64,000 nucleotides of DNA. It comes from Reichenbachiella versicolor. Its GTDB lineage: Bacteria; Bacteroidota; Bacteroidia; Cytophagales; Cyclobacteriaceae. The translations under genes and the position numbers were made by a program. Below the pieces are notes generated by a model. It was not told where the DNA came from and did not search any database. It saw only the letters and a program-made list of their open reading frames with translations. Position 1 is the first letter of the stretch. Each line of letters opens with the position of its first letter. Location: the NCBI RefSeq assembly GCF_003171675.1, contig NZ_QFZQ01000006.1, positions 186,001 to 250,000 on the forward strand, in the 5' to 3' direction. Below, piece after piece: positions 1 to 64,000 of this stretch.

Positions 1-144
1 TGTACCTACATTCATTGGAAAATCACCTTGAGGTGTTGTTATTTCTCCTTGAGTTGCAGAAGCATTAGTAATAGACATTGTAGCAGGGTGGCCTGCTGTA
101 GTTTGATTGGTCATTTGAACAGTTACTGTTCTTAAATTGCTCAT
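1..144 (-). CDS. N-terminal fragment of an unrecognised protein
   Basis: The reverse strand has an ATG at 144 followed by 48 uninterrupted codons to the window edge, beginning MSNLRTVTVQMTNQ and rich in Thr, Gln and Asn. The AT-rich leader ending TTAATAATA just before the ATG fits a Bacteroidota translation start. There is no signal peptide. The C-terminal part lies outside the window, so neither length nor family can be judged. It has its own leftward promoter region, shared with nothing on the right, where the next gene reads the other way. Confidence 0.5.
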   Translation of the reverse strand, partial: MSNLRTVTVQMTNQTTAGHPATMSITNASATQGEITTPQGDFPMNVGT

Positions 145-575
145 TATTATTAAGTTTAAAATTTGCCCTACTCTATTTATTACAGGCTTTTCGGGTTCTG
201 CCCTGTATTCAAATACAATTAGTAGCTACCGAATTGAGTATTGTTTTTGATTACGATTCAAGGTTAAGGCCTGAAGGGAGGATAATGAAAATTAATGTAT
301 GAACATCAATATATTCTGTGTGAGTGTCCGTCTTTACTGTATGTGAAGAACATATCCATTGCTAACGGTATAATCTGTAATCCATATAAGTATACTTCTA
401 CGGTAATGTAAATTCACCTTGTTTACTCAAGACAAGTAAAAAGAAACTATTACATAGTAATGAAGCTCTCTAGCCAAAGTATACAGCATATCTTTGGGAT
501 TTTATTTAATGTTCGCTCCAAGAGGTGGGGAATTAAACACAATGACCGCCCTGCGATTAAGTAACAATTGAGAAT
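145..575. other. Divergent intergenic region, no gene seen
   Basis: This region of about 430 bases separates two divergent genes. It is AT-rich, with stops in all frames at short intervals. Only very short open stretches occur, for example 20 codons from about 509, and none has a convincing start. I see no tRNA, strong hairpin or repeat. It presumably carries both promoters. Confidence 0.5.
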
Positions 576-983
576 ATGAAAAGAATACTTTTTGCACTGA
601 TGATCTTAGCTGCAATGGCTTCATGTAAGCGTCAGAATCAAGTCAAAAATGAACAAGTAATTGAAAAGGTAACGACCGAAAGCATAATCGATTTACCCGG
701 AAAGACGCTAGAGTATGATTACGGAGATTATGTCTATCAAATAGACTTCAAGTCGGACAGCATCCTACACTGGGAATGTATCAAGGGAGATGAAAAAGGA
801 GCCAATGCTGATGAAAACTATGCAACGCAGCGTCTAAATGCCCATACATTCTTCATCTCTTGGGTTGAGGAAAGTGGTCTAGGTGTAAGCCAAGTCATTA
901 ACTTAAAAGAAAATGTAATCAACTGCTACTTGAAAATAGACAAAGACATAATTCCTCTCGAAGGAAAAATTCGTGAAATATGA
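576..983 (+). CDS. MoaF-like lipoprotein
   Basis: This 135-residue protein has a lipoprotein signal peptide ending LAAMASC, so Cys17 would be the lipidated residue. The mature part contains GKTLEYDYGDYVYQIDF, then a run of beta strands with RLNAHTFFISWVEESG and VSQVINL. This matches my memory of the MoaF/MoaF-like calycin family, where a conserved SW-E motif is followed by a VSQVVD-like strand. MoaF proteins are named from molybdenum-cofactor loci but have no firm biochemical function. The gene is a single unit convergent with a molybdopterin oxidoreductase gene; that proximity is suggestive only. It probably sits in the periplasm or outer membrane. The family call is from recalled motifs. 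Confidence 0.55.
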   Translation: MKRILFALMILAAMASCKRQNQVKNEQVIEKVTTESIIDLPGKTLEYDYGDYVYQIDFKSDSILHWECIKGDEKGANADENYATQRLNAHTFFISWVEESGLGVSQVINLKENVINCYLKIDKDIIPLEGKIREI

Positions 984-1003
984 AATTCACGAAATGTGCT
1001 AGT

Positions 1004-1039
1004 AAGTACATCATGAGCTAATATGCTTATGATGTACTT
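1004..1039. terminator. Hairpin between convergent genes
   Basis: A 15-bp stem (1004-1018 with 1025-1039, one G-T pair) and a six-base loop lie between the stops of two convergent genes. There is no clean T-run on either strand, so it may be a bidirectional terminator or only an mRNA 3'-end stabiliser. Confidence 0.45.
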
Positions 1040-1082
1040 ATCCACTTTGACTTAATTCAAGACCAAGGTTAAACACTTTAAA

Positions 1083-3368
1083 TCAACTAACCTTCTCTAT
1101 CCTCACCTTCACTGACTTACTTATAGGTGTATTACTTTTATCCGCAAACTGATCATGAGGGATCAATACATTAGCCTCGGGGAAGTAGCAAGCTAAGTTG
1201 CCTTTTGGAATATTGTAAGGAATCACTAAGAAGTTCTCTGCTCTACGAACTTGTCTATCATAGGTACTAGTCAAATTGACCACATCAGACTTTTTCAACT
1301 CTAACTCTTTTGCTTCATCAGCATTGATCATGACTACCCTCCGTTCATTGAAGATACCACGATAACGATCATCCAGCCCGTATATAGTAGTATTGAATTG
1401 ATCATGTGTTCGGATTGTCATCAACAAAAATTCATCCTTATCCAGATCATGAGCAGGTAGCGGTGTCACACTAAATTTAGCCTTTCCACCTGGCAACTTC
1501 GAGAAGTCCCCCGTTCTAGTATGATTTGGAAGGTCAAAGCCTGCCTTCTTAGCCCGCTCTGAATAATTGTCAAAACCATTAAAAACTTGTGATATTTTCT
1601 CTCTAGTCAGATCATAGTTGATCCCCAACTCCAGCCATTGGATCTTCGACTCATCACCGAAGTAAGCCTCAGCCATATTGGCCACTATCTCTGGTTCGCT
1701 CATCAAGTTATCAGACGCAGGCTGCAACCTACCTTGCGACTGATGAACACGCCCCATGCTGTTTTCCACTGTCACAAACCTCTCCTTACCGTTAGTCTTA
1801 TCCGCCTCTGATCTACCCAGTGTAGGCAAAATCAAAGAAGTCTTACCTGGCACCAAGTGTGTTCTATTGAGTTTGGTACTAATTGACACAGTCAGATTAC
1901 AATTCATCAATGCCTCTCCAGTGTAAATAGTATCAGAAGCCGCTGACAGGAAATTCCCTCCAAGCGCAACAAAAACCTTAGCATCTCCCTCATGCATCGC
2001 TTTGATACTATGCACTACATCCAGCCCTTCCTCAGCTGGCGGTTGAAAATCAAAAACTCTTTCAAAGGACTCGTTCAGTTTCTTAGAGACATGGTGTGTG
2101 ATACCTACCGTTCGATCACCTTGAACATTGCTGTGACCACGAACGGGACAAGTTCCTCCTCCCTTGATACCTATGCTACCTTTGGCAAGAAGTAAGTTGA
2201 CACAAGCCTTGATGTTATCCACACCATTCTTGTGCTGAGTAAGCCCCATCGCCCAACAGATGATAATTCGCTTATTGTTAGCCAATAGCTCTACGCATTC
2301 ATCAACCTTCTCAGCGGATAGACCAGTCAACTCAAGTAACTCATTCTCCGAATATTGATCTAGCTCTGCCAGTACTTCTTCAAATCCTTGAGTCTTTTCT
2401 TCTATGAATTTATGATCAAATACACCACCCCTTTCAACATCTAAATCCGCCAGTTTTTTCAAGAGGAGTTTCAAAAGCGCTACATCTTGATTGATACGAA
2501 CCTGTAGAAACAGATCCGTAATCGCAGTTCCATTAGCGATTATCCCTTTGGGTTCTTGCGGATTTTTGAATCGCACAAGCGCAGCCTCTTCCAAAGGATT
2601 TACAGTAATTACCTTACCACCCTTAGCCTTCAGTTTCTCCAGCGCTGACAACATCCTTGGGTGATTAGTCCCTGGATTTTGCCCAATGACCATGACTACC
2701 TCAGCATCTTGAAAATCATCCAAAGTCACAGACCCCTTACCTATACCGATAGTTTCGAACAATCCTGCACCACTAGACTCGTGACACATGTTAGAGCAAT
2801 CAGGCATATTATTAGTACCGAATGCTCGAATGAACAGACCGTATAAAAACGCAGCTTCATTACTAGATCTCCCAGAAGTGTAAAACACGCCTTGATTAGG
2901 ATCATCAAGTTGTTTCAATTCATCAGCGATCACCTGAAAAGCCTCCGACCATTCAATAGGTTCGTAGTGGTGACTTCCCGGACGTAGGATCATCGGGGCA
3001 GTGATACGCCCACTTTTACCAATTTGAAAGTCAGTCCAGTTAGACATTTCAGTGATAGAATACTTCTTGAAGAATTCTGGAGTCACCCTTTTGTTAGTAG
3101 CCTCTTCAGCAATGGCTTTCACTCCATTTTCACAAAACTCTCCTAGAGACGAACGGTGCGTAGGATCTGGCCAAGCACACCCAGGACAATCAAAACCTCC
3201 TTTTTGATTCAGCTTCGACAGAGTAGCAATAGACTTTGCAATCCCCATCTCTTTCATCGCATGACCCAAGGCTATTTTAACCGCAGGAAGTCCAGCAGCA
3301 TAGTCCTGCGGTTCTTCAATTTTAATATCTGTAAAATCTGTAGGCCCTACGATGTTGATGTCTCTCAT
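1083..3368 (-). CDS. FdhF/YdeP-family molybdopterin oxidoreductase
   Basis: At 761 residues this matches the usual length (about 760) of the YdeP/FdhA-alpha-like group of the molybdopterin oxidoreductase superfamily. The N-terminus carries only the CPGC pair (Cys61, Cys64) that I associate with this group, not a full N-terminal four-cysteine iron-sulfur signature. Further on are the bis-MGD domain segments MCHESSGAG, IGQNPGTNHPRML and WAMGLTQHKNGVDNI, and a C-terminal dinucleotide-binding domain with TIRTHDQFNTTIYGLDDRYRG. There is no Tat signal, so it is cytoplasmic. E. coli YdeP is linked to acid resistance; a formate-dehydrogenase-like reaction is often proposed but unproven. It lies 75 bases downstream of the esterase gene on the same strand, probably one transcript, divergent from the P450 cluster. 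No fdhD is visible. Confidence 0.88.
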   Translation of the reverse strand: MRDINIVGPTDFTDIKIEEPQDYAAGLPAVKIALGHAMKEMGIAKSIATLSKLNQKGGFDCPGCAWPDPTHRSSLGEFCENGVKAIAEEATNKRVTPEFFKKYSITEMSNWTDFQIGKSGRITAPMILRPGSHHYEPIEWSEAFQVIADELKQLDDPNQGVFYTSGRSSNEAAFLYGLFIRAFGTNNMPDCSNMCHESSGAGLFETIGIGKGSVTLDDFQDAEVVMVIGQNPGTNHPRMLSALEKLKAKGGKVITVNPLEEAALVRFKNPQEPKGIIANGTAITDLFLQVRINQDVALLKLLLKKLADLDVERGGVFDHKFIEEKTQGFEEVLAELDQYSENELLELTGLSAEKVDECVELLANNKRIIICWAMGLTQHKNGVDNIKACVNLLLAKGSIGIKGGGTCPVRGHSNVQGDRTVGITHHVSKKLNESFERVFDFQPPAEEGLDVVHSIKAMHEGDAKVFVALGGNFLSAASDTIYTGEALMNCNLTVSISTKLNRTHLVPGKTSLILPTLGRSEADKTNGKERFVTVENSMGRVHQSQGRLQPASDNLMSEPEIVANMAEAYFGDESKIQWLELGINYDLTREKISQVFNGFDNYSERAKKAGFDLPNHTRTGDFSKLPGGKAKFSVTPLPAHDLDKDEFLLMTIRTHDQFNTTIYGLDDRYRGIFNERRVVMINADEAKELELKKSDVVNLTSTYDRQVRRAENFLVIPYNIPKGNLACYFPEANVLIPHDQFADKSNTPISKSVKVRIEKVS

Positions 3369-3443
3369 TTAATGAAAAGTTTGAAAGTCTATAAAATTAA
3401 AAATAGATGCTGATCACCTTTAAAGGTATAGTGAAGGAATACA

Positions 3444-4247
3444 TCACTTAAGTTGGTCAAAGAAAACAAGAGTATCCACCAAGTGCTCTTGCCAATACTC
3501 CCACTGATGTCCTCCTTCAAATTCCTCGTACGTATGATCGATGGCCGCCTCAGTCAAGTCTGCATGTAGCTTTCGGTTATACTCGATAAGCTCATCTGCA
3601 TTACCACAATCAAATCGCACAGGAGGAAGAGTATCAAGATTTTCCTTCATACAAGTGAAAACATCTTCGTCTTGCCTATCACTTTGGTGATAATGCTCAA
3701 GAGGCTCTTCCACAAAAATCTTCATCTGTTCAATCTCCGTGATGCTACTATGTCCAGATATCCCAGCGTACTGCTTACCATACTTAGCCCCTACTCTCAG
3801 AGCACCGAACCCTCCCATTGACAATCCTGATATGAAAAGCTTCGACTGGTCTGAGGTCTGAGGGATATTCTCTCTGACTGCGGTAGGCACATCTTCTGCA
3901 ATCCACTTCTCAAAATGGAACCCATCATGAGCATTGTAAGCCGAACCATCTCCCCAAAGTCCATCAGATGGCATTGCCAATACGACAGGTTGGATTTTAC
4001 CTTCGTCTATCAATCGCTGAGTAGTAATATGAGCCGCACCCATCATCGCCCAGATCCATGCACTCCCATAGACCCCATGCATCAGTGTAACTATAGGTAA
4101 ATCTTTATGCTCTCCTTTAGGAACAAATACACAAATATCTCCACGACCTTTGAGATTTGGCGTTTTGACCGTAATGAAACGAAGGCCATTATCAGCTTCA
4201 AATTTCGGGTTGGACAGCTCTGTAGTTTTAAATTTTGACTGGGTCAT
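3444..4247 (-). CDS. Alpha/beta-hydrolase esterase (PF00756 type)
   Basis: This 267-residue cytoplasmic protein has no signal peptide. It shows the esterase D/putative esterase layout: an oxyanion region around LMHGVYGS, the nucleophile elbow SGLSMGGFGAL with Ser143, a likely acid at Asp218 in DCGNADEL, and His247 in EGGHQWEYW. The family includes S-formylglutathione hydrolases, acyl esterases and carbohydrate esterases, and the sequence alone does not separate them. It is the first gene of a leftward pair with the YdeP-like oxidoreductase, and it diverges from the AraC-P450 unit across about 200 bases. If the P450 releases formaldehyde, an S-formyl-thiol hydrolase role would fit, but that is inference. 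A deacylase acting on sugars is an equal alternative. Confidence 0.85.
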   Translation of the reverse strand: MTQSKFKTTELSNPKFEADNGLRFITVKTPNLKGRGDICVFVPKGEHKDLPIVTLMHGVYGSAWIWAMMGAAHITTQRLIDEGKIQPVVLAMPSDGLWGDGSAYNAHDGFHFEKWIAEDVPTAVRENIPQTSDQSKLFISGLSMGGFGALRVGAKYGKQYAGISGHSSITEIEQMKIFVEEPLEHYHQSDRQDEDVFTCMKENLDTLPPVRFDCGNADELIEYNRKLHADLTEAAIDHTYEEFEGGHQWEYWQEHLVDTLVFFDQLK

Positions 4248-4450
4248 TTCTCAAGTTTTTTGGTTGTCGTGTCTTTGCAAATTTACGAGCCCGCTCGTGA
4301 TGATCTAGGAAACAGACACAGTTTACAGCACACAAAAGAGGTCTACTACTCATTCAACCTCTTTCTTTATTTTGTTTAAAAAGTTATCTTTTCTGTTTTG
4401 TTAATGATTTTTATCATACAATTGAGAAAAGAATACACAACTATTGAGCT

Positions 4451-5296
4451 ATGAAGGCGGTACTGGAGAAGGTAATTACGGAAGATGAGTCCTCTATCCG
4501 AGCATTCAAATACTCTGCTGATGAGTTTGATGCCCCATGGCATATTCACCCTGAATATGAACTCACCTACATCCTGAAAAGCACCGGAATCCGCTATATA
4601 GGAAACAATATTTCTGACTATCAGACGGGCGAATTAGTCTTAATAGGCCCCAACCTACCTCACTGCTGGAAAAACGAAGAACACCAAAACGAAAAAGCTG
4701 AATCATTAGTCATACAGTGGCCTGCCGAACTCTCAAATTCCCTTCTTCAATACAGAGTAATTCAACATGTAATGAGTAATTCGGGCAGAGGAGTTCTATT
4801 TAGAAATGCTGATAGCATCGAAATTGTAAAAAAGATGCAAGCCATCATTGACGCAAGTGGTCTCAATCGATTTGTGAGATTTGCAGAATTGCTTCAAACA
4901 ATGGATCAATTAAAGGACAAAGTCATACTCGCTGGAGAATCATATGCCTATGACCAGTCCAATGAAACCACTGACCGGATAGAAACTGTACAGAACTATG
5001 TCGACCAGCACTTTTCTCAAAAAATCAAGTTGATCGATGTAGCTAACCAACTCAATATGACGGAGCAGTCTTTTTCCAGATTCTTTAGCAAAATCATGCA
5101 AAGACCATTCTTTGTCTACCTCAATGAATACCGGGTGAATAGAGCCAGTAGATTACTACTAGAAACAGATTTACAAGTCGCTGAAATAGGCTACAAATGC
5201 GGCTATGAAAGTTTACCCTTCTTTTACCAGCAGTTCAAAAAATTCAAAGGTTACTCACCCCTAGGTTTTAGAAAGATGTACCGAAGAATCAAATAG
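4451..5296 (+). CDS. AraC-family transcriptional regulator with cupin sensor domain
   Basis: The first 100 or so residues look like a cupin ligand-binding domain (PWHIHPEYELTYIL, then GELVLIGPNLPHCW). Residues from about 185 to 281 form the AraC/XylS double helix-turn-helix, including MTEQSFSRFFSKIM and the second helix region EIGYKCGYESLPFFYQQFKKFKGYSP. The 281-residue length is typical. It stands about 170 bases upstream of the P450-ferredoxin-reductase genes on the same strand and is divergent from the esterase/oxidoreductase pair, so it is the obvious candidate to control both. Cupin-AraC proteins of Bacteroidota commonly sense sugars; the ligand here is unknown. Confidence 0.9.
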   Translation: MKAVLEKVITEDESSIRAFKYSADEFDAPWHIHPEYELTYILKSTGIRYIGNNISDYQTGELVLIGPNLPHCWKNEEHQNEKAESLVIQWPAELSNSLLQYRVIQHVMSNSGRGVLFRNADSIEIVKKMQAIIDASGLNRFVRFAELLQTMDQLKDKVILAGESYAYDQSNETTDRIETVQNYVDQHFSQKIKLIDVANQLNMTEQSFSRFFSKIMQRPFFVYLNEYRVNRASRLLLETDLQVAEIGYKCGYESLPFFYQQFKKFKGYSPLGFRKMYRRIK

Positions 5297-5469
5297 GGTT
5301 TTCTCAAGATTTCATCCTGCTTTTTATCACACTTTACATGATTCAAATCATAATCACGACAAAATACTTACTTATTAAACTAAAATAAAGAACGATCATC
5401 GCATTTGATTCTACGTCTTTTGTATCGTCAAGTGGCTAGAAACTTGACCAACCGAAAGACAATATCAAA

Positions 5470-6636
5470 ATGAGTGAAATGAATAAAAGTGAATTTCCTG
5501 ATCCATTTGAAAAAGCGCGTGAAGAACGAGGATTTGGAGAAGTAAACGATCAGAACGATCCAGTCAAAATGTTGCTCAGACTCAAGGACGTTCGTAAGAC
5601 GGCGCATAATTGGAAAACTTTCCAGTCTGGCGCTGAACCTGGTCGAATTGTTGTTCCTTCGGAAGTAAACATCAGAGACACTCGACAAATACCCTTTGAG
5701 GTAGACCCACCTGAGCACAAAGGATATAGAGACCTAGTCGAACCTTGGTTCAAAAGACCTCTCGAGGCTGAATATCAAGAAAAACTCACTGAAATCATCA
5801 GTGGTGTAATAGATGAAGCCCTAGAACAGGAAGAAGTAGAAGTAGTAGAAGATTTTTCTCTAAAACTACAATCCAGAGCACTAACATTGCTTTTAAACAT
5901 CCCCTATGAAGAATCCGAAGTATGGATCGGCTGGGGAAAGCACGTATTTAGAAGTGAAGACACTGACCTAGATGCTGACAAAGCCAATATTCTATACGAT
6001 TACCTAGACAAGCAAATCGACAAAGCAATGGAAAATCCCGGCGAGGATTTGTATTCTGTGCTTTTAAACTCTGAAGTTGATGGTAGAAAACTCACCAAAG
6101 AAGAAGTAAAAGGTGTAATGATTTTGACATTCGCTGGAGGAAGAGATACAGTGATCAATGCAGTCACTAATTCAATCGCTTACTTCGCCGAGCATCCCAA
6201 ATCTTTACAAAGACTAGCTGCCGAACCTGAGATCATAGGCAAAGCCGTGGAAGAACTGGTGAGATATTTTGCTCCATTGACGCACATGGGTCGTGTCGTC
6301 ACAGAAGACACACAAGTATGTGAGCATGCTGTCAAGGCTGACTCAAGAGTCTCTCTATGCTGGGCTTCGGCCAATAGAGATGCTAAAGTATTTGAAAACC
6401 CAAACGAAGTTGTAATAGATAGAAAAGTGAATCCTCATGTAAGCTTTGGATTTGGAACTCACAACTGTCTAGGCGCCACTCACGCCCGTCAAATCTTAGC
6501 GATTCTTTGTAAGGTATTAGCTGAAAAGGTTGGTTCTATGGAAATCACCAGCGCAGACGAAAACATTGAAGACTGGGACGAATTCAAGCGCAAAGTGGGG
6601 TTTGACAGTATCAATGTGAAGTTTAATAAGAAATAA
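5470..6636 (+). CDS. Cytochrome P450, class I bacterial type
   Basis: This soluble P450 of 388 residues is complete. It shows DPPEHKGYRDLVEPWF (residues 79-94), the I-helix oxygen-activation motif AGGRDT (222-227), the K-helix ExxR pair Glu262/Arg265, and the haem loop FGFGTHNCLG (326-335) with axial Cys333. There is no membrane anchor. Its two electron-transfer partners follow directly, making a self-sufficient class I system. Marine Bacteroidota carry P450s in the same order with ferredoxin and reductase that demethylate 6-O-methyl-galactose from porphyran (CYP236A). The gene order here fits that, but the subfamily cannot be confirmed by eye. A terpene or fatty-acid hydroxylase remains possible. 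Confidence 0.95.
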   Translation: MSEMNKSEFPDPFEKAREERGFGEVNDQNDPVKMLLRLKDVRKTAHNWKTFQSGAEPGRIVVPSEVNIRDTRQIPFEVDPPEHKGYRDLVEPWFKRPLEAEYQEKLTEIISGVIDEALEQEEVEVVEDFSLKLQSRALTLLLNIPYEESEVWIGWGKHVFRSEDTDLDADKANILYDYLDKQIDKAMENPGEDLYSVLLNSEVDGRKLTKEEVKGVMILTFAGGRDTVINAVTNSIAYFAEHPKSLQRLAAEPEIIGKAVEELVRYFAPLTHMGRVVTEDTQVCEHAVKADSRVSLCWASANRDAKVFENPNEVVIDRKVNPHVSFGFGTHNCLGATHARQILAILCKVLAEKVGSMEITSADENIEDWDEFKRKVGFDSINVKFNKK

Positions 6637-6746
6637 TATTTATTCCGTCACTTAGATAGGCTTAGCGAACGCTAGACTTTAGCAGATCTCTTTATAAAGT
6701 CCTCCTCTTTATTGGCGAAATTGAAGAAACATAAAAAATTACTCAA

Positions 6747-7055
6747 ATGGCAAAAATTACATTTATAACTAGTGACAACGAAACTATCGTTGCAGAAGCT
6801 GACTCAGGATCAGTAATGGAATTGGCAGTAGCCAATAGCGTTTCAGGTATTGACGGAGACTGTGGTGGTGTGTGCTCATGTGCTACATGCCATGTCCATG
6901 TAGATCCAGACCATGTTTCTAAGACTGGCGAAGCAAGTGAAATCGAAGCTGACATGCTAGAACTAGCGGACAATTACAATGAGAGAAGCAGACTATGTTG
7001 TCAAATAGAAGTAAGTGACAAGTTGGACGGTGTAGTCTTACACGTAGCTAACTAA
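6747..7055 (+). CDS. [2Fe-2S] ferredoxin, adrenodoxin/putidaredoxin type
   Basis: This 102-residue protein has the vertebrate-type/putidaredoxin cluster pattern: Cys39, Cys45 and Cys48 within DCGGVCSCATC, and a final ligand at Cys84 or Cys85 in SRLCCQIEV. By analogy with putidaredoxin the last ligand is probably Cys85. The extra Cys43 lies inside the loop. It should shuttle single electrons from the FAD reductase encoded four bases downstream to the P450 encoded 110 bases upstream. It is cytoplasmic and of normal family length. Confidence 0.95.
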   Translation: MAKITFITSDNETIVAEADSGSVMELAVANSVSGIDGDCGGVCSCATCHVHVDPDHVSKTGEASEIEADMLELADNYNERSRLCCQIEVSDKLDGVVLHVAN

Positions 7056-7059
7056 ACCA

Positions 7060-8310
7060 ATGTCAACAAGTACTAATGATCAAACTTGCGTCATCATAGG
7101 CGCAAGTCATGCTGGAGTCAACTTTGCATTTGCTCTGCGTAAAGAAGGCTGGGAAGGCGATATCATCATCTATGATGTAGACCCTGTATTGCCATACCAT
7201 AGACCTCCTTTATCCAAGGCTTATCTTACTAGTGATGACGGAATTGAAAAAAACCTTCTCAAATCAGCAGAAAGCTACGAGAAAGAGAGTATTACACTCA
7301 AACTAGGATCTTGGGTAGAATCAATAGATCGTGAGGCCAAAAAAGTGTCTCTCAAAGATGGCGAAAAACAGCACTATGATAAACTAGTCATCGCCACAGG
7401 AGCAAGACCTATCATCCCTCCCATAGAAGGGCTGGCTGATGCACAAAATGTATACCCTCTCAGAACTGCAGCAGATGTAACCAATATTCGTCAGGCTATC
7501 AATGAAGGTGCCCAAAAAGCAGTCATCATAGGAGCAGGCTATATTGGGTTAGAGATCGCAGCTTCCATGAAGAAACTAGGTGCAGATGTGACCGTCATAG
7601 AACGTGAAGATAGAGTCTTGGCAAGAGTGACCTCTCCTGAAATGTCTAGCTTCTTTGAAACTCTTCATGCTGACAACGGCGTCAAAATAGAAGTTGGTAA
7701 AACAGTCAACAAAATAAAAGCTGGAGACTCTGGTAATCTTGTAATCACTAATGATGACAAAGAATACAAGGCCGATGTCATAGTAGTAGGAGTAGGAATC
7801 AAGGTCAATACCGAACTAGCAAAAGAAGCAGGTATCGAAATAGACAACGGAATCAAAGTCGATTCATCAGCTCGTACCAGTGATCCTCATATATATGCTA
7901 TCGGAGACTGTACCTACCATCACAATCCCCACTATAATAGATACGTCAGACTAGAATCTGTTCAAAATGCAGTAGACCAAGCCAAAATCGCTGCGGCTTC
8001 GATCTGTGGCAAAGAAGTTAAATATGATGCCATACCATGGTTTTGGTCAGATCAATTTGATGTAAAACTCCAAATGGTGGGACTAGCAGAAGGCTACGAC
8101 GAAATCCTAATCCGAGAGGAAAATACCGAAGGGTATAAATTCTCCACATGGTACTTTAAAGGTGACGAATTACTAGCAGTAGATGCTGTAAACAATGCAA
8201 AAGCATATGTAGTTGGCACCAAGTTCATCAAAGATCAAAAAGTCATCGACAAAACCAAGTTGGTTGATTCATCCATTGACTTTAAGCCAGCAAATCTGCT
8301 AGCCGAATAA
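7060..8310 (+). CDS. FAD-dependent ferredoxin reductase (putidaredoxin reductase-like)
   Basis: This 416-residue flavoprotein has two Rossmann motifs: an N-terminal FAD site IIGASHAGVNFAFALR and a central NAD(P)H site VIIGAGYIGLEIAASM. Between them lies ATGARP, and a late FAD contact is seen in DPHIYAIGDC. The C-terminal reductase domain includes PWFWSDQFDVKLQMVG, typical of the Rhodocoxin/putidaredoxin reductase family. It starts four bases after the ferredoxin stop, so the pair is surely cotranscribed. Its role is to move electrons from NAD(P)H to the ferredoxin and on to the P450. Confidence 0.95.
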   Translation: MSTSTNDQTCVIIGASHAGVNFAFALRKEGWEGDIIIYDVDPVLPYHRPPLSKAYLTSDDGIEKNLLKSAESYEKESITLKLGSWVESIDREAKKVSLKDGEKQHYDKLVIATGARPIIPPIEGLADAQNVYPLRTAADVTNIRQAINEGAQKAVIIGAGYIGLEIAASMKKLGADVTVIEREDRVLARVTSPEMSSFFETLHADNGVKIEVGKTVNKIKAGDSGNLVITNDDKEYKADVIVVGVGIKVNTELAKEAGIEIDNGIKVDSSARTSDPHIYAIGDCTYHHNPHYNRYVRLESVQNAVDQAKIAAASICGKEVKYDAIPWFWSDQFDVKLQMVGLAEGYDEILIREENTEGYKFSTWYFKGDELLAVDAVNNAKAYVVGTKFIKDQKVIDKTKLVDSSIDFKPANLLAE

Positions 8311-8360
8311 GACAGTAGTAATAAGTAGTAATAGTTTTGAGAGCGAGTAGGTAGAAATAT

Positions 8361-8999
8361 CTACTTCGCTCCAAACTTCTCCAATAACCTTTCACGCTTC
8401 TCTTCATTCAAGTGTACGTCCTCAGCCAGCTGTAGCAATGTATCCTCATCTATAGAACTAGCATATAACATCTTATAGACATCCACTATACTGATACCAT
8501 CAACATACTCTACCAGTTCCATCTTATCACCTGCTTTGACCTCTCCCTCTTCCAGTACTCTCACATATACACCACTGTAAGTAGAATTGAGAAAGTGCTT
8601 CAAGACACCTTGATCGTCAAATCTAATTCCTAACTTAAAACACGGCTCTCGTGGCTCAGACACTTGGACCAATGCCCCTCCGATTCGATAAGTAGATCCT
8701 ATCGTTATTTCAGTTTCATCCAGCCCTTCTACAGTCAAATTCTCACCAAACATCCCAAAAGGCAATTCCTTCTCAGGGTATAATTCCTTCCAGTGAGTAT
8801 AATGCCCTGCACTGTAGAGATAGCATGCCTTGTCATAGCCACCATGATATTTTCTATCAATCACATGATCCCCCTTCACATCACTACTACCTAGGTAAAT
8901 ACCCTCTTCTACTGATTCTTTAAATATACCTGTTTGAACAGGCTTACCACGCCAGATCACTTCACGCTTCTGACCCACATTCGTCGATACGATTTTCAT
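8361..8999 (-). CDS. MOSC-domain protein, YiiM-like
   Basis: This 212-residue protein has a MOSC domain: KYHGGYDKACYLYS, then FGENLTVEGLDE, then VSEPREPCFKLG with the conserved cysteine that binds molybdenum cofactor in YiiM/MOSC proteins, followed by a YiiM-type helical C-terminus ending in the acidic ERLLEKFGAK region. YiiM-type proteins are thought to reduce N-hydroxylated compounds such as 6-hydroxylaminopurine. The gene is convergent with the P450 operon and 15 bases downstream of a small exported-protein gene on its own strand. It is a second molybdenum-related gene within 8 kb of the YdeP-like enzyme. Confidence 0.88.
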   Translation of the reverse strand: MKIVSTNVGQKREVIWRGKPVQTGIFKESVEEGIYLGSSDVKGDHVIDRKYHGGYDKACYLYSAGHYTHWKELYPEKELPFGMFGENLTVEGLDETEITIGSTYRIGGALVQVSEPREPCFKLGIRFDDQGVLKHFLNSTYSGVYVRVLEEGEVKAGDKMELVEYVDGISIVDVYKMLYASSIDEDTLLQLAEDVHLNEEKRERLLEKFGAK

Positions 9000-9014
9000 A
9001 TAAGTAATTTAGTA

Positions 9015-9494
9015 CTACTTCGCATTGGGATACAAAATTTGCTCAGAATTGCTCCCGTTCATTACTCCCAGATCCATGATCTTAATAGTCCCATCATCTA
9101 GTTTCATTTCACCAGATTTCAAATCAAAAGTAAGCGTCTCATTTAAATAAGCCTCACACTGATCACCATTGGCATAATGAATCAATATCACATTAAACTG
9201 AGGCGGATAGATCATAGTGATCACTTCTGGCCATAGCAACTCAAAGCTATGAGGCTCACATCCTCCTCCATACCCTACCTCCACTAATAAATCCGTACCT
9301 TCGATTCGAGCATCCATCATTTGAAAAGAATCAGAAACTTTTTCCCCATTACTTATCTTGGTCGCTACATCTCCATATAAAGACTGCCCTATTGCAGTAG
9401 ACCGATCATCCTGATCCGTCTGTGAGGTAGAATCATCACATTGACTCATTGCTGCCGCCAATACCACTGCAAATACTATTTGTAAGAAATTCAT
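9015..9494 (-). CDS. Small exported protein of unknown function
   Basis: I do not recognise this protein. The likely start is the ATG at 9494, giving 159 residues that begin MNFLQIVFAVVLAAAMSQC, a good signal peptide. An in-frame ATG at 9518 would add eight residues before the signal. The cysteine after MSQ could be a lipobox, but Gln at -1 is unusual, so lipidation is uncertain. The mature part starts with Asp, Ser and Thr, contains the segment GYGGGCEPHSFELLWPEV, which looks conserved, and a second cysteine in DQCEAYLNE. The gene probably shares a transcript with the MOSC gene 15 bases downstream. Confidence 0.65.
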   Translation of the reverse strand: MNFLQIVFAVVLAAAMSQCDDSTSQTDQDDRSTAIGQSLYGDVATKISNGEKVSDSFQMMDARIEGTDLLVEVGYGGGCEPHSFELLWPEVITMIYPPQFNVILIHYANGDQCEAYLNETLTFDLKSGEMKLDDGTIKIMDLGVMNGSNSEQILYPNAK

Positions 9495-9620
9495 ACACTT
9501 AGAAATTATCAACATCATAAAGATCGCTCAATCAAACATAGTATTCAAGCTATGAATCTATACAAGGATTAAATACTCACACCCATCCACAACAACCTCC
9601 ATGAATAGTCCTAAAAAACA

Positions 9621-9893
9621 ACACTTACAACACCCTAAAGCATACTTTAATCTCCCGAGACCACACTTCAGATTCCCCAAAGCATACTTCAAATTCCCGA
9701 GACCATACTCCAGATTTCTCAAAGCACCATTCATCTTCCCATTAGCGCACTTTCAATTCCCAAATCCATACTTCATTTGCCTATTAGCTCACTTCCTATT
9801 CCCGAAATGATACTTTATCATCCTATGAGCATAATACACATCACTAATAGCATACTATCAGTATCCAAGGGCATACTTTAAAAATCAATGCTT
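9621..9893. repeat. Thirteen-unit, 21-bp tandem repeat array
   Basis: Thirteen consecutive units of exactly 21 bp run head to tail from 9621 to 9893. The consensus is roughly ATACTTCAAATTCCC followed by six variable bases, usually ending GC or CC. The first units alternate between a CGAGACC ending and a CAAAGC ending, giving a 42-bp super-period. Units decay toward the right. Because 21 is a multiple of three, the array is open as a 69-codon frame from 9601 with a seven-residue periodicity, but that frame has no sign of being a protein gene. The array lies between a small exported-protein gene and a chemoreceptor gene. Confidence 0.85.
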
Positions 9894-9943
9894 ATAATCA
9901 AAGAGGAAAATCAATTCAGAAACTATGCATTAGTCAACACAGA

Positions 9944-12499
9944 TCATACAGCCTCAAACTCTTCCCCGTCCTTAGATTTCTTATTCTTAGTCCAATCCTC
10001 TTCATTCTTTATCTTGTGATTGATATCTTTTTCAATATCAGCCACGATATCCAAGGAGGTCTTAGCAATAGTTTTCGATGGTGCTTCTAAACCCTTTGCC
10101 CTTTCACTCAATGATGGATTAGCTTTTATTTCTATAGTCGGACCTTGTTGTGAGGGTAGCTTAAACGAAGCTACTTTATTATTGAGACCTTTAGCCACTG
10201 ACGATAATTCATTAGTTCGGTCATCGAATATTTTCATACTAGAGCTCATCTGAGAAGCTGAAGCAGCTACTTCTTCAGTACCAGCAGCAGTCTGCTGAGC
10301 TACCACTACGATACTTTCAATATTATTAACAATCTCTTTGATCTCATTTTTTTGATCTTTAGTATTAGCCAAAATATCTTCAGACATACTCAAGGTATCT
10401 CTAGAAGCCATCTGCATCTCTTCAAACACCTTTCTAGCATTTCCCGAAGTCTTAGTTCCTTCCACTACATTATCGTTCATTTCCTGTATAGCTGCCGCGG
10501 CCAGAATAGTATTCTTTTGCACTGAATCGATCAGTAACTCTATATCCCGAACAGAACTTCTAGAATCATCAGCTAATTTCCGAATTTCTTCAGCCACTAC
10601 CGCAAACCCTCTTCCTGCATCACCAGCCTGAGCAGCTTCAATAGATGCATTTAGAGCTAAAAGGTTAGTCTGAGAAGCAATATCCTTAATCAGTCCTAGG
10701 ACTTTTGCAATTTCACCAGATTGCTTTTTCAACTTACCAATTGCCTCTGAAGTATTTTCAGAAATCACACTCATTCTGTCAAGTGTCTTTGCTACCTCAT
10801 TAGACATTTGTGCGCCTAGTTCAGAGTTTTCCACCCCCTCAATAGCCGAATCATGAATACTTCTTGATTTCTCGATCATGCCTTCATAAGAATTCAAAAT
10901 ACTTGAAACTAAATTTGAAGACTCATCTACCTTATTCACCTGCCTCATGGCTCCAGTACTTATCTCTGAGATTGCAGCAGAGATTTCTTTCATGCTAGAG
11001 TTTATTTCTTGACTGCCCTCAGTCATTTCCTCAGATGAACTATCGACAACATTGGAAGTATCTGATATGCTATGAATCAACTCTCCTAAATCGTGTAGAG
11101 ATTTATTCAGTTTGTCTTTTATTGCCTTGATATCTCCACTTGCATTCGACTCGTAGCGAACGGTCAAATCCCCTTCCGCAAGGCCATTAGCGATTTTTTC
11201 TATGGAGGAAAGAGGTTGTGCCAACGTCATGATTAGATTATTGATTCCAACGGACAACTTCTCCCATGCTCCTTGTTTGCCATCAGTATCAATTCTTGCT
11301 TTCAAACTGCCCTGAACATCTACCTCTTTGACAGTCATCTTGATTTCCTCAAGTACAGATTCGAGGTTATTCTTCATGGACAATAAACTATGCCCCAACA
11401 CATCCTTTTCACTCAAGAGATTCAGTTCCATATCAAAACTTCCCGAACCTACTGCCTCTGCAAATGCAGTCTTTTCTTTTAAACCCTGAGTCAAAGTATT
11501 TAAAGCAAGGTGAGCACGTCCCAATTCATCCTTTGAGTTTACTTTTTCCTCATTAGGAATCTCTCCCTTTGCTAGCATTACCGCACTATGATTAATACGA
11601 TTAATATTTTGAGTAATCTTATACACATGCTGTGTCAAAATAAAAATCCCTGTAGCAATAAGGATAACAAAAAGCCCTACTAAGCCTAATAGATTTCTTT
11701 TGATCTCAGCACCGATAAATTGATTGTTTTTTGAAATAAAGTCATCCACATAGGGTGAAAAATCGTGAATTGCGTTTCTCAACTCTCCATGCAGACCATC
11801 GTTTTCGTTCAGTCCAATCTCTTTTTGCAACCCAACGACTTTCATAAAGTCTTTTTCGTAATTGGCTATCAAAGCCAAAATCTCATTTCTCTGTGCCGGA
11901 TAGTACCTCCCCACTTTATTGATATGTTCTTCAAAGTCTTTTACTCCAACACTAAACTTGTCAACATACTTTAAATCACTCCTCAAAAAGAAGTCTTTCT
12001 CATGACGACGCAGCATTAGCATATAAGCCTTGTCGTACTTCATATCCATACCTTCCACATTATGAATAGCAGATCTCAACTGACCAATCAATCCATAATC
12101 CTTGAAACCTTTAGCCCTTATCAGCTTGGCCAAATCATTGAATATAGTGATGTAGTTGTTCAGCAGTAGTTTCATACTATCTGCCTTGACCTCTGAAATA
12201 GTATGATGTTCACTTATACCATCTATCTTCAGAACAATATCTTTGGATAATTGATTAATAGAAGCCAGATAGGCACTTTCTCCAGTTTCAAGATACACTG
12301 GATTCTTTCCTTCTCGGACCAGAAAGTCCTTTTCGTATTTTCTTAGCTCAAGTGTTTCAGATTTAATCACATGCAGTACTTCTTTCATAGCATGTAAATC
12401 CAAAATACTCTGGATCGTAAAATACGTCCAAATACCAAAAATCAATGTAAGAGCATACGGAATCAAAAACTTCCCCGTCAACCCTCTAAACAAATCCAT
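9944..12499 (-). CDS. Methyl-accepting chemotaxis protein with HBM-like sensor
   Basis: This 851-residue chemoreceptor has a transmembrane helix at about 11-29, a long all-helical periplasmic domain to about 268, and a second membrane helix at 269-289. The sensor has paired KYEKDFLVR and [10 protein letters not shown] motifs like those of helical bimodular (HBM) domains, which bind small organic acids in known cases. Three HAMP-like segments follow (about 290-345, 350-395 and 425-480). The signalling tip [19 protein letters not shown] sits near 611-629, followed by [16 protein letters not shown]. The C-terminal tail is long and charged, without the pentapeptide that tethers CheR in some bacteria. 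It should signal through CheA/CheW, neither of which is in this window. It is a single gene. Confidence 0.95.
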
Positions 12500-12794
12500 A
12501 AGCTAGTTATTATTAACTCAATAATATAGCACAAAACTAACATCGTATTAATACTATAGAGTTATGCAATTGTTAAGCATAGAAATATTATTTGCTTTAA
12601 AAAGGTTATTTTTTATCATTGACAAAAAAATCTTAGATTAGTAACATATTATAACCTCTCAAAAATGATTAACCGATCCAAACCCTTTACTAGAAACAGT
12701 AAATTGGTACCTTTTCAATCAAGAACTATATCTAATTTCTTATGTGTACTTACACATGGGGATTTTTTATACTAACTAAAATCAATTTCAAATT

Positions 12795-14759
12795 ATGAAA
12801 CAAATACACAGACTTACCTCTCTGGTCATACTACTTGTTATGACGCTAAATGTCTCTGCCCAGCAAAAAGTATGGGAAAGAGATATGACAGATTTCGCCT
12901 ATCAAGTAGGCTGGATGGAACAAACCAATGATGGAACTATAATCGCTGCCGGAGCAAAAGGCCTCTTTGCCATGGACAATAAAACCGGTGCTATCAAATG
13001 GGGCAATGAAACATTGAAAGGAGTTCCAAAACAATCATTTCAAAACATCGCTTCTTTACCGATTTTCCTTGTTGACGCGCCACTGAAAGGAATAGAAGAA
13101 TCTCTTTCAGGAGGTGTTGAAGCAATGAAATCAACTGCAATAGATTTACTGGCATCTGGCGCAAGAAGTGTTATCATCAATTCTGCGACTGGTAGAATCG
13201 TGTATGATACTCAGGAAACAGGCTATAGAATTAAAAACTATAGATTCCTTGAAGATAAGCTTTGCCTTCTTTTTGAAATGACTTATGAAGGCGATGCCTA
13301 TATCATGAAGTTTGACTTGAAAACAAGATCGGAAGCATGGAAGACTAAAATCGGCGGTACGGCTAAAGGTGGTTTAGGCAAAGCTCTAAACACATTAAAG
13401 GCTGGAGGGTATATCAAAAACGACATCATGTTTACTAAAAGTGGAAACATGGTTTTTTGGGCAACAAATCTACTTCCATCGGAAGAAGGTGGTAAGAATG
13501 ACCACATCGTAGCACTAAACTTCGAAACTGGAGAAAAAGCATGGATTACTAACCCTACAAAATGGATTGCTAATTTAGTTTACTCTCCTTTGAACAATCA
13601 ACTTTACATGGGTCGAGCCTTAAGTAAAAAGTTGGTTGTTTATGATCCAGAGACGGGGAAAGATATCACTCCTGACAAGCTAAAGTTAAGAGGACAACTG
13701 ATCGATGTTATTCCTGACATTGAAGGAAGAGACAACTTAGTGCTTGTTGAGACTGAAGGATTCAACCTAATAGATCCTAAATCTAACACCTTTAAGTGGA
13801 AAAAAAGTTTCAAGATCCCTGGCATGACAGAAGTTGTTCCAGATCCTAAAGGGTACATAGCTAACGGACCGACCAAAAAAGGTTCTGAAATTTCATTAGT
13901 TGATACTGATGGAAAATCTATTTGGGATAGTAAAGTAAAAGGACTTAGCTACTACGTTACTCCTTCTCCAAAAGGAGTTCTTTACATCACTAACGAAAGG
14001 TCAAACATCCTTGATTACGCAAAAGGTAAGGATTATTGGAAAAAGGATGTGAAATTTAGAGCTATTCCAGCAGTAGCATATGATGATAAAGAAGACGTAG
14101 TTATGCTTTTTGAGAATAAAAAAGGCTACAAATTTGATCTTAAGTCAGGAGATATCGAGCAATTCGCCGAAGATGTAATTTTAGAAGATGTAAACAAAAA
14201 AACACCTTTGGAAGCAGAAGCTATCGATGCGGGTTACTTTATCTATGATGATCAGCACGTGTCTTTGGTAGATAGAGATGGCAAGTTGATTTACACTAGC
14301 TATTACAAGCCTCTTAAGAGTTTAAATTATCTAGCTCTTGCTTCAAGTGTTGCGAAAACTATGGGATATGACATCGATCTTGAAGGAGCAATGGAAAATC
14401 TAAATAAATTGAAAGCTATCTCAGCTGGAGCAAAAGCACCTATGGATAAACAAGGTAGTGCTGCTAAAGTAACGAAACAATACGGCGGATCAGTAGAAGT
14501 AGATGGCAAAACTGCAGTTGCGTTAGATATCTCGGTAAGCCGATTCTTCAATTCTCAGCAAACTAAGGAAAGTGCTTTTTTAACTTCTAAAGATGACCAA
14601 GGTAAAAAGAGTATTTTCATGATTGACAAAGCTTCTGGAAAGGAAATAGGAACTATCGAATTGATAGAAAAAGAACCTGATTACGTGATTGATGAAGTTG
14701 ACAACCTTGTATTTGTTTGTGAAAAGCAGAAAACAATTAAAGCATATAAAATGAAATAA
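12795..14759 (+). CDS. Exported PQQ-like beta-propeller protein
   Basis: This 654-residue protein has a Sec signal peptide ending NVSAQQ. The mature region is a series of blades recognisable by GLFAMDNKTGAIKWG, ALNFETGEKAWI and YDPETGKDI, typical of PQQ-like or outer-membrane-assembly propellers that bind no PQQ themselves. There is no lipobox cysteine. The middle and end are acidic/lysine-rich with further short blade motifs such as SLVDRDGKLIY and FMIDKASGKEIGTIEL. It is a single gene closed by a strong terminator. A scaffold or binding role in the periplasm is the most that can be inferred. Confidence 0.75.
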   Translation: MKQIHRLTSLVILLVMTLNVSAQQKVWERDMTDFAYQVGWMEQTNDGTIIAAGAKGLFAMDNKTGAIKWGNETLKGVPKQSFQNIASLPIFLVDAPLKGIEESLSGGVEAMKSTAIDLLASGARSVIINSATGRIVYDTQETGYRIKNYRFLEDKLCLLFEMTYEGDAYIMKFDLKTRSEAWKTKIGGTAKGGLGKALNTLKAGGYIKNDIMFTKSGNMVFWATNLLPSEEGGKNDHIVALNFETGEKAWITNPTKWIANLVYSPLNNQLYMGRALSKKLVVYDPETGKDITPDKLKLRGQLIDVIPDIEGRDNLVLVETEGFNLIDPKSNTFKWKKSFKIPGMTEVVPDPKGYIANGPTKKGSEISLVDTDGKSIWDSKVKGLSYYVTPSPKGVLYITNERSNILDYAKGKDYWKKDVKFRAIPAVAYDDKEDVVMLFENKKGYKFDLKSGDIEQFAEDVILEDVNKKTPLEAEAIDAGYFIYDDQHVSLVDRDGKLIYTSYYKPLKSLNYLALASSVAKTMGYDIDLEGAMENLNKLKAISAGAKAPMDKQGSAAKVTKQYGGSVEVDGKTAVALDISVSRFFNSQQTKESAFLTSKDDQGKKSIFMIDKASGKEIGTIELIEKEPDYVIDEVDNLVFVCEKQKTIKAYKMK

Positions 14760-14781
14760 ACTCATTTTGATAAAATATATT

Positions 14782-14808
14782 AAAGCAGCTCTAATGGGCT
14801 GCTTTTTT
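14782..14808 (+). terminator. Intrinsic terminator after the beta-propeller gene
   Basis: An eight-base-pair stem, AAAGCAGC with GCTGCTTT, has an eight-base loop and runs directly into six T residues. It begins 22 bases after the stop codon on the plus strand. Confidence 0.85.
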
Positions 14809-14871
14809 CTTTTCAAAGAAAACCTCGAGCATACACTCGAGGCTATTCTCAACTAACCTAAACCATATATC

Positions 14872-15420
14872 TTAAGCTGAAGCCTCCTCCAATTCAGGAG
14901 CAGCAGGAAAATCTACAGGCACCTGAGTCGCACCATGTAAAAAGTTGCTTACCGTCTTTTCGCCTATTAATACAATCGTATCAACCAAATTCGCTTTGCT
15001 ATAACCTGCAGATAAGAAGCTATCCACCACATCAGCATCAGGTTTACTTCTATTGATTACTGCATTTTTCACAAACTTTGCTAGAGCATCAATTTTCGTA
15101 TCGAAACTAACTTCTCCACTTCTAATTTCTAAAATCTCCTCGTCAGAGAATCCATTCATCTTACCAACAGCTGTATGAGCTGCTAAACAGTAAGCACAAG
15201 CATTTACTTCACTGACAACTAGATTTACAACCTCTTTTTCTTTGTTAGTAAGAGTAGTCTTTCTGCTTGCAAACCCTAGATAGTCACCCAAAGCAGTTTC
15301 AGAGTGAGCGTATGATGCATATAAATTAGGAACGAATCCTAGTTGATTTTTCAAATTATCGAAGATCGCTTGATTTGCTGGTGATACTTCGTCTCTTGTA
15401 GGTACATTAAAAGTTGCCAT
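14872..15420 (-). CDS. AhpD-like / carboxymuconolactone decarboxylase-family protein
   Basis: This 182-residue helical protein carries the redox signature CAYCLAAHT (Cys75, Cys78, His82) with Glu71 four residues before the first cysteine, the proton-relay arrangement of AhpD alkylhydroperoxidases. The N-terminal LGFVPNLYASYAHSE segment is typical of the peroxidase-related subfamily. It should reduce organic peroxides or serve as a thiol-dependent antioxidant. An AraC-type regulator gene lies about 100 bases upstream on the same strand, a common pairing in Bacteroidota, so induction by that regulator is likely. The family call is firm; the physiological reductant is unknown. Confidence 0.92.
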   Translation of the reverse strand: MATFNVPTRDEVSPANQAIFDNLKNQLGFVPNLYASYAHSETALGDYLGFASRKTTLTNKEKEVVNLVVSEVNACAYCLAAHTAVGKMNGFSDEEILEIRSGEVSFDTKIDALAKFVKNAVINRSKPDADVVDSFLSAGYSKANLVDTIVLIGEKTVSNFLHGATQVPVDFPAAPELEEASA

Positions 15421-15522
15421 ATTACTATCAGTTTTTGTTGTGTTTAAAAGTTTTATTTTCTGATAGTATTAACTCCAGTTGTCGTGCTAGGTAAGAGGAC
15501 ATTTTTCCCTAGGAGTTGGTGA

Positions 15523-16404
15523 TTATTCCTGAATTATAGATTTCCTATAATCTATTGGTGAACTTCCTGTAACCTTCTTAAACATCTTAGTGAAAGACGA
15601 AACATCTTCAAATCCTAAATCAAATGCGATTTCTTTCACAGTCATATTAGTCATGGTCAGCATCCGCTTACCTTCCAGTACGATCCTTTCATGAATTATC
15701 TTTAATGGAGTTTTCTGATTGTACAGTTTAAAAAGATTAGAAAGGGTCTTAGGAGACTTGAACAACAAATCTGCATATTCTGATACTTGCTTCAGTTCCT
15801 TGTAATTTTTATCCACTAACACATTAAACTTTCTGACAATATCTATTTGATCATTTTTCAATTCCCTAGTAATCAATTGCTCTTTTGCTAATCGTGTGCA
15901 TTTAATAATCAAACGCTTCAAAAGCATCTGCAACATTTCTCCTTGAATATTATCCTTCGTTTGAAACTCATCAATAAAGACATTTAGCAAAGTCTCAAGC
16001 TTTCCTTGTTCTGTCTCATCCAATGTTAAAATAGGAGTATCCTGAGTACCAAAGAAAATTATTCCATTGCACGACACTTCTTCATCATGGTCTTGAATAC
16101 AGTAAAACTCCCTATTGAATGAGAACACTAATAATTGAGAAGAATTATCTACCCATACATTCTGTAGAAAAGTACTAGTTGTTAATTGATTGGATTCTAG
16201 TTCTATTGGGACATTATCTACCGTGATGAGCTGCTTCTTACTACTCCTATTCCAATAAATATGAATGTAGTCGTTCTTAGGGATCTGATCATTTTCTGTA
16301 ATTAATGATATCTGATCTGTGAGCCTAAGACTAGACTCCATAGGACGCCCTTTGTATTCGTAAAACATAGTTTCTTTAACTGAAGAGTGCGAATGTAAGT
16401 TCAA
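15523..16404 (-). CDS. AraC-family transcriptional regulator
   Basis: This 293-residue protein has a C-terminal AraC helix-turn-helix pair: YADLLFKSPKTLSNLFKLYN, then VKEIAFDLGFEDVSSFTKMFKKVTGSSPIDYR. The N-terminal 180 residues form a divergent cupin-like sensor with no clear metal motif. It is encoded directly upstream of the AhpD-like gene on the same strand and presumably controls it. It is unrelated in its sensor part to the AraC protein at 4451. Confidence 0.9.
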   Translation of the reverse strand: MNLHSHSSVKETMFYEYKGRPMESSLRLTDQISLITENDQIPKNDYIHIYWNRSSKKQLITVDNVPIELESNQLTTSTFLQNVWVDNSSQLLVFSFNREFYCIQDHDEEVSCNGIIFFGTQDTPILTLDETEQGKLETLLNVFIDEFQTKDNIQGEMLQMLLKRLIIKCTRLAKEQLITRELKNDQIDIVRKFNVLVDKNYKELKQVSEYADLLFKSPKTLSNLFKLYNQKTPLKIIHERIVLEGKRMLTMTNMTVKEIAFDLGFEDVSSFTKMFKKVTGSSPIDYRKSIIQE

Positions 16405-16670
16405 TTCTTGTCTTAAAAGGCCAAGAGTTGAGTATTAAACATTGATATTCAAAGTTTAGCATTAGATATTCAATATTTCGGCCTACCTTCGCACTTAACC
16501 TAAAACTGGGTGCCCCTCTTTAGAAATACTTAATTCGTTTCTTAGTAGCTGTATCGATTTTTATGTTACAAAGACTGACTAAGTCAGAATCGAAGCTATT
16601 GAACCAAAATGAATCTCGTTTTTTTCCTTAGTATTTTGCCTTAGTCAATTGTTGATTTTTAACAATTAGT

Positions 16671-16858
16671 ATGGCTAAATCGAATAATAGCTTTAGGAAG
16701 AGACAAAAAGCAGAGAAAAAAGAGAGTAAAAAAAACTCAAAGAAAAATAGATAAAAAAGACCAAGAAACTAGCGGAAGCCTTGAAGACATGATAGCTTAC
16801 GTTAACGTAATTTGGCAACATAGTAGACGAACCAACTAAAGAACCAAAAGAGAATTAA
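16671..16858 (+). pseudogene. Frameshifted small basic protein gene preceding the cold-shock gene
   Basis: Pieces of one protein can be read in three successive frames. Frame 1 starts with ATG at 16671 (MAKSNNSFRKRQKAEKK) and stops after 27 codons. The next frame gives ETSGSLEDMIAYVN around 16765-16806. The third gives FGNIVDEPTKEPKEN, ending at 16858. Joined, they recall a small basic Bacteroidota protein, often encoded just before cspA-like genes, with a SLEDMIAYV-x-FGNI-x-D-P core. Two separate +1 shifts are needed, one in A-rich sequence and one near GTTAACGTAATTT. It could be a decayed gene, sequencing errors in homopolymers, or recoding. The family resemblance is from memory. Confidence 0.6.
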
Positions 16859-16870
16859 TATTTTAGAATT

Positions 16871-17062
16871 ATGAACACAGGAAAAGTAAAGTTTTTCAAC
16901 GACGAAAAAGGATTTGGATTCATTAAAAGAGATGACAACGGACAAGATATCTTTGTTCACGTGTCTGGTCTTGTTGATGAAGTAAGAGACAATGACAGCG
17001 TTGAATTCGAAATTGAACAAGGAAAAAAAGGCCCAAATGCTGTACGTGTACGCGTAGTATAA
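16871..17062 (+). CDS. Cold-shock domain protein
   Basis: This 63-residue CspA-type protein shows RNP1 KGFGFI and RNP2 DIFVHVSGL, with the starting strand [14 protein letters not shown]. It binds single-stranded RNA and DNA and prevents mRNA structure. A long AT-rich leader lies upstream, including the frameshifted small gene ending 12 bases before its start. A strong terminator follows. A paralogue lies at 57053. Confidence 0.97.
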
Positions 17063-17085
17063 GTACAGAATATAAGATTTATTCC

Positions 17086-17119
17086 AGCCCTGCTTTGGTT
17101 ATTCAAAGCAGGGCTTTTT
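17086..17119 (+). terminator. Intrinsic terminator after the cold-shock gene
   Basis: A perfect 12-bp stem (AGCCCTGCTTTG with its complement) has a six-base loop and a T5 tail, 23 bases after the stop codon. Confidence 0.92.
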
Positions 17120-17169
17120 ATTTCCCTTCAGTGACTATGATGTATACTTGAAGCCAGAGATCTAAGTCT

Positions 17170-17559
17170 TTAGCACCCTTTCACACAATACTGATAGTCT
17201 GAACTTAATTGTCCTTCTTCTAAAAACTGAAATTCTATTCGATTGACATCATACTTGTTTTCAACTAAACTCTTAATATTAGTTCCTAGTTGATTCAAGA
17301 TAGTTTTTGTTGGCGCAGTTTTACTATCTGCAGAATAGTAATTATAAACTTTGACGGTCAACTTAGTTCCGGACTTATCAATATCTGCCCATATCATCTC
17401 AGCATCTATATCTCCTAAAATATTAGATAAAGAAACTCTATCTGATCCAGTAAATCTTTGAGAGACTTCTACAAATTCACTTTTGAGAGTACTGGCCGAG
17501 GCTAATGATAAAACAATAACTAAAGCCAGAGCAGCTTGGGAAAGCTTACAGATTTTCAT
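17170..17559 (-). CDS. Small exported protein of unknown function
   Basis: I do not recognise this 129-residue protein. Its N-terminus is a Sec signal peptide, with a hydrophobic run AALALVIVLSLASAS, probably cleaved near SAS or later. The mature part is mixed alpha/beta with the segments GDIDAEMIWADIDKSGTKLTVKVYNYY and NKYDVNRIEFQFLEEG. It ends with two cysteines in QYCVKGC, which could form a disulfide. It is a single leftward gene. Confidence 0.65.
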   Translation of the reverse strand: MKICKLSQAALALVIVLSLASASTLKSEFVEVSQRFTGSDRVSLSNILGDIDAEMIWADIDKSGTKLTVKVYNYYSADSKTAPTKTILNQLGTNIKSLVENKYDVNRIEFQFLEEGQLSSDYQYCVKGC

Positions 17560-17668
17560 CTTTTACGATTTAGAATGTTTATGAAATTTTCAACTGGTGG
17601 TTTCTATTTCTCACATTCCACTATCAAAAGTAAGAATTTTATTCTAATCCTAAAAAACGAAAAAACCC

Positions 17669-17704
17669 GATAGTTCTCACAACCATTAGTAGTAGAGAAC
17701 TATC
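17669..17704 (-). terminator. Intrinsic terminator of the pnt operon
   Basis: A 10-bp stem (GATAGTTCTC with GAGAACTATC) has a 16-base loop. Read leftward it continues into GGGTTTTTTCGTTTTTT. It lies about 65 bases after the pntB stop. Confidence 0.85.
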
Positions 17705-17768
17705 AGATTTCTATTCCTGATCAACAATACCTTTTGACCTTTGGATGTTACTCGAAAGCAACTAGACA

Positions 17769-19145
17769 TTAGTCCATTGACTTAACTTCGTCATTCAATG
17801 CTTCAATAGTAGCCTTAGCATCTCCAAATAGCATTTTAGTCTTGTCATGGAAAAATAAAGGATTTTCAATTCCTGAATAACCTTTGCTCATACCCCTTTT
17901 CAATACGACCACTTGTTTTGAATTAAGTAGCTCTAGTACCGGCATCCCATATATCGGGCTGCCTGGATCATCGAGTGCAGATGGATTGACTACATCGTTG
18001 GCTCCAACTACTAGGGAAACATCCGTGTCAGGAAATTGACTATTCGCATCCTCTAGATCTTTTAGCTTGTCATAGGAAACATCAGCCTCAGCTAATAATA
18101 CATTCATATGACCTGGCATACGACCAGCGACTGGGTGAATCGCATAGTTTACATTCACTCCTCTTTCGGTCAATGACTTATCTAGTTCCTTAGCTGCTTT
18201 TTGAGCTTGAGCCACTGCCATACCATATCCTGGGATGATCGTTACATTCTTAGCATATCTCATCATAATCGCAGTATCGTTTGCTGTTGTTTCTTTCACA
18301 GTACCTTGATCTCCACCTGCTGCTGAAGCTGACGAACCTCCAAAACCACCTACTATTACATTGATCAAAGATCTATTCATGGCTTGACACATGAGTACTG
18401 TCAGGATAGTTCCTGAAGAACCTACCAAAATACCTCCTAGAAGCATCACCATATTTCCATAAACAATACCAGCTAAAGCTGCAGCTACACCTGTCAAGGC
18501 ATTGAGCAATGATATCACAACTGGCATATCAGCACCTCCAATCGGCAATACAAAAGTAAATCCGTAAATCAGTGAAACACCTAAAATTATGAATGGTAGG
18601 TAACCGATTTCCCCAGTCATAATCACTTCATAAGCCATCAATCCAAGACATAGAGCCAACCAGATTAGATTGAAATAGGATGAAATTCCACTTCGCCAGT
18701 CTTTTACTTTTCCTGATAATTTTCCATATGCTATCAAAGACCCCGTGAATGCTACTCCTCCTATGAATAATGCTAGATACGTAGTAGCTATATAGCCTTT
18801 AGAGACGTCAGCAGTAAAATTGCTTATCTCTACCATGGATATTGCAACTGCACAGGCTCCCCCAAATCCGTTGAAGAGTGATACCATCTCTGGAATGGCT
18901 GTCATTTCTACTTTCTTGGCTACGACAAGACCTATAATAGATCCTATAGCTAATGCTATCAATATAAGAATGTAATTTCCATGGTCGTTTTCAATTGGCT
19001 CGACCATAGCCGTAAGGATTGCCAGTCCCATTCCGACTGCAGCAATTATATTCCCTTTGGCCGCAGTAGCTGGACTGCTTAGCCTTCTTAGCCCTACAAT
19101 CAAAAGTACTGTAGAGACAATGTATAATAAACTAAGGTGCTCCAT
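17769..19145 (-). CDS. pntB: NAD(P) transhydrogenase subunit beta
   Basis: This 458-residue membrane protein has an N-terminal half of nine or so transmembrane helices (dII), including NGFGGACAVAISM and FVLPIGGADMPVVISLLNA. The C-terminal NADP(H)-binding domain III has IIPGYGMAVAQAQ, HPVAGRMPGHMNVLLAEA, VGANDVVNPSA and VVLKRGMSKGYSGIENPLF. The proton-translocating transhydrogenase reduces NADP+ with NADH at the expense of the proton gradient. It is the last gene of pntAA-pntAB-pntB, two bases after the preceding stop. Length and motifs are fully normal. Confidence 0.97.
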   Translation of the reverse strand: MEHLSLLYIVSTVLLIVGLRRLSSPATAAKGNIIAAVGMGLAILTAMVEPIENDHGNYILILIALAIGSIIGLVVAKKVEMTAIPEMVSLFNGFGGACAVAISMVEISNFTADVSKGYIATTYLALFIGGVAFTGSLIAYGKLSGKVKDWRSGISSYFNLIWLALCLGLMAYEVIMTGEIGYLPFIILGVSLIYGFTFVLPIGGADMPVVISLLNALTGVAAALAGIVYGNMVMLLGGILVGSSGTILTVLMCQAMNRSLINVIVGGFGGSSASAAGGDQGTVKETTANDTAIMMRYAKNVTIIPGYGMAVAQAQKAAKELDKSLTERGVNVNYAIHPVAGRMPGHMNVLLAEADVSYDKLKDLEDANSQFPDTDVSLVVGANDVVNPSALDDPGSPIYGMPVLELLNSKQVVVLKRGMSKGYSGIENPLFFHDKTKMLFGDAKATIEALNDEVKSMD

Positions 19146-19147
19146 AA

Positions 19148-19453
19148 TTATTTCTTCTTAAACATTTCCAACATACGATTGGTCACTGCATGACCTCCAG
19201 CCACATTGATCATAGCTAGTACTATACCGATGAATCCAGCGCCCAAAGCAACGTAATCATCTGAGGCTGATTGTCTCATTAGTACTATTGCACCTATGAT
19301 GACAATGCCACTAATAGCGTTTGAACCGGACATTAATGGAGTGTGAAGAACTGTTGGTACTTTGGAAATCACTTCGAATCCTAAAAAAATGGTGATGATC
19401 CACAAGTTTATAGTCAATACATTATCTGTTAGATAATTTAGTATCTCTTGCAT
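19148..19453 (-). CDS. pntAB: NAD(P) transhydrogenase subunit alpha part 2 (membrane)
   Basis: This 101-residue membrane protein corresponds to the C-terminal part of a full-length PntA. It has three or four hydrophobic helices, with the hallmark segments EVISKVPTVLHTPLMSGSNAISGI and FIGIVLAMINVAGGHAVTNRML. The alpha subunit is split into two genes here, as in Rhodospirillum and many Bacteroidota. It lies between pntAA and pntB with short gaps. Confidence 0.96.
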   Translation of the reverse strand: MQEILNYLTDNVLTINLWIITIFLGFEVISKVPTVLHTPLMSGSNAISGIVIIGAIVLMRQSASDDYVALGAGFIGIVLAMINVAGGHAVTNRMLEMFKKK

Positions 19454-19549
19454 AATAAAATGAATTAGTAATGAGCGACTAGTATTAAAATCGAACTATT
19501 AGCACATTTCACCAATAGCTGAATCCAAAACCAATCGCGATAAGATTAG

Positions 19550-20644
19550 TTAAGCTACTACAGCCTCTTTGACTGGTACTAGTAGTGTATTTGCGACGAT
19601 TTCATTGTCATAGGGTATATTATCAACACCTTCCTTCATCACAAATGACAAGAAATTGAAAATGTTGTTGCTATACACGAAACTTGACTGTGTTCCCATA
19701 TGGTTATGCAGTTTGGAATCTCCTATTACTGTCACTCCTTCTACTTTAACAGTTTCATCGTCTTTGGATACTGCTACGTTTCCGCCACTGGCAGAAGCCA
19801 TATCGACGATCACAGAACCTGCTTTCATGGCTTTCACTGTTCGCTCCTCTATCAAAAGAGGTGCTTCTCTTCCTGGAATATTCGCTGTAGTAATCACGAT
19901 ATCAGCTTTCAATGCAGTCTCGTGAATGAGCTCTTTTTGCTTAGCGATGTACTCTTCAGACTGCTGTACGGCATATCCCCCGGCACCTTTATCTTCTTGA
20001 GCTCCTTCTACTTCTATGAACTTAGCTCCAAGGCTTTCTACCTCCTCTTTTACGGCAGATCGTACATCAAACGCATCTACCATAGCGCCGAGACGCTTAG
20101 CCGTAGCGATAGCTTGAAGACCTGCAACACCTGCTCCTAGGATCATAACTTTAGCTGGAGGAATAGTTCCTGCCGAAGTAGTCATCATCGGAAGATATCC
20201 TGCAAAGTGATCTGCTGCTAATACCACAGACTTATAGCCTGCTAGTGAAGCCAAAGAAGACAATACATCCATAGACTGAGCGATAGTAGATCTAGGAAGC
20301 AGGTCTAGGCTAAAAGCCTTGAGCCCTGAGTTCTTCAATGCAGTCAATAGTGGAGAATCCACTCTAGCATTGAACTTCCCTACGACAAATGCCTCTGGGT
20401 TGAATTGCTTGATTTCATTGATCTCGATGCCACTGACTGTGGCGATAATAGAAGCTGTATAGATTTTTTCTCTAGAGACGATTTTCGCTCCAGCTTCTTC
20501 ATACTGTTGGTCGGTGTAGTTAGAAGCCAAGCCTGCGCCTTTCTCCACCCATACTTCGTAATCGCTTTTTATATATTTGGCGACAACTTTTGGTACCAAG
20601 GCGACCAAATTCTCCTCAGTACACTTCAAAACACCTATTACCAT
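19550..20644 (-). CDS. pntAA: NAD(P) transhydrogenase subunit alpha part 1 (NAD-binding)
   Basis: This 364-residue soluble domain I is of the alanine dehydrogenase/PntA family. It includes the substrate region GKFNARVDSPLL, the NAD Rossmann motif GAGVAGLQAIATAKRLGA with acidic DVR at the end of strand two, and the mobile-loop area LGAKFIEVEGAQEDKGAGGYA. It binds NAD(H) and passes hydride to the PntB NADP site. It is the first gene of the operon; a TAnnTTTG promoter box lies about 80 bases upstream. Confidence 0.96.
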   Translation of the reverse strand: MVIGVLKCTEENLVALVPKVVAKYIKSDYEVWVEKGAGLASNYTDQQYEEAGAKIVSREKIYTASIIATVSGIEINEIKQFNPEAFVVGKFNARVDSPLLTALKNSGLKAFSLDLLPRSTIAQSMDVLSSLASLAGYKSVVLAADHFAGYLPMMTTSAGTIPPAKVMILGAGVAGLQAIATAKRLGAMVDAFDVRSAVKEEVESLGAKFIEVEGAQEDKGAGGYAVQQSEEYIAKQKELIHETALKADIVITTANIPGREAPLLIEERTVKAMKAGSVIVDMASASGGNVAVSKDDETVKVEGVTVIGDSKLHNHMGTQSSFVYSNNIFNFLSFVMKEGVDNIPYDNEIVANTLLVPVKEAVVA

Positions 20645-20720
20645 TGCTACTGTTTTAAGGTATTATAAATCATACGTTACTGCCCCCAATAGATACCTCC
20701 TGTACCTGAAAGAGCGGGCG

Positions 20721-20728
20721 CAAAGCTA
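20721..20728 (-). promoter_or_regulatory. Candidate -7 box of the pnt operon
   Basis: The minus strand reads TAGCTTTG, a full match to the Bacteroidota -7 element TAnnTTTG, about 80 bases before the pntAA start. No clear -33 TTTG was found at standard spacing, so the call is tentative. Confidence 0.4.
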
Positions 20729-20869
20729 TAGGTAATTCACTTAAAACTACGTAGTTAACGCAGATTTATTTATGATAACAGGGTGCTAAACGACCAGTAA
20801 ACAACTGTATATCTGTAAGTTAATAGAAAAACATGATTTTAATTATCTGCGTCTGAATGACAGGAATTG

Positions 20870-22816
20870 TTATCGTCTTTTATTAAAGTTTTTTCGTTTT
20901 TTGGAAAAATTTGACTTCCCGTTTCGCTTGCTTGAAGCTTTTCCTGCTTTGGTAAATGGCTGCTCTTTCATGACATCATTGACAATTTGTTTGCCGAGTA
21001 GTTTCTCTACTAAATCTCTGCGCCCTTTGTTGAGCAGCTTATCTTTGATACGTTGTTGATATTCTTTTTTGTGCCAGAAGAAGAACATGTGTTGTGAGCG
21101 CTTTTCTTTCTCTGTTTTTGGCACATACATACGCTGCATGGTGTAAGGATGATATCCAGAATAGTAAATCACCGTAGCTACAGTCATTGGTGTGGGTGTG
21201 AAGTCTTGTACTTGCTCTAGCATGAACCCCATATCTTTGGTCTCTGCTGCAAGATTAGCCATGTCTTGTTCTTCACATCCGGGGTGACTAGAAATAAAAT
21301 AAGGAATCAAAGGCTGATTCAACCCATGCTTTTTATTGACTTGGTCGTATTTCTTTTTGAAATCATGAAAGTGCTTGAAGGATGGTTTACGCATGATTCG
21401 TAGCGTATCATCTGCTGTATGCTCTGGTGCAACTTTGAGGCGACCTGATATGTGGCGACTGACTACTTGATCCATGTATTCGTCTATGCTGTCGTTTGCT
21501 TCTTTGTTGAAACTCTTGACTAGAAGGTCATAGCGAATACCACTTCCTACAAATGCTTTTTTGACTTTTGGATGCTTATCTACCTTTCTATAAAGTTCGG
21601 TCATCGGTGTATGGTCGGTATCCAAGTTGCTACACACTACTGGGTGAATACATGATGGGCTTACACACTTGTCACAAATCTCTTGTACTTTACCTTTTAA
21701 GCCATACATATTGGCAGATGGACCTCCAAGGTCTGAGATATAGCCTTTGAAGTCTGGCATACTGGTCACCTGATCAACTTCTTTCATAATCGACTCCTTA
21801 CTACGACTAGCGATAAACTTACCTTGGTGTGCCGATATGGTACAGAAGCTACATCCCCCAAAACAGCCTCTGTGCATATTGATCGAAAACTTGATCATCT
21901 CATAGGCAGGAATGGCTCCTCGCTTCTTGTACTTTGGATGTGGCATACGGGTGTATGGCATATCAAAAGACTGATCGATCTCTCTTTCTGTCATCGTATA
22001 GTACGGCGGATTAATGACTACATTGTAGTCTCCTGCTGCCTGTACGATTCGGTCAGCCTTCAACTTATTGGACTCTTGCTCTACATGCTTGAAGTTGGAG
22101 GCGTATGCTTTTTTATCTCTTAGACACTTCTCGTGGTTGTTGAGTGCTACGGTTTTCCATTCACTATCGGGAATAGGTTCGTGCCTTGGTGTCAAATAAC
22201 TGGTCTGAGGAATATTTTGTATTTGATCGAACGGTACACCTTTACCTACCAGTCTCAATAAGTCCCTCAAGGGTTGTTCTCCCATTCCATATACTAACAT
22301 ATCGGCTCCACTGTCTACCAAAATCGAAGGCATCAGTTTATCTGACCAATAATCGTAGTGCGTCACTCTTCTGAGACTAGCTTCTACACCACCGATTACT
22401 ACTGGTACATCTGGATAAATTTCTTTTAGGATCTTGGTGTAGGTGATGGTCGCATAGTCTGGTCTGAATCCTGCCTCTCCTCCTGGGGTGTAGGCATCGT
22501 TGCTTCGTTTACGCTTGTTAGCCGTGTAGTGATTGACCATAGAATCCATACAGCCAGAGGTGACACCAAAGAAGTATCTTGGTTTACCAAACTTCTTAAA
22601 GTCTCTCAAATCATCGCGCCAATTAGGCTGAGGGATGATTCCGACCCTTAGACCTTCGCTTTCTATGATACGTCCTATCACTGCTCCACCAAAAGCAGGG
22701 TGGTCAACATAGGCATCTCCAGAGATGATAACGACATCGAGTTCGTTCCACCCTTTTTCTTGCATTTCTTTTTTGGTGATGGGAAGCCAGTCTGTGATTG
22801 GGCGATTTTGCTGCAT
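20870..22816 (-). CDS. YgiQ-family radical SAM protein
   Basis: This 648-residue protein contains the whole YgiQ layout: the N-terminal domain GDAYVDHPAFGGAVIGRIIE, a B12-binding-like region, and the radical SAM cluster CFGGCSFC (CxxxCxxC). The C-terminal domain includes RLKVAPEHTADDTLRIMRKPSF and the segment YSGYHPYTMQRMY, with a lysine/arginine-rich tail that suggests nucleic-acid contact. The substrate of YgiQ proteins is not established. It is a single gene with a possible leaderless promoter. Confidence 0.93.
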   Translation of the reverse strand: MQQNRPITDWLPITKKEMQEKGWNELDVVIISGDAYVDHPAFGGAVIGRIIESEGLRVGIIPQPNWRDDLRDFKKFGKPRYFFGVTSGCMDSMVNHYTANKRKRSNDAYTPGGEAGFRPDYATITYTKILKEIYPDVPVVIGGVEASLRRVTHYDYWSDKLMPSILVDSGADMLVYGMGEQPLRDLLRLVGKGVPFDQIQNIPQTSYLTPRHEPIPDSEWKTVALNNHEKCLRDKKAYASNFKHVEQESNKLKADRIVQAAGDYNVVINPPYYTMTEREIDQSFDMPYTRMPHPKYKKRGAIPAYEMIKFSINMHRGCFGGCSFCTISAHQGKFIASRSKESIMKEVDQVTSMPDFKGYISDLGGPSANMYGLKGKVQEICDKCVSPSCIHPVVCSNLDTDHTPMTELYRKVDKHPKVKKAFVGSGIRYDLLVKSFNKEANDSIDEYMDQVVSRHISGRLKVAPEHTADDTLRIMRKPSFKHFHDFKKKYDQVNKKHGLNQPLIPYFISSHPGCEEQDMANLAAETKDMGFMLEQVQDFTPTPMTVATVIYYSGYHPYTMQRMYVPKTEKEKRSQHMFFFWHKKEYQQRIKDKLLNKGRRDLVEKLLGKQIVNDVMKEQPFTKAGKASSKRNGKSNFSKKRKNFNKRR

Positions 22817-23257
22817 TTTGCAAAGGTAGCTAGATACTTGACTTATTGGTTACTGTTCACGACCAAGGGGTGAGAAATAAGGTTGGATATTTGAATTTAA
22901 GACTAAGCCATCGATATCCAACTCTTCACAGTAACGTAACTTACCCTTCTAAAATTAATTACAAAAAATATCTGATTTTACACTTCATTTAAAATAAAAC
23001 AATAATAAAACTGTAACGAGAGATGTTGATATCTGATTCGATAGCTTACTTTATTCTTATGTACTCTTTAAGGTTTTACAGCAAATGAAGTTAGAAGTGC
23101 AATCTCAATAGATGCCAGAAAATACTGTTGGCATTAAATTGTAATTACTAGACGTTCTATTAAATCGAGAATTTACAAGATAGGATGCAGAAATTGAATT
23201 CCTCAATCTTGAATTATTTTCTAGGTTAAACAGATTTTCCGTTGGTTATACTTAACT
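22817..23257. other. Intergenic region, no gene seen
   Basis: About 440 AT-rich bases lie between the radical SAM gene (which starts at 22816 and reads left) and the stop of the next leftward gene. Apart from the -7 box next to the radical SAM start, I see no open frame, hairpin with a T-run, or repeat. Confidence 0.5.
22822..22829 (-). promoter_or_regulatory. Candidate -7 box of the radical SAM gene
   Basis: The minus strand reads TACCTTTG (TAnnTTTG) ending only five bases before the ATG at 22816, which would give an almost leaderless transcript. The -33 element is unclear. Confidence 0.4.
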
Positions 23258-23857
23258 TCAAAAATTAGAGTCATTGTTAATTAATTGAATATCATTAAAA
23301 TTAACATAAAATTCATTACTTAAAAGACCACTATAATTATAGTTTGTTCGGTCTCTACTCCAAGTTCTAGTTTTGAAGTCGTACTTATCAGACTTAGGTG
23401 GATTAGCTATTTCATATCGAGGCATAATAGAAACCCATAAATGTTCTCCATGTCGTCCAGCTTCGGTCATCGAAGAGTCTTTATCAAGACAAATTCCAAC
23501 AAACGAAGATTGCTTTTTAAAAAAGAATTTCTCATGAACAGAATTAACTCTACAGAAATCTACTGTATCCTCTCTTCGATACTTAATTTGTCGTTGTTCG
23601 TAATCCTCAAGCTTTCTTCGACCCTTTTTGTAGAATTTTAATTGATAAACGTTCTTTTTTACAAAAATGGAATCCCCAATTGTCAGATTATTCCATTCAT
23701 TAATTAGTTCAGACTTGTACTCATTATGAATGCTAGATCCCCAACTTACAAGTAAGACGAATATTGCAAATATGCTAAGAGTAATAATTAACAGAGGCTT
23801 TCGATAGCTATATCCTAATTCTAAAAGTTCTTTAATAAATAAAATGTTATCTAGCAT
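23258..23857 (-). CDS. Membrane-anchored protein of unknown function
   Basis: I do not recognise this 199-residue protein. One transmembrane helix occupies about residues 20-42 (PLLIITLSIFAIFVLLVSW), leaving a short cytoplasmic N-terminus and a 155-residue outer part rich in Lys, Tyr and Arg. It includes NLTIGDSIFVKKNVYQLKFY and AGRHGEHLWVSIMPRYEIANPP. Codon use is more AT-rich than in neighbouring genes and both flanks are long non-coding stretches, which is compatible with acquired DNA. No partner gene is evident. Confidence 0.6.
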   Translation of the reverse strand: MLDNILFIKELLELGYSYRKPLLIITLSIFAIFVLLVSWGSSIHNEYKSELINEWNNLTIGDSIFVKKNVYQLKFYKKGRRKLEDYEQRQIKYRREDTVDFCRVNSVHEKFFFKKQSSFVGICLDKDSSMTEAGRHGEHLWVSIMPRYEIANPPKSDKYDFKTRTWSRDRTNYNYSGLLSNEFYVNFNDIQLINNDSNF

Positions 23858-24194
23858 AAAAGATAAGTTTAGACGTCTAAATCGATTCGAACTGGTTTTA
23901 CTAAATTTTATAATCTCCCAGAATTAAAATAATGAAACCTAATCAAATCATACACAACTTGTTCCCTTTAAAAAAGTAGTCGAATTCAACCCTTAACTAA
24001 CTGAATTTAAAATATTTATAATCACACTCAGAATAACGATTTGTTGATAAGGTTCGTGCTTCTCAATTCTATTCAATTTTAATTACCTCAATATCAAAAA
24101 TGATCACTCTGAGTAGAGCTAAGTTTCTGAAATAAGCCTAAATAAATATGCTCTTGTAGAACCTTCTCCCTACTCAGAATGATGATAAACCTAC
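23858..24194. other. Intergenic region, no gene seen
   Basis: About 340 AT-rich bases lie between two leftward genes. No open frame of note, RNA gene or strong terminator was recognised. Confidence 0.45.
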
Positions 24195-24848
24195 TTACTC
24201 AGACGGCTCAACTATACCAAGTGCTTCTAGCATCTGAGGTTGTTGCTCTAGAGCGATTCGGGCGAAGACTTTGAAGTCCGACATCCAATCCATGAGTTCC
24301 TCAAGGGCATTATCTCTTAGTTGCGTGGCTTGCTGGGCTTCACCTACTTCTGTGTCTCTGCTAGCTAAGTTTTTGATCAATTGATCTACTTGGACTCTGA
24401 AGTCTTCGAAATCCTCTTGATTGATACCAAACTGTGCGTAGGTCTGCAAGAAGTTGGCATCTTCTAGGACATTGTGTACGAACTTAGCAGCCTGCTGTGT
24501 GAAGGCTGAGTAGGTTTGTAACACACGCCCTTTGATACCAAGAGCGTTGAGCGCTTTGATATCGTCTTTGAAGATGACTCTTCCGATCTGTGCGAACTTG
24601 ATTAACGTTTTTCTCAATTGTGCTTGCTGGCTCTCTATTTGTCCGGTTAGGTCATATTGCTCTGCATATTCCTTTTGCTGATTGGCATGCTTGATCTTGG
24701 TATCATCGAGCATAGCCTTAGCGGCGAGAAATTTAGTCTCATCGTAGCCGTAGATTGCCATAGCAGTCTTAATAGCCTCGTTAGTGAGCGCATTGGTCAG
24801 GGTAATCTCCGTCGCTAAAAGTTTTGAATCTATCGATTGATTGTTCAT
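24195..24848 (-). CDS. All-helical protein of unknown function
   Basis: I do not recognise this protein. I place the start at the ATG at 24848 (MNNQSIDSKLLATE, 217 residues), because the frame upstream to an ATG at 24905 reads like an A-rich leader (KQNKDIIFIHLTKQF) and TTTAACCAAACAATTT precedes 24848. The predicted protein is almost entirely helix, with repeated Gln/Ala-rich segments such as ANQQKEYAEQYDLTGQIESQ and RDTEVGEAQQATQLRDNALE. It ends with QPQMLEALGIVEPSE. There is no signal or membrane segment. It lies about 130 bases from the large 21-bp-repeat palindrome, on the side from which it would be transcribed. Confidence 0.6.
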   Translation of the reverse strand: MNNQSIDSKLLATEITLTNALTNEAIKTAMAIYGYDETKFLAAKAMLDDTKIKHANQQKEYAEQYDLTGQIESQQAQLRKTLIKFAQIGRVIFKDDIKALNALGIKGRVLQTYSAFTQQAAKFVHNVLEDANFLQTYAQFGINQEDFEDFRVQVDQLIKNLASRDTEVGEAQQATQLRDNALEELMDWMSDFKVFARIALEQQPQMLEALGIVEPSE

Positions 24849-24983
24849 AAATTGTTTGGTTAAATGAATAAAAATTATGTCTTTATTTTGTTTGTTATCT
24901 TCCAATTGTCCCTAGCTGTACTACAGTGTTCGTCTCTTAACTTTTATGCACTGCAAAGCTGATTGTATCAATTCTTCGAAGCT

Positions 24984-25229
24984 AAAAATGGCTCTACGCA
25001 GTTTTTGAGTAGGCATTCGCTAAAAATTTTGACTCTACGCACTTTTTGAAGGGGTATTCGCTGATTTGGAAGGGGTATTCGGGCTTTTTAGAGGCCATTC
25101 GCATGCGAATGGCACTTAAAAAACCGCGAATGGCACCCAAAAAAGTGCGAATGCCCCCTCAAAAACTGCGAATGGGGGCAGAAAAACTGCGTAGAGCCAT
25201 TTTAAACAGCGAATGGCCGTTTTTTGGGC
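24984..25229. repeat. Two-armed palindrome built from 21-bp repeats
   Basis: Perfect 22-bp inverted ends (24985-25006 and 25182-25203, beginning AAAATGGCTCTACG) enclose an element centred on a perfect 20-bp palindrome at 25094-25113, GCCATTCGCATGCGAATGGC. From the centre, each arm is a series of about 21-bp units beginning GCGAATGGC or GCGTAGAGC and containing an AAAAA run. Units in the right arm start at 25105, 25126, 25147, 25168, 25189 and 25209. The left arm is the same pattern on the other strand. The structure could extrude as a cruciform or fold as an RNA hairpin over 200 nt long. A 75-codon open frame through it is a by-product of the three-divisible period. Confidence 0.88.
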
Positions 25230-25851
25230 GTCCGATGCCGTTCAAAAGCAGTATTTGTTATTCTAAATAAGTAGGAGCTTAGTACACTTAGCAGGTAAAC
25301 GGTATGATTTACCTCTCCTTCTAAATGATTTTGACTATGTACTTTAGAAAATGTGTTTCTTAACAGTGTTACTTGAAACTTGAAAAATTGAACTATCTGT
25401 ACTTTTACTTGATACAGATGTTTATCGATTCTACCTAATAAAGTAATAGGATTTGATCGTAGGTTAATAAAGAGTTCAGTCATGTTAATATTAATTAGCT
25501 GGTGGCAAAGTTGGTTGACTTCTCTGTAATGCTGACACAATTTTGGTCAATTTCTGGGAAAAGATCAAGGAATACCTAAATATAATTCCGTTATTTGCTA
25601 TAGAATGTATCTAATTGTAATTAAAGAAGGTGTTATTCTGCTAGATCTATTAAAAAAGAATGACATGGCCAGTTGAATCAATCCAATGTCGGTTGAGTAA
25701 GCTTCTAACCTATTGCCATCTCGGTGAGAGAATTGATTTTTCAAGGCAAGAATTATAGCTCCCTAATTTAATGAGCTAACACTTTACCATTAAACTATAG
25801 GCTTTGATGTCTTTGATTCCCATAATGAATAATCTTTGATATTTTCGCTGA
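25230..25851. other. Long intergenic stretch with one doubtful frame
   Basis: This stretch, about 620 bases from the palindrome to the TauE/SafE-like gene, holds a leftward open frame of 112 codons (25540 to 25202). It overlaps the repeat palindrome and resembles no family I know, so I do not call it a gene. Around 25741-25806 the minus strand has a TAGTTTAATGGTAAA motif like a tRNA D-arm, but no full cloverleaf. The rest appears non-coding. Confidence 0.45.
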
Positions 25852-26610
25852 ATGTCACTAGATCAGACTTTACCACTTATATTCTTTTTCATCGCACTGC
25901 TATACTCTAGTATCGGTTTTGGTGGAGGGTCTAGTTACTTGGCCATCCTTAGCTTGACTTTGACCAATTTCTATGAAATCCGATCGACTGCTTTAATTTT
26001 GAATCTGGTGGTAGTCTCGATAGGGTCGATTGCTTATTTCAAAAACAAAGTATTTGACTGGAAACAGTTTTGGCCTTTCTTAATTCCTAGTATTCCTATG
26101 GCATATCTTGGTACTCAGCTCAGACTGTCTCAAGCTATGTTTTTTATGGTTTTGGGGCTGTTACTCTTACTTTCTGGAATAAGCCTTCTATACAAATTCT
26201 ATCAATCGGCGTTCAATTCAAGGGATTTCAATAGGTTCAAAAGACTGACAATAGGAGGCGGAATCGGGTTCTTTGCTGGCTTATCTGGAATTGGCGGCGG
26301 TATTTATTTATCTCCTATTCTGAACATGATCGGCTGGAAGGATGCAAAGAAAATAGCATCACTTTCTTCAGCATTTATATGGGTCAATTCTCTAGCGGGA
26401 TTAATAGGTCTGGCATACGCCAATACGCTTAAATTCAATAGTTCGTTGAGTTGGAAACTGATACTGGGTGTGTCTATTGGTGGACTAATAGGGGCTTTTT
26501 TATCTAATCAGCGTCTTAATAATAAGGCGATTGGTTTCATCACAGCACTACTTGTCATCTATGTAGGCGCCAAGCTAGTTTTAAAATACTCTCTAGGAAT
26601 TCTTATTTGA
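25852..26610 (+). CDS. TauE/SafE (TSUP)-family membrane permease
   Basis: This 252-residue protein has about eight hydrophobic helices. The family signature glycine-rich loops appear twice, at the N-terminus (YSSIGFGGGSSYLAIL) and mid-protein (GGGIGFFAGLSGIGGGIYLSPIL). TSUP proteins export sulfite, sulfoacetate or other small sulfur/carbon compounds; the substrate here is not evident. It is a single gene, followed by a SelW-like gene 116 bases downstream, which has its own promoter box. Confidence 0.93.
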   Translation: MSLDQTLPLIFFFIALLYSSIGFGGGSSYLAILSLTLTNFYEIRSTALILNLVVVSIGSIAYFKNKVFDWKQFWPFLIPSIPMAYLGTQLRLSQAMFFMVLGLLLLLSGISLLYKFYQSAFNSRDFNRFKRLTIGGGIGFFAGLSGIGGGIYLSPILNMIGWKDAKKIASLSSAFIWVNSLAGLIGLAYANTLKFNSSLSWKLILGVSIGGLIGAFLSNQRLNNKAIGFITALLVIYVGAKLVLKYSLGILI

Positions 26611-26714
26611 ATATCTGATCGTTCTTGATTTAGGTTCAATTAAAGAAATGGTTTTACTTATCTAATTAGGCTTTTAAATCTTCTTGTACTCAAGTCTGGT
26701 TAATAGACTCACTA

Positions 26715-26722
26715 TATTTTTG
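26715..26722 (+). promoter_or_regulatory. Candidate -7 box of the SelW-like gene
   Basis: TATTTTTG matches TAnnTTTG and ends four bases before the ATG at 26727, suggesting a near-leaderless mRNA. No good -33 box is seen. Confidence 0.4.
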
Positions 26723-26726
26723 CGAT

Positions 26727-27005
26727 ATGAATAAAGTTCAAATTACATATTGTACTCAATGTAGGTGGTTGATGCGCTCGACTTGGATGAGTCAAGAGTT
26801 GCTGACGACTTTCGAACAGGAGATAGACGAACTTTCATTGAGGCCTAGTACTGGTGGAATATTCGAGGTTCATGCCAATAATCAGCTTGTTTGGTCAAGA
26901 AAAGAAAAAGGACGTTTTCCTGAAATCACGGAACTAAAACAAGTAGTACGGGATGTAATAGCTCCTGATAAAAGTCTTGGTCACTCTGATAAGAAGAAAG
27001 TGTAA
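26727..27005 (+). CDS. SelT/SelW/SelH-family (Rdx) protein
   Basis: This 92-residue thioredoxin-like protein starts with ITYCTQCRW, where Cys9 and Cys12 form the CxxC redox site (cysteine replacing the selenocysteine of animal SelW). LRPSTGGIFEVHANNQLVWSR and GRFPEITELKQVVRD follow, both typical of the family. A thiol redox role is assumed; partners are unknown. Confidence 0.93.
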   Translation: MNKVQITYCTQCRWLMRSTWMSQELLTTFEQEIDELSLRPSTGGIFEVHANNQLVWSRKEKGRFPEITELKQVVRDVIAPDKSLGHSDKKKV

Positions 27006-27043
27006 ATAGAAATCTAATAGTCATAAAAGCTCTGAATTGTATC

Positions 27044-28561
27044 TCAATGACTAGTCTTATTCTCTAGATACACTACTGGATATCGCTTGTCGTTGGATTT
27101 GTCTTCTTTTCCCCAATCAAAAGCTCCTAATACAATATCTTCATCTCCATCCTGATCAAAATCAGACTGACTCATAGTAATCCATCTTCCTTTGATGTTT
27201 TGATCTAATTTGAACGGTTCATATCCATTTTCTTGATTTAAATAAACTAAGAATGAGGGTTGGTTCTGATCTGGGAAAAAGGAGATCACTGAAAAATCTA
27301 AGTCTCCATCGAGGTCTATGTCACTCGGTATTGCTTTATATATTCCTGGGATAGGAATGAATAGTTCTTCTTTTTTATTGAATTGATAATTTCCTTGATT
27401 CAAATAGATTCTTAATCCATGATAGGGCTTAGTAAAGTAATCTACAAAGTCTCCATTATCTCCTGCGGTTACTAGAATGTCATCTAATCCGTCGTCATTA
27501 TAGTCAAAGAGTTTCATATAACTACTGCCATAGGTAGACGGAAACTGGATTAACATTCTCTGAGAAAATCTTCCTTGGCCATCATTGACGAATAAATATA
27601 TGGCTTCACGAGCTTGTGCTAACAAGGCCATCACATCCAAGTCTCCATCCTTGTCAATATCAACCAACTCTGTACATATTGCTCCAGGCAATCCAATAAT
27701 TTCATGCTTTTTATATCCATCAGAAGTATTTTCCCACCAGCCCAGTGAACCAGACCATTTTCCAAATTCACAAATGACAATATCTTCTTTAGTGTCTCCA
27801 TTTATATCTCCAAAGTTTGCATTTACTGGTCGCTGTAGTCTTCCTATTGGATAGCTTAGTTTTTTAGTGACGTCTTTGGGGTATTTAGCCATCCCTCCAA
27901 GTGGTGTATCTGTCCCTATAAATACAGGGCCTATCATTGTAGTCCAAAAGGCATCTTTTCTCTCGATAAATTCGAGCACTCCCATTCCTACACTATCATA
28001 CTTTGTGACTTTAAGTTGATCATTTAACTGGAACATCATTCCTGTACTATAATCAGCTACCATCAACTTAGAAGGAGCAAGAAAGTCTACCATGCTAATG
28101 GATGATTGTGGTAGATTCAATGATATGGGCTTCGTTTCGAACAGGTTTATAGACTTTACGGTACTGAAGTCATAGGCTGGCTCAATTTTTTCTGGAGATC
28201 TGGACAGGTAATATTTCTGGATAGCCATCCATTCCTCTCGGCTGATCTTAGGTTTCTTTTGGCCAAAGTAGATCGAGTTTTCTTGTATTTCTTTTCCTTT
28301 GGGATAATCCTTGAAAGAAGGGTTGTTTTCATCAATAGAATCTCTAAAACCAAGCAGATAACCCATTCGAGGAAGGACACTGTTTTTCCAAATTCGTCGT
28401 TCCAATTCTTCAGGTTTTGGTATCATATGGCAACTTACGCAGTGCATTTGAGCTAATTCTTCCCCTCTGCTTGTAGGTTGAGTTTCGCGTCTTGAGCACG
28501 ATACTGTTAACATAGTTACCAGTACTATTAAAACCGAAACATTTGTAATAAGGCTTCTCAT
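27044..28561 (-). CDS. FG-GAP repeat lipoprotein with a haem c motif
   Basis: This 505-residue lipoprotein has a signal peptide ending MLTVSC, with Cys22 lipidated. Directly after comes a haem c attachment motif CVSCH (41-45) followed by MIPKPEELE, so a small cytochrome c-like domain is fused to a C-terminal propeller. The propeller has many FG-GAP/VCBS calcium loops: DINGDTKEDIVI, DIDKDGDLDVMAL, DYNDDGLDDILV, DIDLDGDLDFSV and DFDQDGDEDIVLG. It should face the periplasm or cell surface. Electron transfer or binding of a polymeric ligand is conceivable, but the function is unknown. It is a single gene. Confidence 0.85.
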   Translation of the reverse strand: MRSLITNVSVLIVLVTMLTVSCSRRETQPTSRGEELAQMHCVSCHMIPKPEELERRIWKNSVLPRMGYLLGFRDSIDENNPSFKDYPKGKEIQENSIYFGQKKPKISREEWMAIQKYYLSRSPEKIEPAYDFSTVKSINLFETKPISLNLPQSSISMVDFLAPSKLMVADYSTGMMFQLNDQLKVTKYDSVGMGVLEFIERKDAFWTTMIGPVFIGTDTPLGGMAKYPKDVTKKLSYPIGRLQRPVNANFGDINGDTKEDIVICEFGKWSGSLGWWENTSDGYKKHEIIGLPGAICTELVDIDKDGDLDVMALLAQAREAIYLFVNDGQGRFSQRMLIQFPSTYGSSYMKLFDYNDDGLDDILVTAGDNGDFVDYFTKPYHGLRIYLNQGNYQFNKKEELFIPIPGIYKAIPSDIDLDGDLDFSVISFFPDQNQPSFLVYLNQENGYEPFKLDQNIKGRWITMSQSDFDQDGDEDIVLGAFDWGKEDKSNDKRYPVVYLENKTSH

Positions 28562-28572
28562 GGTTTGAATAT

Positions 28573-28604
28573 AAAAAACAAAGGCCGCTTAAGTGCGGCC
28601 TTTG
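28573..28604 (-). terminator. Intrinsic terminator of the SusCD operon
   Basis: A perfect 10-bp stem (CAAAGGCCGC with its complement, 28579-28588 and 28595-28604) has a six-base loop and is followed leftward by a T6 run. It lies 36 bases after the stop of the last operon gene. Confidence 0.9.
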
Positions 28605-28639
28605 TTCTACTTGTGATAATTATTATAAACTACTCATTA

Positions 28640-29518
28640 CTATTCTCCCCATTCTTCAAAGGACAAACCATTTTGTAGGTATACCAATGAATCTTTGACC
28701 GGCACATCAGCACCTCCGTTACTTGAATAGGTGTATTCATAAACGATACTCTTGTTGTCGTGAACTTTACCAGTCAAATCTTTTATCTCTAATACACCTG
28801 GCTTTTCTACTATCAAGTCTCCAGTAACACTACCATCATCAGCTATTGCCAATACAAGAGTCTCGCCCGGTATTTTAAGCCCTTCTCCTACATTAGGCAC
28901 CGAAATTGAATCCACGCTCACTGTACTTACTTTAAACTGCGTAAACAGCCCCAAAGAATCAGATAGAACGTTACCTCTACCTTCATTGTAAGCATAAGCT
29001 ATGGTATCCTCAAACCCTAGCTGAAAATAATCACCATGATATTCATTAATGTACTTAACCATTACAAAAGTTTTGCTTTGATCAACTAACAAAGTATCGG
29101 TAGTATACTGCACGATTTCCAATGGAATCACGTAGTTGTTACCTGTAGACTTAGGGTCGTCAAAGAAAGCTTGTGTAAAAGTGACTTCAAATACACCATT
29201 AAAATCACCTGCTTTGATCTCTATCAATGAATCAGATGGTAAGTTCATTCTGTAATGTGTATCTGGTAATAGTTCACCACCATCTGGAATTTGATCTTTT
29301 ATCAAAGAGATGTAAGCAAATTCATTGACGTCAGAGTCCCTTTTACCACCCAAAACAACACCAATTTCAATAGTTGAGTCTGGAAGCACTACAGTCCTAA
29401 CAGGCCTCTCAAAAGGAAAGTAAACCGAACTCGTATCAAAATTGTCTTTATAGTCATCATAGCAAGCAGTAGCTACTACCATGATTAGACCTAATATTAC
29501 ATATATTGTTTTCTTCAT
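28640..29518 (-). CDS. DUF1735/DUF4843-like surface lipoprotein (PUL accessory)
   Basis: This 292-residue lipoprotein has a signal ending VATACYDDYKDN; acidic residues after the cysteine resemble the Bacteroidota surface-export signal. The sequence SSVYFPFERPVRTVVLPD and later strands fit the BT_3987-like N-terminal domain (DUF1735/DUF4843) of glycan-binding lipoproteins, often encoded after SusD. The remainder is beta-rich, with the segment YIPLEIVQY-like NNYVIPLEIVQY. It is the last gene of the operon, 19 bases after the SusD stop. It probably acts as a surface glycan-binding protein, but the domain assignment is by resemblance. Confidence 0.7.
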   Translation of the reverse strand: MKKTIYVILGLIMVVATACYDDYKDNFDTSSVYFPFERPVRTVVLPDSTIEIGVVLGGKRDSDVNEFAYISLIKDQIPDGGELLPDTHYRMNLPSDSLIEIKAGDFNGVFEVTFTQAFFDDPKSTGNNYVIPLEIVQYTTDTLLVDQSKTFVMVKYINEYHGDYFQLGFEDTIAYAYNEGRGNVLSDSLGLFTQFKVSTVSVDSISVPNVGEGLKIPGETLVLAIADDGSVTGDLIVEKPGVLEIKDLTGKVHDNKSIVYEYTYSSNGGADVPVKDSLVYLQNGLSFEEWGE

Positions 29519-29537
29519 GTTTTTAGTACTTTATTAT

Positions 29538-31334
29538 TTACCAACCTTCATTTTCTGTCAATGTTGGAACTTTCAACAATTCATCAATTGGCATGGGACC
29601 AAACTTCATGTGCTCATCGAATTGAGGAGTGAACAATTCTGAGATATCGTAAGAATCAGTACTTCCTGATCTAGTAATAGTCATTTTCTCCACAGTGGTA
29701 TTTAAGTCACTTAAATCACCTCCCCATCTTCTCAAGTCAAAGAAATAATGTCCTTCGAAGCATAGTTCTATTCTTCTTTCATTTCTAATAATCTCTCTGA
29801 CCACACTCTGGTTTGAACTGTTATCTGTTAAGTAATCATCAGAGAGAATACCACCTCTTCTTCTTACTTCTGCGATAGCATCTACTGCTGTCAAGCCGAA
29901 CCCTTCTGGATCATTTTCAGGACCATATGCTTCGTTCATTGCTTCTGCATAGTTGAGGAATACTTCTCCCTTTCTAATCAATGCGAAATAATGAAATGCG
30001 TTAGTTCCCTGCCCTATGTCAGCACCTTTAGCTAACCACTTTCGTAAATAATATCCAGTACGGCTAGAATTACTTTCATTTGCTACTCCTGTAGCGCCTC
30101 CTGAAACATCTTTTCCTCCTTGAAATAAATCAACAGTTTCACCATTTTGGAATGTTACTCCATTATGAAAAACTGTTAAATCCAATCGAGGATCTCTACC
30201 GGCATATGGATTAGTAGCGTCATATCCACTTGATGGATCTGAAATTGGATAGCCATTGTCTGCCATAGGGAATGCATCTACTAGATTTTGCGTAGGATTT
30301 GTTTGCCCTTGTCCTCCAAAAGATGGCGGAAAGTTTCTAGTTTCTATGCTCCTATTTTGACCACCAATCCTAGCCATGATCATTTCAGCATTCTCATAGT
30401 TAGTGAAATACGCATCATAATCAGAATTACCAGCATCACCGTAGACATTTGGAAGAGAAGTTCCTACCTCATCCATCACTTTAGCAGCATATGCAGCAGC
30501 CATTTCATTCATTTCAGTTCTATTGTCCTGTTCATATAGTTCACTCCCTGCATAGAGATAAACTCTGGACAATAAAGCATTTGCCGCTACAGATGTAGGT
30601 CTACCATATTCTTGAGCACTATAGACAATTAAATCAGCGCCAGCTGTACCATCATAAGCCGCTGGTAAAGTATCAGCTGCTATTTTCAAGTCGGTAGCTA
30701 TCTGATCGATTACTTGCGAAAATGTAGCTCTTGGAAGACTTTCTATATCTTGAGGGTTTTGAAGCTCCGTTATTAATGGGACTCCCATTACTTCTCCTGA
30801 TTCATCAATACCGGCAAACCTTTTAAGCAAATCAAAATAGAAATAACCTCGTAGGAAATGTGCCTCTCCAGTCAACCTTTGTCTAAGTTCTGCATTGATG
30901 ATAGAATCCTCTTCTGATGGTCCCTGAAAAAAGATTAGCAATGAATCTTCTCTCAATTCAGACCCAACAGGCTTTAATCCATAGGTAATAAACCTATTGA
31001 CCGACTGGATACCTTTATAGGTATTATTCCAGTTATTCAATGGATTAATAGCCGCCTGCCATGTTTGTTCTATAGTTCTACTCAGTGCCGTATTCAAATT
31101 ATTACGCACTGCATTTTGAGTAGCACAATCCAAAAAACCTCCGTAATGATCGTGGCCATTTGGAAGTACATTGTAAGCATTCATCAAAAACCCTTGAACA
31201 ATTTGAGGGTTTCCTATGATCTCCTCAAGAGTCTGCTCATTTGAATACTTTGGTTCAAAGAACTCCTCTTGACAGGCACTTAAAACAATAAGTGCCATGA
31301 ATAATGCATATATATATTTTTTCATTGTTATCAA
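29538..31334 (-). CDS. SusD/RagB-family glycan-binding lipoprotein (second pair)
   Basis: This 598-residue SusD homologue has a lipoprotein signal ending LSACQEEFFEP, the TPR-like N-terminal region with LRGYFYFDLLKRFAG, and the C-terminal SusD-like part with RNERRIELCFEGHYFFDLRRWG. The C-terminal LTENEGW ending is characteristic of the family. It forms the lid of the SusC transporter encoded four bases upstream and captures oligosaccharides at the cell surface. The substrate is not deducible from this sequence alone. Confidence 0.95.
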   Translation of the reverse strand: MITMKKYIYALFMALIVLSACQEEFFEPKYSNEQTLEEIIGNPQIVQGFLMNAYNVLPNGHDHYGGFLDCATQNAVRNNLNTALSRTIEQTWQAAINPLNNWNNTYKGIQSVNRFITYGLKPVGSELREDSLLIFFQGPSEEDSIINAELRQRLTGEAHFLRGYFYFDLLKRFAGIDESGEVMGVPLITELQNPQDIESLPRATFSQVIDQIATDLKIAADTLPAAYDGTAGADLIVYSAQEYGRPTSVAANALLSRVYLYAGSELYEQDNRTEMNEMAAAYAAKVMDEVGTSLPNVYGDAGNSDYDAYFTNYENAEMIMARIGGQNRSIETRNFPPSFGGQGQTNPTQNLVDAFPMADNGYPISDPSSGYDATNPYAGRDPRLDLTVFHNGVTFQNGETVDLFQGGKDVSGGATGVANESNSSRTGYYLRKWLAKGADIGQGTNAFHYFALIRKGEVFLNYAEAMNEAYGPENDPEGFGLTAVDAIAEVRRRGGILSDDYLTDNSSNQSVVREIIRNERRIELCFEGHYFFDLRRWGGDLSDLNTTVEKMTITRSGSTDSYDISELFTPQFDEHMKFGPMPIDELLKVPTLTENEGW

Positions 31335-31338
31335 GATT

Positions 31339-34173
31339 TTAATAAGATAGACTCAACCCTAGAGATACCGTTTTCATCAATGGACCATTACTGATACCTG
31401 AATTCATATTGTCCGCATTAAAATCTGGGTGAGATGAAATCGACAATAGATCAGTTCCTCTTGCAAATACTCTTAGCTCAGAGGCTCCTCCCAATGCATT
31501 ATTAACTGCTGCGGGGAATGTGTAACTTAACTCTATGTTCCTAAGGGTAAAGTAGTATGCATCTTCTACCCAATAAGATGAAGTCACATAACTATGTGTG
31601 TTATTTGTGGAGAGTCTTGGGTGAGATGCATCTGTATCCTCTGGACTAGACCAAGCATTCAAGGCATTGGCCGCATATTTATTGTTTCCAATACCTCTAT
31701 AACCAGCTACACCTAACATGTTTCTATCATACCCAGCAGCTCCTTGTCCTAATACGTATAGATTAAAGCCCTTGTAATTCAAATTGACGTTCAAACCAAA
31801 ACGATATCTTGGCAATGAGTTTCCAAGCGTAGTGAAATCTTCAAAGTTGATAAGGCTATCTTTCTTCAAATCAACATATTTCAAATCCCCTCCTACGGCA
31901 TTACCGTATGATGACCTATTTGGGTCTTCTTCATACTCCTCTGCACTATTATAGAAACCTGTAGAAATCAATCCTGCTATTCTATCAATTGGCTGTCCAT
32001 CTAGGTTCAAATTCTCAGAAGCGAAAACAAGTCCTGTTTTCTCAAATACTGCTTCTGTGAACGTCATATAACCTCCTACTGAGTAACTCAAGTCATTGAC
32101 CTTTCCACTATAGGCTAGTTCAATCTCAACTCCATGGTTACTAGCTTCACCAAAATTGATAAAAGGAACATCTTCTCCTAAATAACCTGGGAAAACTGTC
32201 TCTGGTTGAAGGGGAATATCTGATCTGTACTCGTTGAAATAATTAAACTCAAAAGACAGATTATTGAAAACCACAGCTTCCAAACCGATATTATATTCTG
32301 TCAACACTTCAAAACCAATATCTGGATTACCTGAAGTTGAAATGGTGTAGCCACTTGTACCAGGCATACTTGGACCTTGTGGACCAAATCTTATAAAACC
32401 TTCAGTATTGTAAGCACTTCTATATTGGTAGTAGCCTAGTCCTCCGTCGTATCCCATCTGACCACCACTCACTTTGAGTTTTAAATGGTTGATTTGATCA
32501 ATGGATTGTAGAAAGCTTTCATTACTCGCTACCCAAGCTAAACCTCCAGCAGGGAACAATCTAAAACGATTTCCTGCTTCTAACTTATTTGATCCCATAT
32601 AAGAAAGGTCTAATTCAGCTACATATTTGGAATCAAACATATAATTCAACCTACCACCTAAATTGATGTTTTTGTTAGGTTGTGCCGTACCTGTTCTTTC
32701 TCTTTGTTGGATTATAGTATTTGCGTTAGCTAAAAGGGCATGCTTGTCAAATACTCTGTCATAGGTAAGTGATGACGTGAATCCATAATTTCTATAAAAC
32801 TCATCATCAAACCTCTCCACAGAAGATGTAGGATCTTCAGCAGTTACCTGTGAACTATCTTGTAAATAAGAATTGTAACCTATTTGCTTACCTACTCTTA
32901 CTCTAGATAAGGCATCAGCTGATATATAATTATTCCAAGTCAACCCTTCAACTCCTATAGCAGAAAAATCAATAGTTCCTCCTAAATTCAGCTGGGACTG
33001 TCTAGTTTGGTTTTCTGTATAGCCTGCTGCTAGGAGTTCTCCTTCTACATTAATACCATCATTAGAATCGTTTGTTCCAAAGCCAACAGTACCATCTGGA
33101 GCTGTAAAGTATATCGGATATGCATTAGGTCTAGTGGAACTCAATTCATTGAAGAAACCTGTTTTTGTATTATTATTTCTAGTCCAAGTTTGATACGTCA
33201 TTTGATTCGAACGAGAAAGTTCGATTCTACTAGCCATATCCATTCTCATCTTCAGCCATTTGTTTACCTGCATATCTACATTACCTCGGACATTGAATCT
33301 TTGATATTTTGTTCCTTCTCCGATGGCTTCTAACCCATCTTCCGTCAGGTAACCTGCAGAAACGAAATATGAAGTTCGATCTTTAGTATTAGTATAAGTA
33401 CCAAAAACCCTTTTAAATGAAGTCATTGATTTTAAATACCTATCATAATAATCCACATCTGGTAGTGAATCACTAATTCCCGCAGTTCTAAAGTCATTAA
33501 GTACTTCTTCGGAATAAAGTGGATCTAAACCATCATTTTCTAATGCTTGATTATATGCTCTAGCATAATCGTATGAGTTCAAAAAATCAGGAAGGTGGGT
33601 TGGTTTTCTAAATCCAACTTCAGCATTGAAACTTGCTTTTTTCTCTCCTGGTTTCCCCCTTTTAGTAGTCACAAGTACAACACCATTAGCTGCCTGTGCT
33701 CCATAAAGCGTTTTAGCAGTAATATCCTTTAGTACAGTTATTGACTCAATCTCATAGTAATTCAATGACTCAAGGCGTCTATTGGCTATTCCATCGATTA
33801 CAATCAATGGATTACTGTTGTTTACCAAATTGCCATTGTCATTTTGTCTAAATGAGTGAAAACCGCGAACTCCTAACCAAGAGTTATCACCTCCAGGAGC
33901 AGCCGCTCCTTTAAAAACCAATACACCCGCAGCCTTACCGATCATAGCTGATTCTACATCTAAATCAGCAGTAGCGATTTGGTCTTGAGTGATTAGGGAA
34001 GTAGCCCCTACCACTCTTTCCTTATCAAGTTTGGCAAAGGGAAGATTTACCTTCTCTTTTTGCGGAATAATGGTCGTATCCATTTCCACAATCACATCAG
34101 CAACCTGCCCGTACGTCACTCCAATAGAGGTAGCCATCGTACAGATTGCTATTAAATATTTTATATAGTTCAT
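31339..34173 (-). CDS. SusC/RagA-family TonB-dependent transporter lacking the CPD domain
   Basis: This 944-residue outer-membrane transporter has a signal peptide ending VTYGQ. Unlike the upstream paralogue, it has no carboxypeptidase-D-like domain before the plug; only about 25 residues separate the signal from ERVVGATSLITQDQIA. The plug includes WLGVRGFHSF, PLIVIDGIANRR and VLKDITAKTLYGAQAANGVV. The beta-barrel ends in an aromatic residue (LGLSLSY). It probably imports oligosaccharides together with the SusD protein encoded four bases downstream. The shortened N-terminus marks it as a divergent SusC subtype. Confidence 0.95.
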   Translation of the reverse strand: MNYIKYLIAICTMATSIGVTYGQVADVIVEMDTTIIPQKEKVNLPFAKLDKERVVGATSLITQDQIATADLDVESAMIGKAAGVLVFKGAAAPGGDNSWLGVRGFHSFRQNDNGNLVNNSNPLIVIDGIANRRLESLNYYEIESITVLKDITAKTLYGAQAANGVVLVTTKRGKPGEKKASFNAEVGFRKPTHLPDFLNSYDYARAYNQALENDGLDPLYSEEVLNDFRTAGISDSLPDVDYYDRYLKSMTSFKRVFGTYTNTKDRTSYFVSAGYLTEDGLEAIGEGTKYQRFNVRGNVDMQVNKWLKMRMDMASRIELSRSNQMTYQTWTRNNNTKTGFFNELSSTRPNAYPIYFTAPDGTVGFGTNDSNDGINVEGELLAAGYTENQTRQSQLNLGGTIDFSAIGVEGLTWNNYISADALSRVRVGKQIGYNSYLQDSSQVTAEDPTSSVERFDDEFYRNYGFTSSLTYDRVFDKHALLANANTIIQQRERTGTAQPNKNINLGGRLNYMFDSKYVAELDLSYMGSNKLEAGNRFRLFPAGGLAWVASNESFLQSIDQINHLKLKVSGGQMGYDGGLGYYQYRSAYNTEGFIRFGPQGPSMPGTSGYTISTSGNPDIGFEVLTEYNIGLEAVVFNNLSFEFNYFNEYRSDIPLQPETVFPGYLGEDVPFINFGEASNHGVEIELAYSGKVNDLSYSVGGYMTFTEAVFEKTGLVFASENLNLDGQPIDRIAGLISTGFYNSAEEYEEDPNRSSYGNAVGGDLKYVDLKKDSLINFEDFTTLGNSLPRYRFGLNVNLNYKGFNLYVLGQGAAGYDRNMLGVAGYRGIGNNKYAANALNAWSSPEDTDASHPRLSTNNTHSYVTSSYWVEDAYYFTLRNIELSYTFPAAVNNALGGASELRVFARGTDLLSISSHPDFNADNMNSGISNGPLMKTVSLGLSLSY

Positions 34174-34198
34174 TTGATTCTATTTATCGATTGAGAAA

Positions 34199-35995
34199 TT
34201 ACCATCCCGGATTTTGCACAAGATTCGGGTTGTTTTGTAATTCAGTATTGGGTAATGGGTACCAGTAGTGTTTATCCTCAAAGATCCTTGCTCCTTCTAC
34301 CTCAGCCTTTCCAAAAACAAGAATACCTCCATTGTCTACCAAGTCCAGTCTATAAATTTTAGAAAGAGCTTCCTTAGCTATTCTCCATCTCCTGATATCA
34401 TGCCACCTGTGCATTTCATGATATAATTCTACAGCTCTTTCGTTTCGGATACGATCTCTGAAGACTTCTGTAGAACTGGTATAATCAGTATGAACATCTG
34501 GTAGTCCATCTACTCTTCTCCTTACTTCATTGATTGCAGCGACTGCAGTCCAACCTAACCCATCAGGATCTCCATTTGGTCCATAGGCTTCGTTCGCTGC
34601 CTCAGCTAAATCCAAATAGACTTGTGCCAACCTGATAAAAGGAAAATATCGATTTCTTCCAGCCACTCCATCAGTATTGTTGGAACCATGCCAGTTGTGT
34701 TTCTTATGTACATAACCTGTCCAGACACCATTCGCACTATGTTTCAAATATTGATCAGAGCCATTTACCGCATCTAAGGTTACTCCTGGATCTGTAACTA
34801 AAATTGATTCTCCATGATGATAAATATGCTGATAGAATCTAGGATCTCTATTTACGTATGGATCTTGATCATTATAACTAGGGTGGTCCTCAATAGCTTT
34901 TGCTTCCCCGCCCTCTACATGTTCAAACCAATCTACAGCGTTTTGAGTAGGAGATACAAAATTACCCCATCCTCCCATCACTCCTGGAGGATCTAACCAA
35001 CCGTCTCCGACATTGGCTGCACCAGGTCGGTTATTATTACCTATAGACGGAGCCCATACTGCTTCTGTTGATAAAAGAGCTGTTTCACTATACCAATTTT
35101 CAGTATACTCACTCCAAGGATACATACTATAATATCCGCTAGCATTAGCTTCCTGTATAGTCTCAGCTGCAGATTTTGCGGCTCTTTTACAGTAATCAAG
35201 GTTATAACTATCGTCTCCATTGTCTGCAAAATTCATATTTGGACTAGCAGCATATAGTAAAACCATAGTTTTAATTGCCAAAGCAGACGTTTTAGTAGCT
35301 CTTCCTTCAAAATCAGATTCCCATCTTACTGGTAATAATTTGTAACAAGAATCTAATTCGGATACAATCCACTCAGTACACTCAGAATAAGAAATACGTT
35401 CTGGAGTGAATGGAGAGTCAGGAGAAATAGGCTCATCTATAATAAATAGACCTCCATACCTTCTTATTAATTCAAAGTGATACCAAGCTCTTAGTATTCT
35501 GAATTCTCCTTCCATATATTGGATGATTTGCTCTTTAGAGATTCCTCCAGGTAACTGAGGGACATCTTCTATCTGATCTAATCCCTCTTGTAAAGCAAGA
35601 TTAGCCACTCGAATACCTACTACTGCTTCTCCGGCTGGAGTCATATCAATTCTCTGAACACGATCTTCGTTATATTCAAATCCAAACTCTGCTCTATTTC
35701 CATCTAGCCAAACTCCTTTGTTGTAAACAGTAGGAATAGGTCCAGTAAAAGATGCAGACTGAGATTCATCACTCAACGAACCTATTTCAGAGTCCCAATC
35801 TGTAGGGTGTGCTACATAGTTGTGCATTGCAAAATAGCATTGACCTAAATATTGCTGTACTGATTGGAAATTGGTAAATACCACATCTTCAGTCACCTCA
35901 TCATCTGGAACATAATCCAAATATTCTTCACATGACGATATCGATGCCATTAGCATAATCACCGTCATATAGGACAAAAATTTTCTAAGTTTCAT
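34199..35995 (-). CDS. SusD/RagB-family glycan-binding lipoprotein (first pair)
   Basis: This 598-residue SusD homologue has a lipoprotein signal ending SISSCEEYLDYVPDDEV with strongly acidic residues after the cysteine. It carries EGEFRILRAWYHFELIRRYGG and the C-terminal RNERAVELYHEMHRWHDIRRW, and closes with NLVQNPGW. It is the same length as the second SusD by coincidence, but the sequences are clearly distinct. It pairs with the SusC encoded 11 bases upstream. Confidence 0.95.
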   Translation of the reverse strand: MKLRKFLSYMTVIMLMASISSCEEYLDYVPDDEVTEDVVFTNFQSVQQYLGQCYFAMHNYVAHPTDWDSEIGSLSDESQSASFTGPIPTVYNKGVWLDGNRAEFGFEYNEDRVQRIDMTPAGEAVVGIRVANLALQEGLDQIEDVPQLPGGISKEQIIQYMEGEFRILRAWYHFELIRRYGGLFIIDEPISPDSPFTPERISYSECTEWIVSELDSCYKLLPVRWESDFEGRATKTSALAIKTMVLLYAASPNMNFADNGDDSYNLDYCKRAAKSAAETIQEANASGYYSMYPWSEYTENWYSETALLSTEAVWAPSIGNNNRPGAANVGDGWLDPPGVMGGWGNFVSPTQNAVDWFEHVEGGEAKAIEDHPSYNDQDPYVNRDPRFYQHIYHHGESILVTDPGVTLDAVNGSDQYLKHSANGVWTGYVHKKHNWHGSNNTDGVAGRNRYFPFIRLAQVYLDLAEAANEAYGPNGDPDGLGWTAVAAINEVRRRVDGLPDVHTDYTSSTEVFRDRIRNERAVELYHEMHRWHDIRRWRIAKEALSKIYRLDLVDNGGILVFGKAEVEGARIFEDKHYWYPLPNTELQNNPNLVQNPGW

Positions 35996-36006
35996 ATCAA
36001 TATCGT

Positions 36007-39000
36007 TTATAAGTTTAACCTAAACCCTACATTGAATCTTCTAGCTATAGGATATACCTCTACTCTTCTTGATTCTGGATCGAACGCGTCAGGTAGACTA
36101 GTCCATGTCCATAAATTGTTTCCATTTACATATAACTGTAAACTACTTATTGCTTTCACACTATTCATTGGCACTTGATAAGCCACCTCTACCATCTGAA
36201 GCTTCAAATAGTCTGCTTTTCTTATATAATATGAGCTAGTCTCATTACTATGCACATGACGAGTGGCATGTAGTGACGGGTGCTTTGCTCCTGGATTTTC
36301 AGGTGTCCAATGATCCTGCATATCTGAATAGGTATACAAGAAACCTTCTTGACTTCTTGATTCCCATTCCCAAAGGTATGATCGTGATAAAAGCTTATCC
36401 ATACCAAAAACACCATTGAATCTAGCTGTTAGACTAATACCTTTATACTGTACTCCTCCTGAAAATGCATATGATTTAGTAGCAAACCTACTGTTACCAA
36501 TAGCTACTCGATCCAGTGCGGATACAATACCATCTCCGTTAAAGTCAATATATCTCATATCACCAGGGATAATATTTTGCATATCAAATCCAGAACGTGG
36601 ATTGTTATAAACATCATCCCAACTTTGATATAACCCATCTTGTATGATTGCGAATTGAGTGCCTATAGGATGCCCAGCTTGCTTCTGGTAATCAGGAGCT
36701 CCGAGTGGATCATCCTCTAGCAAAATTCTATTTTCGGTAATACTAAAGTTACCTTTCACCCAATAAGACCAATCAGCATTGATTACATCTCTCCAACCTA
36801 GGTCAAATTCTACACCTTGATTTTTAGTTTCTCCTGTAGTAGTTTCTGGCTTTTCAGGATACCCAGCAAAGACTGAAATTCTATCTTCAAGCTCGAAAGG
36901 AATGTCTGTTCTAGATTCATTGAACATATCTACATTCAATGTCAACTGACTCTTAAAAAATCCAAATTCAATACCTAGATTTTGCTTAGTACTTTCTTCC
37001 CATCCTGCCTTCTCATTGGCAATTCTTGCTTCATTCAGCTTACCAATATTCTGCTTATTTGGTCCAAAGTATACACCTCTATTATTATTGGTGTCTTCAG
37101 TAAAAGTAGTTCTGTATCCAAATCTGTTTGCATTTCGATCATTTCCTGATATACCATACGAATACCTAAACTTTAAGTGATCTAACCAGCTTTTTGTACC
37201 TTCCATAAATGACTCATTGGTCAATATCCAGCCGACAGCTGCAGAAGGAAATAAACCCCAGCGGTAATCAGGACCAAATTTATTTGTTCCTTGATAGGCT
37301 CCATTAATCTCTGCGAAATACCTAGTATCAAAATCATATGTAGCTCTACCTACATAACTCTCGATTCTATCTGGCCAAAGATTATCAGCTCCATTAACAG
37401 ATTCCTGACGATAAAAAAGAGCCATACCAGTAACTGTATGCTTACCGAACGTGTTATTGTAATCGAAACCTCCTTCGTAATACAGTCTTTTGTTATATTT
37501 CTTGATCGTCTCGTTTTGTAGTTTAGGACGATTCTGAACTGACTGAGCATCTGCACCTTCAATTCTTAGACCAAGCCCTACCAAATTTCCATCTTCATCA
37601 AAAGTTCTATCTTCTGGTGCTGAAGAGTACTGTAAAGTAGTCAGTTGCATTTTTTGTTCGTACTGAACGTAGTTGTTGACAGCAAACTTTGCTCTAAGTT
37701 TCAACCCTGGAACTAAATTTTTCAAATCCTGATTTAAAGTAAAGTCAGTCCATAAACGATTAGATCTTTTTTGCACGGAACCTGACTCCTGTAGTTTAAC
37801 TAAGTAATTAGCATTCGTTTGTGAATTTTCTTCTCTACTAAACTCACCTGTTGAAAACTGAGGCTGAGGTCCTACTTGCGGCCAACTATAAAATTGATTC
37901 AACTCAAGGTTATAATTTGGATCCTGATTTCCTCCTGGCGAAAAGCCAAGACCATCTCCAGTAGCTGTCATAGGATTACCATTCCAATTGGTTACCTCTC
38001 CGGCGAGCTTAACTCCTAACTTGGTGGTCTTAGTAAGCTTGAAGTCAACGTTTTGTCGAAAATTAAACCTTTTTTGTGTAGTTCTAGGATCATAGTCAGG
38101 TTGTTTCTCTAACTGGAATAAGTCACCATCATTATTGTGACCTAAGGAAGTGAAGTAAGTTACGAAATCATTTCCTCCACTAATATTCAAGTTATATGAC
38201 TGATTATATCCTGGACCTAAAAGCTTTCTAGGCCAATCAGTATATGAATGTGTATCAGGATTTCTATTTGGATCTTCCCATTCTGCAATTCTAGATTCTG
38301 CTACTAGTTCTGCGTAGCGTTTATCATTAATCAATCCAATATTTTTAGCCCTCAAATTTTCTGGAAATGGGGTTAAAAAGTCAAAATCTGTAGTAGGAAG
38401 TTTTACACCAAAATTAGCAGTAAAACTTACTTTTACCTCTCCTTTTTTACCTGACTTTGTTGTAACTATAATAGCTCCATTAGCAGCTCTTGACCCATAT
38501 ACAGCCGTAGCAGAAGCATCTTTTAATACTGTGACTGATGCTATTTCATTTGGATCAATATTATTCATGTCACGCTCTACACCATCAACTAATATTAGTG
38601 GAGCACTATCTCCCCATGAAGCTTTACCTCGTATAAGAATATCAGCTTGAGAAGCTCCAGGTATACCTGCATTTTGCTGAGTAGTAACCCCTGGTAATAA
38701 ACCAGTAAGTGCCTCAGATACGGTAGTTACACCTCCGGATTGAACAATATTTTCGCCTTTGGTGGTAACAATAGCTCCCACTACACTTGCTTTTTTCTGT
38801 TCGGAGAAACCTACTACTACTACTTCTTCCAGAGACTCTACATCCAACACCATCCCCACCTCTATTCTGGAACGACCCGCAGTGGAAACTTCTTGAGTTT
38901 TATATCCTATAAATGAAAAAGACAAAACAGCCCCTTCATTCAAACTCAATGTAAACTCGCCATCAATATCAGTAATTGTACCTGTAGCTGCTCCTTTAAT

Positions 39001-39171
39001 TAAAACATTTACACCTGGCAGTGGATCACCGTTCTCATCGGATATTTTTCCGGATACTGTCACCTGCTGTGCTATTGCACTCTGAGGCAACATCGAAGCG
39101 AGTAAAAATAATATCATACAACATGCTCCCCATCTTGAGAAGTCACGAAGTAACTTAGTCTTTTCACGCAT
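36007..39171 (-). CDS. SusC/RagA-family TonB-dependent transporter (operon leader)
   Basis: This 1054-residue transporter is the first gene of the operon. After a long signal peptide (to about residue 34, SAIAQ) comes a carboxypeptidase-D-like domain, VTVSGKISDENGDPLPGVNV, then a TonB-box-like stretch LEEVVVVGF. The plug has ILIRGKASWGDSAPLILVDG and VLKDASATAVYGSRAANGAI, and the barrel ends RFNVGFRLNL. Together with the SusD encoded next it should import oligosaccharides across the outer membrane. The leader carries the GAGGGG and CCCGTT motifs described separately. Confidence 0.97.
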   Translation of the reverse strand: MREKTKLLRDFSRWGACCMILFLLASMLPQSAIAQQVTVSGKISDENGDPLPGVNVLIKGAATGTITDIDGEFTLSLNEGAVLSFSFIGYKTQEVSTAGRSRIEVGMVLDVESLEEVVVVGFSEQKKASVVGAIVTTKGENIVQSGGVTTVSEALTGLLPGVTTQQNAGIPGASQADILIRGKASWGDSAPLILVDGVERDMNNIDPNEIASVTVLKDASATAVYGSRAANGAIIVTTKSGKKGEVKVSFTANFGVKLPTTDFDFLTPFPENLRAKNIGLINDKRYAELVAESRIAEWEDPNRNPDTHSYTDWPRKLLGPGYNQSYNLNISGGNDFVTYFTSLGHNNDGDLFQLEKQPDYDPRTTQKRFNFRQNVDFKLTKTTKLGVKLAGEVTNWNGNPMTATGDGLGFSPGGNQDPNYNLELNQFYSWPQVGPQPQFSTGEFSREENSQTNANYLVKLQESGSVQKRSNRLWTDFTLNQDLKNLVPGLKLRAKFAVNNYVQYEQKMQLTTLQYSSAPEDRTFDEDGNLVGLGLRIEGADAQSVQNRPKLQNETIKKYNKRLYYEGGFDYNNTFGKHTVTGMALFYRQESVNGADNLWPDRIESYVGRATYDFDTRYFAEINGAYQGTNKFGPDYRWGLFPSAAVGWILTNESFMEGTKSWLDHLKFRYSYGISGNDRNANRFGYRTTFTEDTNNNRGVYFGPNKQNIGKLNEARIANEKAGWEESTKQNLGIEFGFFKSQLTLNVDMFNESRTDIPFELEDRISVFAGYPEKPETTTGETKNQGVEFDLGWRDVINADWSYWVKGNFSITENRILLEDDPLGAPDYQKQAGHPIGTQFAIIQDGLYQSWDDVYNNPRSGFDMQNIIPGDMRYIDFNGDGIVSALDRVAIGNSRFATKSYAFSGGVQYKGISLTARFNGVFGMDKLLSRSYLWEWESRSQEGFLYTYSDMQDHWTPENPGAKHPSLHATRHVHSNETSSYYIRKADYLKLQMVEVAYQVPMNSVKAISSLQLYVNGNNLWTWTSLPDAFDPESRRVEVYPIARRFNVGFRLNL

Positions 39172-39608
39172 TTAGTTATTCTTAAGATTCATAATTGTAT
39201 TTAGTCGATAAGAGTTTTGTCGTGTCTTCTTTGTGGTTCAAAAAAGTGAATCATTAGTTTTAATAAATTCATCAAGAAGACGAGAATTCCCTTAATCATC
39301 ATTAACAAAAATATTTTATCCCCCCTCCAATCACCATAGATATTCTACCCGTTAAACGGGCTAAATTCGCTCTAATGATCACATTTTAAGCTATTAAGAG
39401 GGGGTATTATGTATTTTGAATACAGTTTGTATAATTCTGCATTCATTATTCACTTTATGTTTTGTACTGATAAAAGACTCACATTTAAGAAATAAGAAAT
39501 CTGATCTATGAAAATAAGCCCATGCTATACGAACATAATCGAGGACCTAGATATTAAATACCATAATAATTACAGTCCAACTTAACTAGTGTTATACCTA
39601 CAAACAAA
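39172..39608. other. Regulatory intergenic region before the SusCD operon
   Basis: This stretch of about 440 AT-rich bases without a gene holds the two-part operator, the inverted GAGGGGGTATTAT copy at 39397-39410 and, at its left end, the leader of the susC gene. Confidence 0.6.
39311..39360 (-). promoter_or_regulatory. Two-part operator motif upstream of the SusCD operon
   Basis: Read in the direction of the operon, a perfect inverted repeat CCCGTTTAACGGG (39360-39348) is followed 32 bases later, start to start, by GGAGGGGGGATAAAATAT (39328-39311), about 140 bases before the susC start. The same pair occurs with a 33-base offset upstream of the GH2 gene. A further GAGGGGG copy in the opposite orientation lies at 39397-39410. 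Confidence 0.6.
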
Positions 39609-39639
39609 AAAGGCTATCTCAGAGGGTGAGATAGCCTTT
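39609..39639 (-). terminator. Intrinsic terminator of the PKD lipoprotein gene
   Basis: A perfect 13-bp stem (39609-39621 with 39627-39639) has a five-base loop. Read leftward it runs into a T-rich tail, 22 bases after the stop codon. Confidence 0.9.
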
Positions 39640-39660
39640 AAATTTTATTCTATAGTATTT

Positions 39661-41163
39661 TTATTCCTTCTTAACTCTCATATAATCGAAATACCATGTT
39701 CCCGATTGCTGCACAATTCTAATTCCTACAACATACTCTTTTCCAGCACCTAGAGCCTTTGCTCCACTAGCAGTCCATACTAGATCACCCCAAGCATTAT
39801 TATATGCAGTACCAGTAGCAGGAGAACCATTTCTATTCACCCAAGAGCCTGTATTTTTTGTAACTCCCCAGTTGGTTTGAACTACTCCATTGATAACTTC
39901 ATAGAAACCTACATTCACTTGAGCTACAGCACTTTCACCTCTCAGTCCAACTTCCATTTTATAATTAGACGTTCCATCTGCTATAAAAGACTGCCCAAAC
40001 ACAACTACTGAACTAGCATTCTTAACGTACTTAACAACACCTGTTCTTCCTTCATAAGTATCTAGGTGCTCGATTCCTGCGCTCTCCGCAATCACCACAG
40101 CTCCACCTCCATCTTTATAGGCAATCCAATCTGCTGTTAACTTTTCTTTCTCTACTGTACCATCATTCTTTGCTTCGAAATTACCACACCCAATCAAATT
40201 ATCTCCTGAACCTCCACATGCTTGTATACCTGGAAAAACATGTACCACAGCCTTAGTTTCAGTTCCTGTAAATTCAGGTTTCGTGTCTTTAATACCCGAA
40301 AAGTAAGAAGTTAAAGTAACATCATATCTACCCGCTTCAAAGTAGCTAATACCAGTTACTTCTGGACCCGAAGCCGTAGCGGTTGTCGATCCCGGAAACT
40401 CCCACTCATATGTATCCCGAGTTCCTGTGCATGTTTCTAAAAAGTCCATGCTCCCCCCTACGTCAATCATATATACTGGGTCAATAGCTCCTCCATTAAG
40501 GGTACCAGATTCAAAATTAGCGGTTACGGCTACAACTGGTGTTACAGTCACCAAACCTGTAATAGTAGAATCCATTTCCATACCGTCCAAATTCCTAGAA
40601 ATCTTCAATCTTACGTTGTACTCACCTTCCGTTTCATAGGTTACAGTAGGATTTTGCTCCGAAGAAGTTTCTGGATTTCCTCCAATAAAAGTCCATTCAT
40701 AGGAATCTGGTTCTCCTATTGACAAATCCGTAAATGTTATTGGCAACGTTTCTGCGATAGAATAAATACCATTATCCACATCAGCATCAGCTTCTATTGC
40801 TACTTGTAAATCAGGCAAAACACTAATAGAAACTTCTCTTGCCGACCTATCTCCAGATTCATGATCTACTGTCAGATGTGCTACAAAATCACCAGGTTCC
40901 TCATAAGTAACATATAGTGTATCTATTGTTGAAGTTTGTGGATCTCCGCCATCAAACGACCATAACCTACTCAGAACGTCAGAACCCTCGTGCTTAAATT
41001 TAACCGAGTCTCCTTTAGGAATTCTTATTCGATCTGCTACTACAGCATCGACTTTTCTTCCTGGGGCTGTTCCACCTCCCGACTCTTCTTCATTACAACT
41101 CGATAAATAGACAGCAAATACAATAGCTGCCCATATCGATATTTTCAATAAAGGCTTTTTCAT
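39661..41163 (-). CDS. PKD-domain surface lipoprotein with C-terminal jelly-roll-like domain
   Basis: The likely start is 41163 (500 residues, MKKPLLKISIWAA), because it begins the signal peptide directly; a longer frame to 41223 adds 20 non-signal residues. The lipobox LSSC (Cys23) is followed by NEEES, an acidic stretch suggesting surface export. Three or four PKD-like Ig folds follow, seen as SRLWSFDGGDPQTS, SYEWTFIGGNPETSSE and EYNVRLKISR. A C-terminal region from about 330, with DWIAYKDGGGAVVIAES and TWYFDYMRVKKE, resembles a carbohydrate-binding jelly roll. It is probably the surface glycan-binding protein of the neighbouring locus. It shares layout with the lipoprotein encoded at 57682. 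Confidence 0.8.
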   Translation of the reverse strand: MKKPLLKISIWAAIVFAVYLSSCNEEESGGGTAPGRKVDAVVADRIRIPKGDSVKFKHEGSDVLSRLWSFDGGDPQTSTIDTLYVTYEEPGDFVAHLTVDHESGDRSAREVSISVLPDLQVAIEADADVDNGIYSIAETLPITFTDLSIGEPDSYEWTFIGGNPETSSEQNPTVTYETEGEYNVRLKISRNLDGMEMDSTITGLVTVTPVVAVTANFESGTLNGGAIDPVYMIDVGGSMDFLETCTGTRDTYEWEFPGSTTATASGPEVTGISYFEAGRYDVTLTSYFSGIKDTKPEFTGTETKAVVHVFPGIQACGGSGDNLIGCGNFEAKNDGTVEKEKLTADWIAYKDGGGAVVIAESAGIEHLDTYEGRTGVVKYVKNASSVVVFGQSFIADGTSNYKMEVGLRGESAVAQVNVGFYEVINGVVQTNWGVTKNTGSWVNRNGSPATGTAYNNAWGDLVWTASGAKALGAGKEYVVGIRIVQQSGTWYFDYMRVKKE

Positions 41164-41641
41164 TACATATACAATTAGATGTCCACTAGAAAAGAATAAT
41201 AGAAACGTTAAAAATGAACTCAATTAACTGCTCATTTCAACCAAACAATACTAAATTGACTAGAGCGTCTTTACTCTATCAAAACAGCTCACATAACTAT
41301 ATGTGACTCCCAATCCGTTGAACATTATTAAACATAAATTGCTTAGATAATGACTCACTACATTTTTAAACCGAATTCAATATCGTAAATACAAAACAAA
41401 AACAAGGTCGTAACATCAGATAATCAATGAATTTTACAGATTAACCTACCAAATTGATATAATACCCCCCTCTAACCTTCATGTTTATGAATTCATTATA
41501 CAAACAAATAGCAAAGACCATAAACAGTCTTAGAAAGTAGATCTTGTAGTTAATTTGTTACTGACATAAGTCACATTTTTATTAACATGTGACTTAAATA
41601 TCTCCTCTTCTCTTTAGATCTAAATTAAAAAGAATTCCTCA
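41164..41641. other. Intergenic region before the PKD lipoprotein gene
   Basis: These 478 AT-rich bases contain only the GAGGGG motif and no recognisable gene. The lipoprotein gene therefore has a long leader or a distal promoter. Confidence 0.5.
41456..41473 (-). promoter_or_regulatory. GAGGGG motif upstream of the PKD lipoprotein gene
   Basis: In gene orientation the sequence AGAGGGGGGTATTATATC lies about 290 bases before the start. It matches the second half of the two-part motif at the SusCD operon, but no CCCGTT element is seen 33 bases before it. Confidence 0.5.
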
Positions 41642-43462
41642 TCAATTTAATGGGGCAGAGATAGTCTCTACATTGACATTTTCATACTTCACACAATGAT
41701 TTCCTGAAGTCTTGTGACCATATCCATTGTGTGCATGACTGTATTGAGAAATAATAAGCTTACCATCCTCTTTACCATCTACAGTGTAATCATACTTAGT
41801 AAGCTTTGTTTGTCCATCGAACTCTTCTTTGACCTCTTTGACTCTTAGCCCTCCAAACAGAAAAGGAGTAAGTTCATGATCCTCGCGATTAGATTCTGCT
41901 ACTTTTTGCTCAAAATGATCTGAAATCTCTTGATCAATGTGGTAAAACTCTTGATGATCAAAAGTGTATGTTACTACTCTTCCATCTCCGTACTTAATAC
42001 TTTGTAAAACAGCTTCCGTTATGTGATCAAGAGAGTAGTGTTTGCTTCGATTTTCATGTTGAAGCAATTTCTCTGGTTGACTGTAGTTGAAATAATCTGA
42101 AGGAGTAATATTATACAGATCCTCTTCTCCATTGTAAAATCCCCATATATCTCTTGCATGACTTTCTTTTGGTATTATCCCAAACTTATCCTTGTAAAAA
42201 AACTCGTTTGTTTGCTGAACGCCATTGGTATTTAATACAAGCTTATCCAGCTCTAATCGTGAATAAACTGATGGCAAAATCTCTTCATCGTAGTTCCAAA
42301 AATAGGAATAAGAAAACGATGCTTTTTGAACTCTATCTCCGTTTTGATTGATAATAATAGCATCCAATTTTTGCCGTGCTTTACCGTCTCCTAAATCAGA
42401 AAATAGACGGTTTGACTTACTCATCATACCTAATTTGGGCTTAATATGATCTTGTTCTGAAAATATAAAATTGGCCGTGTATTCTCCAATATTTATTGAC
42501 TTAAGATATACATCTTTATACTGACTCTGAGATATAATTTGGACATTCTCTACTTCCTCTGGAAAACAATAAGATGAATAGTGCACGTCCCAAACATCTT
42601 CATCATTAATATTCATTTTTTGGAAAGTTCCATCGCTTTTGAAGTCAGTGGCATATTCAAATTCTGCTACCACTCCGCTGGGTGAAGTGACTTTATCCAA
42701 ATGCCAAGTAGAAGTGGAATTTGACTCCTGCACATCAAATTTCAACTTGTGTGAATTGTGCTTGTAATCAAAATAATTGTTCAAACAGTAAGTAGTAGAT
42801 CTAGTAGAAAAATCATAAACATACCCTTCTTGATCCTCAATCTGCCAACGATTTGATCTCAAAAAATATTTTGCTGTCATGTTTTTCGGGGAAATCAACT
42901 CTACATCAATGTATTCTTTGTCAGAATCATGATCGGGAGTTAACAAAAATTTACCTTTCATCCCTAAAACATCAAAAAAGAATATATCTGGATCAGAATC
43001 TATTTTACCCTCACAAACTCCTGCATGAAAATCATCATTTTCGTTTTCCTCACAATCGTCGAAACACGGTTTTATATGCTCAAAAGGATACCCTTTAGCT
43101 TTATTTTGATCTGGAAAATCAAATAACCCAAAATCGTTTTCTCCTCTTACTATTCGAGTAATAAATCCACCAGCTTGTAAATACCATCCAAGTCCTACCC
43201 ATGAAGCTTCTTCTTCTACACGGATACCTAGTGGATGATAACTCAATTGTATTGGAATCTCTAAATCTCGATCTTTCAGTGTTTGCATTGAATATTTTAT
43301 ATCTGGAATACCATATTCAATACCCACAGGGTGATCACAGTACTTTATTATAGCTGCAGCATCAAACGGTGGCGGTACAGCTTTATCTATTCTGAGTTGG
43401 GCAAATACAGAGGTAGAAAGGATAAGGAGGAAGAACATTGATAAAATCTCTTTCTTACTCAT
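41642..43462 (-). CDS. RHS-like exported protein, short form
   Basis: This 606-residue protein has a signal peptide ending TSVFAQ. The N-terminal 130 residues match the start of Bacteroidota RHS/SpvB-type proteins: HPVGIEYGIPDIKYSM, IPIQLSYHPLGIRVEEEASWVGLGWYLQAGGFITR and VRGEND. The rest is strand-rich, with YD-like pieces such as GRVVTYTFDHQEF and TKLTKYDYTVDG, but there is no RHS core repeat set and no C-terminal toxin domain. Family members are commonly over 1,000 residues, so this is a short or truncated form. The stop is followed by non-coding sequence, not a continuing frame. Its place inside a polysaccharide locus is odd. Confidence 0.65.
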   Translation of the reverse strand: MSKKEILSMFFLLILSTSVFAQLRIDKAVPPPFDAAAIIKYCDHPVGIEYGIPDIKYSMQTLKDRDLEIPIQLSYHPLGIRVEEEASWVGLGWYLQAGGFITRIVRGENDFGLFDFPDQNKAKGYPFEHIKPCFDDCEENENDDFHAGVCEGKIDSDPDIFFFDVLGMKGKFLLTPDHDSDKEYIDVELISPKNMTAKYFLRSNRWQIEDQEGYVYDFSTRSTTYCLNNYFDYKHNSHKLKFDVQESNSTSTWHLDKVTSPSGVVAEFEYATDFKSDGTFQKMNINDEDVWDVHYSSYCFPEEVENVQIISQSQYKDVYLKSINIGEYTANFIFSEQDHIKPKLGMMSKSNRLFSDLGDGKARQKLDAIIINQNGDRVQKASFSYSYFWNYDEEILPSVYSRLELDKLVLNTNGVQQTNEFFYKDKFGIIPKESHARDIWGFYNGEEDLYNITPSDYFNYSQPEKLLQHENRSKHYSLDHITEAVLQSIKYGDGRVVTYTFDHQEFYHIDQEISDHFEQKVAESNREDHELTPFLFGGLRVKEVKEEFDGQTKLTKYDYTVDGKEDGKLIISQYSHAHNGYGHKTSGNHCVKYENVNVETISAPLN

Positions 43463-43492
43463 GATTGTTTAATGGGTCTTTTACGATTAAAA

Positions 43493-43599
43493 ACAAAAAA
43501 GCTGTCTAGAAAGCATGAAAGTAATTCCATTTACAGAAAATAGAATATCAACTTTGATAACAGGCTTTCAGGACAGCTTATAAAATAATCACAAAGATA
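43493..43599 (-). ncRNA. Candidate leader RNA / attenuator before the RHS-like gene
   Basis: Read leftward, TATCTTTG (43599-43592) is a full TAnnTTTG -7 box. A transcript from about 43585 would at once form a stem pairing 43564-43579 with 43499-43514 (14 of 16 positions), with a 49-base loop, and end in a T6 run followed by GTTTTT. The structure ends about 30 bases before the RHS-like start codon. It is either a short independent RNA of about 90 nt or an attenuator controlling read-through. Confidence 0.4.
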
Positions 43600-43664
43600 T
43601 AGCTAGAAATTGCCAATTGCTTCCAGCGTTGTCCAAAATATTATGATATATGTCAGGTGAATAA

Positions 43665-43700
43665 AAAAACAGTTCAGAAATTGCTCCCTGAACTGTTTTT
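43665..43700 (-). terminator. Intrinsic terminator of the sulfatase gene
   Basis: A perfect 12-bp stem (AAAAACAGTTCA with its complement) has a 12-base loop and starts 18 bases after the sulfatase stop. Both arms carry A/T runs, so it can work on both strands. Confidence 0.85.
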
Positions 43701-43718
43701 GCTTTCTTTAAAAGATTA

Positions 43719-45404
43719 TTAATCGTCCCAGTGTTCATCAATAACCTTTTGAATATGAGGATAATTAATATCCTCTTCATTCAATTCTTTTCTTTTAGCA
43801 GCTAATTGTTCTTTAAGATCTGCAATGATATCTGTGTATGCAGGATCAGCATATGCATTATTCATTTCCTTAGGATCGTTTTTTAGATCGTAAAATTCCC
43901 AAGCCACAGGCGTATGTATAGTAAATGCATTACCCCAGCTTTTCTTGTTCCAATCTGCGTTCGGATCATCAGTATCCACCCAATACTTACCATAAAAGAA
44001 AATCAACTTATAATCTTTGGTACGAATACCAAAGTGTGCGGGATTTTGATGTCTATGAGCCAAATGCATCCAATATCTATAATAAGTTGACTGCTGCCAC
44101 CCTTCTGGTTCTTCACCTTCATTTTCTAAGATATACTTGAAACTATGCCCTTGCATATATTCTGGCACAGTACCTCCTGCAAGTTCAATCATTGTCGGTG
44201 CAAAATCTGTATTGTTTATAATAGCGTCTGTTCTAGAGCCAGACTTGATCGAAGGTGGGTATCTGACTATAAATGGCATTCTCATAGATTCGTCATACAT
44301 CCATCTTTTGTCAATGTAATCATGTTCTCCTAACATAAACCCTTGGTCACCTGTATAGATAATAACAGTATTATCCATCAAACCTTCTTCTTCCAAGTAT
44401 TTGAACAGTCTTGCCAAGTTATCATCTACTCCTTTGACGCACCTTAAATAGTATTTTATGTAGTCTTGATACACCTTGCTTGTATATTCTCTTTCCTTAG
44501 GGTCACTATGATCAAATGGAACAAATTCGCCCTCTAAAACCTCTGCTGCCACGCCATATGCTCTTGACTCTTCAGTTCCTTTGTAAATATTATTTGCTTG
44601 TCTTCTGATTAAATTTCTATGAGAAACTGAAGAACCAACAAATCTGGTTAAAGAATCATTTACGCCTCTAGTAGCAACAGAACCATGATTCCCATATTCA
44701 TACAAACTTTCCGGTTCAGGAATAAAAGTATCGGCTAAATAGTCCTCATATCTAGGCGCATATTCAAAGTCATCATGAGGGGCTTTGTAATGGTGCATTA
44801 AGAAGAATGGTTGATCCTTTTTTCTTCCATTTTTCAACCAATCTAATGTTAAATCAGTAATCACGTCACTCGAATGACCTTCTGTTTTGATTGTACTATT
44901 TGGCCAAGGCTTGTCTCCTCTTACTCTGAATTTAGGATTAAAATATTTACCCTGTCCAGGAAGAACTGTGTAAAAATCAAACTCTGATGGTTCTTCATGC
45001 AAATGCCATTTACCAACTATTGCAGTTTGGTAACCAAGCTTCTTCATTTCCTTTGGCAAATATTGTTTCTCAGGAAGTATATGTCCTTCTAAGTCCAAAA
45101 CTCCATTTGCTTGACTATACTGACCGGTAATAATAGCAGCTCTACTAGGTGTGCAAATTGAATTCGTGACATAACAGTTATCAAAAACAATACCTTCACT
45201 TGCCAACTTGTCCAACGTTGGAGTTGGGTTTAACGAAGCCAACCTACTCCCATACACCCCTATTCCTTGAGTAGTATGATCATCTGACATGATATAAATG
45301 ATATTGGGTTGCTTAGGTGCCTTCTCCTTGGTAGAACAACTCATTTGAGTCATTGCCAATAGGCCCATTACCAATACGTGAAGGACTTTAATCTTGTATT
45401 TCAT
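43719..45404 (-). CDS. Periplasmic formylglycine-type (S1) sulfatase lipoprotein
   Basis: This 561-residue arylsulfatase-superfamily enzyme has a lipoprotein signal ending TQMSC (Cys23) with STKEK after it and no acidic surface-export signal, so it is probably periplasmic. The metal-binding IYIMSDDHTTQGIG has Asp41 and Asp42. The modification motif CTPSR has Cys84, to be converted to formylglycine by a maturase not in this window. GKWHLHEE and a second metal site near YTGDQGFMLGEHDYIDKRW follow. It removes sulfate esters from polysaccharide fragments. The subfamily and sugar specificity cannot be told from this reading. It is divergent from the GH2 gene across 470 bases. Confidence 0.95.
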   Translation of the reverse strand: MKYKIKVLHVLVMGLLAMTQMSCSTKEKAPKQPNIIYIMSDDHTTQGIGVYGSRLASLNPTPTLDKLASEGIVFDNCYVTNSICTPSRAAIITGQYSQANGVLDLEGHILPEKQYLPKEMKKLGYQTAIVGKWHLHEEPSEFDFYTVLPGQGKYFNPKFRVRGDKPWPNSTIKTEGHSSDVITDLTLDWLKNGRKKDQPFFLMHHYKAPHDDFEYAPRYEDYLADTFIPEPESLYEYGNHGSVATRGVNDSLTRFVGSSVSHRNLIRRQANNIYKGTEESRAYGVAAEVLEGEFVPFDHSDPKEREYTSKVYQDYIKYYLRCVKGVDDNLARLFKYLEEEGLMDNTVIIYTGDQGFMLGEHDYIDKRWMYDESMRMPFIVRYPPSIKSGSRTDAIINNTDFAPTMIELAGGTVPEYMQGHSFKYILENEGEEPEGWQQSTYYRYWMHLAHRHQNPAHFGIRTKDYKLIFFYGKYWVDTDDPNADWNKKSWGNAFTIHTPVAWEFYDLKNDPKEMNNAYADPAYTDIIADLKEQLAAKRKELNEEDINYPHIQKVIDEHWDD

Positions 45405-45874
45405 AATTAGTATAATTGTCTATAATGCTTTGATCAAAGTTAGCTATGAGTAGAAACAAAAGCAGCGCATGATCGGGGGATCAGATGCGCCGCACTAAAA
45501 AACTACTATATACTTACTATTTCTTTTTATCATCTTTTCCTTTCGGAATATGCATATGTTGTTAGATGATTTCTTTAAACAAAGTTATCTCCCTACCCGT
45601 TGATCTTGGGAAATAAAAAACACTGAATAGAGGGGATAAATTATTTCAAAAGCAGAGAAAAAGAATATTTTCTCCTACTCAAAAAACCTTTCTTAGAGTT
45701 ATAATGGACCTTAACACGTCATATGCTCACTAAACATGCCGTTGATCAGGGGCAAAACAGTGTTAAAACAGACCTCAAATGAAAGCAACTTGGCTTGAAC
45801 CAATATGCGAGAAGACTCTGGTCTTAACTTAGTAATATAATTTTAGACTAGTAACATATAAAATTTCATAACAA
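45405..45874. other. Divergent promoter region between sulfatase and GH2 genes
   Basis: These 470 bases have no gene. A hairpin with arms GCGCAT-GATC and GATC-AG-ATGCGC (45465-45490) sits in the sulfatase leader. The two-part operator lies at 45596-45646. An AT-rich stretch follows up to the GH2 start. Confidence 0.6.
45596..45646 (+). promoter_or_regulatory. Two-part operator motif upstream of the GH2 gene
   Basis: CCCGTTGATCTTGGG starts at 45596 and AGAGGGGATAAATTATTT at 45629, a 33-base offset. The pair, spacing and orientation relative to the gene match the motif before the SusCD operon, where the offset is 32. It may also serve the divergent sulfatase gene. Confidence 0.6.
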
Positions 45875-48322
45875 ATGAGACTATTATGGCATGCGGTCAT
45901 CGTCCTATTAATGGGTCTTACGAGCTGCTCTACCACCTACCAACCAAACACTATTGAAAACTTTGACTTTGACTGGAAGTTTGCCAAAACCGACATCAAG
46001 GGTGCTGAAGCTATGACCTTCCAAGATGAATCTTGGGAAGATGTGGAATTACCGCATGACTGGAGTATTTCAGGTCCGTTTAGCAAAGAAAATCCTTCAT
46101 ATTCCAGAGGAGGGTGGCTTCCTACGGGGAAATGTACGTATCGAAAGACTTTTGAACTGTCTCCAGAAAAAAAAGGACAACGTATCTTAATTTACTTCGA
46201 TGGAGCATATCGAAATTCAAAAGTTTGGATCAATGGAAACTTTCTAGGGGAACGACCTTATGGTTACGTGGCTTTTTACTATGATATGACAGAACATATC
46301 AACTATAGTGGAAAAAATACCATTACTGTAAAACTTGACAACTCTGAGCAACCAGGTTCAAGATGGTACAGTGGAACTGGTATTTATAGACATGTAAAAT
46401 TGATTTCTACGAATAAGCTATACATTCCTATATGGGGTTCATACTTGGTAGCAAACGACTGTAATACAGAAAATGGAACACTAAAGGTAGAAACAACAGT
46501 AAAAAATGATTTCTCCGAAGTCAAAGATTTCACTATTAAGTATAGCCTAAAAGACCCTAGTGGTAATATAGTAGCAACTCAAGAAGGAAGTGGTAATCTA
46601 TCTACTAGTGAGTCTAAAGTTTTCTCTGAAGTTATAAATGTCTCTTCTCCAAAACTTTGGGATACTGAAAACCCAAATCTTTATACTCTTACTACTACAT
46701 TGATCAGTGAAGGCCAAGTTATTTACACCAAAGACAACAAAACTGGCTTCAGAAACATGCAGTATAACAACGAAAACGGTTTCATTCTCAACGGAAAGAC
46801 CACTAAACTAAAGGGAGTATGCCTGCATCATGCAGGTGGGCCATTAGGGTCAGCAATACATAGGAGAACGATCCAAAGACAAATGGAAATTCTAAAAGAA
46901 ATGGGGGTAAATGCTGTCCGTACCGCTCACAACCAGTTTTCAGAAGAATTCCTTGAGGTGTGTGACGAAATGGGAATGCTTGTAATGAATGAAGCATTTG
47001 ATGAGTGGGAAGTTGTTAAAAAACCAACAACTTTCCACGAAGACGGTGAAAAAGAAAGGATTCCAGTTAAGTTCTATGCTCATTTGTTCAAAGAGAACAG
47101 TGACAGAGACCTGACAGACATGGTTTTGAGAGATCGAAACCATCCTTCTATATTCATGTGGAGTATTGGAAACGAAATCGATCAAATGAGAGATGAAGAT
47201 GGACCTGTAATTGCCAAGCATCTTCAGGATATCATTCACAAATATGATTATCGTCCGGCTACTTGTGGGGTAAATGGCTACGCATGGGGCCAATTCCCTA
47301 ATGAGGAAGCTATGTCAATAATGGATGTTGCTGGTTATAATTATATGAAAGATGAAAACATTTTGCAGCAGCGTGAAACTTACCCGGAACGTAAAATGAT
47401 CATAACTGAGTGTGGTTCAGCAGTGCCATTTAGAGCAAGAGGTGAGTTCTACTTACCCTCACAGAAAGAAGGCAATACAATACTACCTTATTCTCATAAA
47501 GACACTAAAACTTTCCTAGACAGAAGAGAGGAATATGAGGCTGGTATGTATGCTTGGAGAATTGTAAGAAACAAGCCATATGTAATGGGGCAATTTATTT
47601 GGACAGGATTTGACTACTTAGGCGAGGTAATCCCTTATAGTTGGCCGGCTAGATCATCTAGTTTTGGTCCAATTGATCTTTGTGGTTTCCCTAAAGATGC
47701 GTTCTATTACTACCAAGCTCAATGGAAAGACGGAATTGATATGGTTCACTTAGCTCCTCACTGGAACTGGAAAGGTCACGAAGGAGAGATTGTTCCAGTG
47801 ACAGTATTTACCACTGGAGATGAAGTTGAACTTTTCCTAAATGGCAAATCTTTAGGCACTAAGCATCACGATATCACTCAAGCAGATGCGCTATACTGGG
47901 ATGTTAAATATACTTCTGGAGAATTAAAGGCAGTTGCTAAACGTGATGGCAATGTGATCGCGGAAAAATCAGTGGTAACCACAGGTGCCCCAGCTAAAAT
48001 CGAGCTATTTTCACGTAGATCTACGATGACTGCTGATAGTCAAGACCTAATTTATGTAGAAGTTTCAATTCTCGATACAGATGGTAATTTGGTTCCGCTG
48101 GCTGATAACTTAGTCAACTTCGAACTTGAAGGTGAAGCTACAATTGCTGGAGTTGGCAATGGATTTAATTTAAGCCATGAACCTTTTCAAGCTGATTATA
48201 GAAAAGCTTATAATGGAAAGTGTCTTGCTATTTTAAAATCAACTAAAAAAGCAGGAGAGATCAAGCTAACCGCAACATCTAATGGTCTTAAATCAGCTAT
48301 TTTAGGATTAAGTTCAAAATAA
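45875..48322 (+). CDS. Glycoside hydrolase family 2, beta-galactosidase-like, lipoprotein
   Basis: This 815-residue enzyme has a lipobox ending LTSC (Cys18) without an acidic surface signal, so it is probably periplasmic. The GH2 sugar-binding domain contains WEDVELPHDWSISGPF and GAYRNSKVWINGNFLG, followed by an Ig-like domain and a TIM barrel with GVCLHHAGGPLGSA. The acid/base is Glu434 in SIGNEIDQM and the nucleophile Glu512 in MIITECGSA. C-terminal Ig-like domains follow (DUF4982 and Big-like types). It most likely releases terminal beta-galactose or a related sugar after desulfation. Its operator links it to the SusCD operon. Confidence 0.93.
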   Translation: MRLLWHAVIVLLMGLTSCSTTYQPNTIENFDFDWKFAKTDIKGAEAMTFQDESWEDVELPHDWSISGPFSKENPSYSRGGWLPTGKCTYRKTFELSPEKKGQRILIYFDGAYRNSKVWINGNFLGERPYGYVAFYYDMTEHINYSGKNTITVKLDNSEQPGSRWYSGTGIYRHVKLISTNKLYIPIWGSYLVANDCNTENGTLKVETTVKNDFSEVKDFTIKYSLKDPSGNIVATQEGSGNLSTSESKVFSEVINVSSPKLWDTENPNLYTLTTTLISEGQVIYTKDNKTGFRNMQYNNENGFILNGKTTKLKGVCLHHAGGPLGSAIHRRTIQRQMEILKEMGVNAVRTAHNQFSEEFLEVCDEMGMLVMNEAFDEWEVVKKPTTFHEDGEKERIPVKFYAHLFKENSDRDLTDMVLRDRNHPSIFMWSIGNEIDQMRDEDGPVIAKHLQDIIHKYDYRPATCGVNGYAWGQFPNEEAMSIMDVAGYNYMKDENILQQRETYPERKMIITECGSAVPFRARGEFYLPSQKEGNTILPYSHKDTKTFLDRREEYEAGMYAWRIVRNKPYVMGQFIWTGFDYLGEVIPYSWPARSSSFGPIDLCGFPKDAFYYYQAQWKDGIDMVHLAPHWNWKGHEGEIVPVTVFTTGDEVELFLNGKSLGTKHHDITQADALYWDVKYTSGELKAVAKRDGNVIAEKSVVTTGAPAKIELFSRRSTMTADSQDLIYVEVSILDTDGNLVPLADNLVNFELEGEATIAGVGNGFNLSHEPFQADYRKAYNGKCLAILKSTKKAGEIKLTATSNGLKSAILGLSSK

Positions 48323-48333
48323 AATTCTTAAAT

Positions 48334-48367
48334 CACAGAGCACCATCAAAATGAATAGTGCTCTGTG
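48334..48367. terminator. Bidirectional terminator between convergent genes
   Basis: A perfect 10-bp stem (CACAGAGCAC with its complement) has a 14-base loop, with a T-rich tail on the plus strand. It lies between the GH2 stop and the lycopene cyclase stop. Confidence 0.75.
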
Positions 48368-48375
48368 GTTTTAAA

Positions 48376-49515
48376 TTATTTCTTACCAAAGAGATACCAG
48401 TTAAAAAAAGCTTTCATAAAAGGAACGGGCTTAAAAGAATTCATTATTCTAAACTCTTCAACGAAAGACGTGTTCTCATCTAAAAATTTAAAGATCAAAT
48501 CGGCCTCTATTTTCCGGTAAAGTGTATCAAACAGCCGTTCACCTTTACTATTATCAGAATACAGTTGATAGAGCAATAAAGTATCGTAGATCTTAAACCT
48601 TGATTTAAAGAAGCCAGAAGATGCTTTTCTAGACTCTTTTAGATTAATCAGTACTTTATCAACAAAAATCTCTGTTCTCTTGAATGAATACCCCGTAGAA
48701 GCTTTCACCCAACCTCCAGCAGTACCAATTCGAGTATAATGCCTTCTATTATCTTCTTCAAAAGGGAAATTACTCATGGGGATTTGACCGACCTCGGTCT
48801 CTGTTATTTCAAAAGATTTAATACCTAAAGTACCTTCTATATATTCTTTTAAGATTCTGTCATACTCGGATTCATCTATAGTCTCAGGACTAAAAAAAGT
48901 ATATTCGATCAGTGCAGTCTTCGAATCAAAAGGAAGCACATAATTGAACGCTGTATACTCAGGGTGTCTAATTCTATAATCCATCATGGTGAATCTCGAC
49001 GGATCAAAAACAGGATCGTTGGATTTAATTACCCATCCTTTAAAATGCTGTATCAGATTTATACTCTTATCAGAGTTTTGAAATAACGGATTTAATCTAC
49101 TATCGAATACCTCCTCGGCGCTCAAGCTTTCTCCATTGGATAAAACGAGTTTATTTCTACCAACACTTTCTACTTTTGCCTTTATCCACTCTACATTGTT
49201 GCATGTGGAGAGTTTGGACTTAGCAAATGAATAAAAATCTAGAGATCGTATCATTTTATAGACATACCCATTCATAGCCAGCTCAATGGAACCATTAGAA
49301 GAAAAGAAATCACCTTTTCTCCAACTACTCGAGACTATTTCATCCCACCTGCCTTTGCCTTTTTCCCAAAAACAAAAGGTTTTTTCATTAGTATTTTTAT
49401 TGTCAGGCTCAATAATAACAATCTGATGATGCTTAAAATACTCATCCTCAGAAAGAGCAATGGCTAATTGTAGACCAGATACTCCTGCTCCAATGATAGC
49501 AATATCTTTATGCAT
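48376..49515 (-). CDS. crtY: Lycopene cyclase
   Basis: I place the start at 49515, giving 379 residues beginning MHKDIAIIGAGVSGLQLAIALS. This ATG overlaps the stop of the upstream gene in ATGCATAA, a coupling arrangement; an ATG at 49536 would add seven residues before the nucleotide-binding motif. The FAD/NAD site GAGVSG is followed by the lycopene-cyclase segments TFCFWEKG, FNYVLPFDSKTALIEYTFFSPE and IGTAGGWVKASTGYSF. It cyclises lycopene-type ends to beta rings at the membrane. As the third gene after crtD and cruF, it probably acts on one end, giving monocyclic carotenoids. Confidence 0.92.
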   Translation of the reverse strand: MHKDIAIIGAGVSGLQLAIALSEDEYFKHHQIVIIEPDNKNTNEKTFCFWEKGKGRWDEIVSSSWRKGDFFSSNGSIELAMNGYVYKMIRSLDFYSFAKSKLSTCNNVEWIKAKVESVGRNKLVLSNGESLSAEEVFDSRLNPLFQNSDKSINLIQHFKGWVIKSNDPVFDPSRFTMMDYRIRHPEYTAFNYVLPFDSKTALIEYTFFSPETIDESEYDRILKEYIEGTLGIKSFEITETEVGQIPMSNFPFEEDNRRHYTRIGTAGGWVKASTGYSFKRTEIFVDKVLINLKESRKASSGFFKSRFKIYDTLLLYQLYSDNSKGERLFDTLYRKIEADLIFKFLDENTSFVEEFRIMNSFKPVPFMKAFFNWYLFGKK

Positions 49516-50170
49516 ACAAGAGATAAAAAAATCCAAAAAAGACTACCTGAACTAAAAAGGTATGAATTGACAATTGCTTATCTCCTTGTATTTTCTGTCC
49601 CATCAAAAACTGAATTAAATAAGCTATTAAAAACCATGAAATATAGTTTTCTAGAGGTGCTTTGTCAGTAGAAAATTCCCAAAAATCAAATTTGGGAGCA
49701 ACCGGCTCAATGAAAAAATCAAGAACAACCATCAAAAATGAAGCTATTCCATACCTAATCCATTTTGAAACGTTGACCAATTTAGACAAGTCAGATGTGA
49801 CTAACGATAATACCACCCAATTGATACCAATAACCAATGGGACGTCGAAAAGTTTAATCCCTAAATTATTTCCATAACTATACTGTCCAAAAGGAAATGA
49901 AGTAGCCACTCCTATAATTTCTACCAGCATTCCTATGCTAAAAGGAATCAAGAATATAAACGCTTTCCTAATGGAATTAACTTGGAAAGAATACATAGTT
50001 ATTAGAAAAACTAAAAGAAGATTCAATGGAGTTTTGGTCACAAACCATTCATGATAGCCAATGGAAATTCCAATGATAGCAGATATGTGAAATAGCCAAA
50101 GAATGAATATCCCGAGAAGAATATTTTTATTTTGAATTGAAATGAGTCTTTTTTTAAGGGTGAGGAACAT
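49508..50170 (-). CDS. cruF: Carotenoid hydratase-like membrane protein (CruF family)
   Basis: This 220-residue protein has six or seven hydrophobic helices. The conserved PF04240 segments are seen as GIGVATSFPFGQYSYG-like EIIGVATSFPFGQYSYG, LFDVPLVIGINWVVLS and MVVLDFFIEPVAPKFDFWEF. CruF adds water at C-1' of acyclic carotenoid ends in the myxol/saproxanthin pathway. It overlaps the crtD end by 17 bases and the crtY start by eight, a coupled three-gene unit. The symbol rests on family and neighbourhood. Confidence 0.85.
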   Translation of the reverse strand: MFLTLKKRLISIQNKNILLGIFILWLFHISAIIGISIGYHEWFVTKTPLNLLLVFLITMYSFQVNSIRKAFIFLIPFSIGMLVEIIGVATSFPFGQYSYGNNLGIKLFDVPLVIGINWVVLSLVTSDLSKLVNVSKWIRYGIASFLMVVLDFFIEPVAPKFDFWEFSTDKAPLENYISWFLIAYLIQFLMGQKIQGDKQLSIHTFLVQVVFFGFFYLLYA

Positions 50171-51632
50171 TTTCGGCGACTATTTTAGCAGATAATAAAC
50201 ATAAAGGGATACCTCCTCCTGGATGGGCTGAGCCACCGCAGAAATATAAATTCTTTAGACGAGAGGAGAAATTTGGATGTCTTAAAAAGGCTGAAAACTT
50301 AGAATTACTAGCAGCCCCATATAAAGATCCCTGATAAGAGCCGGTTTGAGTCTCAATTTTCACAGGATCCAAAACATCTTCTACATCAATGTGAGAAGCA
50401 ATATCCGTTTTCAAAACGCGGCTAATTTTAGCTATCACATTTATTCTTACTTCCGTTTTTATTTGATCCCAATTTTGTCCAATATTCGTTGGGGCATTGA
50501 CCATTACAAACCAATTTTCACAACCATTGGGGGCATCTGTTTTTTCTTCTTTGCTGGTAATATTGATGTAAATCGTAGGATCAGAATACATCTCTTTCTT
50601 TTCAAATAAAGACTTAAATTCCTCTTTATAGTCATCGCTGAAAAGAATATTGTGCAAATCAAGTTCTGGATATTCTTTATTGACACCCCAATAAAAAATT
50701 AATGCCGAACTACTGCGTTCACTATTTAAAACTCTTTTAGGTTCAGCTATATCAGGTAACAACTTTCTATAAGTAGGTACGACATCAGCATTAGAAACAA
50801 CAATATCAGACGACTCAAACCCTTCACTGGTCTCTACTCCATTTACTTGATCGTCAATATATGAGATTCTTTTCACAGGTTCCGAAAAACGAAAGGATAC
50901 ACCTTTTTTCAGTGCTAGTTTATAAAGGCTTTGCGCTATGGCATGCATTCCTCCTTTTGGGAAAAAAGTACCTTCATACATCTCCAAATGTGGAATCATA
51001 GACATAATCCCAGGCGTCTGGTACGGAGACGAACCATTATAAGTCGCATAGCGATTAAAGAATTGAATTAAATTTTTGTCCTTAAAAGCCTTCCTGTTTA
51101 CTCTATCAAGAGTACTATTGATCCCTAAAGATCCTATAGAGAGGATCGATTTCATCACATTTGAATGCTGATAAGTCTTGAGTTTGTGTAAAGATCTTTC
51201 TAAAAATATCGGGGCAGTTAAGTTATACTTTTGTTTTGCTAAGTCTAAATAGCTTAGTACTGTTGACTGGCTTACGTCAAAATTTTCTGCTGCCTTTTCT
51301 GAAAACTTTTGAATGTCTGCTGGAGCTGAGAACCTTTTTCCATCCTCCCAAAAATAATTGCAAACTATATCCTTTCTGGAATATTGAAACTGACTGATCT
51401 CTTCACCTGCTAACTGAAAAAGTTCAGTAACAAAATGAGGCATAGTAAATAAACTGGGTCCTGTATCAAACCGATAATCACCTAATCTTTTGACACCCAT
51501 TTTACCACCTGGCTGATCAGATGATTCAAAAACAACTACTTCATACCCTAATAGCTGAAGCCTAATGCTTACAGCCAGACCTCCTATGCCTGCTCCTACA
51601 ACTATTGCTTTTGGCTGTTTTGATTTTCCCAT
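50154..51632 (-). CDS. crtD: Carotenoid 3,4-desaturase (CrtD-type, phytoene-desaturase family)
   Basis: This 492-residue FAD enzyme starts with IVVGAGIGGLAVSIRLQLLGYEV and DQPGGKMG, and ends with the family C-terminal motif NLYFCGGSAHPGGGIPLCLLSAK. The adjacent cruF gene makes CrtD (1-hydroxycarotenoid 3,4-desaturase) more likely than CrtI. No crtB is present here, and crtI is often paired with crtB. Together CrtD, CruF and CrtY give saproxanthin- or myxol-like monocyclic pigments. It is the first gene of the operon, divergent from a light-repair operon across only 76 bases. Confidence 0.88.
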   Translation of the reverse strand: MGKSKQPKAIVVGAGIGGLAVSIRLQLLGYEVVVFESSDQPGGKMGVKRLGDYRFDTGPSLFTMPHFVTELFQLAGEEISQFQYSRKDIVCNYFWEDGKRFSAPADIQKFSEKAAENFDVSQSTVLSYLDLAKQKYNLTAPIFLERSLHKLKTYQHSNVMKSILSIGSLGINSTLDRVNRKAFKDKNLIQFFNRYATYNGSSPYQTPGIMSMIPHLEMYEGTFFPKGGMHAIAQSLYKLALKKGVSFRFSEPVKRISYIDDQVNGVETSEGFESSDIVVSNADVVPTYRKLLPDIAEPKRVLNSERSSSALIFYWGVNKEYPELDLHNILFSDDYKEEFKSLFEKKEMYSDPTIYINITSKEEKTDAPNGCENWFVMVNAPTNIGQNWDQIKTEVRINVIAKISRVLKTDIASHIDVEDVLDPVKIETQTGSYQGSLYGAASNSKFSAFLRHPNFSSRLKNLYFCGGSAHPGGGIPLCLLSAKIVAENVPHP

Positions 51633-51644
51633 TAGACCGATTTA

Positions 51645-51678
51645 CGAACGTTTAAGTTTTTATGTTCGAAAGTTAAAC
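51645..51678. promoter_or_regulatory. Candidate operator between carotenoid and photolyase operons
   Basis: Two near-identical 12-mers, CGAACGTTTAAG at 51645 and CGAAAGTTAAAC at 51667, lie in direct orientation exactly 22 bp apart, that is two helical turns. The 76-bp divergent spacer that holds them must contain both promoters. A CGAAC/GTTCG inverted pair (51645 and 51664) overlaps them. This is a plausible binding site for a shared regulator. Confidence 0.4.
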
Positions 51679-51708
51679 AAAACTTAGCATCAACTCGTTA
51701 GCCACTGC

Positions 51709-52185
51709 ATGCGAAAACCTTGGAATTTGGTTAATCATCCAGTGTACAGCTTGGCTACCTATGATCATGATGTGAATATGAATATCTGCACATATGTTAC
51801 ACCAATTAGCCTCAAACCTAAACTTTTCTCCATAGCTGTTTACCAAAATACGAAGACGCTTGTTAACCTAAAGACTTTTAAAAAAAGAAGTGTACTTCAA
51901 TATCTATCTACCGACCACCTTGATTTAATTAAACCTCTAGGTAAAAAGTCAGGAATAAAATTCGATAAAGCATCTTTTTTGACCAAAAATGATCGACTTA
52001 CACATTGGAAGAAAAATCAAGTATTGAAAAACTGCTTAGCCTATGTAGAACTTGAATTACAAGATATAATTGATACTAATGGTGATCATGAATTACTACT
52101 ATTCAAAGCAGCAAAAAGTGAGTCCTTCGATAACAATCAAGGATTAATGTTTCAAGATTTAATAGACCATGGACTGATCTTATGA
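51709..52185 (+). CDS. Flavin reductase-like split-barrel protein
   Basis: This 158-residue protein has the FMN-binding split-barrel pattern: VYSLATYDHDVNMNICTYVTPISL, KLFSIAVYQNTKTL, and later LAYVELELQDIIDTNGDHELLLFKA. It is short for the family and lacks an obvious extra domain. It is the first gene of the light-response operon, and its stop overlaps the next start (ATGA). It may supply reduced flavin to photolyase/cryptochrome proteins, which is inference from context. Confidence 0.8.
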   Translation: MRKPWNLVNHPVYSLATYDHDVNMNICTYVTPISLKPKLFSIAVYQNTKTLVNLKTFKKRSVLQYLSTDHLDLIKPLGKKSGIKFDKASFLTKNDRLTHWKKNQVLKNCLAYVELELQDIIDTNGDHELLLFKAAKSESFDNNQGLMFQDLIDHGLIL

Positions 52186-52454
52186 AGAGTGAAGAAATTG
52201 ATAGAGTGATAGAAATGGCTTGGGAAGATAGGACTCCTTTTGAAGCGATTGAAAAACAATTTGAACTATCAGAGGCTGATGTGATCAAATTGATGCGAAA
52301 GCATCTTAAAAGAAAGTCGTTCGAAAGGTGGCGAAAAAGAGTTCATCAGCACACTAAACTTAAACATCTTCATATAAGAAGTGCAGAGATAAAGAGGTTT
52401 AAATGCTCTCGTCAAAGGTCAATATCAAAAAATATGATTAGTAAAAGAAAATGA
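52182..52454 (+). CDS. DUF2805/TIGR03643-family small protein
   Basis: This 90-residue basic protein starts EEIDRVIEMAWEDRTPFEAIEKQFELSEADVIKLMRKH, a helix-turn-helix-like segment that defines the DUF2805/TIGR03643 family. It is followed by RWRKRVHQHTKLKHL. Members are usually encoded beside photolyase/cryptochrome genes in Bacteroidota and Proteobacteria, as here. It may bind nucleic acid, but its function is not known. It overlaps both neighbours by four bases. Confidence 0.88.
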   Translation: MKSEEIDRVIEMAWEDRTPFEAIEKQFELSEADVIKLMRKHLKRKSFERWRKRVHQHTKLKHLHIRSAEIKRFKCSRQRSISKNMISKRK

Positions 52455-53917
52455 CAAAACAGACTCTGGATATTGTCTGGCTCAAAAGAGATATACGACT
52501 TGACGACCATGCTCCACTCTATAACGCTGAACTGTCATCAAATCCTTATCTTATTATTTACATATTCGAAACTTCAATTATTTCCCACCCTGACACATCA
52601 GACCGACATTTGCAATTTGTCTATCATTCATTATTGGACATGGACAACCAACTTAAATACTATAACCGATCAACTACGAAATTCTATGCAGAAGCTATTG
52701 AAGTCTTTGGATATTTTGAGGAGCATTATCAAATTGGAACTGTATATTCTCATGAAGAAAATGGGATTCAAAAAACATGGCAAAGGGACCTTGAAATATC
52801 TCGCTTCTTCAGAAAACACGGTATTGTCTGGAAAGAATACCAAAGAGATGGAGTGATCAGAGGAGTGAAAAATAGAGATGGATGGGACAAAAACTGGTAC
52901 ATCACTATGAATCAACCAATTATTGAAAATAGTTTTTCTAAGTCCTCAATTGCTTTTTCTAATCCATTTCCTCTTCCTAAAAATTTCTTACTTAGAGTTC
53001 AAAAATACCCCAAATCCTTCCAACCCGCAGGATCTACTAATGCTTGGAAATATTTAAAATCGTTTTGTGAGAAAAGAGGTCATTTTTATCATATTCATAT
53101 CTCTAAGCCTCGACAAAGTAGAGAATCATGTGGAAGAATATCTCCGTATTTAGCATGGGGAAATCTAAGCATAAGACAAGCCTATCAATTCATTAAATCT
53201 CATCCAAACCTTGAATCACACAAAGGTGCTAGAAGAGGAATTCTTACTCGATTGAAATGGCATTGTCACTTTATCCAAAAATTTGAAGTAGAATGTGCAT
53301 ATGAATACCGATGTATCAATAAAGGCTATGAACTACTGCAACGGGATAATTCACCTGATAAACTAAATGCTTGGAAAGAAGGAATGACAGGGTACCCAAT
53401 GGTAGACGCCTGCATGAGAGCTGTCAAACAAACAGGTTGGATAAATTTCAGAATGAGAGCCATGTTAGTTTCCTTCTTATGTCACCATCTTGATCAAGAC
53501 TGGAAAAATGGAGTGTATCATCTAGCACAGTTGTTTCTAGACTATGAACCTGGAATTCACTATCCTCAATTTCAAATGCAGGCAGGTACTACTGGAATCA
53601 ATACTGTAAGAATTTACAATCCTGTCAAACAATCTATAGATCATGATACAGATGGTTCTTTTCTTTTGAAGTGGCTACCTGAACTCCAGAAAATACCAGT
53701 ACAGTACATCCACGAACCTTGGAAAATGACCTCTATAGAACAAGAGCTCTACGACTTCCGAATAAGTCATGATTACCCAGCTCCGATAGTAGACTTAAAA
53801 GAAAGTGGTAAGGCAGCAAGAGATAAAATTTGGGGACATCGAAAACATCCATTGGTCAAACAAGAACAACAAAGAATTTTACGAACTCATACAAGAAGAC
53901 AGAAAACTACAGATTGA
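52451..53917 (+). CDS. Photolyase/cryptochrome-family flavoprotein
   Basis: This 488-residue protein has an N-terminal alpha/beta antenna domain (DIVWLKRDIRLDDHAPL) and a C-terminal FAD domain (GMTGYPMVDACMRAVKQTGWINFRMRAMLVSFL, then LFLDYEPGIHYPQFQMQAGT). The FAD domain contains the helical signature GYPMVDA and the NFRMRAM segment that contacts flavin. It repairs UV dimers with blue light or acts as a light sensor; sequence reading does not decide which. It is the third gene of the operon, and its TGA overlaps the next ATG. Confidence 0.92.
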   Translation: MTKQTLDIVWLKRDIRLDDHAPLYNAELSSNPYLIIYIFETSIISHPDTSDRHLQFVYHSLLDMDNQLKYYNRSTTKFYAEAIEVFGYFEEHYQIGTVYSHEENGIQKTWQRDLEISRFFRKHGIVWKEYQRDGVIRGVKNRDGWDKNWYITMNQPIIENSFSKSSIAFSNPFPLPKNFLLRVQKYPKSFQPAGSTNAWKYLKSFCEKRGHFYHIHISKPRQSRESCGRISPYLAWGNLSIRQAYQFIKSHPNLESHKGARRGILTRLKWHCHFIQKFEVECAYEYRCINKGYELLQRDNSPDKLNAWKEGMTGYPMVDACMRAVKQTGWINFRMRAMLVSFLCHHLDQDWKNGVYHLAQLFLDYEPGIHYPQFQMQAGTTGINTVRIYNPVKQSIDHDTDGSFLLKWLPELQKIPVQYIHEPWKMTSIEQELYDFRISHDYPAPIVDLKESGKAARDKIWGHRKHPLVKQEQQRILRTHTRRQKTTD

Positions 53918-54552
53918 TGAAATTCACTAGAAAGGAAATAGATAAACTAGAACACTTAAAAAAAATCAACCTGATCAACTCAATTTCAGGTATAAAACCA
54001 GCTAATTTAATCGGAACTAAATCTGATATAGGCCAACCCAATCTGGCAATTATCAGCTCAGTAGTTCATCTAGGCAGTGCACCGCCTCTATTTGGTTTCA
54101 TCATGAGACCTACAGAAGATGTCCCTAGGCACACTTACGAAAACATTAAACAAACAGGATACTATACTATTAATCATGTAAATGAATCCTTAATTGAAAA
54201 AGGCCACTACACATCAGCAAAATTCGATCGTGAAGTTTCTGAATTTGAAAGATGCAATATCGAAGATGAATATTTAGACAATTTCCATGCTCCGTTTGTA
54301 AAGGATAGCTCTGTAAAGATTGGTTTAAAGCTGGTCGAAGAACTACCGATCGCCATCAATGGAACAATAATGATCATTGGTGAAGTACAGATTATTGATA
54401 TCTCCGATGATTGCTTAATGGATGGATATCATTTAGACTTATCCAAGATTGGCGGGGTTGGTATTTCCGGTCTCAACTCTTACTATGGACTAAATAAGCT
54501 ACTTGATTTACCCTACGCTCGACCAGCTGAAACACCTGTTTGGGATGATTAA
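53917..54552 (+). CDS. Flavin reductase family protein (FMN split barrel)
   Basis: The start at 53917 gives 212 residues, MKFTRKEIDKLEHLKKINL, and uses the A of the preceding TGA (TGATG coupling); a longer frame from 53830 would overlap the photolyase by 88 bases. The split-barrel features are ANLIGTKSDIGQPNLAIISSVVHLGSAPPLFGFIMRP and TGYYTINHVNES. DIM6/NTAB-type proteins of this kind bind FMN. Near a photolyase the natural guess is flavin supply, but the electron donor and acceptor are not shown. Confidence 0.88.
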   Translation: MKFTRKEIDKLEHLKKINLINSISGIKPANLIGTKSDIGQPNLAIISSVVHLGSAPPLFGFIMRPTEDVPRHTYENIKQTGYYTINHVNESLIEKGHYTSAKFDREVSEFERCNIEDEYLDNFHAPFVKDSSVKIGLKLVEELPIAINGTIMIIGEVQIIDISDDCLMDGYHLDLSKIGGVGISGLNSYYGLNKLLDLPYARPAETPVWDD

Positions 54553-54679
54553 AAAAGGAGACTTACCAAAGAAAATATGTCCAGTCTGTGAAAGGCCTTT
54601 CTTCTGGAGAAAGAAGTGGAAATACATCTGGAATGAAGTCAAATATTGCAGCGAGAAATGTAGAAGAAATAAGAAATGA
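54545..54679 (+). CDS. DUF2256 zinc-ribbon mini-protein
   Basis: This 44-codon gene is bounded by an ATG inside the previous gene's end and a TGA overlapping the next ATG. It begins MIKKGDLPKKICPVCERPF and ends KYCSEKCRRNKK, so Cys12, Cys15, Cys35 and Cys39 form a CxxC...CxxxC zinc ribbon around a Trp-rich centre. It matches DUF2256, a family of about 45-60 residues regularly found with cryptochrome/photolyase genes. Overlaps of eight bases upstream and four bases downstream support translation. Its function is unknown. Confidence 0.88.
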   Translation: MIKKGDLPKKICPVCERPFFWRKKWKYIWNEVKYCSEKCRRNKK

Positions 54680-56157
54680 AAGAAGCTATCATCCTTTTTC
54701 CTCATCAATTATTTGATAAACTCCCTATGCTATGCTCTGGAAATCAAATTTTCTTGATAGAGCATCACCTATTTTTTAACCAATACTCTTTTCACAAAAG
54801 AAAACTGGCTTTTAATAGGGCTTCAATGAAGAAATATGAAAACATGCAGAAGAATAAAGGTCTTGATATACAATATATTGAAGCCCAGGATTCAAAAAAC
54901 GACTGTAAAGTTCTATTTGAACATTTCAAAGAGCAAGGAATTGAAAAGGTTCACTGGATTGACCCTACAGATGACTGGTTGTCTTCAGAAATAAGAGAAT
55001 CACTCAAAACCTATGGCTTAGATTCTCATTCATATGAAAATCCTAATTTTTTAAACAGCTTAGACGATTTAAAAACATTTTTCAAGCCCAATAAAAAATC
55101 ATTTTTTCAGACGACTTGGTATAAACAACAAAGAGTAAAACGAAATATACTAATAGATCAAAACCAACAACCTTTAGGTGGCCAATGGACATACGATGTT
55201 GACAACCGAAAAAAATATCCTAAAGGTAAAACTCCCCCGAGTATTCAATTGCCAACTTCAGACGAATATTGGTCAGAAGCTGTAAAGTATATAGAACATC
55301 ACTTTTCAGGTAATTATGGTTCGTTAGATACTAATCCTATTTACCCTACAGATTCAGAATCAGCAAAAGGTTGGCTAAAAGAATTCATCTCAGTAAGGCT
55401 TCTAGAGTTTGGGGATTATGAAGACGCAATAGTCAGCCAAAGTAATTTTTTACATCATAGTATACTGACTCCAATGCTAAATGTAGGACTACTGAGTCCT
55501 AATCAAATAATCGATCTCACATTGGAACAATCAGCAAATCTCGATATCCCAATTAATTCATTAGAAGGATTTATACGCCAAATCATTGGTTGGAGAGAGT
55601 TCATTAGAGGAATGTATGACAGTAAAGGCCGGTATTCACGGACTAGAAATTACTGGGGTTTTAAAAGAAAAATTCCTCAGAGTTTTTACGATGGCACCAC
55701 GGGAATTCCTCCTATAGATCAAACCATTCGAAAAGTATTGGAAACTGGATATTGTCATCATATCGAAAGGCTAATGATACTTGGGAACTTCATGCTTCTC
55801 TGCGAGTTTGACCCAAATGAAGTTTATCGGTGGTTTATGGAGCTCTTTATCGATGCATACGACTGGGTAATGGTTCCCAACGTGTATGGTATGAGTCAAT
55901 TTGCCGATGGAGGCCTATTTGCAACTAAGCCTTATATAAGTGGGTCAAATTATATCATGAAAATGAGCAATTATCCTAAGGGCGAATGGCAAACAATCTG
56001 GGACTCACTATTCTGGAGATTCATGGATATCCACAGGACATTTTTTATCAAAAACCCTAGATTAGGAATGCTAATCAAAAACTACGATAAAAAAACTCCT
56101 TCCCAACAAAAAATGCTCCACCAAACAGCAGAGCATTTTCTAAGTTCATTAAGGTAA
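54676..56157 (+). CDS. Photolyase-related protein (DPRP/FeS-BCP family) without cluster cysteines
   Basis: This 493-residue protein belongs to the deoxyribodipyrimidine photolyase-related family: an N-terminal antenna-like domain (ILFPHQLFDK, IEHHLFF) and FAD-domain motifs QIIGWREFIRGMY, RKVLETGYCHHIERLMILGNFMLL and DWVMVPNVYGMSQFADGG. Iron-sulfur members such as PhrB have three cluster cysteines in the last 75 or so residues. Here no cysteine occurs after LLCEF, and the usual CxxC place reads MSNYPKGEW. So the 4Fe-4S cluster seems absent. Likely activities are (6-4) repair or light sensing. It is the last gene of the operon, ending four bases before a convergent gene. Confidence 0.9.
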   Translation: MKEAIILFPHQLFDKLPMLCSGNQIFLIEHHLFFNQYSFHKRKLAFNRASMKKYENMQKNKGLDIQYIEAQDSKNDCKVLFEHFKEQGIEKVHWIDPTDDWLSSEIRESLKTYGLDSHSYENPNFLNSLDDLKTFFKPNKKSFFQTTWYKQQRVKRNILIDQNQQPLGGQWTYDVDNRKKYPKGKTPPSIQLPTSDEYWSEAVKYIEHHFSGNYGSLDTNPIYPTDSESAKGWLKEFISVRLLEFGDYEDAIVSQSNFLHHSILTPMLNVGLLSPNQIIDLTLEQSANLDIPINSLEGFIRQIIGWREFIRGMYDSKGRYSRTRNYWGFKRKIPQSFYDGTTGIPPIDQTIRKVLETGYCHHIERLMILGNFMLLCEFDPNEVYRWFMELFIDAYDWVMVPNVYGMSQFADGGLFATKPYISGSNYIMKMSNYPKGEWQTIWDSLFWRFMDIHRTFFIKNPRLGMLIKNYDKKTPSQQKMLHQTAEHFLSSLR

Positions 56158-56161
56158 TTGG

Positions 56162-56836
56162 TCAATTATTGTAGATCTCTATGGACTTTCTAAGTCTTTT
56201 CTTGTAAGGAATTCTTATCGCAATAGAAGTTGCCATTATAGTAAGCCCAGGATAAAATATTGGAGAAAAGTTGGAGCTGTTATCACTCACTGCAGCGATG
56301 GAATGAACTATCCCTCCTGCAATCAAGGCTGCACCTACACCAAACCCAATTTTAGCTAATCGGTTCATCTTTTCAGTTTTTTCAAGATACGCTCTAGCTG
56401 CTGAATTCCCTTCCAGAGCTGGTAATAGGTTTAAATAAGAAATGGATTGCATTTCTTGATTTTGTTTCTGAAAATATCCAGCATGCTTATCCCTTACATC
56501 ATCAGCAACAGTTCTATCTTTATAATACCTCTGATCTACTCGGCCATAGGTAGAAATTTCCCCTTCGGAAAATCTTACTACTCTAAACCCAGCATCAATA
56601 ACAGGCATTAAATACCATTTATAATACCCCTCTTCATTTTGATAATAAGAAACCTCATCAGGACTAAACCTATCACAGTCAGCTATTAAATAAACATCAT
56701 CGTAATAAATTTTATCCAAAACAATTACAGAAGGTGTTAGAACTTTCCCTGATTTTAAACCTACTTCTAGTCTCTGTGCATTAACTGTAAACGCGAAAAA
56801 AAACAGTACCCAAGTAAGTATATATAGCCTCTTCAT
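56162..56836 (-). CDS. Exported protein of unknown function
   Basis: I do not recognise this 224-residue protein. A signal peptide ends VNAQ. The first 120 residues are a beta-rich domain with KSGKVLTPSVIVLDKIYYDDVYLIADC and YYKWYLMPVIDAGFRVVRFSEGE. Two hydrophobic segments follow (about 164-186 and 194-208), so the C-terminal part may sit in a membrane. It is convergent with the photolyase operon and has only four bases between stops. Confidence 0.7.
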   Translation of the reverse strand: MKRLYILTWVLFFFAFTVNAQRLEVGLKSGKVLTPSVIVLDKIYYDDVYLIADCDRFSPDEVSYYQNEEGYYKWYLMPVIDAGFRVVRFSEGEISTYGRVDQRYYKDRTVADDVRDKHAGYFQKQNQEMQSISYLNLLPALEGNSAARAYLEKTEKMNRLAKIGFGVGAALIAGGIVHSIAAVSDNSSNFSPIFYPGLTIMATSIAIRIPYKKRLRKSIEIYNN

Positions 56837-57052
56837 TTTTGATTAATCTTTGTTTTTGACAAACATAACTATTTAAGACGTGCATTCTCAAAGCACTCGC
56901 GACTACTGTTGTCTTGAGAGCTTACGTAGATTAGCTTTTACCCTTTGGTAACAATTACAAAACATTGACTTTCAAAAAAATAACTGCAAACAAATTGTAT
57001 CGCACAAGATTCGAATTATATTACTGACTTTATTATCAATTATTTTTATTTA

Positions 57053-57244
57053 ATGAGTACAGGAACAGTAAAATTCTTCAATGAGTCTAAGGGATACGGA
57101 TTCATCGTAGACGCAGACTCTAAGAAAGAGTACTTCGTTCACATTTCAGGTTTAGTAGATGACGTGAAACAAGGTGATGAAGTAACGTTCGAGTTGAAAG
57201 AGGGGAAAAAAGGTCTAAATGCGGTAAGCGTTAAGGCTGTCTAA
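57053..57244 (+). CDS. Cold-shock domain protein
   Basis: This 63-residue CspA-type protein has RNP1 KGYGFI and RNP2 YFVHISGLVD. It is a paralogue of the protein encoded at 16871, about two-thirds identical by eye, but it lacks the small basic gene in front. It binds single-stranded nucleic acids. A strong terminator follows. Confidence 0.97.
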   Translation: MSTGTVKFFNESKGYGFIVDADSKKEYFVHISGLVDDVKQGDEVTFELKEGKKGLNAVSVKAV

Positions 57245-57274
57245 TAATATAAGAAGTATATATTTTAGAATGCG

Positions 57275-57306
57275 ATCCCGACTTGCTAAACAAGTCGGGA
57301 TTTTTT
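57275..57306 (+). terminator. Intrinsic terminator after the cold-shock gene
   Basis: A perfect 11-bp stem (ATCCCGACTTG with its complement) has a five-base loop and a T6 tail, 30 bases after the stop. Confidence 0.92.
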
Positions 57307-57681
57307 ATTGCATCTGCATAAGGTAGACTTTATATTTTGTATTCAATTAATTATTGGATTTTCGAATACAAAATCACGAACACAATTATTGGAATAAGTT
57401 GTTCGTTGAAACAAATAAATGATCTCCTGAGTATTATACAAATGGAGAACGACACTCATAATCAAGCACCTCCAGACTTTTCTAGAGCCAGATTGAAGAG
57501 TGAGATTTCGTAATTTGAATGATTAAAAGCACTGCCAATTAGGTTTGGAGTAAGGTGAAAGAGGGGTAAATATTATCTTTCATAGCAGGGTGAATATAGA
57601 CACACTCAGTATACCCCCCGCTCTCTCTTATGTTCATTCTTATATTGTCCTTGCAATTGTGTGCAATTTAATTTTTATAAG
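57307..57681 (+). promoter_or_regulatory. Leader of the PKD lipoprotein gene with paired GAGGGG motifs
   Basis: This 375-base non-coding region has AGAGGGGTAAATATTAT on the plus strand (57560-57576) and the same kind of element in the opposite orientation (57611-57624, minus strand GAGCGGGGGGTAT). They form an inverted pair about 50 bases apart, 60-120 bases before the start codon. The motifs match those upstream of the SusCD operon, the first PKD gene and the GH2 gene. No CCCGTT element was found with them. Confidence 0.5.
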
Positions 57682-59844
57682 ATGAGACTAAAAACGATTA
57701 AACTATCCGTAATGCTGATGCTGGGTATAACCCTATCAGTATTCCTTAATTCCTGTGATGAGGAAGAAAACCCCACTACTTCTGTCATAAATGTAATCGA
57801 CACATTAGACCTAGTAGTAGATTTATCAATCGATAATGACACCATTTATATAGGAGACGTAATTGAATTTGACTTTGGTCAAGATACGTTAGCCGATTCA
57901 TTTGATTTTGTATGGTTATTAGACGGTGGTGACCCTGACAGTACTTCCGAAATAGCGCCTTCAGTAAAATATGCTGCTTCGGGCATCTATGATGCCAGTG
58001 TAAGACTTACTAGAAAAGAAGACGGCAGAAGTTTCTATGGAAGCCTTTCTGAAGACGCCCCAATCGTAGTATACGATACGGCCCAAGGATCATTCTTACC
58101 AAATGAAGCCTTTACTATCAATGATGGAGAAGAAGCAACTTTCTCTACTGGAGATATAACATCTGAAAACCTTAAATGGATTTTGCCTGGTACTGAACTA
58201 GGAGAAATAGATGGACTTGCTACGGAAGTGACTGTCAAGTATAATCAACCAGGTATACATGATGTGACTCTTGTTTCATCACTTAACGGCTACGATGTTA
58301 CTAATACTATAGAGGACCTTGTTACGGTTAATCCTCTGGCTAGCATTGAAGGAACAGTTTCTGGAAGTACAGGTTCATCAGAAGCCGATTTCCCTTCTGC
58401 GACGATTACTCAAGGACAGACTATAGACTTTACAGGATTGGTATCAAATGCGGTCGTATCATGGACATTTGACGAGGCTGATGATTCTAAAGATAAATCA
58501 TCTACCGAAACGAACCCTAGTATTAGATTCGAAGAGCCAGGAACATTTGCTATTTCAGTAAGTTCGTCCGTACCAGATGATGGACTTAGCGCTAATGCTA
58601 GTGCGACACTAACCGTTGTCCCAGTTGTTTCAGAGATAGCAATTCCTGCAGGTGTAGATTTATCTGACTTACCTAGAGGAGCTTCACCAGCGCTTACTCT
58701 AAGTAGCAGTAGTACAGTTGACGCGACTTATCAATGGATATTGACGGACAAAGGAGATATGTCAGAAACAACAATCGGAACAGCTGCTACATTGACTTAC
58801 TCTTTTGAGACAGAAGGTAATTACAGCTTAGTTTTAATTACTAGCATTCACGATATCACTGTCACCTCTGCTGCAGAAGACATTACAGTAGTAGCTCCTA
58901 AAGATGCCACTTTAAGCATTGCAGAATCTAATATAGTTGGTGATCAAATATTATTGATATTCGATCAAGCTATCGAAGATCCATCTTCGGAAAGTACTAA
59001 TATCACAGTAAGTGTAGATGGTGGAGCAGCAGAAAGTATTGAGTCTGTTGCCTATGGAGACAACACTTCTACTTTGGTGGTTAACCTTACAGAAAGGTTT
59101 GCAGAAGGAACTACGGTAACTGTTTCATACAATCCTTCTATCATGACTGGAGCTGGTACTAACATGCCTACTTTGACGAATGAATCAATCACTAACAAGT
59201 CTATTGATAACCTAATCGAAAGAGCAGGGTTTGATTATACTTTTGACAACAATGGTGTTGGCTGGTCGATTTATGAATCTAAGACTAATGGAATGACGGC
59301 TGCTAACGTTACCTATGGAGACACTCCTGAAAGTGTATCTGCTATGAGTATTCGCCTACCAAATGATGGCTCTGCTTCGTTAAACCCTGGTGTGCTAAGA
59401 ACAGCAGATCTAGGGGCAATTCCTGCTGGAGACTACACGTTAGAAATGAAATTCAGAAACGTCAATCCAATAAGTGACCAAAATAATGCTGGATCATTAG
59501 AGTTTAGATGGTATTTCACTGAGTTTGATAATAACTATGGAAATAATGATAACATCATCGGAGCCTTTAAGAAAGGTGGTATAAGTGCTGGTGGTGCTGT
59601 TCCAAATATTACATCTGGAACATTTACTAAGAACTTTGATGGTGAAGCCACACCATACTCTGATGGATGGACTGAAATAAGTGGTATGAGTAAATGGGTA
59701 GTAGTTAAACTAGACTTTACTGTAAACACTGAAATGAGTACTGGATCTTTCGTAGTTCAAGCTAAAATTGGAAAAGAACATGCCGCTGCCGAAAGCACAG
59801 ATATGATCTTTGAAATTGATTATATCATCATAGATGAAAAATAA
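57682..59844 (+). CDS. PKD-domain surface lipoprotein, orphan
   Basis: The start at 57682 (MRLKTIKLSVMLMLG) gives 720 residues with a lipobox LNSC (Cys25) followed by DEEEN, an acidic surface-export signal; a GTG at 57661 would add seven residues. Several PKD/Ig-like domains follow (FVWLLDGGDPDSTSE, VSWTFDEADDSKDKSSTE, YQWILTDKGDMSE), then a SwmB-like fold around DATLSIAESNIVGDQILLIFDQ. A C-terminal jelly-roll-like domain begins GFDYTFDNNGVGWSIYES. It shares layout with the lipoprotein encoded at 39661 but has no SusC/D beside it. It is probably a surface polysaccharide-binding protein. Confidence 0.8.
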   Translation: MRLKTIKLSVMLMLGITLSVFLNSCDEEENPTTSVINVIDTLDLVVDLSIDNDTIYIGDVIEFDFGQDTLADSFDFVWLLDGGDPDSTSEIAPSVKYAASGIYDASVRLTRKEDGRSFYGSLSEDAPIVVYDTAQGSFLPNEAFTINDGEEATFSTGDITSENLKWILPGTELGEIDGLATEVTVKYNQPGIHDVTLVSSLNGYDVTNTIEDLVTVNPLASIEGTVSGSTGSSEADFPSATITQGQTIDFTGLVSNAVVSWTFDEADDSKDKSSTETNPSIRFEEPGTFAISVSSSVPDDGLSANASATLTVVPVVSEIAIPAGVDLSDLPRGASPALTLSSSSTVDATYQWILTDKGDMSETTIGTAATLTYSFETEGNYSLVLITSIHDITVTSAAEDITVVAPKDATLSIAESNIVGDQILLIFDQAIEDPSSESTNITVSVDGGAAESIESVAYGDNTSTLVVNLTERFAEGTTVTVSYNPSIMTGAGTNMPTLTNESITNKSIDNLIERAGFDYTFDNNGVGWSIYESKTNGMTAANVTYGDTPESVSAMSIRLPNDGSASLNPGVLRTADLGAIPAGDYTLEMKFRNVNPISDQNNAGSLEFRWYFTEFDNNYGNNDNIIGAFKKGGISAGGAVPNITSGTFTKNFDGEATPYSDGWTEISGMSKWVVVKLDFTVNTEMSTGSFVVQAKIGKEHAAAESTDMIFEIDYIIIDEK

Positions 59845-59887
59845 TAGCAATCAGTCTGCCACTTAGTGGTCAGTTAGCTTAAGAAAA

Positions 59888-59918
59888 ACAGCATTGGAAA
59901 TACCAATGCTGTTTTTTT
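59888..59918 (+). terminator. Intrinsic terminator after the orphan PKD gene
   Basis: A perfect 10-bp stem (ACAGCATTGG with its complement) has a five-base loop and a T7 tail, 43 bases after the stop. Confidence 0.92.
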
Positions 59919-60343
59919 ATGCCCTAATGTTTAATCAATAGAAATCCTAACTACCTGTCTGTACACCAAATAATTAGCTATTTTAAATACCTAGGAGTAG
60001 GTAAATGAATAATTATTCTTGATTGAAAATTGAACTATGGAAATAATTGAGTTGTGATTCCTATTGGATAAAAATCTAAGGGATTTTTGATCTGCATGGA
60101 ACTCGAATTAGCTACGTTAATATAAATCTCGGTAGATCCAGTCGAACTGCGTCCCAGTAAAATTTGGTCATCTCCCTAAAAACCATTTCCTATCAAATAA
60201 TCAGTGGCACTAGCATATTGATTGAGTAAGTTAGATTTGAGGAAAGTCAAGCTTATTCATAGCATTTAATCATTGGAAAGGGCTTCATATGAAACCAATG
60301 GAAATGTTCTGTGAATCGTAAGCAACAAGCTAGAGGATGACTA
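59919..60343. other. Intergenic region, no gene seen
   Basis: About 425 AT-rich bases lie between the terminator and the stop of the leftward nuclease-like gene. Short frames only; no RNA gene, repeat or insertion-sequence end was recognised. Confidence 0.5.
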
Positions 60344-61252
60344 TTAATTGACTGCCTCTTTTATTAAGCTTAAAATGTACTCTAACTGGCTATCGTCTTT
60401 TATATCAATTTCATAGTCACCATATCCGTAGTGTCCTTTGTTCGATACATCATTGGCAATGCCTTTGGGTTCGTTGATTTCACTCCATTTGGCATTGAGC
60501 CAAATCTTGATATTCTTCTTTTGTAAGTGCAGGTAGCAGAAGTTCTTTTTATCCTTTCTGAATGCGATATACATTTTCTGAGGTATTACCTCTATATCAT
60601 CCGCAAGCGTCAGGATTCTATTTCGTACTAACTCGTAGAGTTCTTTTATTTCTTCTGTTGGCTTAATGAGGTGGTCTTCTTCTGTATAGACCTTTATTTC
60701 GTCCTGTACTGCCTTTAGTTCTTTGTTTTGCTGTGTTAGTGGCTTGATGCTTTCTGCTGATTTGGACTTTTTTATTGGGGTGATAGAAACCGTATCATTT
60801 TCAAATCGCTTAACCTCCCATAGCTCAATGGCAATGTCTTTGAAATTGGTCGCCAACTTTTGGTTTTCCGTGAAGCTGGTAGATACAAATACTACTCTGG
60901 TCTGAGACCAGTCTACTTCATCTCTTTTTAGTTGCTTCTTTAGGGATTCATTGTATTCTACTATGAAGTCCGCTTTGTTCTCCAGCATTAAACTCAGGTA
61001 AGTAAAGCCCTGATCCACTACGCTTATGTTCTTATCCCTTTTGTATTCAATGATGATGAAAGCCTTATTTTGAGCATCATACGCCAAAGAATCAATCCGT
61101 TTGTTTTTGATGGAGAACTCAGACTTTACCAACTCCAATCCCATTATGGTATTGAGATTGGATTCAAAGAGTTGCTGTATTTCCTTTTCTAGCTTGAAAG
61201 GCTTTTCTTTGATCTGGGCAATGGTTCCGTTCTTGTTAGCGTATATTCCCAT
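60344..61252 (-). CDS. PD-(D/E)XK nuclease-like protein with DUF5655 domain
   Basis: The start at 61252 (MGIYANKNGTIAQIKEKPF) gives 302 residues. An ATG at 61285 would add 11 residues unlike the expected family start. The N-terminal half shows a restriction-nuclease-like core: Asp54 in KRIDSLAYD, Glu69-Tyr70-Lys71 in FIIIEYKRDKN, and Gln81 in VVDQGFTYL. The C-terminal half, from about residue 190 (ELYELVRNRILTL, RKDKKNFCYLHLQKKNIKIWLNAK), fits DUF5655. It lies 36 bases after the restriction-like helicase stop on the same strand, probably cotranscribed. A role in DNA cleavage or defence is likely, but untested. Confidence 0.8.
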   Translation of the reverse strand: MGIYANKNGTIAQIKEKPFKLEKEIQQLFESNLNTIMGLELVKSEFSIKNKRIDSLAYDAQNKAFIIIEYKRDKNISVVDQGFTYLSLMLENKADFIVEYNESLKKQLKRDEVDWSQTRVVFVSTSFTENQKLATNFKDIAIELWEVKRFENDTVSITPIKKSKSAESIKPLTQQNKELKAVQDEIKVYTEEDHLIKPTEEIKELYELVRNRILTLADDIEVIPQKMYIAFRKDKKNFCYLHLQKKNIKIWLNAKWSEINEPKGIANDVSNKGHYGYGDYEIDIKDDSQLEYILSLIKEAVN

Positions 61253-61288
61253 TATTTTTATAGACCCTTTAAAAAGGTTTAACATTTA

Positions 61289-64000
61289 CTATTTTTCAGT
61301 ATAAAGTGATCGTTCAAAGTCATCACATAATTGATTTAGGTTGTCCTTGGTTTCTCGTAGAAAGAAGTCGCCTAAGTCTTTGTTCCTGATGGTATATTTC
61401 CTGTAAAGTCTGGAAAAGTCTGAGTAAATCTCTTCTTGTGAAAAGGCTGAACCATCATCATTGATTTTAGCGATCAATCGCTGACCCGTTTCATCTGCTT
61501 TGATGAACTCAAATAATCCACTGATTTTACTTTCGAAATCTGCAATCAATTCGGCAATAGCCTCTTCTTCCTGATTCCGTTTTTCTATGACCTTTAGAAT
61601 GTTGTATTTGTACTTATTCGGTTGGTCTGAACTTGTTGGACTTGGGTTCTTGGGTTTATTTGGTTTGTCTTTTGGTTCTGCTGGGGCTACTATTCCTATC
61701 CTGTTGTCAAAGTATATCTCTACATCATCAATAATCTCGTCCTGCTTATTGATCTGATTGTAAAGCAAGTTGTATTTACGCCAAAACTCCAAGCGTAAGC
61801 TCTCACTATATTTCGGGTCTAAATCAATTACAAACTCTATCAGGTTAAGGATTTTGAAGTATTTCAAAACCTTCTCTTTCAGCTTTTTCGCTTCCTCTTT
61901 TGAATTTCTGATGTAGTTGTCTAATCCATCTTCAATTGCTCGAATCAAAGCAATATCAGGATTGTCCGTCTGGTACTCTTTGAACTGAGGGAAATGCTGT
62001 GTGAAGATGGAGTGAGCGTTCAGCTCTGCATATAACTCTGCTAACTTATCTTCATCACCTAACGGGTCAAAATCAGACACTACCACATTACTGAAATGCT
62101 CAAAAGCAGACTTGATATTTTTTACATTGACATTCTTGTAGGAGAAGTCAACAATCTTACAATCATTCTTATACTTGGTAGTCCTGTTTACCCTTGAAAT
62201 GGTCTGAATGGCATTGATACCTCTGATCTCCTTGTCTAAGAATAAAGTATGCAGCTTGGGTTCATCAAAACCTGTCTGTAGCTTATCTACGACTATGATC
62301 AGTCCATTTTTTTTGTTCGCAAAGTTCTGTAATACCTTCTCCTCGCTTAGTCCACCATTAAGGCTATTTGTACTGCCATGTTCCTGACTGTCCGAGAATA
62401 CAATGTATATCGGAGCATCAGCGAAACGCTCATACTTTTTATGCTGTGTGAGCTCAGCATAGTATTTCTTGATAAATCCTACATACTTTTTGGCAGCTGG
62501 TATAGAAGATACTGCCAACATACCTTTGGCTGAACCTCTGATGTTGTGATAGACGGATGAAAGGAGTCTTTCAACAACGAATTTCGAAATGGCTTCAATC
62601 CTCTGAGTGTTGAGGTATATTCTCTTCTTTCGTATGGCATACTTCTTTCCATACTTATCTATACCTGTATCGGTGTTGTCAGGTATCTCTTCAAAACCAT
62701 AACCAAGGTCACCTTCAAAGCCTTCCAGCTCATTGTCTGGAATTTCAAAGTACATCTTTGCAGAAACAGGAACAATCCCTCGAATGGGATTTAGGATGTA
62801 GCCATCTTGTATGGCTTCGCGCATGGTATAGCTGTCAAATGGAATCCAGATTTTTTCTGATTCTGCGTATTTGTTGAACTCTCCAAAACGAGCTAAAACC
62901 TTATCATCTGGAGTTGCTGTAAACCCGACAATTAAATTTTTCTTTATTTGAAGATTTTGGTACTCTTTATTGCTGTCGAAGTTGTTTTGCAACTCTTCAA
63001 ACGTACTTACCATCTCTTCGTTTTGAACACCGCTATTGCTTCTATGAATTTCATCAATTAAGAAAGCTACACGATAATCACTTAGTCGCTTGATTGATTC
63101 GTAATCAAGTATATTACTGACACTAGAGAACTTTTGTAAGTTGACAACTACCAAGCGTTTGTCGCTGCTCAAAGCAGATATGAAAGTCTTCTTGTCAGTT
63201 GCTTCTATGAACATTCCTTTTTGAATATTCATGTTATGCAGTTTAGAATCTAATTGATCTCTAAGCTGCAAGCGGTCAACTACTAGCATCACCTTGTCAT
63301 ACACATAGAGTCCCTCTCTGCGAAGGTCTTTGAGCTGCAAGGCTGTCCAGCCGATAATATTACTCTTACCAAACCCTGCTGCATATTGTAGCAGGAGGGA
63401 ATAGACGGTCTTATTGTTTTGGTACTTCTGACGTTTGGCAATGAGTTCTTTAGTTTGGCTCTCACCAATGCCCTTTTCTTTTAACTCAGCCTCTAACTTC
63501 CTGATAAAGTAGTCTGGTTCATCTTCATGCTCCAGAAACTCATTGATCTTAAATAGTACTTTGTCTGTTCCAAATTTTTGCTTGGGTCGTGGTGCTATCA
63601 GCCTACCATCATTGTGCTTATATTCTTTGGTTTTGCTGCCTTCCTTTTTGATGAATTCACGCTCTATGAAGTTGTAGTAGAGAATTTCTTTCTCTATCAT
63701 CTTCTTGTCGTAGAGTGCCTTGAACACCTCCTCAAATCGCTCGGTTTTTGTGGCTTCCCTGCTCCGAAGTGGGTAGGGCTTGAAGTCCTTTAGGACTTTC
63801 TTTTCATAGTTTTCAAAATCATAGCTGCCACTGGCTACCGTGTTTTTGATTTCATCAAAGTGATTGGAAATATTTCGGGTGACGTAAGTCTCTGAAATAT
63901 CTGTAGAGGTAATATGTATGGCTTTCTCAAATACTTTCAGAAAGTCCTTTCGGATGGTTTGAGAGAAATCATTTTTATTAGCAATGGTCAGGTATTCCTG
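61289..64000 (-). CDS. hsdR: Type I restriction R-like helicase/translocase, N-terminus beyond the window
   Basis: The frame is open from the stop at 61289 to the right edge, about 903 residues, so the start and the N-terminal nuclease domain are outside. Superfamily 2 motifs are present: Walker A LQYAAGFGKSNIIGW, DEAH-type LIDEIHRS, motif III GFTATPDD, and motif VI region AIQTISRVNRT. The C-terminal part is a long helical domain with a Pro/Lys linker (PAEPKDKPNKPKNPSP), as in HsdR subunits. It should translocate on DNA in an ATP-dependent restriction complex. No hsdM or hsdS is seen on the downstream side; they could be to the right. The symbol is by family only. Confidence 0.85.
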   Translation of the reverse strand, partial: QEYLTIANKNDFSQTIRKDFLKVFEKAIHITSTDISETYVTRNISNHFDEIKNTVASGSYDFENYEKKVLKDFKPYPLRSREATKTERFEEVFKALYDKKMIEKEILYYNFIEREFIKKEGSKTKEYKHNDGRLIAPRPKQKFGTDKVLFKINEFLEHEDEPDYFIRKLEAELKEKGIGESQTKELIAKRQKYQNNKTVYSLLLQYAAGFGKSNIIGWTALQLKDLRREGLYVYDKVMLVVDRLQLRDQLDSKLHNMNIQKGMFIEATDKKTFISALSSDKRLVVVNLQKFSSVSNILDYESIKRLSDYRVAFLIDEIHRSNSGVQNEEMVSTFEELQNNFDSNKEYQNLQIKKNLIVGFTATPDDKVLARFGEFNKYAESEKIWIPFDSYTMREAIQDGYILNPIRGIVPVSAKMYFEIPDNELEGFEGDLGYGFEEIPDNTDTGIDKYGKKYAIRKKRIYLNTQRIEAISKFVVERLLSSVYHNIRGSAKGMLAVSSIPAAKKYVGFIKKYYAELTQHKKYERFADAPIYIVFSDSQEHGSTNSLNGGLSEEKVLQNFANKKNGLIIVVDKLQTGFDEPKLHTLFLDKEIRGINAIQTISRVNRTTKYKNDCKIVDFSYKNVNVKNIKSAFEHFSNVVVSDFDPLGDEDKLAELYAELNAHSIFTQHFPQFKEYQTDNPDIALIRAIEDGLDNYIRNSKEEAKKLKEKVLKYFKILNLIEFVIDLDPKYSESLRLEFWRKYNLLYNQINKQDEIIDDVEIYFDNRIGIVAPAEPKDKPNKPKNPSPTSSDQPNKYKYNILKVIEKRNQEEEAIAELIADFESKISGLFEFIKADETGQRLIAKINDDGSAFSQEEIYSDFSRLYRKYTIRNKDLGDFFLRETKDNLNQLCDDFERSLYTEK

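Follow-up and report, generated by a model that had tools for sequence, protein, structure and literature searches.

A locus in Reichenbachiella versicolor (assembly GCF_003171675.1, contig NZ_QFZQ01000006.1, positions 186,001–250,000 of the forward strand; this 64-kb stretch, analysed as a whole, is henceforth the window) is, on balance, probably a module for the O-demethylation of 6-O-methyl-galactose with an oxidative exit for the C1 unit. All six of its genes were confirmed as intact open reading frames. On the forward strand lie an AraC-type regulator with a cupin sensor domain (4451–5296; PF12833, HTH_18, and PF07883), a cytochrome P450 of the 6-O-methyl-D-galactose demethylase type (5470–6636; PF00067), a 2Fe-2S ferredoxin (6747–7055; PF00111, Fer2) and an FAD ferredoxin reductase (7060–8310; PF07992, Pyr_redox_2, and PF14759, Reductase_C). 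The reverse strand carries an operon with a PF00756 esterase of the alpha/beta hydrolase type (EST, 3444–4247) and, as its last gene, an FdhF/YdeP-family molybdopterin oxidoreductase (YdeP, 1083–3368), and a spacer of 203 bases (4248–4450) separates EST from the regulator gene.

The catalytic steps and the AraC binding that we infer would run as follows. The P450, with its ferredoxin and reductase, would hydroxylate the methyl group (a role assigned from orthology) and the methyl carbon would exit as a hydroxymethyl adduct. A distantly encoded alcohol dehydrogenase (ADH) would oxidise this adduct to a formyl ester or thioester, from which the esterase would yield formate, and YdeP would convert formate to CO2. 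Through a direct-repeat operator, AraC would switch the two divergent units and, probably, the ADH gene elsewhere in the genome. Speaking for such a module are the orthology of the P450, the co-occurrence of EST, the ADH-EST neighbourhood, an ADH-EST-YdeP operon in other genomes and the putative operator sites; against it stand the lack of an ADH gene beside the EST of the window, the negative published ADH assays, the missing FdhD, and the YdeP subfamily found stand-alone, in P450-less genomes and only seldom near the P450.

The best PDB match of the P450 was 6g5o (667 bits; 291 of 383 residues identical, 76%), the next one reaching 168 bits. We take 6g5o to be the Zobellia P450 enzyme, and CYP236A to be the name of its group; a Zobellia CYP structure was solved according to PMC10033563, which does not contain the code 6G5O. 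By orthology the P450 is thus predicted to belong to the group that demethylates 6-O-methyl-galactose, which bears out what the earlier note on this DNA had claimed for the trio. In every one of the 80 related loci (the best 80 of 115 relatives) the P450, ferredoxin and reductase genes follow directly on one another, AraC relatives occurred near the P450 in 58 of them and an EST relative in 61; with the divergent order also recurring, the gene arrangement exceeds chance. Some of these loci are short or end at contig edges (e.g. L013, L016, L041, L066), and the absence of a gene there is therefore weak evidence.

The esterase belongs with the P450 module. In the Zobellia-family set it was present in 24/24 P450 genomes and in 11 of the 305 P450-less ones, and among 59 relatives of the genome of the window in all seven that bear the P450 and in one of the 52 that do not, as raw counts that ignore genome size and ancestry. 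The association proposed in the earlier note is in this way borne out genome-wide, although for the esterase its suggestion that the link was undescribed did not hold, since the group of P450, esterase and ADH near the 6-O-methyl-galactose system had already been published (Brott et al. 2023, PMC10033563). ADH was found near EST in every one of the 61 EST-holding P450 loci (directly adjacent in 46, separated by one gene in 10 and by two genes in 4, plus L072, where the adjoining ADH is frameshifted) and directly adjoined it in 12/12 P450-less loci. This partner is a class-III-like alcohol dehydrogenase with 34% identity to FrmA over its full length. No ADH gene is local to the EST of the window, nor was any ADH remnant detected between 3000 and 6500 at E≤10; the flavobacterial-type ADH is encoded elsewhere in the genome (gene C2, 544 bits, the next ADH match at E≤0.001 having 35 bits). 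A canonical FrmA-type class III ADH in the genome was rejected, C2 being the only strong one among the ADH matches at E≤0.001.

The Zobellia and Formosa ADHs (ZoADH and FoADH) were characterised by Brott et al. (PMC10033563). Deletion of the Zobellia gene impaired growth on 6-O-methyl-galactose, not on galactose. Both enzymes were inactive on formaldehyde, galactose and 6-O-methyl-galactose, and showed no activity with formaldehyde together with glutathione, mycothiol, bacillithiol or other thiols; their active site is narrow and aromatic aldehydes were preferred. The authors excluded formaldehyde detoxification by the ADH, suggested an unidentified thiol, and left open the role of the enzyme in growth on 6-O-methyl-galactose (PMC10033563).

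The esterase itself matches PF00756, and its nucleophile motif GLSMGG was present in 62/62 EST sequences. The corresponding motif of FrmB is GHSMGG, and the two proteins align only locally (38 bits over 61 residues). EST scored 30 bits against the S-formylglutathione hydrolase profile TIGR02821, below its cut-off of 281.7, and its nearest relatives by sequence are feruloyl-type and general esterases. A structure model (pLDDT 92.7, 51 of the 62 EST sequences used) gave Z values of 25–28.5 to several S-formylglutathione hydrolases (FGH), tied with feruloyl and other esterases. As modelled, EST shares the fold and catalytic Ser motif of FGH, the fold not separating FGH from feruloyl esterases. 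In other genomes the ADH-EST pair also accompanies PhyH-family oxygenases, often beside uronate-catabolism genes, which suggests a general post-demethylation step.

The YdeP protein passed the TIGR01701 (FdhF/YdeP) cut-off of 582.15 with 847.5 bits and falls in a clade with 100/100 support, which we label subfamily A; its gene lies outside the interval 3444–8310 to which the earlier note had assigned the locus. Each of the 37 relatives in the alignment has Cys-His and Arg where E. coli FdhF has U140/H141/R333. Only the first two of the FdhF-type 4Fe-4S cysteines align (C8, C11), a pattern shared by E. coli YdeP, which has another Cys nearby. Mo formate dehydrogenases need FdhD. No FdhD match at E≤1e-10 was found in the genome of the window, and among its relatives FdhD was absent from 6/6 carriers of subfamily A and present in 15/15 with the other subfamily. 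In Pseudomonas putida, members of the FdhF/YdeP family act on formate as dehydrogenases, and the family has a relative in Fdh4A of M. extorquens (PMC10308882). The idea that the Mo enzyme of the window oxidises formate fits the Cys-His and Arg residues, and is weakened by the missing FdhD and by the stand-alone relatives described below.

A three-gene operon ADH-EST-YdeP divergent from AraC was found in four Flammeovirga loci and in three genomes of the same genus as the window (G001, G003, G007), and is new here. The divergent order described in the earlier note recurs, but with ADH added, and YdeP is tied to the esterase unit in both lineages. A YdeP-type enzyme occurred in 44 of the 49 P450 genomes searched (drawn from 50 of the 80 loci, L080 not included) and, in the Zobellia-family set, in 21/24 P450 genomes vs 104/305 P450-less ones. 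Near the P450, YdeP was seen in only 5 of the 80 loci (again the best 80 of 115). Subfamily A was present in 45 of the 305 P450-less genomes, its division from subfamily B in that set being a score line of at least 980 bits drawn by eye. One relative (G005) has subfamily A and no P450, and another (G014) has the two on different contigs; judging by identical coordinates, G014 is the same genome as G098/L057, and G026 the same as G072/L014. In 8/8 further stretches of 9.5–14 kb (L175–L182) no ADH, EST or P450 was found near the subfamily-A gene.

The putative AraC operators are direct repeats with a 21-bp period, related to TATTTTG-N14-TATTTTG. Operator 1 (4365–4398, + strand) lies in the divergent spacer, and operator 2 (5357–5390, − strand) upstream of the P450 in the opposite orientation. 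With a matrix trained without the window, operator 1 ranked first of the 127,934 positions in the 64 kb with 29.0 bits, the best score in 15 random 64-kb sequences being 16.8. Operator 2 ranked second (11.6 bits), or third with a five-site matrix that includes the site of the window, and is no stronger than chance maxima (3/15 random sequences reach 11.6); the case for it is its position, not its score. Sites equivalent to operator 2 were found in G001, G003, G007 and L053 with the matrix trained without the window, and in L113 and L057 with the five-site one, and a repeat of the same period also precedes the distant C2 ADH. The pattern was spotted by eye in output that included the window, its choice not being blind. 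When the two spacers of the window were compared for words in common, the result was 13 matches of 16, not above shuffles, and the sites of the window were revealed only by the matrix from other genomes; promoter and terminator scans yielded nothing beyond shuffled sequences. Because the same direct-repeat site appears at both divergent promoters, a single AraC regulon for the two units, as the earlier note envisaged, seems plausible from sequence.

It is possible, if rather unlikely, that formaldehyde is set free and dealt with by general metabolism. The ADH-EST pair would then act on some other compound of algal-sugar breakdown, for instance an acylated or aromatic by-product, while YdeP would be an unrelated enzyme of stress or acid resistance that is carried along. 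The negative ADH assays with formaldehyde (PMC10033563) and the connection of E. coli YdeP to acid stress (PMC10308882) would fit this, as would the feruloyl-type and general esterases nearest to EST, the occurrence of ADH-EST without P450, and the lack of FdhD. The eight stretches with subfamily-A YdeP alone point the same way. This explanation accounts poorly, however, for an operon of three genes kept in both Flammeovirga and the genus of the window, for the formate dehydrogenase residues kept in YdeP, for EST in every P450 genome of the Zobellia-family set, and for the growth defect of the ADH mutant, confined to 6-O-methyl-galactose. Far less probable still is RuMP assimilation as the formaldehyde sink, as reported for Zobellia, with the remaining genes auxiliary. 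Induction of RuMP genes in Zobellia is cited in PMC10033563, and hexulose-phosphate synthase (TIGR03128) exceeded its cut-off in three Zobellia genomes, one Arenibacter and one Seonamhaeicola MAG, but not in 44 of the same 49 P450 genomes nor in any of the 59 relatives, and none of the seven P450-bearing relatives had even a full-length weak match. In the genome of the window (G000) this sink was rejected, the only match to the profile being a 30-bit fragment.

The oxidative module could also take a special form akin to FrmA-FrmB, in which formaldehyde oxidation would depend on an unknown thiol of these bacteria: the ADH would oxidise the S-hydroxymethyl-thiol, EST would cleave the S-formyl-thiol and YdeP would remove formate; this is the pathway of the earlier note with an ADH added, and we hold it to be doubtful. 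The resemblance of the ADH to FrmA, the PF00756 family that EST shares with FrmB, the S-formylglutathione hydrolases among the top fold matches of EST and the thiol suggested by Brott et al. (PMC10033563) agree with it, against which all thiols tried were inactive and EST lies far under the FGH cut-off with its merely local FrmB match. The S-formyl-thiol step, as the earlier note had it, also needs a dehydrogenase, which the window lacks and the genome has elsewhere. More tentatively than for the module as a whole, we suggest that the ADH-EST pair is a portable unit that would keep formaldehyde from ever being free: the oxygenase would make a hydroxymethyl ether of the sugar (a hemiacetal), the ADH would turn it into a sugar formate ester, and EST would split this into sugar and formate, to be burnt by a new, FdhD-independent YdeP subfamily. 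The pair would then serve unrelated oxygenases, the P450 on 6-O-methyl-galactose and PhyH-family dioxygenases elsewhere. Such a route would account both for the in vivo need for the ADH and for its inactivity on formaldehyde, on the thiol adducts assayed and on 6-O-methyl-galactose.

The nearest known counterpart of the demethylation module is the 6-O-methyl-D-galactose system of Zobellia and Formosa (PMC10033563), with which it shares the orthologous P450 trio, the esterase and ADH families (Zobellia loci L027, L037, L048) and an AraC relative near most loci; here, in contrast, the ADH is outside the locus, YdeP is within the EST operon and no RuMP synthase was found in the genome. It also combines two protein families, and a proposed pathway logic, in the manner of frmAB. 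In frmAB or adhC-FGH systems, a class III ADH and S-formylglutathione hydrolase take a hydroxymethyl adduct through a formyl ester to formate, which is then oxidised. The present ADH and EST are remote homologues of these (34% overall and a local match, respectively), and ADHs homologous to that of the module are inactive with glutathione in the published assays (PMC10033563). YdeP resembles the Fdh4A/PP_0256-type formate dehydrogenases in its TIGR01701 family and its Cys-His and Arg active-site residues; PP_0256 was placed in the FdhF/YdeP family by PMC10308882 and, according to the same paper, shares a transcript with fdhD, unlike the six FdhD-less carriers of subfamily A. For the hemiacetal step a parallel exists in methylotrophic yeast. 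Methylformate synthase acts on a hemiacetal. This Zn-ADH produces a formate ester and has a part in detoxifying formaldehyde (PMC1781073), differing in being methanol-based, eukaryotic and without a P450.

The ADH-EST-YdeP operons suggest formate as an answer to the question of the ADH role left by Brott et al. (2023). If this is true, methylated algal sugars would be used in a formaldehyde-avoiding way common to P450- and dioxygenase-based systems, and a large molybdoenzyme family would contain an FdhD-independent branch. Among the matches listed from the open-access literature we found no report of the YdeP link, of ADH-EST with PhyH or of the hemiacetal route, and in the same literature no paper on PhyH together with demethylation and polysaccharide utilization. 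Beyond the reductase gene, a MOSC gene (8361–8999) was excluded from the module because no MOSC match (E≤1e-8) was among those listed for the 80 P450 loci. As regards an agar or porphyran locus nearby, further along the window, about 35–40 kb from the P450 locus, lie a sulfatase (43719–45404) and a GH2 gene (45875–48322).

The locus holds a new form of a known demethylation module: compared with the published one (Brott et al. 2023, PMC10033563), it adds a formate-dehydrogenase-like enzyme to the operon, and its alcohol dehydrogenase (ADH, class-III-like) is encoded elsewhere and supplied in trans. The six genes claimed by the earlier note (AraC, P450, ferredoxin, reductase, PF00756 esterase and a YdeP/FdhF-type molybdoenzyme) are present as stated, and their family assignments agree with profile searches; only the coordinates need correction, as the YdeP-like gene (1083–3368) lies left of the range given. 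From the gene coordinates, the gaps are 75 bases (esterase-YdeP), 203 (esterase-AraC), 173 (AraC-P450), 110 (P450-ferredoxin) and 4 (ferredoxin-reductase). Of the solved structures, 6g5o/6g5q score 667 bits against the P450 (291/383 identities to 6g5o) and none of the rest exceeds 168 bits, bearing out the reading of the P450 as a member of the group with reported 6-O-methyl-galactose demethylation activity (PMC10033563). A scan of species genomes gave 115 loci with P450 relatives, of which the best 80 (70–80% identity) were used here. They come from Bacteroidota and gammaproteobacteria, many with algal or agar names and four of them Zobellia, and the P450 gene is followed directly by those for ferredoxin and reductase in 80/80.

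The esterase was present in 61 of these best 80 loci, accompanied in 60 by an intact ADH, which was adjacent in 46, one gene away in 10 and two genes away in 4. In the remaining one (L072) the adjacent ADH is frameshifted, being broken into two frames at 12928–14095 by sequencing error or decay. Esterase and ADH were both absent from the stretch covered in 19 of the 80, in some of them through a contig end, and an AraC relative was found in 58. Among 59 related genomes, including that of the window, seven carry the P450 and eight the esterase, i.e. the same seven plus G046. In a Zobellia-family set of 329 genomes, all 24 with the P450 had the esterase, as against 11 of the 305 without (Fisher p about 2e-28, shared ancestry ignored), which upholds the proposed tie between the two. 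The earlier note had called this link undescribed, but the CYP-redox partner-esterase-ADH neighbourhood had already been published, together with impaired growth on 6-O-methyl-galactose upon ADH deletion (Brott et al., PMC10033563). It had also left out of the module the ADH that accompanies the esterase in other genomes.

Among the esterase loci compared (the 61 with P450 from the best 80 of 115, 12 without P450, and three congeners, G001, G003 and G007), only that of the window lacks a nearby ADH. The sole strong match in its genome lies on another contig (C2, 549499–550611; stretches L082 and L132), and no sugar-degradation genes were evident by eye in the translations of the surrounding 16 kb. 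This ADH is 87–89% identical to those of Seonamhaeicola algicola, Aquimarina algicola and Ochrovirga pacifica, among which it nests, and only 67% identical to the Flammeovirga type. Of the four structural-zinc cysteines, three have been lost in this ADH and likewise in its three relatives (L015, L047 and L077); all four are retained by the remaining 57 of 60 P450-linked ADHs. From these sequence comparisons we infer that the native ADH of the lineage was lost and then replaced by a flavobacterial acquisition.

A matrix built on four ADH|AraC spacers taken from genomes other than the window's describes a direct repeat, TATTTTG-N14-TATTTTG, with a period of 21. Putative operators in the divergent spacer of the window and in its AraC|P450 spacer ranked first (29.0 bits) and second (11.6 bits) of 127,934 positions, the latter becoming third under a five-site matrix. 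These shared putative sites make the single AraC regulon proposed earlier likely. With the four-site matrix, the second site upstream of P450 also ranked second in L128, L130, L127 (G001) and L053, and fell outside the top three in L029, L006, L007, L013 and L020. With the five-site matrix, the best site was immediately before P450 in L113, L057, L016, L041, L062 and L064, and no such site preceded it in L014 and L109, both from one genome. For the C2 ADH, the top four-site match of the 16-kb stretch lies 114 bases upstream of the conserved start; its score, 11.0 bits, is not rare in itself, being matched somewhere in 2/60 random 16-kb sequences and 4/25 real stretches, in three of the latter within an EST|PhyH or ADH|AraC spacer (EST, the esterase).

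The 12 genomes with the esterase and without P450 are 11 of the Zobellia family plus G046, and ADH adjoins the esterase in all of them. Seven of these loci hold a PhyH-type gene, adjoining the esterase in L163, L164, L167, L170 and L173, directly before ADH in L166 and four genes off in L171; there is none in the other five. The L163 copy is PhyH by Pfam (PF05721, 108 bits) and the remainder were assigned by similarity. Five of the seven also carry genes of altronate-dehydratase type (so identified by Pfam in L163), and the same PhyH gene occurs in four P450 loci (L037, L038, L048, L054). Operator-like sites were seen between EST and PhyH in L163 and L164, and between ADH and AraC in L170. We read ADH and esterase as a pair acting after oxidative demethylation, whichever the oxygenase.

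The subfamily of the window's molybdoenzyme (close YdeP) lies within the 10-kb flanks of P450 in 5 of the best 80 loci. Four Flammeovirga loci (L006, L007, L020, L029) have an ADH-EST-YdeP operon with AraC divergent; in a fifth, L013, the contig stops after the esterase. In Aquimarina latercula (L063) YdeP adjoins AraC, a solitary case that could be chance. The divergent order is conserved, with ADH added, in the four Flammeovirga loci and in the congeners G003 and G007 (YdeP-EST-ADH, AraC, P450, reductase). G001 has the same gene set, with AraC and P450 separated by two additional genes, and its YdeP (L127, 6649–9031) is in two frames, through sequencing error or decay. By raw counts, regardless of genome size, YdeP/FdhF-type proteins occur in 44/49 named P450 genomes from the best 80 loci (E<=1e-50), in 7/7 relatives with P450 versus 14/52 others (E<=1e-100), and in 21/24 versus 104/305 of the Zobellia-family set. 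Close YdeP is also found in G005, which lacks P450, in G014, on a different contig from P450, and in 45/305 P450-less Zobellia-family genomes; eight stretches of 9.5–14 kb around such genes (L175–L182, two of them from genomes with P450 and six from genomes without it) held no ADH, esterase or P450. It therefore has a broader role, and was brought into the ADH-EST operon in some lineages.

In Pseudomonas putida, members of the YdeP/FdhF family are formate dehydrogenases, as judged by formate tolerance after gene deletion and complementation (PMC10308882). The FdhF Cys-His pair and Arg are present in 37/37 aligned YdeP relatives (one row N-terminally partial, two from one genome). Only two of the four FdhF cluster cysteines align, as in E. 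coli YdeP. FdhD is the sulfur carrier for formate dehydrogenases. At E<=1e-10 it was found in none of the six relatives with close YdeP (G000, the window's genome, G001, G003, G005, G007, G014) and in 15/15 of those with the other kind, 50–57% identical, beside whose gene it lies in several cases (Fisher p 2e-5). The division, which the earlier note could not have known, is exact and cuts through the window's own genus, and close YdeP forms a clade with 100/100 support. The subfamily is either FdhD-independent in its maturation or not a formate dehydrogenase of the classical kind, which lowers confidence in formate oxidation as the final step.

All catalytic steps of the module are ones that we infer. 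The Zobellia and Formosa ADHs were reported inactive with formaldehyde, thiol adducts, methylated sugar and galactose (Brott et al., PMC10033563), results that argue against either free formaldehyde or the common thiol adducts being the substrate. A candidate substrate is the hemiacetal product of the P450 or another formaldehyde-alcohol adduct; we found neither reported as an assayed compound, and the word hemiacetal is missing from the main text of PMC10033563. A yeast zinc ADH produces methyl formate (PMC1781073). The narrowness of the ADH pocket counts against a sugar hemiacetal. By fold comparison the esterase resembles S-formylglutathione hydrolase and feruloyl esterases alike, which fits a small formate ester without proving it. 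As a general formaldehyde sink, RuMP was rejected: hexulose-phosphate synthase was above cut-off in just 5 of the 49 named P450 genomes, those of three Zobellia, an Arenibacter and a Seonamhaeicola MAG, and in none of the 59 relatives, the window's genome giving only a 30-bit fragment match.

A MOSC-domain gene (8361–8999), convergent to the reductase, had no match in other P450 loci among the matches listed (best 80 of 115). At 28640–48322, 20–40 kb from P450, genes for sulfatase and GH2 enzymes lie close to SusC/SusD-like pairs and possibly form a sugar locus with them. Lycopene-cyclase-type, flavin amine-oxidoreductase-type and DPRP photolyase-type genes lie together at 48376–56157, the second of which we read as a carotenoid desaturase.
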